Origin: Tropicimonas sp. IMCC6043
GTDB taxonomy: Bacteria > Pseudomonadota > Alphaproteobacteria > Rhodobacterales > Rhodobacteraceae
DNA length: 37,141 nt
Reading direction: 5' to 3'
Assembly (NCBI RefSeq): GCF_004146235.1
Contig: NZ_SELO01000038.1
Location: 1 to 37,141, forward strand
Shown piece by piece: positions 1 to 37,141 of this stretch. The stretch's first letter is position 1; every line of letters starts with the position of its first letter. The notes under the pieces were generated by a model that saw nothing but the letters and a program-made list of their open reading frames with translations, was not told the origin of the DNA and did no database searches. The position numbers and the translations under genes were made by a program.

Positions 1-111
1 GCCGCTCGAACCTACGAACCGCTTTGGCAGGTCGTCGGACACGTCTGCAACCTCTTCACTGAAGAAGAATGCTACAACTTCTTCAAGGCCGCAGGCTATG
101 AAACCGAATAG
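1..111 (+). CDS. IS630-type transposase, C-terminal 36 residues (partial)
   Basis: An open frame enters from the left edge and stops at TAG 109-111. Its end reads VGHVCNLFTEEECYNFF followed by KAAGYETE. The aromatic/Cys pattern ending in a short 'F-x-A-A-G-Y' tail is what I know from the C-termini of one IS630 (Tc1/mariner-like DDE) transposase subgroup. The DDE residues lie outside the window, so activity cannot be judged. The next 200 bases (112-311) hold no gene I can support and probably contain the end of the insertion sequence. The fragment runs in toward the GntR gene, and only its 3' end is visible. Confidence 0.7.
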   Translation, partial: AARTYEPLWQVVGHVCNLFTEEECYNFFKAAGYETE

Positions 112-311
112 ATTGGGAACGCTCTAGGACGCTCGCAGGGGGCCTATCCCGCAGCTGCCGTGGTCGGCTTTCTCACCGCCTTCCCGCGTCCAGAGCCGAC
201 TTCAAGAAGAACCGCGCTGCCGATCCCGCTGAGTGGCGTCAACTCAGTGCGGCACAGGGGACAAGCTCACTGACCATTCGAAGAGTTCGAATTGGTCTGC
301 CACGTCTACTC

Positions 312-992
312 TCACAATTTGGCAAAGACTTCGTCCAGACTCGGGCGTGGCTGGTTCCCGGGCTCAAGGTCAAGACTGGCGGCGATCCCATCGATATGCG
401 TCTTAATCGCCATGTCCAGCTGCTCCGGGTCTGAACTCAGCAATGCGCTGACGATCTGTGCATGTTCCTCGTGCGAGCAATTGCTCTGATCGGGTTTTTC
501 GTAGAGCTGCAGGATCAGGGACTCGCGCGCGATCAGGTCGGTCAGATAGCGGCTGAGAACAGAGTTATCCGAGAGACGAGCCAGAAGCAGGTGAAACTCA
601 CCTGACAAGGCAATCATGCGTTGCCGGTCTCGGGCGGCCTCCGCTGCCCTTTCTTTGTCGATATGCGACCTCAAGATGCGGGCCGACGCCGGAGTGATCC
701 GTTTGGCGGCCTCGCGTGCGATCGCCCGTTCGATACAATGACGCGCGATGAACAGGTCGGCGGCGTCCTTCACGGTTGGTTGGGCCACCGAGGCGCCCCG
801 ATTGGGTTGATGATCGACCAGTCCATCGAAGGCCAACCTTGCGAGAACCTTGCGGATGGTGCCACGCGTGGTCTCGAAGATGCGGCAAAGCTCGACCTCG
901 CGCAGACGTTGACCGGGCAAGAGGTGGCGATCGCCAATGGCGGCTCGGATGCGTTCATAGACTTCGGTTTCTGCCGCACTCAGGCGTGCCAT
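312..992 (-). CDS. GntR family (FCD/FadR-type) transcriptional regulator
   Basis: A 226-residue regulator with an N-terminal winged helix (VYERIRAAIGDRHLLPGQRL, then the recognition helix TRGTIRKVLARLAFDGLV). An all-helical FCD effector domain follows, with the expected FHLLLARLSDN stretch and a late HIDGI helix. FCD domains usually bind a metal and a small carboxylate. I chose the ATG at 992 because it has GGAG eight bases upstream and puts a typical spacer before the winged helix. A longer in-frame start at 1049 adds residues with no family similarity. The gene diverges from the TRAP operon at 1280, and the intergenic region carries GntR-like palindromes. It is therefore the likely repressor of that operon, responding to its substrate or an intermediate. 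Confidence 0.9.
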   Translation of the reverse strand: MARLSAAETEVYERIRAAIGDRHLLPGQRLREVELCRIFETTRGTIRKVLARLAFDGLVDHQPNRGASVAQPTVKDAADLFIARHCIERAIAREAAKRITPASARILRSHIDKERAAEAARDRQRMIALSGEFHLLLARLSDNSVLSRYLTDLIARESLILQLYEKPDQSNCSHEEHAQIVSALLSSDPEQLDMAIKTHIDGIAASLDLEPGNQPRPSLDEVFAKL

Positions 993-1154
993 TGCATCGA
1001 CTCCGGGTGGAATTGCGCAAATCCTAGGCAGAGAGAGGCGGCAAGGCAATCCTCCGGCTCTATACGGAAATGGGGTGCGGAGCCGGATTATTTGATTGTT
1101 TTATTGAAGAAAGTTCTGGGTTCGCAAAGATCATTGGCAACATGGCGTGAATAA

Positions 1155-1186
1155 TGTGCACAAAATAAATTTGAATTGTTAACAAT
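1155..1186. promoter_or_regulatory. Two GntR-type operator candidates
   Basis: The perfect 12-bp palindrome ATTGTTAACAAT lies at 1175-1186, and the 8-bp palindrome TGTGCACA at 1155-1162. Both fit the TTGT-N2-ACAA logic of FadR/FCD regulators. Their centres are 22 bp apart, about two helical turns. They sit between the divergent GntR gene and the TRAP operon, so autoregulation plus operon control is the simple reading. Binding by this protein is inferred. Confidence 0.55.
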
Positions 1187-1279
1187 CCTGTGCCCTCAAT
1201 CTTTGAGAGCGCTCCCGGGTAACGTCTATGGATCAGCGGGCGTGCAAGGCTTTCAACGCTGCTCAAGGAGTATTCAAGC

Positions 1280-2323
1280 ATGCCGCTATCCGCCCGCACA
1301 TACACTCTCGCCCTCGTCGCCGGATTCATGACAACGGCAACCGCCGAGGCACAGTCCTTGCGCTGGTTGACGCAATCGCAGGAGAGCGCGGCCCAGTATC
1401 CCGCAGAAATCTCGGCCATCGAAGCTGCCGGAGCTGCTGGCTTCGAAGTATCGCGGAACGAGTTCCAGGTGCTGGGCGTGAATCTTGCCGACGCGCTGCG
1501 TCTGGTGGGGTCCGGGGCATTTGACCTCGCAACCGTGCAGGTGGGGAGCGCGGCCAAAGACGACCCCTTCCTTGAAGGGATCGACCTCATCGGTGTCTCG
1601 ACCGACATGAACGATCTGAAGGAGGCCGTGGACGCCTATCGCGAGGCGTTCAACGCACGCCTTGGCGAGAAGTTTGGCACCAAGGCAATGGCAATCTGGC
1701 CGTTTGGCCCCCAGGTCTTCCTCTGCAATGCCGAGATGTCGTCGCTCGCCGACCTGGACGGTCTAAAGGTGCGCTCCTTCACCGCCTCAATGTCGACTCT
1801 TCTCGAGGAACTCGGCGCGACCCCGGTGACGCTGTCCTTCCCCGAGGTTTACCCTGCGCTTCAACGGGGCGTTGCGTCCTGTGGCGTGACCTCGCCGACC
1901 TCGTCGAATACGGGCAAATGGCCGGAAGTGACGACGCATCTCTATCCCCTTTCCGTGTCCGGGTCGGTACAGGCGCACATGGTAAACCTCGAATGGCTGA
2001 ACGGTCTCGACGACGAAAAACGGACAGCGTTCGAAGCCGTGATGGCCGATCTGGAGGCGGCGCTCTGGGATCTGGCGATTGCGACGAACGGCACCGCGCA
2101 GTCCTGTTCCACGGGCGGAGAATGCCCGGACGGCATCTATACCTCGTACGATATGACCCTTGTCGAGGTGTCGGACGAAGACAAGGCGAGAGTAGGGGAA
2201 ATCTCGGTCTCCAAAATCCTCCCCGAATGGGGCGCCCGCTGCGAGGCTTCCTATGAGGGATGCGTGGCCCTGTGGAACGAGACCGTCGGCGCCGCTCGCG
2301 GCCTGTCCATCTCGGTCGAGTGA
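1280..2323 (+). CDS. dctP: TRAP transporter substrate-binding protein (DctP family)
   Basis: Periplasmic solute receptor of a tripartite ATP-independent transporter, 347 residues. It starts at the ATG at 1280, preceded by AAGGAG with good spacing. Residues 1-24 form a signal peptide with probable cleavage after TAEA. The family signature is present around residue 165 (GLKVRSF), where the conserved arginine (R165) normally pairs with a substrate carboxylate. The helix ELGATPVTLSFPEVYPALQ follows. The protein has six cysteines (149, 201, 276, 282, 321, 328), unusually many for a DctP. Two close pairs near the C-terminus suggest disulfides. It is first gene of an operon with both membrane subunits and several ring-hydrolysing enzymes, so a carboxylated N-heterocycle or ureide is a plausible ligand. 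The substrate cannot be read from sequence. Confidence 0.9.
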   Translation: MPLSARTYTLALVAGFMTTATAEAQSLRWLTQSQESAAQYPAEISAIEAAGAAGFEVSRNEFQVLGVNLADALRLVGSGAFDLATVQVGSAAKDDPFLEGIDLIGVSTDMNDLKEAVDAYREAFNARLGEKFGTKAMAIWPFGPQVFLCNAEMSSLADLDGLKVRSFTASMSTLLEELGATPVTLSFPEVYPALQRGVASCGVTSPTSSNTGKWPEVTTHLYPLSVSGSVQAHMVNLEWLNGLDDEKRTAFEAVMADLEAALWDLAIATNGTAQSCSTGGECPDGIYTSYDMTLVEVSDEDKARVGEISVSKILPEWGARCEASYEGCVALWNETVGAARGLSISVE

Positions 2324-2330
2324 CCCGCAG

Positions 2331-2918
2331 ATGACAAAGCTCCTTGGGCTTGCCTGGGGATTGGCCTTCGCGCTCGCTCTCATTGCGGGCGCGGCGGTCG
2401 CAACTCTCGCGGTTTTGATCTTCATCGACATCATCGGGCGCGACATCTTTGGCATCTCGATCCAGGGCACAGATGAACTGGGCGGGTATGTCCTTGCCTT
2501 CGTTGGATCTCTCGGCCTGTCCTTGACCCTGTTGAAGCGTGGTCATCCAAGGATCGATATCTTCTTGCGGATGTTTCCGAAGAGGCTGCGCGCCGCGCTC
2601 AACGTCTTGGCACAGGCGACAATCGCTGCGCTGGGGGTGTTCATGACGTGGCACGCCTGGGGCGAATTGTCCGAGACGATCCGCCTTGGCGCTATTACGA
2701 ACACACCGCTCCAGACGCCGCTATGGGTGCCTCAGGCCGTGTGGGTGACAGGAACCGCGATCTTTGCGCTCGTCGCCTGCCTGACCACGGCGCACGGGCT
2801 TATTCTTCTGCGCACCAATCCTGACGCCGTTGAGGCGTTTTACGGACCTCCGACGGTCGACGAGGAAGTCGGCCATTACATCGACCAGTCCGAGGCAAGC
2901 GATCATGCTGGGAATTGA
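2331..2918 (+). CDS. dctQ: TRAP transporter small permease (DctQ family)
   Basis: Small membrane subunit of the TRAP system, 195 residues, with four hydrophobic segments (about residues 7-32, 48-65, 88-110, 130-150). The fold includes the typical D-I-x-G-R-D stretch after helix 1 and the motif GTDELGGYVLAFVGSLGL in helix 2. The start is ATG 2331, seven bases after the dctP stop. An upstream in-frame start would run back into dctP and is rejected. The C-terminus extends as a hydrophilic tail of about 30 residues that overlaps the start of dctM by 14 bases. DctQ proteins scaffold the large DctM subunit in the inner membrane and have no known catalytic role. Confidence 0.88.
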   Translation: MTKLLGLAWGLAFALALIAGAAVATLAVLIFIDIIGRDIFGISIQGTDELGGYVLAFVGSLGLSLTLLKRGHPRIDIFLRMFPKRLRAALNVLAQATIAALGVFMTWHAWGELSETIRLGAITNTPLQTPLWVPQAVWVTGTAIFALVACLTTAHGLILLRTNPDAVEAFYGPPTVDEEVGHYIDQSEASDHAGN

Positions 2919-4182
2919 AGGCGCCGCGATCGGCTTTGCCCTGCTTCTTTTTCTGTTGTTTATCGGTCAGCACATCGCGACTGCCCTCTTCACGGTCGCA
3001 CTGACCGGGGCGTGGCTGTTCTTTGGCGACGCCATGCTGCGGCCATTCGGAACGATGATGTGGGGCACGCTGAACAATTTCCTGCTGGTCGCCATCCCGC
3101 TTTTTGTCCTCATGGGCGAGATTCTCGTCCGCGGCGGCGTCACGGAGCGCATGTATCGTGCACTGGCCGACTGGACGAGGCCACTGCCCGGCGGCCTTCT
3201 GCACACAAATATCGCGGCCTCGACGGTTTTTGCCGCTATCTCCGGGTCATCGGTTGCCACCGCCGCGACCATCGGAACCGTCGCCTTTCCGACCTTCCGG
3301 CGTCAGAACTACGCCGAGTCATGGGTGGCAGGCAGCGTAGCCTCTGGTGCGACACTCGGTATCCTCATCCCGCCCTCGATCAACCTGATCATCTATGGCG
3401 CCATCACCAACACTTCGATCGGGGCGCTGTTCATCGCAGGAATCCTTCCAGGTATCCTTCTGGCAACGGCCTTCATGGCGGTGATTATTGTTGCTAGCTT
3501 GCTGAATCCGGCTGTCGCTGGGCGACCCGAGCGAATGGCCGCGTGGCCCGAGCGTCGGAAGCGGCTGGGCGACCTGCTGCCGCCTGTGGCGATCTTCGTT
3601 CTCGTGATGGGCTCGATCTACCTCGGCTTTGCCACGCCGACCGAAGCTGCGGGCGTCGGCGTCGTCGGCGCCCTGGTCCTAACGACCTGCTATCGGTCCC
3701 TTAAATGGTCCATGTTGCGCGAGGCCATGGTGTCGACCGTGACCACCACCGCCATGACGCTGCTGATCCTTGTGGCGGCGTTCTATCTGAACTTCATCCT
3801 CGGCGTTCTGGGCGTGCCCGCGCAGGTGTCTTCGTTCGTTTCTGAACTGGAGGTTGGTCCGGTCGCCATGCTCATGCTTCTGGTGGCTCTCTACCTGATC
3901 CTCGGCTGCTTTCTCGACGCACTGGCGATGATGATCGCGACAATCCCCATCGTTCTGCCGGTTGTGACACATCTGGGTTATGACAGCGTGTGGTTCGGAA
4001 TCTTTCTGGTGATGATGTGTGAGCTTGCGCTGATCACGCCCCCCGTGGGCATGAACCTCTATGTCACGCAAAGCGTTCGTGGACGGGGGCAGGTTGGCAC
4101 AGTCATAATTGGCGTGCTTCCGTTCCTTGCCTGCATTCTTGGGGTCGTCGCGCTAATCGCGATCTTCCCGGGTTTGCTGTAA
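2905..4182 (+). CDS. dctM: TRAP transporter large permease (DctM family)
   Basis: Sodium-coupled transport subunit of 425 residues with about twelve hydrophobic segments. Family landmarks are visible: IPLFVLMGEILVRGG near residue 65, the repeat-one signature ISGSSVATAATIGTV, GILIPPSINLIIYG, FATPTEAAGVGVVGAL, and the late ITPPVGMNLYV. The start at ATG 2905 overlaps the end of dctQ. A longer start at 2830 would read a second frame through dctQ. The stop is joined to the next gene as TAATG (one-base overlap at 4182), so transport and the first racemase-fold enzyme are translationally coupled. Confidence 0.92.
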   Translation: MLGIEGAAIGFALLLFLLFIGQHIATALFTVALTGAWLFFGDAMLRPFGTMMWGTLNNFLLVAIPLFVLMGEILVRGGVTERMYRALADWTRPLPGGLLHTNIAASTVFAAISGSSVATAATIGTVAFPTFRRQNYAESWVAGSVASGATLGILIPPSINLIIYGAITNTSIGALFIAGILPGILLATAFMAVIIVASLLNPAVAGRPERMAAWPERRKRLGDLLPPVAIFVLVMGSIYLGFATPTEAAGVGVVGALVLTTCYRSLKWSMLREAMVSTVTTTAMTLLILVAAFYLNFILGVLGVPAQVSSFVSELEVGPVAMLMLLVALYLILGCFLDALAMMIATIPIVLPVVTHLGYDSVWFGIFLVMMCELALITPPVGMNLYVTQSVRGRGQVGTVIIGVLPFLACILGVVALIAIFPGLL

Positions 4183-4904
4183 TGCATATCCTGATAATCA
4201 ACCCGAATACGTCCGAACAGGTAACACAAGCCTTCGTGGTCGAAGCTCGCCGCGTGGCGCCGGAGGCGGTGCACATCTCGGGCGTGACGGGCGCATTCGG
4301 CGCGCGCATAGTTACGACCGAGGCCGAGAACCTTGTCGCCGCCCATGCCGCACTGGAACTTGCGGCAGAGCATTACGCGGATTTCGACGGTGTGATCCTA
4401 GCAATTTCCTTCGACACCGGCCTTCGTGCGCTGTCGGAATTGTTGCCGGTGCCGGTGGTCGGCATTACCGAGGCAGCCCTGGCAAAGGCAGGACTCGGCC
4501 AGGTCGGCGCGGTGATCTTCGGGGCCTCCAGCCTGCCGCTGTATCAACGCCTGTTGGCTGGCTACGGGCGCAAACCGGTCGCCTGGGAGGTGATCGACTT
4601 TTCCTCTCCCGCCGAATACCTGAACTCGGCTGCCCGCGATGACGTCGTCCTGTCCGCTATTGGAAGGCTCGCGGACGCTGGGGCGACGTCCGCTGTGATC
4701 CTTGGAGCCGCAATCGTCGGTATGGCCGATCGGCTTGCTCCACGCGCTGCGATCCCGGTCAGCGATGGGGCTGCGGCGGTGGATCTGTGCTGCGCACGGA
4801 TCGCCGAGTGTGCTCCCCTTCCTCCAAGACCTGTCCCGATCGCAGAATGCTTTGGATTGTCGCCGGCCCTCGCCGCCTTGATTTCTGACGGACCCAAGAG
4901 ATGA
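4182..4904 (+). CDS. Asp/Glu/hydantoin racemase-fold protein 1 (no catalytic cysteines)
   Basis: A 240-residue member of the Asp/Glu/hydantoin racemase superfamily, recognised by the N-terminal MHILIINPNTSE and the VPVVGITEAAL stretch near residue 90. Classical hydantoin and allantoin racemases use two cysteines, one after the third strand (about residue 76 in hydantoin racemase) and one in an L-G-C-A-G-M-A motif. Here the first site reads LAISFDTGL with Ile75 in the cysteine position. The second reads LGAAIVGMAD with no cysteine. Two-base racemisation is therefore unlikely. The protein may be an isomerase, decarboxylase or hydrolase of related chemistry, or non-catalytic. The remaining cysteines sit only near the C-terminus (DLCCARIAEC). 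The gene overlaps dctM by one base and the amidohydrolase by four. Confidence 0.82.
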   Translation: MHILIINPNTSEQVTQAFVVEARRVAPEAVHISGVTGAFGARIVTTEAENLVAAHAALELAAEHYADFDGVILAISFDTGLRALSELLPVPVVGITEAALAKAGLGQVGAVIFGASSLPLYQRLLAGYGRKPVAWEVIDFSSPAEYLNSAARDDVVLSAIGRLADAGATSAVILGAAIVGMADRLAPRAAIPVSDGAAAVDLCCARIAECAPLPPRPVPIAECFGLSPALAALISDGPKR

Positions 4905-6412
4905 CCTCTACGTTGTTCCGAAACGTCCATCTGCTGGATCTCGCTTCCGAAGACGGCATGACGTCGGCAACCGACCTTCTGGTCGCGGATGGGTGTATTG
5001 CCAAGACCGGTATTGCCTTGACCGTACCCGACGGCGCTCGGGTGATCGACGGGAAGGGCGATCTGCTGATGCCGGGCCTGATCAACGCGCATTTTCACTC
5101 TTCGGTGAACCACATGAAGGGGCGGCTACCCTGCCTGCCGCTGGAGCTTTTCATGCTCTATGAAAGCCCTGCGCTCGAAACGCTGCGCCCGACGCCGAGG
5201 CAGGCGTATCTGCGCACCATGCTCGGCTGCATTGAGATGCTCCGGAACGGGACGACGGCTGTTATGGACGATTGTTTCTTCGTGCCGGAACCCGCGCCAG
5301 AGATCATCGACGCGGTGGCGCAGGCCTATGCCGACAGCGGGATCCGGGCGACGCTTGCCCTGGATGAACCCGAACTGTCCGAGATCGAGAAACTGCCTTT
5401 CCTTGACGAGTTGGCGCCCGCGGATTTGCGCGATGGCTTGGCACGGAGACCGAAACTGGCGGCCCCCGATCTCCTGTCGCTCTACGATCACCTGATCGGG
5501 CGCTGGCACGGCGCCGAAGGCGGGCGGATTGGCGCGGCGGTCTCGTGCTCGGCGCCGCAGAGAGTCACGCCGGACTACTTCGCGGCGCTTGATGCATTGA
5601 GCCGCGATCACGATCTGCCGGTCTTCGCGCACATGCTGGAAACGAAATTGCAGCGCGTCCTGGGACACGAGAATTTCGGCGGGCGGTCGCTGGTGCGATA
5701 CACGCATGACTTGGGCCTTCTGTCAGAGCGGATGCAGGTCATTCATGCGATCTGGGTGGACGGCGACGATCTGGACCTGATCGCCGAAACCGGGGCGAAT
5801 GTGGCGCACAACCCGATCAGCAACCTGCGGCTTGGATCCGGAATCATGCCGCTGCGGGAGATGCTGGATCGGCATATCCCGGTCGCATTGGGCGTTGACG
5901 AAGCCATCGCCGATGATGCGGTAAACATGTGGTCCGTGATGAAGACCGCAGGGATGATTCACAGCCTTTCTGGGGACGATCCCGATCTCTGGCCCTCGGC
6001 ACGCGAAATCCTGTACGCCGCGACAAGAGGCGGGTCGCATGCGATGCGCAGGCCCGGCCTTGGAACGTTGCAGCCGGGCGCGCCCGCAGATCTGACCCTT
6101 GTGGACCTGTCGTCGCTGGCCTTCCTGCCACTCAATGATCTTGTGCGGCAACTGGTCCATGTCGAAAACGGCAGTTCCGTGCGGCTGACCATGGTAGCGG
6201 GCCGCGTTGTGGCTGAGGCCGGACGGGTTACAACGGTGGATGAAGCGGCTTTGCTCGACGAGGCGCGCGAGGTCTTCGCAGAGATCGCCCCCAGCTTGCG
6301 CCGCGCCGCGAGCGAAGTCGCGGATTTGCTGCCGGTCTACCGCGCCATGCATGACCGTGCCGCCGCGCGCGACGTTGGAATTACACGCAAGCTCAAGAGA
6401 GGACTGGGATGA
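4901..6412 (+). CDS. TRZ/ATZ-type amidohydrolase (cyclic amidine deaminase/hydrolase)
   Basis: A 503-residue cytosolic metallohydrolase of the amidohydrolase superfamily, closest in layout to the TRZ/ATZ, cytosine/guanine deaminase and N-ethylammeline chlorohydrolase group. Visible metal and catalytic positions are H64 and H66 (NAHFHS), H244 with E247 (FAHMLETK), H282 (VIHAIW) and D333 (LGVDEA). The segment AHNPISNLRLGSGIMPLREM is diagnostic of this group. The late GTLQPGAPADLTLVDL belongs to the composite beta domain. These enzymes remove an amino or halide group from a ring carbon. The real substrate is unknown. The start forms an ATGA overlap with the previous gene, and the stop forms another ATGA with the next, so it is embedded in a coupled operon. 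The length, about 50 residues above usual, comes from an insertion around residues 155-205. Confidence 0.86.
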   Translation: MTSTLFRNVHLLDLASEDGMTSATDLLVADGCIAKTGIALTVPDGARVIDGKGDLLMPGLINAHFHSSVNHMKGRLPCLPLELFMLYESPALETLRPTPRQAYLRTMLGCIEMLRNGTTAVMDDCFFVPEPAPEIIDAVAQAYADSGIRATLALDEPELSEIEKLPFLDELAPADLRDGLARRPKLAAPDLLSLYDHLIGRWHGAEGGRIGAAVSCSAPQRVTPDYFAALDALSRDHDLPVFAHMLETKLQRVLGHENFGGRSLVRYTHDLGLLSERMQVIHAIWVDGDDLDLIAETGANVAHNPISNLRLGSGIMPLREMLDRHIPVALGVDEAIADDAVNMWSVMKTAGMIHSLSGDDPDLWPSAREILYAATRGGSHAMRRPGLGTLQPGAPADLTLVDLSSLAFLPLNDLVRQLVHVENGSSVRLTMVAGRVVAEAGRVTTVDEAALLDEAREVFAEIAPSLRRAASEVADLLPVYRAMHDRAAARDVGITRKLKRGLG

Positions 6413-7275
6413 CATTGCCGTGGGGCCACTCGGCTCTTCCGACCCGTCCGAAGGGGGTATGGCCCAACGGCGCGCGTGTCGCGCTATGGGTCGCCGTCGG
6501 GGTTGAAAGCTACAGGCCGGACGACGGCATGACCGAGGATATTCTGCCGCGCGGTGCACCTCCGGATCTGGTGAACGCGGCATGGCGCGACTACGGCAAC
6601 CGGGTTGGGGCCTTCAGGCTGTTCGACCGACTGGCGGGAATCGGGATCCGGCCTGCCGTTCTGCTGAACACCAACCTTTATGAAGAGGCGCCGGAGGTTC
6701 TGACAGCCGCACGCGCCGCCGGGTCCGAGATCGTGGCGCATGGTCGGACGAACTCCGACAGCCTGCCTGCGATTGGCAGTGGGGCCGAGGCGGATTACGT
6801 CGCCGAGGTGCGCACCCGGATCGAGGCCGAGGAGGGGGCACCGCCTGGCGGCTGGTCCTCTCCCTGGCTCGCGCATACTCCAAGTTCGCTGGCCAGCCTT
6901 GCAGGTGCTGGCTATAGATATCTGCTGGACCTGCGTCTGGATGACCAACCGGTCTGGCTTCGCACTGGTACTGGCCGAATGCTGGCCATTCCGTATGCTG
7001 CTGAGTTGAACGACAGCACCTCGATGATCGGACGGCAGATGAATGCCCGAAGCTTTGCGGCGATGATACGGGACGAGGCCGCCGAATTGCTGGGGGCAAG
7101 TCATCCGGTCGTGATGAGCGTCGTACTGCACAGCTTTATCTCGGGCCAGCCCTGGCGCATGCGCCCCGTGGCCGAAGCGCTGGCCGAGGTGGCTGCCATG
7201 GACGGTGTCTGGTGCGCCACGCCGGCGGAGATTTTCGATGCCGTTCTGGCGAAACCGACGCTTGCCGTGGGGTGA
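6409..7275 (+). CDS. PuuE-type polysaccharide-deacetylase-fold hydrolase (allantoinase-like)
   Basis: A 288-residue member of the polysaccharide deacetylase fold in the PuuE branch, whose known members include metal-independent allantoinases. PuuE landmarks are present: DYGNRVGAFRLFD near residue 60, HGRTNSD near residue 111, WSSPWLAHTPSSLASLAGAG, the LDDQPVW stretch, IPYAAELND, and LHSFISGQPWRM near residue 240. It opens an internal amide of a five-membered ureide ring in known relatives. Whether allantoin is the substrate here is open, because the usual purine-pathway partners are absent. It overlaps the amidohydrolase by four bases (ATGA), and the next gene starts three bases after its stop. 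Confidence 0.84.
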   Translation: MTLPWGHSALPTRPKGVWPNGARVALWVAVGVESYRPDDGMTEDILPRGAPPDLVNAAWRDYGNRVGAFRLFDRLAGIGIRPAVLLNTNLYEEAPEVLTAARAAGSEIVAHGRTNSDSLPAIGSGAEADYVAEVRTRIEAEEGAPPGGWSSPWLAHTPSSLASLAGAGYRYLLDLRLDDQPVWLRTGTGRMLAIPYAAELNDSTSMIGRQMNARSFAAMIRDEAAELLGASHPVVMSVVLHSFISGQPWRMRPVAEALAEVAAMDGVWCATPAEIFDAVLAKPTLAVG

Positions 7276-7278
7276 AAC

Positions 7279-8025
7279 ATGAGACTCCTGTTTGCCAATC
7301 CCAACACCTCGAAAGCCATGGCAGAGATCATGGTGTCGGAAGCGCGAAGGATCGCGGCGCCGGGAACGCAGATCGATGTCTGTTCGGCGGCCTTTGGATC
7401 GGCTTACATCTCGACCCGGGGCGAGGCGGCAGTCGCCGGGCACGCGCTCTTGTCGACCATCGCGGAACATCTCGACGGCCATGATGCGGTAATCGTCGGG
7501 GCGTTCATCGTGCCCGCCGTCACCGCTGCAGCGAAAGAGATGTGCCCAGTGCCCCTGATCGCGACGGGCGAGGCGGGGCTGGCGGCGGCATCGCTTGTGG
7601 GCCAAGCCATTTCGGTCCTGTCCATAGGTGCGCCGTCTCGCCGTATGACCGAAGAGACCGTCGCCGCGACCGGACTGGCTGACCGCGTCGTCTCGATCCG
7701 TGATCTTGGCCTGACAGGGACCGAACTCACCGACGATCAGGCGCGCGCCGACACCATGGCAATCGACCTGGCGCAAGCGATGGTCGCCGACGACAGGGCC
7801 GACGTGATCGTGCTGGGGGCGGGGTCGATGGAAGGCATGGCGCGGCGCATCCAGCCCCATTTGCCGGTGCCTGTGGTCTCGCCGGTCGGCGCGGCGGTCT
7901 GCATGGCAGAGATGATTCACCGCCTCCGCCTGCCAAAGCCGGGCGCAGGCAGCTATGTCCGCCCGTCGCGTATCGATATGACCGGGCTGGACCCCGCGCT
8001 GACCCGGATGTTTCGCGGCGACTAG
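7279..8025 (+). CDS. Asp/Glu/hydantoin racemase-fold protein 2 (no catalytic cysteines)
   Basis: A 248-residue paralogue of the genes at 4182 and 8125, with the same opening (MRLLFANPNTSKAM). The first active-site loop reads VIVGAFIVPAV with Ala75 in the cysteine position. The second reads VLGAGSMEGMARR, again without cysteine. Cys35 and Cys89 are elsewhere in the fold. Like its relatives it should be a small cytosolic enzyme with pseudo-twofold alpha/beta domains, but not a classical two-cysteine racemase. It is the last gene of the first operon, three bases behind the PuuE-like gene, and faces the third paralogue across about 100 bases. The C-terminus (SYVRPSRIDMTGLDPALTRM) resembles that of the paralogue at 8125, suggesting these two belong to one subgroup. 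Confidence 0.82.
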   Translation: MRLLFANPNTSKAMAEIMVSEARRIAAPGTQIDVCSAAFGSAYISTRGEAAVAGHALLSTIAEHLDGHDAVIVGAFIVPAVTAAAKEMCPVPLIATGEAGLAAASLVGQAISVLSIGAPSRRMTEETVAATGLADRVVSIRDLGLTGTELTDDQARADTMAIDLAQAMVADDRADVIVLGAGSMEGMARRIQPHLPVPVVSPVGAAVCMAEMIHRLRLPKPGAGSYVRPSRIDMTGLDPALTRMFRGD

Positions 8026-8031
8026 AGCGTT

Positions 8032-8127
8032 TCGATTTATCGTTGAAGCATCACGTATCGGCAATCGCGTTCGAGGCGAAGCCGAGAGGCAGCGACTGAC
8101 GATTCAATGTTAAATCGATATGCTTCA
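8032..8127. repeat. Intergenic imperfect inverted repeat between convergent operons
   Basis: The left arm TCGATTTATCGTTGAA (8032-8047) is matched in inverse by 8103-8118, with 14 of 16 positions identical. A second inverse pair, TGAAGCAT (8044-8051) with ATGCTTCA (8120-8127), partly overlaps it. The element fills the gap between two convergent genes and could act as a bidirectional terminator or transcript-end hairpin. It resembles the dispersed intergenic palindromes I associate with Rhodobacteraceae genomes, but copy number cannot be seen here. Confidence 0.5.
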
Positions 8128-8868
8128 GGTCTCTCTAGCGAGGTGGCGGGCCAGCGCTGCCGGCAGTCCGGTGGAAGGCTTACCCGGTGGACGCCGGTAG
8201 CTACCGCCAGAGGCACCCTGCGGGGAAAGGCGGGCCAGCGCCACGGCTTGCAAGACGGCGGCCTGCACCGGGTCGATCAGCACAGCATCGACATCTCCAC
8301 GCAATTTCGGAGCAAGCCCGGCCAGCGGCGCGCCGGAAAGGATCAGCACATCCGCCCCACTCTCGACCGCATTGTGGCACTCCGCGATCAGCGGAGCGCG
8401 CAGGTCGGTGTCAATCTCGCCGATATTGCCCAGCGGGACATCCGGGGTGAAGGTTCCCGCGAAACGTGGCAACAATTCCGCCTGCCGCACCTGTTCATTG
8501 TACCAGGGCGCCATGCGGGGAGTGAAGGTGACGAACGCAAAACGCTGCCCCAGCATGCAGGCCGAGAGCATAGAAGCTTCGGTCATGCCGGTAATCGGCA
8601 CGTCGAAGGCTTCGCGGGCAGCCAGAAGACCGGGATCCCCAAAAGCCCCGATCACCGCGGCATCAATCCCGCCGGCGTGGTGCGCCAGCGTGTCGAGAAC
8701 GCCGACGCCGGCGCAATGCGCTTCGGCCCGGGACGAAATGTAGGGAAAACCTTCCTCGGCGGTCACGGAAATCAGATCTACGTCCGATGCCAGCACCCTG
8801 CGCGCCGCGACGTCCAGCTTGTCGGTCAGCACCTGCGAGGTGTTTGGATTTATCAACAGGATGCGCAT
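8125..8868 (-). CDS. Asp/Glu/hydantoin racemase-fold protein 3 (no catalytic cysteines)
   Basis: A 247-residue paralogue starting MRILLINPNTSQ. The first active-site loop is VIGAFGDPGLL, so Ala75 replaces the nucleophilic cysteine while the G-D-P-G-L frame is kept. The second loop is LILSGAPLAGLAP, also without cysteine. The combination of GAFGDPGL and GAPLAGLA is one I recognise from a widespread uncharacterised branch annotated as hydantoin racemase. The start ATG at 8868 shares one base with the dctM stop (TGATG), fixing the start and coupling it to the second TRAP system. Longer in-frame starts would overlap dctM. It is the last gene of the uraD-dctP-dctQ-dctM operon. Function is probably substrate isomerisation or cleavage linked to the transported compound. 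Confidence 0.83.
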   Translation of the reverse strand: MRILLINPNTSQVLTDKLDVAARRVLASDVDLISVTAEEGFPYISSRAEAHCAGVGVLDTLAHHAGGIDAAVIGAFGDPGLLAAREAFDVPITGMTEASMLSACMLGQRFAFVTFTPRMAPWYNEQVRQAELLPRFAGTFTPDVPLGNIGEIDTDLRAPLIAECHNAVESGADVLILSGAPLAGLAPKLRGDVDAVLIDPVQAAVLQAVALARLSPQGASGGSYRRPPGKPSTGLPAALARHLARET

Positions 8869-10148
8869 CAATACCCCATGGCCCTCGGTAACGTCGTTAC
8901 GACGCCGGGGAAAATCATGCACAGGAACAGCACCGCATACATGGCCGCAATGAAGGGCCAGCTTTCGCGGACGAGTTCCGTCATCCTCACTCCGGTAATT
9001 CCACAAACCACAAACAGGATCACGCCCACGGGCGGCGTCAGCATCCCGATTACGAGGTTCAGCACAAAGAGAAAGCCAAAATGCAGCGGATCGAGTCCGA
9101 ATTGCATCGCGATCGGATGGAACAGAGGCACGAGCATGATGTTGGCGGCATTGGATTCAAGGAACATGCCCACCACCAGCATCATCAGCGCCACAAGCAC
9201 CAGAAACATCATCGGACTATCGGTGATCTCCTTGATCGCCCCGGCCAGCTTGATCGGCAGCAGGTCGATAGTGAACAGGAACGTGACAGTCGAGGCGAAG
9301 GCGATCATGGCGCCGACCATCGCGGTGGTCTTGGCTGCGGTGAGCAACACGCCAGGCAGGTCCGAGACACGGAGCTTCCGGGTGATGAAGAAACCGATGA
9401 AGAGCGCGTAGCACACGCCGATTGCCGCCCCTTCCGTAGGCGTGAAGGCGCCGGCCACGATCCCGCCGATCACCACGATCGGCATCATGAAGACGATGAC
9501 GGAGCGGCGGGTCTCGCGCAGGGCGTTGCGCAGGTTAAAGCCTTCGCCGACCAGCGGATAGTCGCGCCGCCACGAGATGAACCAGCAAAGCGCCATCAGC
9601 GACAGGAACAGGATCAGTCCCGGCACTACGCCGGCCATGAAGAGGCCCCCGACCGAAACGCTGGAACCGGCCATGAAGGCATAGACGATCATCGCCCCGG
9701 ACGGCGGAATGATCGGCCCGAGATTGGCTGCGGCCGCCACGATGCCCGAGGAGAACCCCAGTCCGTATTGCTTTTTCAGCGAGGGCACGAGGGTCGAGGA
9801 GAGCGCCGAAGCATCGGCGACGGCCGCGCCCGAGACTGACGCAAGCCCCGCACCAGCGACGATGGACACCTGCGCCAGGCCGCCGCGCATTCGTCCGACA
9901 AAGGCGTTGGCGAAGTCCACGAGCCGGTCCATGATCCCGCCCTTCAGCATCAGCTCGCCCGCGATCATGAACAGAGGAATGGACATCAACGGGAATGAAT
10001 TCACTGCATTCATCATCCGGCTCGCCATGATCGACGATTCGAACCCGGCCACCCATAGCCCCAGCATCGCGGCGCATCCCAAGGAAAAGGCCAGGGGCAT
10101 TCCGAGTACCCCGAGGAAAAAGAAGCAGGCGATGACGGCAAAGCTCAT
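8868..10148 (-). CDS. dctM: TRAP transporter large permease (DctM family), second system
   Basis: A 426-residue membrane protein with about twelve hydrophobic segments. The DctM landmarks are FPLMSIPLFMIAGELMLKGG near residue 50, the repeat-one signature VSGAAVADASALSSTLVPSL, NLGPIIPPSGAMIVYAF, FTPTEGAAIGVCYALF, and LTPPVGVILFVVCGI near the C-terminus. It works with the adjacent DctQ and DctP in sodium-driven uptake. It overlaps dctQ by four bases (ATGA at 10145-10148) and its stop overlaps the racemase-fold start. The sequence differs clearly from the DctM at 2905, so this is a second transporter class rather than a recent duplication. Confidence 0.92.
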   Translation of the reverse strand: MSFAVIACFFFLGVLGMPLAFSLGCAAMLGLWVAGFESSIMASRMMNAVNSFPLMSIPLFMIAGELMLKGGIMDRLVDFANAFVGRMRGGLAQVSIVAGAGLASVSGAAVADASALSSTLVPSLKKQYGLGFSSGIVAAAANLGPIIPPSGAMIVYAFMAGSSVSVGGLFMAGVVPGLILFLSLMALCWFISWRRDYPLVGEGFNLRNALRETRRSVIVFMMPIVVIGGIVAGAFTPTEGAAIGVCYALFIGFFITRKLRVSDLPGVLLTAAKTTAMVGAMIAFASTVTFLFTIDLLPIKLAGAIKEITDSPMMFLVLVALMMLVVGMFLESNAANIMLVPLFHPIAMQFGLDPLHFGFLFVLNLVIGMLTPPVGVILFVVCGITGVRMTELVRESWPFIAAMYAVLFLCMIFPGVVTTLPRAMGY

Positions 10149-10624
10149 GGCAGGGGCGTATCCGGATCGGCCGCCATGTAAAGCAGGTGCAGCGCCGAAT
10201 GAAGCGCGCCCAAGATGACGGGGAAGAAGAAGACTGACGAAGTCACATTGATTGAGCCCAGGCGTTCGCTCCAGGTGGCGCCCGCGACCTGAAATGTTGC
10301 CCAGGTGACGATCAGCAGCATCACCCCTGCGAGGGAACTGGTAAAGCGTTTGACGAGGTGGCGCGGCAAGGTCGGAAGGCGATCAACGATCAGGTCGATA
10401 CCGACATGGGTCCCGTCGCGGACGCCAAGCGGGATGCCGACGAAAATCGTTGTGACGAATGCGAGGCGCGAGACCTCATCTGCCCAGTCGAACGAAGCGT
10501 TGAATCCGTAGCGCATGACAACCTGCGCCGTGACAACTGTGACCATGATCGCGGCCGAGGCGATCACGACGAGCCGCGCGCCGGTATCGGCGCGCGCCAG
10601 GATCATTGGGATGATCGTCCTCAT
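10145..10624 (-). CDS. dctQ: TRAP transporter small permease (DctQ family), second system
   Basis: A 159-residue small TRAP subunit with four hydrophobic segments. Family features include VVMRYGFNASFDWADEVSRL after the first helix and the GVRDGTHVGIDLIVDRLP loop. The latter is the usual conserved cytoplasmic segment between helices two and three. It starts seven bases after the dctP stop and ends in an ATGA overlap with dctM. It lacks the long hydrophilic C-terminal tail seen in the first system. Confidence 0.88.
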   Translation of the reverse strand: MRTIIPMILARADTGARLVVIASAAIMVTVVTAQVVMRYGFNASFDWADEVSRLAFVTTIFVGIPLGVRDGTHVGIDLIVDRLPTLPRHLVKRFTSSLAGVMLLIVTWATFQVAGATWSERLGSINVTSSVFFFPVILGALHSALHLLYMAADPDTPLP

Positions 10625-10631
10625 CGTCCCG

Positions 10632-11609
10632 TCAGTTCATCGTTTCGGTGTCAAGCAGCTCCACCAGCGCAGGGTCCAAACGGGCCTTGGTTTCGGCTGC
10701 AACACCGGCCACGCTTTCGCGAAGAGCTGCGGCGAATTCCGGGGACACCTCGGTGTAGGTCATGCCCATCTCGATAATCTTGTCGAGCGCGGCACCGTCC
10801 TGCTCTTCGGCCAGCTTGCGCTGTTCGGCAACTGCGGTGTCCATCGCCTCGGTGACCCAACCCTGCTGCTCGGCACCCAACCCGTCGAACCACGCCTTGT
10901 TGGCGACGACCGAGATGAAGTCGAAGAAATGGCCGGTATTGGACACGTATTCCTGCACTTCCGGATAGCCCGCCACCTGGATGATCGAGAAGGGGTTTTC
11001 CTGCCCGTCGATCACCTTTTGCTCCAGCGCCGAGTACAATTCGTTCACATCCATCGCCAACGGGTTGGCGCCGAGAGCGCGGAATGTGGCGAGATGGGTC
11101 TCATTCGGCTGCAAGCGGATCTTAAGCCCCTCAATGTCCCCGATCTTTTCGATCGGGCGCACGGAGTTGGTCAGCTGGCGAAAACCGAGCTCCATGTAGC
11201 CCAGGGACTTGATGTCTTCCGCGGCCAGCTTCTCGTCGAGCGCATCGCCGACCGGGCCGTCAACCACCTTGAACGCATCCTCGCGACTTTCGAACTGGAA
11301 GGGCAGACCGACGATCTCCAGCTCGGGAACGGTGCGGGTCAGATAGGCGGTGCCCACCCAGATAATTTCGACCGCGCCCAGCTTCACCGCCTGGACGTTC
11401 TCGGCCGCACCGCCAAGTTGGCGGGCGGGAAAAAGATTGACTTCGAATTCACCGCCGGAGAGTTCGACCAGCTTTTCTGCAAAGATCTCCATCGCGACGG
11501 AGGAGGAATGGTCGGTCGCGAAGTTGCCGGCTACGCGGATAGTCTCGGCCTGCGCAGCGGCGGACAGGGCCATCACGGATGTGGCGAGTGCGATAGTCTG
11601 GAGTTTCAT
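10632..11609 (-). CDS. dctP: TRAP transporter substrate-binding protein (DctP family), second system
   Basis: A 325-residue periplasmic receptor. The signal peptide spans residues 1-21 (MKLQTIALATSVMALSAAAQA). Family signatures are GLKIRLQPNE with the carboxylate-binding arginine at R165, a following helix with LGANPLAMDVNELYSALEQ, and VIDGQENPF. The latter is typical of the DctP/YiaO/RRR subgroup. The ATG at 11609 is preceded by AGGAGA and overlaps the uraD stop by four bases (ATGA). Upstream in-frame starts run inside uraD. Unlike the DctP at 1280 it has no cysteine cluster, so the two receptors belong to different subgroups and may bind different but related carboxylates. Confidence 0.92.
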   Translation of the reverse strand: MKLQTIALATSVMALSAAAQAETIRVAGNFATDHSSSVAMEIFAEKLVELSGGEFEVNLFPARQLGGAAENVQAVKLGAVEIIWVGTAYLTRTVPELEIVGLPFQFESREDAFKVVDGPVGDALDEKLAAEDIKSLGYMELGFRQLTNSVRPIEKIGDIEGLKIRLQPNETHLATFRALGANPLAMDVNELYSALEQKVIDGQENPFSIIQVAGYPEVQEYVSNTGHFFDFISVVANKAWFDGLGAEQQGWVTEAMDTAVAEQRKLAEEQDGAALDKIIEMGMTYTEVSPEFAAALRESVAGVAAETKARLDPALVELLDTETMN

Positions 11610-12190
11610 TTCGTCGTCTCCTGTTTCTGGGAAGGGGATGATGAGGAACGGTTCGGGATATTGGAGGGAGGGGATCCGAAGGCGCTGTCGCACCGCGATT
11701 GGATCACCGACGCGATCTCGGCCAGCGTGGTCGTATGCTCTTCGAGCCTGGTGGCTTTGAGACGCTTTTCGAATATCTCGAAGAGCACGTTGCGATCGGG
11801 CACGCGGTGCAGTGCGATGATGAAGGGATGCCCGAAGCGTGCACGGTATGACGCGTTCAGTTCGCGGAGCCGGCGCGCCTCGGATTCCGGAAGATCGGTC
11901 AGGCCGAGCCGACCCTGCTCGGAGGCGCTTTCGGCGGTGATATAGCCCTCTCTGACCTCAGGCCCAGCAAGCTCAGGATGGACGTTGAATAGTGCCAGGC
12001 GCCGCTCTGGAGGCGCCGACAGGATCACCTCGACCAGAGCCTCGGCAACAGCCCCGTCGGAAGCAAAGGGACGCTGATCTACTGCGACCTCGGCCACCCA
12101 GGGCGAGCGCTCCACGAGAGGGATCAGGGTCAGAAGTGCTTGTTCACGCTGAGCAGAGTTCAGCGCGTTTATCGCGGTGTTCATAGTCAT
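11606..12190 (-). CDS. uraD: OHCU decarboxylase family protein (UraD-like)
   Basis: A 194-residue protein of the 2-oxo-4-hydroxy-4-carboxy-5-ureidoimidazoline decarboxylase family. In uric acid breakdown this enzyme converts OHCU to (S)-allantoin. Key residues are visible: H71 in NVHPELAG (the family's catalytic histidine), E91 in the SASEQGRLGL motif, and YRARFGHPFI near residue 115. SPWVAEVAVDQRPF near residue 29 is also a family hallmark. Start candidates are ATG 12190 and ATG 12184. Neither has a strong ribosome site, and I list the outer one. A serine-rich C-terminal tail of about 25 residues goes beyond the family core. It is the first gene of the second TRAP operon and overlaps dctP by four bases. 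No uricase or HIU hydrolase accompanies it, so it may decarboxylate a different compound. Confidence 0.85.
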   Translation of the reverse strand: MTMNTAINALNSAQREQALLTLIPLVERSPWVAEVAVDQRPFASDGAVAEALVEVILSAPPERRLALFNVHPELAGPEVREGYITAESASEQGRLGLTDLPESEARRLRELNASYRARFGHPFIIALHRVPDRNVLFEIFEKRLKATRLEEHTTTLAEIASVIQSRCDSAFGSPPSNIPNRSSSSPSQKQETTK

Positions 12191-12218
12191 GTCCGTAGTC
12201 TTTGAGGTCACCCTAGCG

Positions 12219-12244
12219 ATGTGGCGCATTGCAATCCATCACAT
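12219..12244. promoter_or_regulatory. Concentric dyad in the uraD-lysR intergenic region (operator candidate)
   Basis: ATGTG at 12219-12223 and CACAT at 12240-12244 are inverted around the same centre (12231.5) as the perfect palindrome ATTGCAAT at 12228-12235. Together they make a 26-bp dyad with 18 of 26 symmetric positions. It lies between the divergent LysR gene and uraD operon, where LysR regulators bind. The nested symmetry makes chance less likely than for a single short palindrome. Confidence 0.5.
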
Positions 12245-12286
12245 AAAAGTCCACGTTTCATTCGAATAATTAGGATGCTTTTGACA

Positions 12287-13219
12287 ATGTCGCTGTCTCT
12301 TGTGCCGCGAGTTCTGCGTTACGTCGAAGCCGTTGCGGAGCACGGCTCAATTCAGGCCACCTCGCGTGCTATCGGCATCTCGGCTTCAGCCATCGACCGC
12401 CAGATCAAGTTGCTGGAAGACCATTTGGATGTGCAGCTATTCGATCGTCAGAGCACCGGGATGGAGACAACCGTCGCCGGTGAGATGTTCATCGTGCTTG
12501 CTCGCCGGTGGCGGGCGGAAGAGAACACCATCCTTTCGGACGTGAAGAGGATGCAGGGGATTGACCTCGGTCTCGTGAGGCTCGCGACGATGGACAGCCT
12601 GGCTAACGGACCTCTGCCGCGTGCGTTGTCGGTCATCGCGCGTGATTTTCCGCGCGTTCAGATCGAGGTCGAAATCATGACGCCGGACCAGGCGGTCGCC
12701 GCCCTAAATGATGGAACTGCGGACCTGGCGCTTGGTTTCAACATCAAGGCCGCGCGGGATCTTCACCTGATGTGGACGGTGGATTTGCCGCTGGTCTGCG
12801 TCTGCGCGCCTGATCATCCGGTCGCCGACCTTGCATCCATCTCGGTCAAGGAGGTGCGGGGCTTTCCACTTGTGGTCCAGAGTCGTGCATTGGCAATCCG
12901 GCGGATGCTGGAAGCGCGTCACTCATGGCTTTTCACCAATGCGCAACCTCCTGTGGTTACGAACTCCCTGCAACTTCTCAAGCAGCTTGTCGCCGCCGGA
13001 ACGCATCTCGCGCTGACGTCGCAGTTGGACGCGGCGTCAGAACTGGCAAACGGCAGGATGGTGGCCATTCCGATCTCGGACACGGAGATCCGCAGCCAGT
13101 CGATCAGCCTTGCGGTCAGCGTGAAACGCACGCTGCCGCGCATCTGCTCTACAGTGGCGGAGGTCCTGATACGCGAGATGTCGACCTGCGTGAACGAGAT
13201 CACCGGCGCGTCCCGGTGA
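12287..13219 (+). CDS. LysR family transcriptional regulator
   Basis: A 310-residue regulator. The N-terminal winged helix spans about residues 5-65 (LRYVEAVAEHGSIQATSRAI, then the recognition helix SASAIDRQIKLLEDHL and the wing LFDRQSTGMETTVAG). A periplasmic-binding-like effector domain runs from about residue 90, with LVRLATMDS and the TADLALGFNI stretch. The methionine at 12287 gives the usual short leader before the helix-turn-helix. ATG 12275 is the alternative, and the AGG at 12272-12274 lies between consensus spacings for both. It diverges from uraD across a region with a concentric dyad, so it probably controls the uraD-TRAP operon. The substrate or a ring-opened intermediate would be the co-inducer. 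It converges on the arylmalonate-decarboxylase-like gene 32 bases away. Confidence 0.9.
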   Translation: MSLSLVPRVLRYVEAVAEHGSIQATSRAIGISASAIDRQIKLLEDHLDVQLFDRQSTGMETTVAGEMFIVLARRWRAEENTILSDVKRMQGIDLGLVRLATMDSLANGPLPRALSVIARDFPRVQIEVEIMTPDQAVAALNDGTADLALGFNIKAARDLHLMWTVDLPLVCVCAPDHPVADLASISVKEVRGFPLVVQSRALAIRRMLEARHSWLFTNAQPPVVTNSLQLLKQLVAAGTHLALTSQLDAASELANGRMVAIPISDTEIRSQSISLAVSVKRTLPRICSTVAEVLIREMSTCVNEITGASR

Positions 13220-13251
13220 CGCCGGCCCGGGCCGCGCTCTCTGCAAAGCCG

Positions 13252-14019
13252 TCAGTCCGGCGCAGTCGGTGATGGCCGGGCGAACAGGCGAAAGACGCTG
13301 CCCCAGCCCGTGACCCGCGACGGATCCAGCCCGACTTCACTCAGGCAATGTGCCGCCGTCAGGGCAACCGAGTCGAGAACGGGAACGCCGGTGGCTTCTT
13401 CGATCCGGGGCGCCGCGGGCGCGCCACGAAAGTTGGTGCAGACGATGGCAATGGCGTCTGGTTTAGCCCGGGCCACCTGTTCAGCCATCGCCCCTGCCTG
13501 TTCGGGCGGATAGGTGGCATAGCTGAAATTGCCCTTGTCATCCAACCGCATCTTGTCGACCACCTCGATGCCCCGCGCCGCGTAGTTGGCGATCATGCGT
13601 GCCTCGATATCGGCTGGATAGGGCGTGACGAGGCCAAGCCGGGTGACGCCCATCCTCTTGAAGAGCGCGTCATAGGCGAGCATCGTCGAGGTGGCCGGAA
13701 TACCCGTGCGCTCGGTAATTGCGGCGCAAAGCGTTCGATCCCTCTCCAGCCCAAGCCAGCCCGCAGAGGTGCCATTCCAGGCAATCAGATGGGGTTCGGC
13801 TTCTGCGAGGCGATCCGCGGCCTCGAGGATCGGCTCGAGTGCGAACTGCGATTGCGAGGCCTCGGACAGGGAAATCTCCACCACCCGGAAACGTCCGAAA
13901 TGAACCGACGCCTCGTCGCCGAATTGGGCGAACATCGCCGAGGTATAGGGTTCGAGCACCGTGTTGGAGGACGGTGTAAGCATGCCGACGCGCCGGCCGT
14001 CAAAGGCTTTGAAAGTCAT
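13252..14019 (-). CDS. Arylmalonate decarboxylase / maleate isomerase-like protein
   Basis: A 255-residue member of the Asp/Glu racemase superfamily in the branch of maleate cis-trans isomerase and arylmalonate decarboxylase (AMDase). The opening RVGMLTPSSNTVLEP is typical of maleate isomerase-like proteins. Racemases and maleate isomerase have a cysteine in each half, but here the first loop is WNGTSAGW (G83, T84, S85). That matches the Gly-Thr-Ser of AMDase, where those residues help form the carboxylate-stabilising oxyanion pocket. The second loop keeps cysteine (C194 in IVCTNFRGA). Y134 in VTPYPAD matches the AMDase tyrosine position. A one-cysteine site implies decarboxylation or one-sided protonation rather than racemisation. 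It overlaps the hydantoinase stop by four bases (ATGA 14016-14019), so it likely acts on or near the hydantoinase product. Assignment between the two activities is inference. Confidence 0.8.
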   Translation of the reverse strand: MTFKAFDGRRVGMLTPSSNTVLEPYTSAMFAQFGDEASVHFGRFRVVEISLSEASQSQFALEPILEAADRLAEAEPHLIAWNGTSAGWLGLERDRTLCAAITERTGIPATSTMLAYDALFKRMGVTRLGLVTPYPADIEARMIANYAARGIEVVDKMRLDDKGNFSYATYPPEQAGAMAEQVARAKPDAIAIVCTNFRGAPAAPRIEEATGVPVLDSVALTAAHCLSEVGLDPSRVTGWGSVFRLFARPSPTAPD

Positions 14020-15410
14020 GGTCTAGCTCCTGTCTTCGCGCGGGCCACATGCTGGCCCATCGCCGTTCCCACCGGGACTCCGCCCAGCATCACGGTCTGG
14101 CCGCGCAGGATGGTGCGGACCGGCCATCCGGTGACTTCGAACCCTTCCCAGGGCGTGTAATCGGACCCGTGGTGCAGGATGTCCTGCGTGATTGTCCGGG
14201 TCTGCGCGGGGTCCCAGAGAACGATGTCGGCATCCTTCCCTACGGCAATGGCCCCCTTGCGCTCCAGCCCGTAGATCCGCGCGTGGTTGGTGGCGGTCAG
14301 CGCGGCGAAAGCCTCGAGGCTGATCCGTCCCTTGCTCACGCCTTCCGAGAACAGGATCGGCAGCCTGGTCTCGACGCCCGGAATTCCGTTCGGGATGTTG
14401 CGGAAGGAAGCGCGCGCTCCCGGTGCGTCCTTGCCGGCCGGATCAGCGAAGCGGAAGGGGCAGTGGTCGGAGGAAAACACGTCGAAGGCGCCCTGTTCCA
14501 GCCCGGCCAAGATCGCGGCTTGCTCGTCCGTATCGCGCGGCGGCGGCGAGCAGACCCATTTGGCTCCCTCGAAGCCGGCGCGGTCCAGATCGTCGGCGGT
14601 CAGCGTGATGTATTGCGGGCAGGTCTCGGCAAAGACGCGTACGCCGCGCGCCCTCGCGCGTCGGATCTCGTCCAAGGCCGCACCGTTCGACACATGGACG
14701 ATCATCACCGGCACATCGGCCACTTCGGCCAGCATCGCCGCACGATGCGTCGCTTCCCGCTCGACCGGAACAGGGCGGGTGCGCGCGTGGTGGACCGGCT
14801 GAATACGTCCATCGCGCTCGGCCTTCTCGCGCAGGAATTCTATGGCGTCCTCGTTCTCGGCGTGGACCATGGTCAGTGCGCCCTGTTCGCGCGCTACGTC
14901 CATGACCTGGAGGATCTCGGCATCGGTCAGACGCATGCCCTCGTAAGTCATAAAGACCTTGAAGCTGGTCATGCCTTTCGCAATCAGTGCCGGAAGATCC
15001 TGCCCGAGCGTCACTGGATCGGCGGATTTGACGATCAGGTGGAACGACACGTCCGTCATGCACTTCCCGTCGGCCTTTGCCAGGTATGCCGCGACCGCCT
15101 CGCGCAGGGTCTTACCGTCCTCGGGCAGACAGAAGGGCATCACCGTCGTGTTTCCGCCGCAGGCCGCTGCCCGCGTGGCCGAAGCGAAATCGTCGGCCAT
15201 CTCGATCCCCGGGCCGGAGGGTTGCGATATGTGAACATGACTGTCGATACCGCCGGGCATGGCGATCAAGCCACGGGCGTCGATGACCTCGGCGCCCGTC
15301 AGTCCGATGCCCAGTGCTGTGATCTGGCCTTGGGAAATGCCGATGTCGCACGATGAGACCGCGCCTGACGTGACAACCTGCGCGTTTTGAACGACTAGGT
15401 CATGAAACAT
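14016..15410 (-). CDS. hydA: D-hydantoinase / dihydropyrimidinase family amidohydrolase
   Basis: A 464-residue cytosolic binuclear-zinc amidohydrolase that opens the cyclic amide of hydantoins or dihydropyrimidines. All expected residues are visible: H58 and H60 (GGIDSHVHI), the lysine to be carboxylated K151 (TSFKVFMTY), H183 (MVHAEN), H239 (IVHVSNGAA) and D315 (FSSDHCPF). NIPNGIPGVETRLPIL and the late SDYTPWEGFEVTGWP are typical of this family. The start at 15410 has AAGG about twelve bases upstream, a loose fit. The stop overlaps the AMDase-like start, so the two proteins should be made together. No carbamoylase follows, so the ring-opened carbamoyl product is presumably processed by the AMDase-like protein or by enzymes outside the window. 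Confidence 0.92.
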   Translation of the reverse strand: MFHDLVVQNAQVVTSGAVSSCDIGISQGQITALGIGLTGAEVIDARGLIAMPGGIDSHVHISQPSGPGIEMADDFASATRAAACGGNTTVMPFCLPEDGKTLREAVAAYLAKADGKCMTDVSFHLIVKSADPVTLGQDLPALIAKGMTSFKVFMTYEGMRLTDAEILQVMDVAREQGALTMVHAENEDAIEFLREKAERDGRIQPVHHARTRPVPVEREATHRAAMLAEVADVPVMIVHVSNGAALDEIRRARARGVRVFAETCPQYITLTADDLDRAGFEGAKWVCSPPPRDTDEQAAILAGLEQGAFDVFSSDHCPFRFADPAGKDAPGARASFRNIPNGIPGVETRLPILFSEGVSKGRISLEAFAALTATNHARIYGLERKGAIAVGKDADIVLWDPAQTRTITQDILHHGSDYTPWEGFEVTGWPVRTILRGQTVMLGGVPVGTAMGQHVARAKTGARP

Positions 15411-15768
15411 TGGAACAGCCTTTTGGAGGGGAGGTAAGGAAAGCCAAGGTCATGTATTCTCGGCATTTCCGATCGATGGCACGCGATGATCTGAATGCGC
15501 TTGGCGTGCCGGGATGAAGTGGTCGAGTCGATGATGCGCCCAGATGGTCTGGACTTCACACGGTCTATGGTCGCGCTATTCCTCCGCCCAAGCGGCCTGT
15601 TGGATCTCGTCACCGAAAAGGAGATCATGGAAACGGCTGAATATGTCCATCACAATCATAAGGCTGTACCAGGAACTTGCCGGGCGGCTCGACGCTCGCT
15701 GCAAATCCATCGGCGGGGTCAGGGGGGCCAGGCTTGCGGTTAACCTGCGTCGACGGATGACGAAACGC
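15411..15768. other. Gene-poor stretch upstream of the hydantoinase
   Basis: Between the hydantoinase start and the IS5 remnant I see no gene I can name. A short open frame on the plus strand (15495-15743, 82 codons, containing GLDFTRSMVALFLRPSGLLD) has no recognised domain and runs toward the insertion. It could be the torn end of a gene disrupted by the element, or chance. The hydantoinase promoter should lie here, but I find no convincing -35/-10 pair. Confidence 0.4.
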
Positions 15769-16586
15769 GGCCTTGTTGCACAAATCGAGATCTGACCGCG
15801 GCCGCCCTTTCCCCGGGCGGACTGTTCCTGCGGTCTCTGTGACAGGTGTGCCAAGCTCGGTGTAGCCGTTCAGGATTGCGATACGGACCTGCAGCTCTGC
15901 AACGTGTCATTCGAAATCACGCGCCATCAGGGCGTGGGCAAGCCGCTTGATACAATTCATCTTTGACTCGACCCGGCTTTGGCGGTGATGGCTGCTCCGT
16001 CGCCGCCAGAGGGCTCGGCCCGGGTCCTTCGATGCCGGCAGAGCCGCGTTGCGTGCAATCGCTCCCGGGAAGTAATTCGCCGACGAATGGCGGCGGCGTT
16101 TCGCGCTGCCGTGCTGACGCGCGACCCACTCACCTTCGCCCCCGGTCTTGATGCCGGTGCGGTCGATCAGGAGGCTCGGCGAAACCGTGCCACCCCGGAA
16201 CGGGATGCTCACGTTCAGCTTCTGTTGGCGGCGCCTCAGGGTGCTAACGCCCGGCACTGTCCAAGCCAACCCCTCCAACCGCAGCAGGCTCTCGACGGAT
16301 CCGGTCGTCTGCCCCAGCGGCATACGAAACGGTACCTTCAAAGTAAGGCAGGTCTGGACCGCAGCATCGCTGAAATCCGGCTGCCGGCCACGCTTGCCAG
16401 TGGGCGGTAGTCGCCATTTCATCTCGGGATCGAACCAGACCCTCATCGGTCCACGCCGTTTCAACGCCTCATTGTAAGCCGCTCAGTTCGTGGTCTTGCA
16501 CTTCGTCGGGGGCCAACTGCTCCTGACTCCCAGTTATCTCACTGGATTGATTCAGTGAATCCAAAACCGACTTTTTCAACAAGGCA
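15769..16586 (-). mobile_element. Degenerate IS5-family insertion sequence
   Basis: The right end GGCCTTGTTGCACAAATC (15769-15786) is an imperfect inverse of the left end at 16569-16585, which reads GCCTTGTTGAAAAAGTC on the minus strand. Fourteen of seventeen positions agree. The enclosed gene is an IS5-type transposase with a deletion and a nonsense codon. The remaining length of about 0.8 kb is short for this IS group, which I know at roughly 1.0-1.1 kb. No target duplication is evident at the flanks. The boundaries are therefore approximate. Confidence 0.65.
15790..16476 (-). pseudogene. IS5-family transposase, internally deleted and interrupted
   Basis: The frame shows typical IS5-type segments in order: YNEALKRRG upstream of the first methionine, VWFDPEMKWRLPPTGKRGRQ, QTTGSVESLLRLEGLAW, LLIDRTGIK (first catalytic Asp) and GEGEWVARQHGSAKRR. 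The sequence then jumps directly to PGAIARNAAL and SRVESKMNCIKRL (catalytic Glu). The part that should carry the second Asp, around 16090, is missing, roughly 65-75 codons by comparison with intact relatives as I remember them. At 15907-15909 a TGA stands where relatives have an arginine after ARDF-E/D. Recognisable sequence (VAELQVRIAILNGYTELGTP) continues beyond it. No start codon is evident before YNEAL. The element is inactive. Confidence 0.8.
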
Positions 16587-16614
16587 GCCCGACGTCGCTC
16601 CACCGGTCGTTTCG

Positions 16615-19600
16615 TCATTCTGCCGCGATTGCAAGTTCGATGATTGTGTCCTGTTTCATTGGTTCCGTGTGCTTCCGCGGTACGCGGTACCACAGAGCGT
16701 ACAGAGCCGGCAGGAAAAACAGGGTCAGCAGGGTCGCCACCAGAAGACCGCCCATGATGACCATGGCCATCGGCCCCCAGAAGACGGAACGAGACAAAGG
16801 GATCATCGCGAGGATTGCGGCCAGCGCTGTCAGCACCACCGGCCGCGCACGGTGAACTGTCGCCTCGACAATCGCGCTGCGCCGGTCACGACCGCTCCGA
16901 ACCTCAGCCTCGATCTGGTCGACCAGGATCACCGAGTTGCGCATGATCATCCCCGCCAACGCGATCTGGCCGAGAAGGGCCACGAAGCCGAAGGGCGCAC
17001 TGAAGAGGTTCAGCGCCAGAGATGCCCCGATGAGTCCCAAAGGCGCCGTGATCAGGACGATCGCCAACCGCGAGAAGCTTTGCAGTTGTATCATCAGGAT
17101 CGTCAGCGTTGCCGTCAGCATGATCGGGAACATTGCAAAGATCGACCCGTTGCCTTTCTCGCTCTCCTCGATCGTGCCCCCTGTCTCGATGCGGTAGCCG
17201 GCCGGAAGGGCCTCCTTGATCGGCTCGAGCAGCGACAGGATCTGGCTTGAGACCTGCGGGGCTTGAACACCGTCAACGATGTCGGCGCGAACGGAAATCA
17301 CAAGATCCCGGTTGCGACGCCACAGGATCGGCTCTTCGAACGAGGGTTCGATTCGGGCGACCTGCGAGAGCGGAACCGGCACACCGTTGCGGCTCACAAC
17401 CGTCAGGTTGCCGAGACCGCTGGCATCCAGACGTTCGCTGGCCACGGCGCGGGCAACGACCGTCACGATGTCATTGCCATCGCGCATCTGGGTCACGTCC
17501 AGGCCGTTGACGAGCGTCTGCAGTCTTTCGGCCACGTCTTGCGGTGCCAACCCCAGGGCGCGTGCGCGGTCCTGGTCGATGACCAGACGGATCGCAGGCG
17601 TCATCTCGTTCCACTGGAGGTGTGCGTCCCGCACATCCGGGTTCGTCTGCATCACGTCACGCACCTGCGTCGCAATCCGGCGCACCTCGGTTGCGTCGTC
17701 GCCGATCACGCGGAACTGGACAGGATGCCCGACCGGCGGGCCGAAGTTGAAGCGGGACACGCGAACGCGCGCGCCGGACAGGGCACCATCGGCGATCGCG
17801 GCCTCAAGGCGTGTCTTGATCCGTTCGCGCGCTTCGGTGTCCTTCGACAGGATCACCGTTTCGGCAAATGCCGGGTTCGGAAGCTCGGGATTCAGCGCGA
17901 TCCAGAAGCGAACGCTTCCCCGGCCGATATAGCTCGTCGCGTGGATGACATCGGGATCCTCGGCCAGTAGCTCTTCCGCCTCCTCGACCATGTTCGTGGT
18001 GGCCGTGATCGAGGACCCTTCCGGCAGGCGCATCTGCAGGAACAGTTCCGGTCGCTCGGAGAGCGGAAAGAACTGCTGCTGAACGTTGGTGAATCCGAGT
18101 ATGGCGGCAACGAACAGCCCTGCGGTTGCGGCCACCACCTTGATCCGATGCCGGACACTCGCGTCGATCGCCGCACGGAGGGCACGATAGACCCGGCCCT
18201 GGTAGGGCGTTCCGTTGCCATGGCCCTCGGCCACCTTCGGCAGGAACTTCATCCCGAGATATGGCGTGAAGATCACCGCGACGAACCAGGAAACGATCAG
18301 CGAAATCGCCACGACCCAGAAGATGCCGCCGGAATACTCGGCAACGGCAGAGCGCGCGAAGGCAACCGGGATAAATCCCGCAGCCGTTACAAGTGTTCCG
18401 GTCAGCATCGGGAAGGCGGTAATATCCCAGGCGGCGGCAGCCGCTTCCGCGCGGCTCCAGCCCTGTTCCATCTTCACCATCATCATCTCGATGGCGATGA
18501 TCGCATCGTCGACCAGCAGGCCCAGGGCGATGATCAACGCGCCAAGGGTGATCCGGTTCAGGTCAATTCCCATGACAGCCATCACCAGGAAAACGATCGC
18601 CAGCACCAACGGCACCGACAGCGCCACGATCAGTCCGGTTCGCAGTCCGAGCGAGAGGAAGGAAACCAGCAGCACGATACCCAACGCCTCGGCAAACGCC
18701 TTCACGAATTCGGCGATGGAATGCTCGACAACCTCTGGTTGATCGGCGATCTGCTCGACATTCAGCCCGACCGGCAGACCTTCGCGGATTTCGGCCATTT
18801 CCGCATCGAGTGCCTCGCCAAGCGCGATAATGTTGCCGTTCTCCACCATCGACACGCCGATCCCGATGGCCGGCAATCCGTTCTGGCGCAGCAAGCTGCG
18901 CGGCGGATCGATGAACCCGCGCCGAACGGTGGCAATATCGCCCAGCCGGAAAACCCGCTCGCCCGCGGCGACGGGCACCGCCTCGATCGCCGCGACGCCA
19001 TTGAGCGCGCCGGTCATGCGCACCGGAATCGCGCTGGCATCGGTCTCGAACTGGCCCGCGGGCGTCAGCGCGTTCTGCCGTGCGAGGCTGTCGAAAATGG
19101 CGCGCGGTTCGATGCCCAGCGTCGCAAGCTTCACGTGGCTGAATTCTACGAAGATGCGTTCGGGCTGGGTGCCGATCAACTCGACCTTGCGGGCGTCCTG
19201 CACGCGCAGCAAGCGCTGACGGATATCTTCGCCGGCATCCTTGAGTTGGCCGATATCCAACCCGTCGGCGGTCAGCATGTAGACCACGGAATAAACGTCG
19301 CCATACTCATCGTTGACTTGCGGCCCAATTACGCCATGCGGCAGGCTTGGGCCGAGGTCGGCGAGCTTCTTGCGAACTTCGTAGAACAGATCCGGCACGT
19401 CCGCAGGCCGCGTATCGTCTCGAAACACGACATTCGCCGCCATGAATCCGGAGGTGGTGTAGGTCTCAACCCTGTCGAGATTCTGCAGTTCCTGAAGCTT
19501 CTTCTCGATTGGATCGGCAACCTGGTCGCGCATTTCTGCGGCAGTCGCGCCGGGCCATTGGGCCGACACGATCGCCACCTTGATGGTGAAATCGGGGTCT

Positions 19601-19716
19601 TCCGCGCGCCCGAGGCGCAGGTAGGACAGCGTGCCAGCCAGTGCCAGAATGATGATCAGGAACAACACGAGGGCAGGGTGGGCGACGGCGAAGCGGGAAA
19701 GGTTGAAGTCCTTCAT
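16615..19716 (-). CDS. RND efflux transporter, inner-membrane pump (AcrB/MexB-like)
   Basis: A 1033-residue proton-driven exporter with the RND layout. It has one N-terminal membrane helix (residues 12-33), a large periplasmic porter domain, six helices, and the same pattern repeated. The proton-relay aspartates are D403 and D404 in ALIIALGLLVDDAIIAIEMM. The second half carries LALNLFSAPFGFVALLGQIAL and MRNSVILVDQIEAEVRSG. The overall style (RAEDPDFTIKVAIVSAQWPGA) is that of the divergent HAE1-like RND pumps of proteobacteria rather than E. coli AcrB. The start overlaps the adaptor stop by four bases (ATGA). No outer-membrane channel gene follows, because the IS5 remnant begins about 30 bases beyond the stop. 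A TolC-type partner must be elsewhere. The cargo is unknown. Confidence 0.93.
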   Translation of the reverse strand: MKDFNLSRFAVAHPALVLFLIIILALAGTLSYLRLGRAEDPDFTIKVAIVSAQWPGATAAEMRDQVADPIEKKLQELQNLDRVETYTTSGFMAANVVFRDDTRPADVPDLFYEVRKKLADLGPSLPHGVIGPQVNDEYGDVYSVVYMLTADGLDIGQLKDAGEDIRQRLLRVQDARKVELIGTQPERIFVEFSHVKLATLGIEPRAIFDSLARQNALTPAGQFETDASAIPVRMTGALNGVAAIEAVPVAAGERVFRLGDIATVRRGFIDPPRSLLRQNGLPAIGIGVSMVENGNIIALGEALDAEMAEIREGLPVGLNVEQIADQPEVVEHSIAEFVKAFAEALGIVLLVSFLSLGLRTGLIVALSVPLVLAIVFLVMAVMGIDLNRITLGALIIALGLLVDDAIIAIEMMMVKMEQGWSRAEAAAAAWDITAFPMLTGTLVTAAGFIPVAFARSAVAEYSGGIFWVVAISLIVSWFVAVIFTPYLGMKFLPKVAEGHGNGTPYQGRVYRALRAAIDASVRHRIKVVAATAGLFVAAILGFTNVQQQFFPLSERPELFLQMRLPEGSSITATTNMVEEAEELLAEDPDVIHATSYIGRGSVRFWIALNPELPNPAFAETVILSKDTEARERIKTRLEAAIADGALSGARVRVSRFNFGPPVGHPVQFRVIGDDATEVRRIATQVRDVMQTNPDVRDAHLQWNEMTPAIRLVIDQDRARALGLAPQDVAERLQTLVNGLDVTQMRDGNDIVTVVARAVASERLDASGLGNLTVVSRNGVPVPLSQVARIEPSFEEPILWRRNRDLVISVRADIVDGVQAPQVSSQILSLLEPIKEALPAGYRIETGGTIEESEKGNGSIFAMFPIMLTATLTILMIQLQSFSRLAIVLITAPLGLIGASLALNLFSAPFGFVALLGQIALAGMIMRNSVILVDQIEAEVRSGRDRRSAIVEATVHRARPVVLTALAAILAMIPLSRSVFWGPMAMVIMGGLLVATLLTLFFLPALYALWYRVPRKHTEPMKQDTIIELAIAAE

Positions 19717-20843
19717 GATTGTTCTCCCGTGAGGACGGGCCGAACCGGCTCGCCGTCCGTAAGCTTGTGTGCGCCAAGCACGACGACCTTCTCGTTCTCG
19801 CTCAGACCGTCGCTGATCCGCACGGTGTCAGCGCCAAAACCGGCGACCGTGACGTCGCGCGATTCAATCCGTTCGTTCGGGCCGACAACCCAGACACTCG
19901 CTCCGCCATCCCCGTAATTCAGTGCCGCTAATGGCAATTCGGCACGGCGAGCCTGTCCGTCTCTGCTCAACCACACCGTGGCGCTCATTCCCAACGCCGC
20001 GGAGCCCGTGGGGTCTTCAAGGCGAAAGCGGGCCTGAAACGTTCTGGTGACCGGGTCCGCGACCGGCGACAGTTCGGTCAGAACCGCGGTGAGGCGTTTT
20101 TCCGGGCTGGACCATAATTCAACCGTTGCGTCGGCATCGCGAGAGTCGGAGAGCAGCGCTTCCGGAATGGCAATCACAGCCTCGCGCTCGCCGTCATTCG
20201 CAGCTTCCACGATGGGCTGCCCAGCAGCGACGACTTGCCCGACTTCGACGAACTCGCGGGTGACTACGCCATCTTCGGCGGCGCGAAGGGTGGCGTATCC
20301 GATCTGGTTCCTTGCCAGTTGCACGTTGCGTTCTGCTCTCAGCAGGCGCGAACGGGCTTCTTCGGTCGCCGCCGTGCCGAGATCCGTGGCTCTGTCGGTC
20401 GCCCAGCCGCCGGATTTCAGGGACTCGATCCGAGTCAGGTTCTCCGTTTCCGTCGCGAGCGCGATCCGAGCCGCCGACAGCTCTGCCTCGGCGGACTCGA
20501 GCTGCAATTGGAAATCGGTGTCGTCCAATTTGCCGATCACGTCTCCGGCGGCGATCCTGTCGCCAACGCTAACCATTTTCGCTCCCACCTTGCCGGCGAC
20601 GCGAAAGGCGAGCTGCGATTCCGTCTTCGCTGCAATCGTGGCGGGAAAGCTCCGGACTGAGCTGCCGCGGGACATCTGGACTGCGGTGACGAGCACCGTT
20701 CTGGCAACGGGCTGAATTGCTTCCTGTTGCGGCACCGCTGCACGGGCACCGGTCCGTGAGAGGTGCTCTGGAAGAAGAACTGCGGATCCGGCGGCCAGGC
20801 CGAATCCTGCAATGGTCGAGGCGATCAAAACTCCGGGTCGCAT
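19713..20843 (-). CDS. RND efflux membrane-fusion (periplasmic adaptor) protein
   Basis: A 376-residue adaptor linking the pump to an outer-membrane channel. A single hydrophobic segment at residues 4-24 acts as membrane anchor or signal. No lipobox cysteine is visible. The lipoyl half-motifs (FRVAGKVGAKMVSVGDRIAAG near residue 80 and RAAEDGVVTREFVEVGQVV near residue 205) flank a long coiled-coil hairpin of roughly 90 residues rich in Ala, Glu and Arg. Beta-barrel and membrane-proximal domains follow. AAGGAG lies upstream of the ATG at 20843. It is the first gene of the pump operon, divergent from the TetR gene, with operator-like palindromes between them. Confidence 0.92.
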   Translation of the reverse strand: MRPGVLIASTIAGFGLAAGSAVLLPEHLSRTGARAAVPQQEAIQPVARTVLVTAVQMSRGSSVRSFPATIAAKTESQLAFRVAGKVGAKMVSVGDRIAAGDVIGKLDDTDFQLQLESAEAELSAARIALATETENLTRIESLKSGGWATDRATDLGTAATEEARSRLLRAERNVQLARNQIGYATLRAAEDGVVTREFVEVGQVVAAGQPIVEAANDGEREAVIAIPEALLSDSRDADATVELWSSPEKRLTAVLTELSPVADPVTRTFQARFRLEDPTGSAALGMSATVWLSRDGQARRAELPLAALNYGDGGASVWVVGPNERIESRDVTVAGFGADTVRISDGLSENEKVVVLGAHKLTDGEPVRPVLTGEQS

Positions 20844-20885
20844 GGGGGGCTCCTTTGTGACTTTCGAAGAATGTGAGCTAATTAA

Positions 20886-20923
20886 TGACGAATGTCAAAA
20901 AACGTCATGTAACAATTGTAACA
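20886..20923. promoter_or_regulatory. TetR operator candidates between adaptor and tetR
   Basis: A 22-bp dyad with perfect TGACG and CGTCA ends and 12 bases between lies at 20886-20907. Immediately after it is TGTAACAATTGTAACA (20908-20923), whose core ACAATTGT is a perfect palindrome and whose 16 bases are symmetric at 14. Both lie in the divergent promoter region. Either or both may be the site of the adjacent TetR protein. A TTGACA (20945-20950) lies further toward tetR, without a clear matching -10. Confidence 0.45.
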
Positions 20924-20983
20924 CGTCAAACGGTAGACGTCGCGTTGACACCGCACTATGTTTGTAGAAACGAAGGAAGAAAC

Positions 20984-21667
20984 ATGACCGAGCATGATAT
21001 CGAGACATCAGGCCCACCCGCAACAGGCCGGCCGGGGATGCGTGCCGGTGCTGCCAGATCGGCGGACACCGACGCAATGCACGACCGAATCGTGGAGAAG
21101 GCTGAGCAACTGGTCCGGCAATTCGGCTTCCAGAAGACCACCGTTGCCGACATCGCCGCCGAACTCGACATGTCGCCGGCCAATGTCTATCGCTTTTTCT
21201 CTTCCAAGGCGGCGATCTGTGAGGACGTGGCGCGCAAGCTTGCAGCCGACGTTCGCGAGAAAATGCGCGAAGCGGCGGATGATCCTTCGTTGGGTGCCCG
21301 CGAGCGGTTACGTCGACTGGTCCTTGCCAATCACCACGAGATCGTGAACCGCTGCATCGCTGACAAGCGGACCCACGCAATGGTCCATGCCGCGGTCGAG
21401 AACAACTGGAGCGTCGTGCAGGAGCACCAGGAAAGCATCCGCCAGATGATCGCCGAGATCATTTCGGACGGGATCGACGCCGGAGAGTTCAGCGTGTCCG
21501 ATCCGGAGGCCGCCTCGCATTGTTTCCAGGCAGCCCTTATCTCGGCATGCCATCCCGTTATCGTCGAGGGCCGGTTGAGGGCCGGAGAAGACATCCAGCC
21601 TACCCTCGATCCCTTGCTCGATTTTGCCCTTCGGGGTCTGGGGTCGCGGGAACCTTCCGGCGGCTGA
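20984..21667 (+). CDS. TetR family transcriptional regulator
   Basis: A 227-residue repressor-type protein. The helix-turn-helix spans about residues 33-80 (IVEKAEQLVRQFGFQKTTVA, then the recognition helix MSPANVYRFFSSKAAICEDV). The variable ligand domain is helical. The start at ATG 20984 is chosen for the GAAGGAAG just upstream. The longer frame from 20885 would read through the operator region. The protein still has about 31 residues before the DNA-binding domain, longer than usual and rich in Gly, Pro and Arg. It diverges from the RND pump genes and very probably represses them until a pump substrate binds. Confidence 0.9.
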   Translation: MTEHDIETSGPPATGRPGMRAGAARSADTDAMHDRIVEKAEQLVRQFGFQKTTVADIAAELDMSPANVYRFFSSKAAICEDVARKLAADVREKMREAADDPSLGARERLRRLVLANHHEIVNRCIADKRTHAMVHAAVENNWSVVQEHQESIRQMIAEIISDGIDAGEFSVSDPEAASHCFQAALISACHPVIVEGRLRAGEDIQPTLDPLLDFALRGLGSREPSGG

Positions 21668-21773
21668 GACGGACCCCAAACGCGAATGACAGGTGTCTTT
21701 CATTGGGCCAATGGCCTGGGCGATTGTTTTGCGGATACTGCGCGCAAAGAAATTATGTTTCCGGCGAATGCGT
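21668..21773. terminator. Short inverted repeats between convergent tetR and PP2C genes
   Basis: CATTGGGCCAATG (21701-21713) is a perfect odd palindrome. TTTGCG (21728-21733) pairs with CGCAAA (21743-21748) across a nine-base loop. Either may mark the ends of the two convergent transcripts. Neither has a convincing T-run, so the call is weak. Confidence 0.25.
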
Positions 21774-22739
21774 TTAGATGTTCGAGGAAGTTGCGACGAT
21801 CACGACGGTCCGATCATCGAAGAACTCGGCCTCGGTCGATCCCTTGACCGTCGCGAATGGTCCGATGCGATGGAAGTCCTCTGCCTCCGCTCGGGCGAAG
21901 GCAGCTTCCCAAGCGGCGGCTGTGGGTGCATCGGGCAGCGCGGCGTAGCCGTCCGAATAAAGCTCAATGCTCGAGACCTCCGACTTGGGCCTCGTGAAAT
22001 CCAGTAGCTCGGTCAGCGCCGAGTCGGTGCCGTTGAGGGTCTCGAAACAAAGCGGATTGCCACGGCTGTTGCCGAACTGGTGCTGAATCTGAATCCCGCC
22101 GGACAGGAACCTGTCGACGAGTTCGATCTGCGGGGCCAGCCCGGCAGCGCGAGCGGTGGCCTCGATGATCTCATTTGCCTCGGCGACCGACAGAAGGCCG
22201 CGTTCCACCGCTTGGTCGAAGCCCAGGAGGATGGTGGCGCGGGCCGACATCTCGACCTCATCGCCCAAGCCAAACCGGCTGCTGAGAAGCTTGAAGACGG
22301 CGACGCGCGCGATTGTCGCGACGGTGTCGATCAGCTTCTCGGAGCGGAACGCCTCGGTCGCATTGATCCTGAGGCCGCTGTCCCCGAGGAGCAACAACCG
22401 CCAGTCTTCCCCGCAATCGAGTGCGATGGCGGCCGTGGTCGAGGGCGGAATGAACAGGTCCAAGCCGTCGCTCGCGCGACGCAGAGCGGAGGCGAGGTGC
22501 TCGATGATCTCGCGTCCCGGCATTCCTGACACTTTCGCTTCCTGCGCCAGCGCGGCCATCGCCGAGGCGGCGGCCAGAGCCGCAAGGCGCCCTGCGGCAA
22601 TCCCGTCGACGCGCGTGCCACGCGGATCGGTCGCACCGTCGAAGACACCGTAGACCAGCCCCGGCACCACCAGTGGCACGTCGTCTCCCGGATCGGAGCC
22701 ATCACGGAATTTCGAGCGGTTGAAGACTTCGATGCGCAT
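21774..22739 (-). CDS. PP2C-like phosphatase domain protein in an ABC importer operon
   Basis: A 321-residue soluble protein with the PP2C (PPM) metal-site motifs spread in the usual order. These are the VYGVFDGATD motif (residues 29-38), LLLLGDSGLRI (GDS 119-121), ELYSDGYAAL (SDG 262-264) and FDDRTVVIV (DD 308-309). The N-terminal acidic and Arg motifs of eukaryotic PP2Cs are weaker, and a helical insert fills residues 135-215. PP2Cs are metal-dependent Ser/Thr protein phosphatases. A small-molecule substrate is also conceivable here. The start has GGGA just upstream and lies eight bases after the permease stop, so it belongs to the same transcript. Its presence as last gene of an importer operon is unusual. 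It could dephosphorylate an imported phosphosugar or regulate the transporter. Both ideas are inference. Confidence 0.8.
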   Translation of the reverse strand: MRIEVFNRSKFRDGSDPGDDVPLVVPGLVYGVFDGATDPRGTRVDGIAAGRLAALAAASAMAALAQEAKVSGMPGREIIEHLASALRRASDGLDLFIPPSTTAAIALDCGEDWRLLLLGDSGLRINATEAFRSEKLIDTVATIARVAVFKLLSSRFGLGDEVEMSARATILLGFDQAVERGLLSVAEANEIIEATARAAGLAPQIELVDRFLSGGIQIQHQFGNSRGNPLCFETLNGTDSALTELLDFTRPKSEVSSIELYSDGYAALPDAPTAAAWEAAFARAEAEDFHRIGPFATVKGSTEAEFFDDRTVVIVATSSNI

Positions 22740-22747
22740 CAGATCCC

Positions 22748-24403
22748 TCAGAGGAACGCCGAGTCTCGGTTCTCGGAAAACCGGAAAACGGCATAGACGC
22801 AGACTCCTGTGCAGAGCAGCAGGACCGTCGACAGGGCTGCCGCGAGCCCGAACTCTCCATCCAGAACTGCAAGGTAGATAGAGACCGGCATCGTGAGCGT
22901 GCCGCTGTCGTAGATGATCAGCGTGCCGGACAACTCGTTGATAGCCGTGATGAAACTCATCAACGAGCCGACGATCAGGCCCGGCAGGATCAGGGGAACA
23001 GTCACCTTGAGAAAAGCCGACAGGGGCGGTGCGCCGAGATTGATGGCTGCCTCCTCCATCGAGGGCTTCACCTGTCTGAGACTGGAAGTGGTGGAGCGCA
23101 CGCCATAGGGCAGGCGGCGGATGAAGTAGAGCAGGATCAGCAGCCAGGCCGCGCCGATGCCGCCGAAGACGCCGGTTCGGAAGGTGGTCACGAAGCCGAT
23201 GGCCATGACGACGCCCGGAACGAGGTAGGGCACCATCATCAGGAAATCGATGCTGCCCGACGCCTTAGTCTCGCGTCGCACGATGACGTAACTGATCAGC
23301 GCCGAGAATATGGTGATCAGCGCCACGGCCGACAGCGCGAAGAGAAAACTGTTGCCCACGGCCATCGGTGCCTGCCGCCACATCCGCTCATAGCTCTCAA
23401 GGCCGAAGCCCCCGACAAAAACGGGCCCGTTCGTCTTCAGGAACGAGGTGTACACGACCACGAGGTTGGGCAGCATCGCGATGAGAACGGCGCCATGGCA
23501 GAAGACGTGCACGGCCACGTTCTTCCAGCCGGCCAGCCGCTTTTTTACAGGAAGGTTGGTCAGGCTGCTGGCATAGCGGCGGCGCGCAAGGATGCGGCGC
23601 TGAACCACGAGCGCCAGCATCGAGATCGCGATCATGATCATCGAAACCGTGACGGCTATCGTGGGCAGCCCGCCGAGTTCGGAGCGGTAGGCCGCGAAGG
23701 CGATGGTCGAGAGCGTGCGAAACCCGCGCCCGAGGATCGCCGGCGTGCCGAAATCGGCGATCGACAGAACGAAGCAGATGATTGCCCCTGTGCTAATGGC
23801 GGGGAAGACCAAAGGCAGGGTGATCTTTGTGAAGCGCTGCCACGGGGTGCAGCCGAGATTTTCGGCGGCGTCCTCGAAGGATTTGTTCACGGCCATCAGC
23901 GCCGTCTGGGTCATCAGGAAGACGAAGGGAAAGAATTTCAACGTGAAGACCAGGATGATGCCGTGAGCGCCGTAGATCGTTGGGGTCTCGATGCCGAACC
24001 GCTCGAAGAAATTGGTAATGAAGCCGTTGGAGCCCAGCATCATGATCCAGGCATAAGCGCCGATGAAGGGCGGTGCGACAAGGACGAGGATCGCCAGCGT
24101 CGAGATCCAGACCCGCCCCCAAAGATGGAAGCGCGCCGTGAAGAACGCCAGCGGAATGCCGACAAGGCAGGCGCCGATGGTGCCAAGGACGCCGACAAAA
24201 AGCGTGTTCTTCAATCCCCTGAGATAGAAGTTGCGGGTGAAGACCTCGACGTAGTTGCCCAGCGTCCAGTTGCCGGTATCGGCGTCGACGAAAGACAGGA
24301 GCATCACCCGCAAAATCGGGATCAGAAGCAGGATCGCCAGCACGAGCAGCACGACGCCGGTGACAACGGTCCAGAAGTCCGGTCTGCGGCCAGCGATCCT
24401 CAT
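22748..24403 (-). CDS. ABC transporter permease, fused double domain (FbpB/AfuB-like)
   Basis: A 551-residue inner-membrane protein made of two ABC permease halves in one chain, each with about six helices. The EAA loops that contact the ATPase are visible as EDAAENLGCTPWQRFTKITLP in the first half (near residue 185) and EEAAINLGAPPLSAFLKVTVP in the second (near residue 460). This fusion is typical of the ferric-binding-protein-dependent and related importers (FbpB, AfuB, some phosphonate and phosphosugar systems). The start overlaps the ATPase stop by four bases (ATGA 24400-24403). Confidence 0.92.
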   Translation of the reverse strand: MRIAGRRPDFWTVVTGVVLLVLAILLLIPILRVMLLSFVDADTGNWTLGNYVEVFTRNFYLRGLKNTLFVGVLGTIGACLVGIPLAFFTARFHLWGRVWISTLAILVLVAPPFIGAYAWIMMLGSNGFITNFFERFGIETPTIYGAHGIILVFTLKFFPFVFLMTQTALMAVNKSFEDAAENLGCTPWQRFTKITLPLVFPAISTGAIICFVLSIADFGTPAILGRGFRTLSTIAFAAYRSELGGLPTIAVTVSMIMIAISMLALVVQRRILARRRYASSLTNLPVKKRLAGWKNVAVHVFCHGAVLIAMLPNLVVVYTSFLKTNGPVFVGGFGLESYERMWRQAPMAVGNSFLFALSAVALITIFSALISYVIVRRETKASGSIDFLMMVPYLVPGVVMAIGFVTTFRTGVFGGIGAAWLLILLYFIRRLPYGVRSTTSSLRQVKPSMEEAAINLGAPPLSAFLKVTVPLILPGLIVGSLMSFITAINELSGTLIIYDSGTLTMPVSIYLAVLDGEFGLAAALSTVLLLCTGVCVYAVFRFSENRDSAFL

Positions 24404-25488
24404 GTCGCGCGGCGTCCGGTTTCGCTGTCCTCGAAGAAGGCCAGATCGCTCCGATGCACCAGCAGTGTCACCGCGCTGCCGGGCTGAAGTGCAATGACGG
24501 CCGGGTCGGGGCGCGCGAATGATTTCACCACCTCGTCGGCCTCGGTGCGTACCAGAACCTCCATCTCGCGACCGATGAAGCTGACGCTGGCAAGACTGGC
24601 CGGGATCGCCACCTCTTCATCGCCCGGAGGGACGCTGCCCGGCACCACGCGCACGACCTCGGGACGAACGCCGCAGACCAGGGGCCTGCCGTCCGCGGCG
24701 AGACCGCCATTGGCCACCACGCCCCCCGCCGAGGCGAGGTAGAGCCCGTCGCCCTGGCGCGTGACGGCAAGAAAGTTGTTGGCTCCCACGAAGGTCGCCA
24801 CGAAACGGTTGGCCGGATGCAAATAGATGTCGAGCGGGTTGGCGGCCTGCTGGATCACGCCCTGATGCATGACGCAGACCGTGTCCGACATCGCGAGAGC
24901 CTCTTCCTGGTCGTGGGTCACGTAGATGGTGGTGATGCCGAGTTCCTGCTGGATCCGGCGCAACTCGGCTCTCAGGTCGACCCGCAGCCGTGCGTCGAGG
25001 TTCGACAGCGGCTCGTCCATCAACAGCACCTTTGGCCGGATCACGATGGCGCGGGCCAGCCCGACGCGCTGCTGCTGACCGCCGGACAGTTCATGGGGCA
25101 TGCGGTCCGCGAATTGGCCAAGTTGAACAACGTCGAGCACCTCAGCCACGCGCTGCTCCATCTCGGCTCGGGGAATCTTGCGCTGTTTCAGGCCGAAGGC
25201 GACGTTGTCGCGGACGCTGATATGGGGGAAGATCGCATAGTCCTGAAAGACCATGCCAACGTCGCGGCGATAGGCCGGCAGACCCTCAATCGCCTTGCCG
25301 TCGACCGCGATGGTGCCGGCGTTCTGTTCGTGAAACCCGGCAATGGTCCGCAGCAGCGTGGTCTTGCCGCAGCCCGAAGGACCGAGCAGTGTATAGAACG
25401 CGCCCGATGCGATCGAAATGTTGATGTCGGACAGGGCCACCACATCGCCGTACAGCTTGCGGATCCCGATAATATCGACCGAAGCCAT
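24400..25488 (-). CDS. ABC transporter ATP-binding protein (FbpC/PotA-like)
   Basis: A 362-residue importer ATPase. Walker A is GPSGCGKTT (residues 36-44), the Q-loop is at Q82 (VFQDYAIFPH), the signature is LSGGQQQR (134-141) and Walker B is LLMDEPLSNLDARL from residue 155. The D-loop is followed by TIYVTHDQEEAL with the switch histidine. A C-terminal TOBE-like domain (about residues 240-362, with VRPEVVRVV) is characteristic of the MalK/PotA/FbpC class and may carry a regulatory site. I chose ATG 25488 because it has GAGG eight bases upstream. A longer start would include the stem-loop region. It follows the binding-protein gene by 62 bases and overlaps the permease by four. Confidence 0.93.
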   Translation of the reverse strand: MASVDIIGIRKLYGDVVALSDINISIASGAFYTLLGPSGCGKTTLLRTIAGFHEQNAGTIAVDGKAIEGLPAYRRDVGMVFQDYAIFPHISVRDNVAFGLKQRKIPRAEMEQRVAEVLDVVQLGQFADRMPHELSGGQQQRVGLARAIVIRPKVLLMDEPLSNLDARLRVDLRAELRRIQQELGITTIYVTHDQEEALAMSDTVCVMHQGVIQQAANPLDIYLHPANRFVATFVGANNFLAVTRQGDGLYLASAGGVVANGGLAADGRPLVCGVRPEVVRVVPGSVPPGDEEVAIPASLASVSFIGREMEVLVRTEADEVVKSFARPDPAVIALQPGSAVTLLVHRSDLAFFEDSETGRRAT

Positions 25489-25514
25489 GGACGATGCCTC
25501 TTCGGAAAGGAGTT

Positions 25515-25538
25515 CCGGGCCTGGCCGTGCAGGCCCGG
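25515..25538 (-). promoter_or_regulatory. Intercistronic stem-loop between binding-protein and ATPase genes
   Basis: CCGGGCCT (25515-25522) and AGGCCCGG (25531-25538) form a perfect 8-bp GC-rich stem with an eight-base loop. It lies in the 62-base gap after the binding-protein stop. Weaker pairing (GTT with AAC) extends the base. There is no long T-run, so it looks like a partial terminator or 3'-end stabiliser. Such structures usually let a periplasmic binding protein be made in excess of its membrane partners. Confidence 0.6.
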
Positions 25539-25550
25539 AGGAACAGATTA

Positions 25551-26534
25551 TTATTGGACGTCCAGGACCAGATCCTTCCACTCTTCGACAAGCCGTTCGC
25601 GATTGTCCGCTGCCCAGGCGGCGTCGTATCCGACCGAGTTGACCTGATCGAGTGGAAGAAGCGCCGGGTTCGACGCAACGTCCGACCGAACCGGGCGGCG
25701 GCCCTGCTCGGCCACGACGGCCTGCGCTTCGGCCGACAGCATGAAGTCGAGGAATGCCTTGGCATTGTCGGCATTCGGTGCGCCCGCAACCAGGGCCATG
25801 GCATCCGGCGCGATGGCCGTCCCTTCGGAGGGATAGACGATCTCGACCGGGCCGCCGCCCTCGACATAGCGCAACGCGGCATCCTCGAGCGTGACGCCGA
25901 TGGCAAGTTCCCCGTCATTGACGAAGCGAGGAACCGCGCCGGAGCTGTCGGACAGGACGAAGTTGCTTAGCAAACCCTTGTAAACGTCCCAGCCGGCCTC
26001 TTCGGAGTCGAACGCCTGCAGAACGGTGGCGAGCTGGATATAGGCGGAGCCCGACGCGTCTGCGCGGGCCGAAGAGATCATGTCGTCGTACATCGGATCG
26101 GCCAATGCGGCCCAGCTGTCCGGGACGGGCACGCCGTCAAGCTTCCCTTCGTTCACGATCAGTACCATCACGACCGCGGTGAACGGCGTCCACATATCGC
26201 TTTGCCTCATGCCGTCGGCCAGCATGTCCGAGCCGGCCGCCTCGTAGGCTTCGAAGAGCGCGGGGTTGAAATCAATAACTGTGCCGTCGACGCTCCAAAG
26301 CACATCCGCCATCGGGCTTTCCGCCTCGGCCGTGAGCCGGTTCAGAAGCTCGCCAGAGCCGGCCTTGATGATTTCGACGGATGTGCCGGTCTGTTCCTCG
26401 AACATGGGCACAAGCGCGTCAATGAAGTTCTGGGGCACCGCAGTGTAGACCGTTACCTTGCCGTCGGCCCACGCGACCGAGGCGCCGATCGCCAGAACGG
26501 ACGTCAACGCCATCGTCTTGATCTTGGTTTTCAT
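25551..26534 (-). CDS. ABC transporter periplasmic substrate-binding protein (FbpA/AfuA-like)
   Basis: A 327-residue type II binding protein. The signal peptide covers residues 1-23 (ending ASVAWA), and the mature start DGKVTVYTAVPQ is typical of the FbpA/AfuA/PhnS class. Other landmarks are IKAGSGELLNRL, PMADVLWSVDG and VEIVYPSEGTAIAPDAMALV. Ferric-binding relatives coordinate iron through two adjacent tyrosines. I find no adjacent tyrosine pair, so iron is doubtful. AfuA-type relatives bind hexose phosphates, which fits the neighbouring sugar enzymes. The ATG at 26534 has a strong GGGAGGT. An open frame continues far upstream without family similarity and is not part of the gene. It is the first gene of the importer operon. 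Confidence 0.9.
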   Translation of the reverse strand: MKTKIKTMALTSVLAIGASVAWADGKVTVYTAVPQNFIDALVPMFEEQTGTSVEIIKAGSGELLNRLTAEAESPMADVLWSVDGTVIDFNPALFEAYEAAGSDMLADGMRQSDMWTPFTAVVMVLIVNEGKLDGVPVPDSWAALADPMYDDMISSARADASGSAYIQLATVLQAFDSEEAGWDVYKGLLSNFVLSDSSGAVPRFVNDGELAIGVTLEDAALRYVEGGGPVEIVYPSEGTAIAPDAMALVAGAPNADNAKAFLDFMLSAEAQAVVAEQGRRPVRSDVASNPALLPLDQVNSVGYDAAWAADNRERLVEEWKDLVLDVQ

Positions 26535-26609
26535 CTGACCTCCCAAAGTTTTCTGTGCCTGGCGGTTCGCCGCCGGGTCGTTCGGCGCGACGAGCGCGCC
26601 TTGGATTAG

Positions 26610-26638
26610 ATTGCATTCCAGAATATAATACGAGTCAA
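26610..26638 (-). promoter_or_regulatory. Sigma-70-type promoter of the importer operon with overlapping dyad
   Basis: On the minus strand, TTGACT (26633-26638) and TGCAAT (26610-26615) are separated by exactly 17 bases. This predicts a leader of about 70 bases before the binding-protein start at 26534. ATTCCAGAAT (26615-26624), an ATTC/GAAT dyad, occupies the spacer next to the -10, a good position for a repressor. The divergent ROK regulator is the obvious candidate. Confidence 0.5.
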
Positions 26639-26705
26639 GAAAAGTTCGGGCCGTCGCTCCGGGAATGATCCGTCGGCCGGGGCGAAAATGGAATGACGTG
26701 GACTG

Positions 26706-27845
26706 ATGAACGAGACATTCGGCCTGGGATTGAATGCCAGACGCATCGTCGCCGACCTCCGGCGCGAAGGTCCGATGTCGCGCGCTGACCTGGCGCGGCA
26801 GCTTGACATAACGCCATCGACGGTGACCCGGATCACGGGCCAGATGATCGCCGACGGATTGCTCTCCGAGATGCCCGATCCGCGCCGCCTGGGGCGCAAG
26901 GGCTATCCGGCCCGGCTTCTCGATCTCAAGCCCGAGGGTTTGTGCACCGCCGGTGTCTATCTTGACCCCGACCGGATCATGACATGCGTCGCGACGCTTG
27001 CCGGCGAGGTTCTGGCTCGGCAGGAACTGCCTGTACGCGACCGGACATTTGAAGGCATAATGTCCGCCGCGGGGCGAAGCGTCCGGGATCTCGTCGAGGA
27101 CGTTGGGATTCCGGAGGGACGGCTCGCCGGCTGCGGCGTCAGCTATCCGGGGATGTACAGCGCGGATCCGACACAGGTCATGCGCATCCGACAGTTCCGG
27201 GACTGGCCGCCGGTCAATGTTCGTCGCGACCTCTCGCCGTGGTTCGGAATGCCGGTACAGCACCAGAACGACGCCAAGGCAGCCTGCTTGGCCGAGCTCT
27301 ATTTCGGCGCGGCGCGGCATCTGAGCGACTTCTGCTTTGTCTGGTTGTCTTATGGCATCGGCGGCGCAGCGGTGGTGGAGCAACGTGCCTATCCTGGCCT
27401 GAATAACGCCGCGGCGGAATGGGGCGGCCTCTTCCCGAAATCAAGACCGAGGCCGTCCGGGCAGGACCTGATCGACAGCTTGGCGCGGGCCGGACATCCG
27501 CTGGATCGCCTGCAGGACATTGACGCCACCCATCTGGCCCTGCCCGTGGTGGAGGAATGGTTGCAGCGCGCGTCGGAGCAGCTACGCTGGCTCTGCCTCG
27601 TCATCGCCCGAACCTTCGCGCCCGAAGCCATCGTGTTGGGCGGAACCCTGTATCCGGCGATCATCGACCGGTTCCTTTCCGACATCAGCTCGGGTGCGAG
27701 CCTTGGCGAGGATTTCCACCTGGCCCCGCCGCGTTTGCTGCGGGCCTCTCGGGACCAGGAGCCGCAACTGGGACCTGCCTCGTTGCCGGTGCACGCCGCC
27801 CTAAGCCCGAGCGCCTATCAAGGACAAGCCCGAAAGGGCACCTGA
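26706..27845 (+). CDS. ROK family transcriptional regulator (NagC/XylR-type)
   Basis: A 379-residue regulator. The winged helix lies at residues 8-65 (ARRIVADLRREGPMSRADLA, then ITPSTVTRITGQMIADGLL). A ROK sugar-binding domain follows, with GCGVSYPGMYS and the VQHQNDAKAACLAEL stretch that keeps the ND pair. ROK proteins normally carry a CxCGxxGCxE zinc site after a GEIGH-like motif. Here the corresponding stretch reads AAEWGGLFPKSRPRPSG with no cysteine, so the zinc site is lost. A gutted kinase site is normal for NagC-type repressors, but zinc loss is less usual. It diverges from the importer operon and converges on the sugar-kinase gene, so it probably controls the local sugar genes with a phosphosugar as effector. 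Confidence 0.88.
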   Translation: MNETFGLGLNARRIVADLRREGPMSRADLARQLDITPSTVTRITGQMIADGLLSEMPDPRRLGRKGYPARLLDLKPEGLCTAGVYLDPDRIMTCVATLAGEVLARQELPVRDRTFEGIMSAAGRSVRDLVEDVGIPEGRLAGCGVSYPGMYSADPTQVMRIRQFRDWPPVNVRRDLSPWFGMPVQHQNDAKAACLAELYFGAARHLSDFCFVWLSYGIGGAAVVEQRAYPGLNNAAAEWGGLFPKSRPRPSGQDLIDSLARAGHPLDRLQDIDATHLALPVVEEWLQRASEQLRWLCLVIARTFAPEAIVLGGTLYPAIIDRFLSDISSGASLGEDFHLAPPRLLRASRDQEPQLGPASLPVHAALSPSAYQGQARKGT

Positions 27846-28001
27846 ACGTCCGTTCACGGTCGCAACGAAGAATGCGGTATCGACGCTGCCGGAGACGACG
27901 CGTTGGGGTTTCTCCTCGAGCGCCGGTCGGGAACGGCTTCGAACGGCAGGTCGGGATTAATCTCGGGGCGTTCTGCTCGCCGACATTTCGGCAAAAAATG
28001 A

Positions 28002-28946
28002 TCACTGCGCGTCGGTTCCATCATTTTGAAGTGCCAGAAGCGCGGCACCGCGGACACCGCTGCTGTCGCCGAAGGCGGGTTTCACGATCTCGGGCAGCCT
28101 TACCGAGGGCAGGGCGCTCTTCTTCAGGGCATCGACAAGGCGCGTTTCCAGCCCGGCAATATTCGACAAACCGCCTCCCAGAACGATGCAATCGGGGTCG
28201 ATATGCAGCTGGATCGTGTGGAGAAGTTCGGCCATGAGCTCGGTCCAGGTTACGAGCACGCGCGCTGTGTCGATATCGTCAGGCGCTGTCGCGATCTCAG
28301 CCGCACTGAGCGTCCGCCCGGTCAGCGCCAGCGCCAGTCGCGCCATGCCGGTGCCCGAAACGAGCGTTTCCATGCAACCGGTGCGGCCACAACCGCATGC
28401 GACGAGCGGAAGGTCGTGGCGGGCCACGATATGGGCGGGCAGCGCATAGTGGCCGATTTCGCCCGGAAGTCCGTTCAGACCCAGAACAAGGCGCCCGTCC
28501 TGACAAAGGCCGCCGCCCAGCCCGGTGCCAACGATCAGGCCGAAGACCCTGGCCCGGCCGTCGCCGGCGCCGCCACGGGACTCCGAGAGGGTGAAGCATT
28601 TGCAGTCATTGGCGATCACCACGCGTCCGCCGATCCGCTCTGTCAGGTCGCGAGCCAGCGCATGCCCGTTTGCAACGAGGTTGGCACAGACGGAGACGCC
28701 GCTGTCGGGATGGACCAGCCCTGGCACGCCAATACCGACCGGCAAGTCGGCCGTCTCGGCCAGTTTCCGAAATCGGAATACCTCGTGCTCCAGCGCAGCC
28801 AACAGGTCGGCGTAGGTGCTGCGCGGTGTTGGCTGTCGGCAGCTTTCGCGGACTGTCATGTCGGCGGCAAACAGCGTGACCTCGATCTTGGAGCCACCCA
28901 GATCGACGCCGATCGCTGCCGGACGATCAGGAGTAGAGGCGGACAT
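28002..28946 (-). CDS. ROK family sugar kinase (glucokinase / N-acetylhexosamine kinase-like)
   Basis: A 314-residue cytosolic sugar kinase. ATP-binding DLGGSK is at residues 15-20, the catalytic aspartate is D114 in VIANDCKCF, and the phosphate loop is GLIVGTGLGGGL near 136. The substrate-contact motif GEIGH is at 162-166 and the complete zinc site CGCGRTGCME at 184-193. These are all features of an active ROK kinase. GlcNAc/ManNAc kinases, glucokinases and fructokinases share them, so the sugar is undecided. It overlaps the SIS-domain gene by 20 bases, which ties it to amino-sugar or ketose metabolism. It converges on the ROK regulator, with 156 bases between them that hold nothing I recognise. 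Confidence 0.9.
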   Translation of the reverse strand: MSASTPDRPAAIGVDLGGSKIEVTLFAADMTVRESCRQPTPRSTYADLLAALEHEVFRFRKLAETADLPVGIGVPGLVHPDSGVSVCANLVANGHALARDLTERIGGRVVIANDCKCFTLSESRGGAGDGRARVFGLIVGTGLGGGLCQDGRLVLGLNGLPGEIGHYALPAHIVARHDLPLVACGCGRTGCMETLVSGTGMARLALALTGRTLSAAEIATAPDDIDTARVLVTWTELMAELLHTIQLHIDPDCIVLGGGLSNIAGLETRLVDALKKSALPSVRLPEIVKPAFGDSSGVRGAALLALQNDGTDAQ

Positions 28947-30006
28947 TCGACACCACGCGGGTCAGGGTGCGCCCGGCAAAAGGGTCATCCACGTTCAGCG
29001 CCAGGGATTTCGACCACGCCACCGACAGGCGCTGCGCTGGCAGCACCGCCAACGGCGTGTTCCATACATCTTCCAGGCCGGTGTCGAGAGGGATGTCGGG
29101 GGCCTCGGTGCCTGCCATCGGTGCGCCGATGGTGGTGACGCTTATCTTGGGAAACTGGTCACGGATCTCGGTGACGATGTCCTGGTCGTATTTGCGGGTC
29201 AGGTCGTCCGAGGACAGGAAGACGAAAACCGAGCTGTCATCGTCGAGCACCGCCTTCGGCCCGTGCCGGAAGCCCAGCGTGCTGTCCCAGGAGGTGACGA
29301 CCTGGCCCGCCGTCAGTTCGAGCACCTTGAGCGCCGACTCCCGGGCCGTGCCCTTGAACGGACCCGAGCCAAGGAAGACCGCGCGCCCGGGACGCGCTGC
29401 ATTGACCGGCTGCGCCATCAGCGCCCGGGCGCCTTGCGCCAGTCGCCGCATCCGGTCGGCAAGCGCGTCAATCGGCGTGTCGGACAGGCATGCCAGCGCC
29501 GTGATCAGCATCGTGGTGTAGCTCGAAGTCATGGCAAAGCCTGCGTCGTGACAGGCGGCGGGCAGGGTGACGACACGCCACTCGCCGGTGCCTTCCGGCC
29601 TGCGCGTCGCCAGAACGCTGTCGCTATTGCACGTGATGTTCAGCCGGTCGGCGTCGGGCGCCACACGGTCGAGCAGGTCCAGCGTGCCGATGCTTTCCGA
29701 GCTGTTGCCGCTGCGCCCGAAGGACATGACAAGTGGTCGGGTGGCGGTTCGGAAGAAATCGCCGGGTCTTGCGACCAGGTCGGTGCTCGCGACGTTGACG
29801 AGTGGAATGCCACGGCACCGGTTCAGGCCGACAACCAGCGAATCCGCGATGAAGGCCGAGGTTCCGGCGCCGCACAGCCAGATCTCGTCCGGTGCGCGTG
29901 CGGCGATCCAATCGCGGATTTGCCCGGCGATCGGCGGAAGCTCTGTTGCCCAAGCCTCCCAGATGTCGGGCTGCGCGGAGATTTCCGCTTCGGTTCTGGA
30001 CTCCAT
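28927..30006 (-). CDS. SIS-domain sugar isomerase/deaminase (AgaS/GlmS-isomerase-like)
   Basis: A 359-residue protein with two tandem SIS (phosphosugar-binding) domains. SIS1 holds IWLCGAGTSAF (residues 43-52) and the phosphate-binding SFGRSGNSSES (95-105). SIS2 holds FLGSGPFKGTARESALKVLE and the FRHGPKAVLD motif near residue 253, which in AgaS and GlmS carries catalytic residues. Relatives convert amino-sugar phosphates to keto-sugar phosphates, with or without deamination. This matches AgaS (galactosamine-6-phosphate) most closely in layout, but the sugar is not determined. No glutaminase domain is present, which argues against GlmS. AAGGACG precedes the start. The next gene, a sugar kinase, overlaps by 20 bases, so both are one transcript. 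Confidence 0.9.
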   Translation of the reverse strand: MESRTEAEISAQPDIWEAWATELPPIAGQIRDWIAARAPDEIWLCGAGTSAFIADSLVVGLNRCRGIPLVNVASTDLVARPGDFFRTATRPLVMSFGRSGNSSESIGTLDLLDRVAPDADRLNITCNSDSVLATRRPEGTGEWRVVTLPAACHDAGFAMTSSYTTMLITALACLSDTPIDALADRMRRLAQGARALMAQPVNAARPGRAVFLGSGPFKGTARESALKVLELTAGQVVTSWDSTLGFRHGPKAVLDDDSSVFVFLSSDDLTRKYDQDIVTEIRDQFPKISVTTIGAPMAGTEAPDIPLDTGLEDVWNTPLAVLPAQRLSVAWSKSLALNVDDPFAGRTLTRVVSNVRLYS

Positions 30007-30371
30007 GCCTGTTTCGTCCTTTCGATTTCGGGGCAGAGCCCTGCCTGTTGGCCAGAGAAAACGGTGTGCTTCTCAACTCGATCGCCGCGCGGTGTTCGGG
30101 TGAAAGAGTGCTGTCGGATGCGATGACATTGGCATAGAACAGCCGGTGCCTTACCCCAGCGTATCGGCCAACACTTGACCTGTGGATGCCATCGTCAGAC
30201 CAAATCGGCTTGAGCGGCGCAAGGGGCAAAGAGCGCCTCGCTTTTCAACCCTTGTCACTGTCAGTTCCCGTCGAGCGTCAGCCAGTTTATGTGAAGATGC
30301 AGCAAGCTACGGGAACATGAAAAGAATGGCCGCCAGAACACCCGGCGACCACTCTCTATTCGATCTCGAGG
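30007..30371. other. Intergenic region upstream of the SIS-domain gene
   Basis: These 365 bases hold no gene I can support. They must contain the promoter of the SIS-kinase pair and the end of the binding-protein transcript that arrives from the right. I do not see a convincing -35/-10 pair. An open frame on the minus strand across 30010-30229 has no recognisable domain and overlaps the start of the SIS gene in another frame. Confidence 0.5.
30323..30350 (-). terminator. Rho-independent terminator of the family-5 binding-protein transcript
   Basis: Read on the minus strand, GGTCGCC (30344-30350) pairs with GGCGGCC (30328-30334). The seven-pair stem includes one G-U pair and has a nine-base loop. 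ATTCTTTTC follows. It lies 22 bases after the stop at 30372. Confidence 0.55.
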
Positions 30372-31961
30372 TCAGTTCTTTTCGACCAGCCGATAATACA
30401 CGAAATCGGACGTGGCGCCGTTGACGTAGCCAGTCACATTTTCGCCCATCGCCACCTGATAGGCGGCCTGGAACATGATCACGATCGGCGAACTCTCCTG
30501 CACTTTCATCTGCAGGTCCCGGTACATGTCCAGCCGCTTCTCGGGATCGGCCTCGGAGAGCGCTGCCATGGTCTCGGTGTTCATCTCGTCCGGCACGGCC
30601 CAGGCGTTCCGCCAGGTCGTGGTCGCCTGGTAATTGTCGTCCGAGTTGTCCGAGTTGTATGCAAACGCTTTGGCGTTCGAGTGCGGGTCCATGAAGTCCG
30701 GCCCCCAGTAGAGCAGCATCGCCTGGTGGGTCCGCTCGCGGTACTTGGTGATCACCTGTGCGCCGGTGCCGGGCAGGATGTCGAAATTGATCCCCGCGTC
30801 GGCAAAGCTCGCCTGCAGCGACTGGGCCATGTCGGTGAAGGGCGCGGCGTTGATCACGTCGAGCGTGACGGTGATCGGGGTCTCGACCCCGGCATCGGAC
30901 AGAATCTGCTTGGCCTTCTCGGGATCGTAGGTGAAGGGCGTCTCGTCATAGGAGCCCGGGAAGCCCTTGGGCCAGAAGGCCTGATGGATCTCCATCTGTC
31001 CGTTGAGGAAGCTGTCGGTCATGCCGCCATAATTGACGAGGTAGCGCGCGGCTTCCCAAAGTGCCGGGTCTGTCAGGCTCTCGGTCTTCTGGTTGAAGGA
31101 CAGGAAGTGCACGGCGGCCTGAGGGAAGGTCTCGACCTTGATCGCATCCGAGTTGAGCGACGCGATCTGGTCGGGCGTCAGGTTGCGCGCAAGATCGATG
31201 TCGCCCTGTTCCAGCAGGAGCTGCTGCGTGGCCGCCTCGGCGACGTGGCGGATGATAACGCTGCTCATCGCCGGCGCACCCTTGAAGTAGTCGGGATTGG
31301 CGCTCATCCGCACCATCTGCGACGGCGTGTAGGCGTCGAGCTTGAACGGGCCGGAGCCGGCGGCGTTGGCGTTGAGCCAGGCGTTGCCCATGTCGCCATC
31401 GGTCTCGTGCTCCATCACCACGGCCTTGTCGACGATGGAGGCCGGGCGCGAGGCGAGCACGTTCAGCACGAAGGCGGGTGAGAAGTCACCCTCGTATTTG
31501 ATCGTGACGGTGTTGCCATCTGCCGTCACCATCTCGTCGACATTCTCGGGCGTCCAGCCGAGCTGTGCCAGGATGAAGGCGGGGGTCAGGTTGAGCTTGA
31601 TCACCCGGGCGAGCGAGAAGACGACGTCGTCCCCCGTCACCGGGTTGCCGGAGGTGAACTTGGCATCGTCGCGCAGAGTGAAAGTGATGGTCTTCGCCTC
31701 GGCGTCGGCCATCCATTCGGTGGCAACTCCCGGCGCCAGCACGGTCGGATCCTCGGCATCGTATTGCACCAGCCGGTCGTAGAGGTTGGTCACCAGTTCG
31801 CCGGAGGTGAACTCGTAGGCTTGTGCAGGGTCGATGGCGACGATGTCGTCGATGTTCTGTGCGACGACCAGCACGTCGCCGGGCGTCGCGGCAAACGCGG
31901 ACGTCCCGGCCAGCGGCAGCACCAGCGCCGTGGCGAGCAATGTGGATCTTAGCAGTGTCAT
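30372..31961 (-). CDS. ABC transporter substrate-binding protein, family 5 (DppA/OppA-type)
   Basis: A 529-residue periplasmic binding protein of the peptide/nickel/opine class. The signal peptide runs to about residue 24 (ending TSAFA). The mature part begins with VLVVAQNIDDIVAIDPAQAY, has the TNLYDRLVQYD loop, and shows the family signature in VATEWMADAEAKTITFTLRD and KFTSGNPVTGDDVVFSLAR. The C-terminal NAWAVPDEMN and PIVIMFQAAYQVAMGENV are also usual. Relatives import di- and oligopeptides, opines or small cyclic compounds. The ligand cannot be read from sequence. AAGGAG is just upstream of the ATG. It follows the XRE-cupin gene by 36 bases on the same strand, diverging from the permease operon at 32766. 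Expression is therefore split between two promoters controlled by one regulator. Confidence 0.92.
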   Translation of the reverse strand: MTLLRSTLLATALVLPLAGTSAFAATPGDVLVVAQNIDDIVAIDPAQAYEFTSGELVTNLYDRLVQYDAEDPTVLAPGVATEWMADAEAKTITFTLRDDAKFTSGNPVTGDDVVFSLARVIKLNLTPAFILAQLGWTPENVDEMVTADGNTVTIKYEGDFSPAFVLNVLASRPASIVDKAVVMEHETDGDMGNAWLNANAAGSGPFKLDAYTPSQMVRMSANPDYFKGAPAMSSVIIRHVAEAATQQLLLEQGDIDLARNLTPDQIASLNSDAIKVETFPQAAVHFLSFNQKTESLTDPALWEAARYLVNYGGMTDSFLNGQMEIHQAFWPKGFPGSYDETPFTYDPEKAKQILSDAGVETPITVTLDVINAAPFTDMAQSLQASFADAGINFDILPGTGAQVITKYRERTHQAMLLYWGPDFMDPHSNAKAFAYNSDNSDDNYQATTTWRNAWAVPDEMNTETMAALSEADPEKRLDMYRDLQMKVQESSPIVIMFQAAYQVAMGENVTGYVNGATSDFVYYRLVEKN

Positions 31962-31997
31962 TGAGGTCTCCTTGTTGGGTCGGCCTGGGTTCTTTGC

Positions 31998-32621
31998 TCA
32001 GGTGGGTTTGTCGTTGGGGATCATTTCGGGCAGCTCGAGGCCGCCCTTGCGGTGCAGCACCGCAAGCGTGCCGGTCCACAGGATGCGGGCCGGTCGGTCG
32101 GTCGTGTTCGCCCAGGAATGCGGGCGAAGGCCGCTGTAATGCAGGCTGTCCCCCGCGCCCATGTGGATGACCTGCCCGTCCAGCGTCTGGTCAATCTCGC
32201 CATCGAGGACATACAGTATCTCCTCACCCTCGTGGCTGACCTCTTCCGAAACATAGCCGGGTGGTACATGGAGCACGAAGCTCGACATCTCGGCCCCCGG
32301 GAAATCGGCGCCAAGGCTTTCGTAGCGCATGGACGATCCGGCGAGCGCGAAATGCGGGCGCGTGCTGGCCCGGGTCAGGCTGTCCACCGGCCGCGGCGCG
32401 GCAACGAAATACTCGAGGCCGGTATCGAGAGCGTTGGCGATCTGCGCCAGGGTGCCAAGCGAGGGTGTGGCGTTGTCGCGCTCGACCTGGCTCAGATACC
32501 CGACCGAAACGCCTGCCCGATCGCCCAGCACCTGCAAGGTCATCCCGAGCTGCTTTCGCCGCCGACGGATCGACGGGCCCAGCTGCCGTTCTGGAATCGG
32601 TTTCGCCTGTGCGGTGCTCAT
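31998..32621 (-). CDS. XRE-family regulator with C-terminal cupin domain (PuuR-like)
   Basis: A 207-residue regulator. An XRE helix-turn-helix occupies residues 15-70 (GPSIRRRRKQLGMTLQVLGD, then SVGYLSQVERDNATPSLGTL). A cupin sensor domain occupies about 105-205, with HVPPGYVSEEVSHEGEEILY, a metal-ligand-like HEGEE, and LDGEIDQTLDG. Such two-domain proteins (PuuR, SutR and relatives) sense small metabolites such as amino acids or polyamines. It sits between the binding-protein gene downstream and the divergent permease operon. It probably controls both through the AT-rich inverted repeat in the 144-base gap. No strong ribosome site is visible for its ATG. Confidence 0.9.
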   Translation of the reverse strand: MSTAQAKPIPERQLGPSIRRRRKQLGMTLQVLGDRAGVSVGYLSQVERDNATPSLGTLAQIANALDTGLEYFVAAPRPVDSLTRASTRPHFALAGSSMRYESLGADFPGAEMSSFVLHVPPGYVSEEVSHEGEEILYVLDGEIDQTLDGQVIHMGAGDSLHYSGLRPHSWANTTDRPARILWTGTLAVLHRKGGLELPEMIPNDKPT

Positions 32622-32655
32622 TCAGTGCTTGCTCACCCCGGTTAATCTCGGAAGC

Positions 32656-32692
32656 TACAAAAAAAATTTTTCCATAGCAAAAAATTTTTGTA
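32656..32692. promoter_or_regulatory. AT-rich inverted repeat, likely operator of the XRE-cupin regulator
   Basis: The arms TACAAAAAAAATTTTT (32656-32671) and AAAAAATTTTTGTA (32679-32692) are inverted copies around the seven-base centre CCATAGC. The inner TTTTT-N7-AAAAA has the spacing of an XRE half-site pair. The run is strikingly AT-rich in a GC-rich region. It lies mid-way between the divergent regulator and permease genes. Confidence 0.55.
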
Positions 32693-32765
32693 AGGGCCGG
32701 TCCAAGATCCTATGAAGAGATAACGATCGACGCTGCGGCGACGTGGTCGAAAAGTTGGAGAACAG

Positions 32766-33815
32766 GTGGGACTGGCGACCGAAGGACTGAACTTGCGCCG
32801 GATAGGCGGTAGCATCCGCGGACTTGGTGGATTCGCCGTTGTGACGGCGTTGACCTTCCTCGGTCTTCTCGCCGTGACTTTCTTTATCGGCCGCGTGGTT
32901 CCGATCGACCCGGTACTGGCCGTCGTCGGGGATCGCGCGACGCAGGCGCAATATGACGCCGCCCGCGTTGCCATGGGGCTCGATCGGCCGCTGGTAGTAC
33001 AGTTCTTCTCCTATGTCGGCGAAGTGCTGCGCGGCGACCTCGGCCAGTCCATCACCACCAACCGCCCCGTGGCGGAAGACCTGGCCCGCGTGTTTCCGGC
33101 AACGCTGGAAATGGCGACCCTCGGCATACTGATCGGCGTGCTGCTCGGCGTGCCGACGGGTGTCTGGGCGGCATCGCACCAGGGAAGCTGGATCGATCAG
33201 GTGATCCGGGTCTTCGCGCTGATGGGCTATTCGGTGCCGGCCTTCTGGCTCGGTCTGGTCGGGCTTGCCGTTTTCTATGCCGGTCTCGGCTGGGTCGCGG
33301 GGCCGGGTCGCCTCGACATCTTCTACGAAGGGCTCGTGCCCACCCGCACCGGGCTGATGCTGGTGGATTCGGCGCTGGTGGGCGACTGGCAGGTGTTCTT
33401 CAACGCGCTCGACCACCTCGCCCTTCCCGCCACCATACTCGGCTTTTTCAGCCTGGCCTACATCGCCCGGATGACCCGCAGTTTCATGCTCGACCAACTC
33501 GGCCAGGAATACATCACCACCGCGCGGGTGAAGGGCGTGCCCGAATGGCGGGTGATCTGGGGCCATGCCTTCAAGCCGATCCGGGTGCCGCTGATCACCG
33601 TCATCGGCCTCTCCTACGCGGGGCTACTGGAAGGCTCGGTGATGATCGAGACCGTGTTCAGCTGGCCGGGGATCGGGAACTACCTGACCCAGGCGTTGCT
33701 CAACGCCGACATGAACGCGGTGCTGGGGGCCACGCTGGTGATCGGCTCCGTCTTCATCCTGATCAACAAAATCTCTGACGTGCTCTACCGCGTCCTTGAC
33801 CCGAGGAGCCGGTAG
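32766..33815 (+). CDS. ABC transporter permease (DppB-type)
   Basis: A 349-residue membrane subunit of the family-5 importer with six main helices. Landmarks are the N-terminal DPVLAVVGDRATQAQYDAAR (conserved periplasmic loop of DppB), FFSYVGEVLRGDLGQSI, and ALMGYSVPAFWLGL. The EAA loop is EYITTARVKGVPEWRVIWGH near residue 242. The start is GTG 32766, preceded by TTGGAGA at good spacing. No ATG nearby in frame fits. About 15 residues more than usual precede the first helix. It is the first gene of a five-gene operon diverging from the XRE-cupin regulator. Confidence 0.92.
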   Translation: MGLATEGLNLRRIGGSIRGLGGFAVVTALTFLGLLAVTFFIGRVVPIDPVLAVVGDRATQAQYDAARVAMGLDRPLVVQFFSYVGEVLRGDLGQSITTNRPVAEDLARVFPATLEMATLGILIGVLLGVPTGVWAASHQGSWIDQVIRVFALMGYSVPAFWLGLVGLAVFYAGLGWVAGPGRLDIFYEGLVPTRTGLMLVDSALVGDWQVFFNALDHLALPATILGFFSLAYIARMTRSFMLDQLGQEYITTARVKGVPEWRVIWGHAFKPIRVPLITVIGLSYAGLLEGSVMIETVFSWPGIGNYLTQALLNADMNAVLGATLVIGSVFILINKISDVLYRVLDPRSR

Positions 33816-34718
33816 ATGGGCGCGCGCGACTGGCTTCTCGACGACAGCCCCGCCTCGCGGGTCCAGGCCGACCTCGGCCGCGCCTACCGCATGGGCATGG
33901 CGCTGCTGCGCAATCCGCTGGCCGTCATCGGTGCGCTGATCATCCTCGTGCTGATCCTGACCGCCGCCTTCGCGCCTTGGATCGCCCCCGAAAGCCCCTT
34001 TGGGCAGGACCTCGCCAACCGGCTGCTGCCACCCTCACAGCAGCACTGGATGGGTACGGACGAGCTGGGGCGCGACATCTTCAGCCGGGTCGTCTACGGC
34101 TCGCGGATCACGCTGCTGATCGTGGCACTGGTCGCCGTGATCTCCGCTCCGCTGGGGCTGATCATCGGCGCCGTCTCGGGCTATTTCGGCGGCTGGACAG
34201 ACCGGTTCCTCATGGGCGTCACCGACATCTTCCTGTCGATGCCCAAGCTGATCCTTGCTCTGGCCTTCGTCGCCGCCCTTGGGCCGGGCATCGAGAACGC
34301 GATCATTGCCATCGCCATCACCGCGTGGCCGGCGTATGCCCGCATCGCTCGGGCGGAGACGCTGACCTTCCGCAGTTCCGAGTTCATCTCGGCGGTGCGG
34401 CTGCTTGGTGCATCGCACTTCCGGATCATTTTCCGTCACGTCCTGCCGCTCTGCACCTCCTCGATGATCGTCCGGGTCACGCTCGACATGGCGGGCATCA
34501 TCCTGACGGCCGCCGGTCTGGGCTTCCTGGGATTGGGCGCACAGCCGCCGTTGCCGGAATGGGGCGCGATGATCTCCCGCGGGAGGACGTTCATCCTCGA
34601 CCAGTGGTGGGTCGCCACGATGCCGGGCTTTGCCATCATCCTCGTTTCACTGGGTTTCTCTTTATTGGGAGACGGGTTGCGGGACGTTCTTGATCCAAAG
34701 CACGGGGGGGAGCGATGA
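33816..34718 (+). CDS. ABC transporter permease (DppC-type)
   Basis: A 300-residue membrane subunit with six helices, partner of the DppB-type protein. Family markers are the N-terminal LAVIGALIILVLILTAAFAP, the HWMGTDELGRDIFSRVVYGSR motif near residue 75, and LGFLGLGAQPPLPEWGAM near the end. The EAA loop is SAVRLLGASHFRIIFRHVLP. The start follows the previous stop directly, with GAGGAG just upstream. The stop overlaps the first ATPase by four bases (ATGA). Confidence 0.93.
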   Translation: MGARDWLLDDSPASRVQADLGRAYRMGMALLRNPLAVIGALIILVLILTAAFAPWIAPESPFGQDLANRLLPPSQQHWMGTDELGRDIFSRVVYGSRITLLIVALVAVISAPLGLIIGAVSGYFGGWTDRFLMGVTDIFLSMPKLILALAFVAALGPGIENAIIAIAITAWPAYARIARAETLTFRSSEFISAVRLLGASHFRIIFRHVLPLCTSSMIVRVTLDMAGIILTAAGLGFLGLGAQPPLPEWGAMISRGRTFILDQWWVATMPGFAIILVSLGFSLLGDGLRDVLDPKHGGER

Positions 34719-35551
34719 CCGCGCCGCTGCTGGAGATCGACAACCTGCGGGTCAGCTTCCCGACCCACACCGGCCGGGTGGAGGTGGTCAAGGGGTTGTC
34801 CTTCACCCTCGGCCGGGAGCGGCTCGGGATCGTCGGAGAAAGCGGGTCAGGCAAGTCGATGACCGGGCGTGCGATCCTGCGGCTGGTGCGGTCGCCGGGC
34901 CGACAGGTGGCCGACCGGATGGTGTTCGACGGGATTGACCTCCAAGCGCAAAGCGAGCGGGCCATGCGGGCGCTGCGCGGCGCGCGGATCTCGATGATCA
35001 TGCAGGACCCGAAATTCTCGCTGAACCCGGTGATGACCGTCGGCGCCCAGATTGCCGAAGCTCTGCGGGTGCAAGAGCGGCTGCCGCACCGTGCGGTCCG
35101 GGCGCGTGTTCTGGAGATGCTGGAGGCGGTGCGGATCCACAACCCGGAGCGTGTTGCTCGTCTCTATCCGCACGAGGTTTCAGGCGGCATGGGACAGCGG
35201 GTGATGATCGCCATGATGCTCATCCCGCGCCCCGACCTGCTGATCGCCGACGAGCCAACCTCGGCGCTCGACGTGTCGGTGCAGGCGCAGGTTCTCGACC
35301 TGATCGACGAACTGGTGCGCGAGAACGGCATGGGGCTGATCCTCATCAGCCACGACCTCGGGCTGGTCTCGCGCTATTGCGACCGGATCGTGGTGATGAA
35401 CGCGGGCGAGGTGGTGGAGAGCTGCGTGGCGAGCGAATTGAATAACGCCACCCATCCCTACACGCGCGGGCTGATCGCTGCCCAGCCGCGCATGGAAGAG
35501 ACGCGCGACGAGCTTCCCGTCCTCGACCGCAGCGCATGGAGCGGCACGTGA
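34715..35551 (+). CDS. ABC transporter ATP-binding protein (DppD-type)
   Basis: A 278-residue ATPase of the peptide-importer class. It has Walker A GESGSGKS (41-48), Q-loop MIMQDPKFSLNP, signature VSGGMGQRVMIAMML, Walker B LLIADEPTSALDVSVQAQ, and switch histidine in LILISHDLGLVSRYCDRI. The signature is atypical: Met and Gly replace the usual pair after SGG, as often seen in DppD proteins. The C-terminus ends NATHPYTRGLIAAQPRM, the position where a cysteine-rich iron-sulfur or zinc motif occurs in many DppD relatives. None is present here, making it about 40 residues shorter than the usual 320. Confidence 0.92.
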   Translation: MTAPLLEIDNLRVSFPTHTGRVEVVKGLSFTLGRERLGIVGESGSGKSMTGRAILRLVRSPGRQVADRMVFDGIDLQAQSERAMRALRGARISMIMQDPKFSLNPVMTVGAQIAEALRVQERLPHRAVRARVLEMLEAVRIHNPERVARLYPHEVSGGMGQRVMIAMMLIPRPDLLIADEPTSALDVSVQAQVLDLIDELVRENGMGLILISHDLGLVSRYCDRIVVMNAGEVVESCVASELNNATHPYTRGLIAAQPRMEETRDELPVLDRSAWSGT

Positions 35552-36303
35552 GCGCGATCTCCTTCCGCAATGTCGATATTTCCTACGGCGACACGAAGGT
35601 CGTGGAGGGCGCCGGTTTCGAGGTTGCCGAGGGCGAGAGCTTCGCCCTGGTGGGCGAGAGTGGCTCCGGAAAGTCGACCATCCTGAAGGCCATCGCAGGC
35701 CTTGCCCCGGACTGGACGGGCGAGATCTCCGTGCTGGGTCAGCCGTGCGGCCACAGGCCCGATCAGGCCTTTGCCGAGCGGTGCCAGATGGTGTTCCAGG
35801 ATCCCTACGGCTCGCTGCATCCGCGCAAGACGGTGGACGCGACGCTCGTCGAGCCGCTGGTCGTCCACGGCATCGGCAATCGCAGTGCGCGGGTGGTCGA
35901 CATGCTGGCGGCCGTCGGCCTCGACCGCAGGTTCCGCTTCCGCTTCCCGCACCAGCTTTCGGGCGGCCAGCGGCAGCGCGTGGCGATTGCGCGTGCGCTG
36001 ATGCTGGAACCGAAGGTCCTGCTACTCGACGAACCGACCTCGGCGCTCGACGTGTCGGTCCAGGCCGAGATCCTGAACCTGCTGAAACGGCTGCGGCGGG
36101 AGCAGGGGCTGACCTACCTGATGGTCACCCACAACCTGCCGATCGTCGGCTTCATGTGCGACCGAATGGCGATCATGAACCGCGGCCGGATCGTCGAGAT
36201 CGCCCCCGCAACGGCGCTGCACGATGGCGCCTTCAGCGACCCCTATTCCCGCGAGCTCTACGCGGCGAGCGGTGGCAATCCTGACCTGGAGCAGACACTA
36301 TGA
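35548..36303 (+). CDS. ABC transporter ATP-binding protein (DppF-type)
   Basis: A 251-residue ATPase, partner of the DppD-type protein. Walker A is GESGSGKS (36-43), Q-loop MVFQDPYGSLHP, signature LSGGQRQRVAIARAL, Walker B LLLDEPTSALDVSVQAE, and switch histidine in MVTHNLPIVGFM. I chose GTG 35548 because it forms a GTGA overlap with the previous stop and has GGAG six bases upstream. ATG 35536 is the alternative, has no ribosome site, and would add four residues. The stop overlaps the next gene by four bases (ATGA). Confidence 0.92.
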   Translation: MSAISFRNVDISYGDTKVVEGAGFEVAEGESFALVGESGSGKSTILKAIAGLAPDWTGEISVLGQPCGHRPDQAFAERCQMVFQDPYGSLHPRKTVDATLVEPLVVHGIGNRSARVVDMLAAVGLDRRFRFRFPHQLSGGQRQRVAIARALMLEPKVLLLDEPTSALDVSVQAEILNLLKRLRREQGLTYLMVTHNLPIVGFMCDRMAIMNRGRIVEIAPATALHDGAFSDPYSRELYAASGGNPDLEQTL

Positions 36304-36827
36304 CCGATCATCAACAGGCCCGTGAAGCCTTCGAATCCGCCCTTGCGGTGGCCAGGACGGAGGCGGCGGCCTTCGACGCACTGTGCGCGCTCGCGAAGGC
36401 GACGGTCGGGGCGAAGCTCTTTACCGTGATGACGGTCGATATGAAGGCGATGCTTGCGCGCCGCGCCTACACCGACGACGCTGGGAACTATCCGACCTCG
36501 GGGACGAAACCGATCGAGATCAACCCGTGGTTCGAGATCGTGCACGGCCGGCATGAAACCTTTGTCGCCAATACGTTGGCCGACATCGACAAGGTGTTCC
36601 CCGACGCGGATCTTATCGGCCGCCTCGGCTGCGGCTCAGTTGTAAACCTGCCGATCCTGCTGGGTGGGGGGGTGGTCGCTACCGTGAACATTCTCCACGA
36701 GGAAGGGTACTATTCACCAGAAAGGGTCGCACTCGTGCACGAGACCCTTCGCCTGCCCGCAATGGCTGCGATGGCCGTTGCCCTGACGATGTCACCGTTA
36801 CCCGAATCGAGACCGAGCGAGGTCTGA
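36300..36827 (+). CDS. Stand-alone GAF-domain protein
   Basis: A 175-residue soluble protein made almost entirely of one GAF fold. LCALAKATVGAKLFTVMTVD marks the start of the sheet, and GCGSVVNLPILLGGGVVATV and NILHEEGYYSPERVALV mark the end. GAF domains bind small ligands such as nucleotides, haem or metabolites. No output domain or DNA-binding segment is present. The short length and single domain recall stand-alone GAF proteins attached to transporter operons, whose role is unknown. It is translationally coupled to the second ATPase (ATGA). A sensor or scavenger of the imported compound is one idea, but I cannot assign a function. Confidence 0.85.
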   Translation: MTDHQQAREAFESALAVARTEAAAFDALCALAKATVGAKLFTVMTVDMKAMLARRAYTDDAGNYPTSGTKPIEINPWFEIVHGRHETFVANTLADIDKVFPDADLIGRLGCGSVVNLPILLGGGVVATVNILHEEGYYSPERVALVHETLRLPAMAAMAVALTMSPLPESRPSEV

Positions 36828-36832
36828 ACAGC

Positions 36833-36858
36833 GCCCTCTGCGGTGTCAGGGCACTTTT
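36833..36858 (+). terminator. Probable terminator of the family-5 importer operon
   Basis: GCCCT (36833-36837) pairs with AGGGC (36848-36852) across a ten-base loop. ACTTTTGC follows. The stem is short, but its place six bases after the last stop fits a transcript end. Confidence 0.45.
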
Positions 36859-37000
36859 GCATGTGGAAAAGCGTGGGCGTGTCAGAACAGACTTGCTTGG
36901 GCGGCGTAGTTGGCTCGCAAAGCTATCTGCGATGACCAAATGCAGCCCATGCCGCTATTTCAAGTCATTGCCCGAGATCACCCCACTGGCAAAGATGCAC

Positions 37001-37141
37001 TAATACCAACGGCCCTACTGGTTGACCGTCGCCCATGTGCGCGAGGTGATCGAGGTTATGACCTCCGGTTGTTCTATAAAGAGGTTCCATGCCGCGCAGC
37101 AGGCATCGACGATAGCGCCGTAGTCGTCGAAAACGCTGATC
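37001..37141 (-). mobile_element. 3' end of an IS630-family insertion sequence (partial)
   Basis: The transposase remnant stops at 37015. Beyond it the sequence reads TAATACCAACGGCCC (37001-37015), where TA would be the target dinucleotide and ATACCAACGGCCC the start of a terminal repeat. IS630 elements insert at TA. The other end is outside the window, so the boundary is inferred. Confidence 0.5.
37015..37141 (-). CDS. IS630-type transposase, C-terminal fragment (partial)
   Basis: The minus-strand frame enters from the right edge and ends at TAG 37017-37015. It shows VFDDYGAIVDACCAAWN, then EVITSITSRTWATVNQ. This 'D-A-C-C-x-A-W-N ... I-T-S-I-T-x-R-x-W-A' pattern is the well-known C-terminus of a common IS630 subgroup. 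The DDE core lies outside the window. It is a different subgroup from the fragment at the left edge. Confidence 0.8.
   Translation of the reverse strand, partial: ISVFDDYGAIVDACCAAWNLFIEQPEVITSITSRTWATVNQ

What the first reader, a model, noticed from the sequence alone, without database searches (positions are those of the whole stretch)
4182..14019. Four racemase-fold genes in one island, three without either catalytic cysteine
The proteins at 4182, 7279 and 8125 all align at residue 75, the nucleophilic cysteine position of hydantoin and allantoin racemases. They have Ile, Ala and Ala there, and their second loops read LGAAIVG, LGAGSMEG and SGAPLAG. The fourth relative (13252) keeps one cysteine. 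Established: two-cysteine chemistry defines Asp/Glu/hydantoin racemases. Inference: these proteins perform a different reaction on the imported compounds, possibly an undescribed one. Two are coupled to dctM by one-base overlaps, linking each to a transporter.
Basis: partly seen in the sequence, partly recalled or inferred. Interest (0 to 1): 0.7.

Follow-up and report, generated by a model that had tools for sequence, protein, structure and literature searches.

The report
Cysteine-free racemase relatives in ring-opening operons
Three proteins that look like hydantoin/allantoin racemases have lost both catalytic cysteines; two of them belong to conserved cysteine-free families that sit beside importers and ring-opening enzymes, so they probably do a different, still unknown, reaction in the breakdown of ring-shaped nitrogen compounds.

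Summary
Proteins A (4182-4904), B (7279-8025) and C (8125-8868, minus) are hydantoin/allantoin-racemase-family proteins with Ile, Ala and Ala at residue 75 and Gly/Ala/Gly at the second cysteine position. C and A are not decaying copies: C belongs to a widespread family (Alpha-, Beta-, Gammaproteobacteria, an Arthrobacter plasmid) with loops AFGDPGL and GAPLAGL, A to a smaller one (xSxDT). The 55 sampled rows without the second cysteine form one clade (99/98), apart from the true racemases. C sits in a conserved LysR / uraD-dctPQM-C unit with a one-base dctM-C overlap in 4 of 4 species. Its wider family adjoins D-hydantoinase and a D-type protein (29 of 57 loci carry both). D belongs to another branch (maleate isomerase/arylmalonate decarboxylase); Gly83/Cys194 is normal there (55 of 55), so it is not a half-lost racemase. 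B has no clear orthologue and also lost Asp78. Most likely A and C do one-sided, cysteine-free acid/base chemistry on ring-derived ureides or imides; the reaction itself is not shown. A racemase with substitute residues remains a live rival (P. fluorescens allantoin racemase lacks the first cysteine).

The parts
312..1049 (-). GntR/FCD-type regulator, divergent from the A operon
   Evidence: ORF; GntR + FCD domains
1280..2323 (+). dctP1, TRAP solute receptor of the A operon
   Evidence: PF03480 and TRAP_S1 above cut-off; orthologue in L201
2253..2918 (+). dctQ1, small TRAP permease (start uncertain; overlaps dctP1 in the longest frame)
   Evidence: ORF; PF04290 92 bits; orthologue in L201
2830..4182 (+). 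dctM1, large TRAP permease (start uncertain); its TAA shares one base with the ATG of A
   Evidence: PF06808 303 bits
4182..4904 (+). protein A: Cys-less racemase-fold protein, loops ISFDTGL and LGAAIVGM (I75, D78, G175)
   Evidence: PF01177 80 bits; dyad; clade of 8 rows, 100/91
4901..6412 (+). TRZ/ATZ-type amidohydrolase (deaminase/hydrolase), 4-base overlap with A
   Evidence: PF01979; 48 NCBIfam models match, the 25 shown all below their cut-offs
6409..7275 (+). PuuE-like polysaccharide-deacetylase-fold hydrolase (cyclic amide/imide opener, inferred)
   Evidence: TIGR03212 69 bits, cut-off 425; PuuE-type structures at E 1e-10 to 1e-12
7279..8025 (+). protein B: divergent Cys-less racemase-fold protein, loops AFIVPAV and LGAGSMEG (A75, V78, A181); no clear orthologue
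   Evidence: place in tree unsure
8125..8868 (-). protein C: Cys-less racemase-fold protein, loops AFGDPGL and SGAPLAGL (A75, D78, G179); ATG shares one base with the dctM2 stop
   Evidence: model pLDDT 94.9
8868..10148 (-). dctM2, large TRAP permease
   Evidence: PF06808 351 bits
10145..10624 (-). dctQ2, small TRAP permease
   Evidence: PF04290 101 bits
10632..11693 (-). dctP2, TRAP solute receptor (start uncertain)
   Evidence: TIGR00787 226 bits, cut-off 175
11606..12229 (-). uraD-like OHCU decarboxylase, one of two copies in this genome (start uncertain)
   Evidence: TIGR03164 125 bits, cut-off 96; solved OHCU decarboxylases; the other copy lies beside a HIU hydrolase-family gene on contig C63
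12221..13219 (+). LysR-type regulator, divergent from uraD-dctPQM-C
   Evidence: LysR_substrate and HTH_1; 60-63% identical in L086-L088
13252..14019 (-). protein D: maleate isomerase/arylmalonate decarboxylase-type, Gly83 and Cys194
   Evidence: PF17645 54.7 bits, cut-off 25.9
14016..15410 (-). hydA, D-hydantoinase/dihydropyrimidinase, overlaps D by 4 bases
   Evidence: TIGR02033 487 bits, cut-off 393

Best explanation
The island is a catabolic locus for cyclic ureides, dihydropyrimidines or imides, with two TRAP importers and three kinds of ring-opening hydrolase. A and C are working enzymes from a branch of the hydantoin/allantoin racemase family that lacks the second catalytic cysteine and, in their own sub-branches, the first as well. 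With neither thiol, the two-base proton swap of the racemases cannot run in its usual form. I propose one-sided carbanion chemistry (decarboxylation, isomerisation or elimination) next to the carbonyls of an imported ring compound or its opened acid: the invariant Asp78 acts as the only acid/base, and the two glycine-rich loops hold the substrate. In the C unit the imported carboxylate would be handled by the UraD-like decarboxylase and C in successive steps. In the A unit the TRZ amidohydrolase and PuuE-like hydrolase open the ring and A acts on the ring compound or the product. D, with its single active-site Cys194, would do arylmalonate-decarboxylase-like chemistry on the acid that HydA releases. 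Shown: residues, families, conservation, operon structure, co-occurrence. Inferred: catalysis, the role of Asp78, the substrate class, the order of steps.
Against: Asp78 is not new: it is also in all 20 C/C rows, so it may only be structural. Conservation does not separate an enzyme from a conserved binding protein. In the wider class sample the C-D link is weak: C-type in 6 and D-type in 9 of 190 genomes, both in 2 (p 0.03), and in 1 without the window's genome (p 0.20). HydA and D are absent within 10 kb of the closest C orthologues L086-L088, so the C unit need not feed the HydA/D branch. Two of eight A-clade loci (L208, L209) have no recognised hydrolase neighbour. In three loci (L078, L109, L206) the C-type gene starts 14-18 bases after dctM, not with an overlap. 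The genome-contig sample was seeded partly with the AAFG motif, which favours Cys-less members.
Confidence: 0.44

Rival explanations
1. A and C are still racemases or epimerases of hydantoins, allantoin or ureido acids, using residues other than cysteine, as P. fluorescens allantoin racemase does on one face.
For: Closest fold and sequence are allantoin racemases. P. fluorescens AllR has Gly at the first Cys position with Glu three residues on (role of Glu78 recalled). C and A keep an acid at residue 78. A D-hydantoinase next door would profit from a racemase. Both single-Cys types occur: C/G 8 and G/C 1 of 38.
Against: AllR keeps the second Cys, which A, B and C lack. The sampled rows without it are one separate clade (99/98). 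No acid or thiol is conserved in the second loop (GAPLAGL, GAxxAG).
Confidence: 0.27
2. The Cys-less proteins are not catalysts but conserved ligand-binding or partner proteins (pseudoenzymes) that serve the transporter, the hydrolase or regulation.
For: Both catalytic thiols are gone; dctM-C and dctM-A overlap by one base; B has lost Asp78 and Asp199 too.
Against: The loops that face the substrate in the racemases are the best conserved part, and C-type genes occur with ABC, MFS or TRAP importers alike, so a transporter-specific partner role fits poorly.
Confidence: 0.15
3. B alone is a degenerate or neofunctionalised copy of the C/A lineage, maybe without function.
For: Long branch, no stable place in either tree; its best relatives are 41% and 39% identical (G067, G262) and have AFGDP, not AFIVP; B is missing from the otherwise conserved A operon in L201.
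Against: Intact 248-codon frame with the codon-position GC of a real gene, 0.69/0.52/0.79; N7, N9, G40, Y43 and E98 are kept.
Confidence: 0.3

Closest known systems
Allantoin racemase HpxA of Klebsiella pneumoniae (3qvj/3qvk)
   Different: Uses two cysteines (Cys79 and Cys184, as stated in passages of PMC12661438); C has Ala and Gly there, Tyr at 43 instead of Ser, Pro181 instead of Gly
Allantoin racemase AllR of Pseudomonas fluorescens (5lfd/5lg5)
   Same: Also lacks the first Cys (Gly) and has an acid three residues on
   Different: Keeps the second Cys; lies outside the clade that lacks it
Arylmalonate decarboxylase and maleate cis-trans isomerase (for D)
   Same: Best structural matches of the D model: TM 0.82-0.84 to maleate isomerases, 0.80 to arylmalonate decarboxylase 3dg9; Gly/Cys pattern as in AMDase G74/C188 (passages of PMC4996985)
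   Different: Far below the AMDase and EutA curated cut-offs (44 of 225 and 72 of 318 bits); motif N-G-T-S-A..C-T-N; lacks the first Cys of maleate isomerase
Urate/allantoin pathway enzymes (UraD, HIU hydrolase)
   Same: The UraD beside C passes the OHCU decarboxylase cut-off
   Different: This genome has another OHCU decarboxylase-family gene beside a HIU hydrolase-family (PF00576) gene on another contig, so the island is probably not its only urate route
Hydantoinase operons with hydantoin racemase (HyuE) and carbamoylase (recalled)
   Same: Hydantoinase next to a racemase-fold protein
   Different: The racemase-fold partner has no active-site cysteine and a second, AMDase-like protein is present; this arrangement was not seen in the listings and passages of searches

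Membership tests
Hydantoin/allantoin racemase (for A, B, C) | PF01177 domain | tested here: met
   80, 115, 140 bits against cut-off 31
Hydantoin/allantoin racemase (for C) | Asp/Glu racemase two-lobed fold close to allantoin racemase | tested here: met
Hydantoin/allantoin racemase (for A, B, C) | Two catalytic cysteines | tested here: not met
   I/A/A at position 75; G/A/G at the second position
Hydantoin/allantoin racemase (for A, B, C) | Falls outside the clade that lacks the second Cys, with the characterised racemases | tested here: not met
   A, B and C are among the 55 rows of that clade, 99/98; K. pneumoniae and P. fluorescens enzymes are not
Hydantoin/allantoin racemase (for A, B, C) | Racemase activity | not testable with these tools
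   No assay
Arylmalonate decarboxylase (for D) | Gly at first, Cys at second active-site position | tested here: met
   G83/C194; D and 54 relatives alike
Arylmalonate decarboxylase (for D) | NCBIfam equivalog NF052327 cut-off | tested here: not met
   44 bits against 225
Maleate cis-trans isomerase (for D) | Two catalytic cysteines (recalled) | tested here: not met
   Gly83 at the first position
Ectoine utilisation EutA (for D) | TIGR02990 cut-off | tested here: not met
   72 bits against 318
OHCU decarboxylase (11606-12229) | TIGR03164 cut-off | tested here: met
   125 bits against 96
D-hydantoinase/dihydropyrimidinase (14016-15410) | TIGR02033 cut-off | tested here: met
   487 bits against 393
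PuuE allantoinase (6409-7275) | TIGR03212 cut-off | tested here: not met
   69 bits against 425

The most novel reading that the evidence does not exclude
A widespread, unnamed branch of the hydantoin/allantoin racemase family carries out a cysteine-free, cofactor-free reaction not yet described (for example a ureide or imide-acid decarboxylase, isomerase or lyase driven by one aspartate). Together with hydantoinase and the D family of single-Cys AMDase-like proteins it would form an undescribed pathway for a ring-shaped nitrogen nutrient, with interchangeable TRAP, ABC or MFS importers.
Probability: 0.42. Interest if true: 0.75.

Novelty: new variant of a known kind. Interest (0 to 1): 0.55.

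Why it matters
The Asp/Glu racemase superfamily is usually described by two-cysteine chemistry. A large conserved branch with neither cysteine, fixed motifs and a clear genomic context is a clean test of how an old two-base active site is re-used. Database names such as 'aspartate/glutamate racemase family protein' (seen) hide it in genomes and plasmids. Solving one member would point to a whole pathway (importer, hydantoinase, D, C), and the uraD-dctPQM-C unit narrows the search to few candidate substrates.

Tried and rejected
Chance or alignment slip: rejected. Pairwise alignments to solved racemases and two multiple alignments put residue 75 on the Cys position, and whole families share the change. 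The structure searches gave ranges only, not residue pairs.

D as a half-decayed sister of A-C: rejected.

A glutamate-racemase-like PYG carboxylate loop at Tyr43 of C: not supported. A profile comparison with this genome's own glutamate racemase did not align that region (probability 1.7%). Tyr43 goes with the loss of the second Cys in two types (S/G in C/C rows, Y in 78% of C/G and 96% of A/G rows) but not in A's type, which has I/V/A there; its role is open.

The island as this genome's only urate route: weakened by a separate HIU hydrolase-family and OHCU decarboxylase-family pair.

All Cys-less proteins as one clade: undecided. It is not the best tree, but it is not rejected either (AU p 0.30); so the number of changes at the first Cys (3, 4) is not settled.

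First gene calling was spoiled by shadow frames and was redone; one further cluster, c21, looks like a shadow of the C gene and was not used. The UraD count (13 of 57) is too low: L086 and L087 are listed there as having none of six, but one search finds uraD in L086, L087 and L088. Two long-branch rows (L162, L170) were left out of the final tree, and 24 of the 95 GAPL-type sequences were used in it. The C-type and D-type sets of the co-occurrence tests were drawn by me from the tables (C at 48% identity or more in the family, 43% or more with Ala/Gly in the class; D at E 1e-20). A search of plasmids with A found nothing. The phage and viral collections were not searched.

Literature: no member lacking both Cys was found in the listings of searches; most subscription papers are not held. 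From PMC12661438 I saw passages; from PMC4996985 abstract, outline and passages; from PMC8142540 passages; from PMC4016543 abstract, outline and passages (a different enzyme, not relevant). Cendron et al. 2016 and French et al. 2011 were not seen; what I say of Glu78 is recalled.
Full report
What is there. The left 15.4 kb of the window is one catabolic island. On the plus strand run dctP1-dctQ1-dctM1, protein A, a TRZ/ATZ-type amidohydrolase, a PuuE-like hydrolase and protein B. On the minus strand run a uraD-like OHCU decarboxylase, dctP2-dctQ2-dctM2 and protein C, and separately hydA and protein D. A GntR-type regulator stands divergent from the first operon and a LysR-type regulator from the uraD operon. 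HydA passes the D-hydantoinase cut-off (487 against 393 bits) and UraD the OHCU decarboxylase cut-off (125 against 96); the PuuE-like protein is far below the allantoinase cut-off (69 against 425).

The cysteines. A, B and C all hit PF01177 and align with solved allantoin racemases. Position 75 is the first catalytic Cys of the K. pneumoniae enzyme and reads Ile, Ala, Ala; the second position reads Gly175, Ala181, Gly179. No Cys of the three lies in these loops. A and C keep Asp78, which is also in all 20 two-Cys rows; B has Val there. D is another matter: its nearest solved relatives are maleate isomerases and arylmalonate decarboxylases, and D and all 54 relatives examined have Gly83 and Cys194. 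One active-site cysteine is the norm for that branch.

Families, not accidents. Protein searches with A, B and C in 190 genomes of the class, not tied to any motif, gave 38 distinct homologues in the fetched loci, besides the window's own and two solved ones: 17 with both Cys, 8 with only the first, 1 with only the second, and 12 with neither (8 Ala/Gly, 4 of A's V/M-S-x-D type). In those loci and eight plasmid loci, 87 of 92 racemase-fold copies have Ala/Gly at the two positions. One of the two seed motifs contained AAFG and the other NPN, so that proportion is biased; the conservation of the rest is not explained by the seeds. In 52 C-type sequences the active-site loops, as I drew them, are better conserved than the rest (0.87 against 0.64), with T36, Y43, D78, E86, W122 and K230, all outside the seed motifs, in all 52.

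Tree. With the two dyad columns left out, 95 rows gave a clade of all 55 rows that lack the second Cys (bootstrap/SH-aLRT 99/98). Inside it lie A's clade of 8 (100/91) and C's clade of 24 (69/78), or 25 with a close relative from L011 (99/91). The second position changes once on the tree; the first changes 3 or 4 times. One clade of all rows lacking both Cys is not rejected (AU p 0.30). C groups with L086-L088 (100/99). B has no stable place.

Context. The closest relatives of C, in Aquibium, Celeribacter and the gammaproteobacterium Granulosicoccus, lie in the same unit: divergent LysR (60-63%), uraD (55-60%), dctPQM, C; in all three and in the window the ATG of C shares one base with the dctM stop. 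Three other C-type genes that follow dctM start 14-18 bases after it (L078, L109, L206). A's unit dctPQM-A-TRZ-PuuE is kept in one other genome of the family, again with the one-base overlap, but without B (L201). Of eight A-clade loci, six have a PuuE-type or related deacetylase-fold gene, four a TRZ gene, and two have neither. Of 57 C-family loci with both 10-kb flanks, 35 have HydA, 33 a D-type gene, 29 both, 27 an amidase, 20 a TRZ gene, 14 a deacetylase-fold gene, 14 a TRAP dctM; 49 have at least one ring-opening hydrolase. D-type genes lie within 5 kb of C in 29 loci and only farther off in 4; HydA in 25 and 10.

Co-occurrence without the motif bias. In 149 genomes of the family, close C-type genes occur in 7, D-type in 7 and both in 4 (p 6e-5; 3 and 7e-4 without the window's genome). 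In 190 genomes of the class the same test is weak: C-type 6, D-type 9, both 2 (p 0.03), and 1 without the window's genome (p 0.20). A-type and D-type coincide in 3 of 4 A-type genomes of the family and 3 of 5 of the class (p 3e-4, and 7e-4; without the window's genome 0.004 and 0.009). One other genome of the same genus has no close copy of A, C or D, so the island is an accessory trait. On plasmids C, HydA and D stand together in Arthrobacter ZXY-2, Klebsiella, Diaphorobacter, Paraburkholderia and Salipiger.

Reading. A and C are most likely active, since the loops that face the substrate in the racemases are their best conserved part. Without thiols on both faces the standard racemase mechanism is not available. 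The remaining invariant acid in both loops is Asp78. I therefore favour one-sided acid/base chemistry (decarboxylation, isomerisation or elimination) on imported cyclic ureides or imides or their opened acids. The main rival is a racemase with substitute residues: P. fluorescens allantoin racemase shows that the first Cys can be replaced, though it keeps the second. Which of these is true cannot be told from sequence. The island is probably not the genome's only urate route, because a separate HIU hydrolase-family and OHCU decarboxylase-family pair exists.

Novelty. The fold and superfamily are known. The conserved branch lacking the second Cys, its doubly Cys-less families, and their pairing with hydantoinase and the D family: the Cys-less members I scanned match no NCBIfam model, and the pairing was not seen in the papers searched. 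Hence: new variant of a known kind, with an open reaction.

Noticed in passing
window 15907-16464, minus: A DDE transposase gene piece (PF13737, DDE_Tnp_1_5) lies at the right edge of the island, between hydA and an RND efflux pair (ACR_tran and HlyD-type); a likely mobile-element scar.
   Followed up: partly
G000 contig C63, 24041-25860 (in L263): A separate HIU hydrolase-family gene and a second OHCU decarboxylase-family gene, perhaps the genome's standard urate route.
   Followed up: partly
L205, L204, L206, L211, L213, L085, L093, L113, L114, L137, L145, L154, L161, L162: Islands with two or more racemase-fold hits recur: 10 of 89 loci including the window (the second hit of L137 is a short piece), and 5 of 18 further regions. 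L205 has a C-type and an A-type gene on either side of hydA.
   Followed up: partly
L008, L051, L145, L161, L170: A further Cys-less type with an AFGDP first loop and IGGGPLxx second loop.
   Followed up: no
L013, L014, L017, L020, L047, L049, L113: A sister type that keeps only the first Cys: CFGDPGL and GGA(G/A)LAG.
   Followed up: no
window 21774-30006: An ABC importer (SBP_bac_6 receptor) with a ROK-family repressor-like protein, a ROK-family protein and a SIS-domain protein, plus a 321-aa protein (21774-22739) with no Pfam hit.
   Followed up: no
L078 12789-13982: A class-V aminotransferase nearest to the aspartate-glyoxylate enzyme BhcA, but below its cut-off (455 of 650 bits), follows hydA in the Defluviimonas plasmid.
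   Followed up: no
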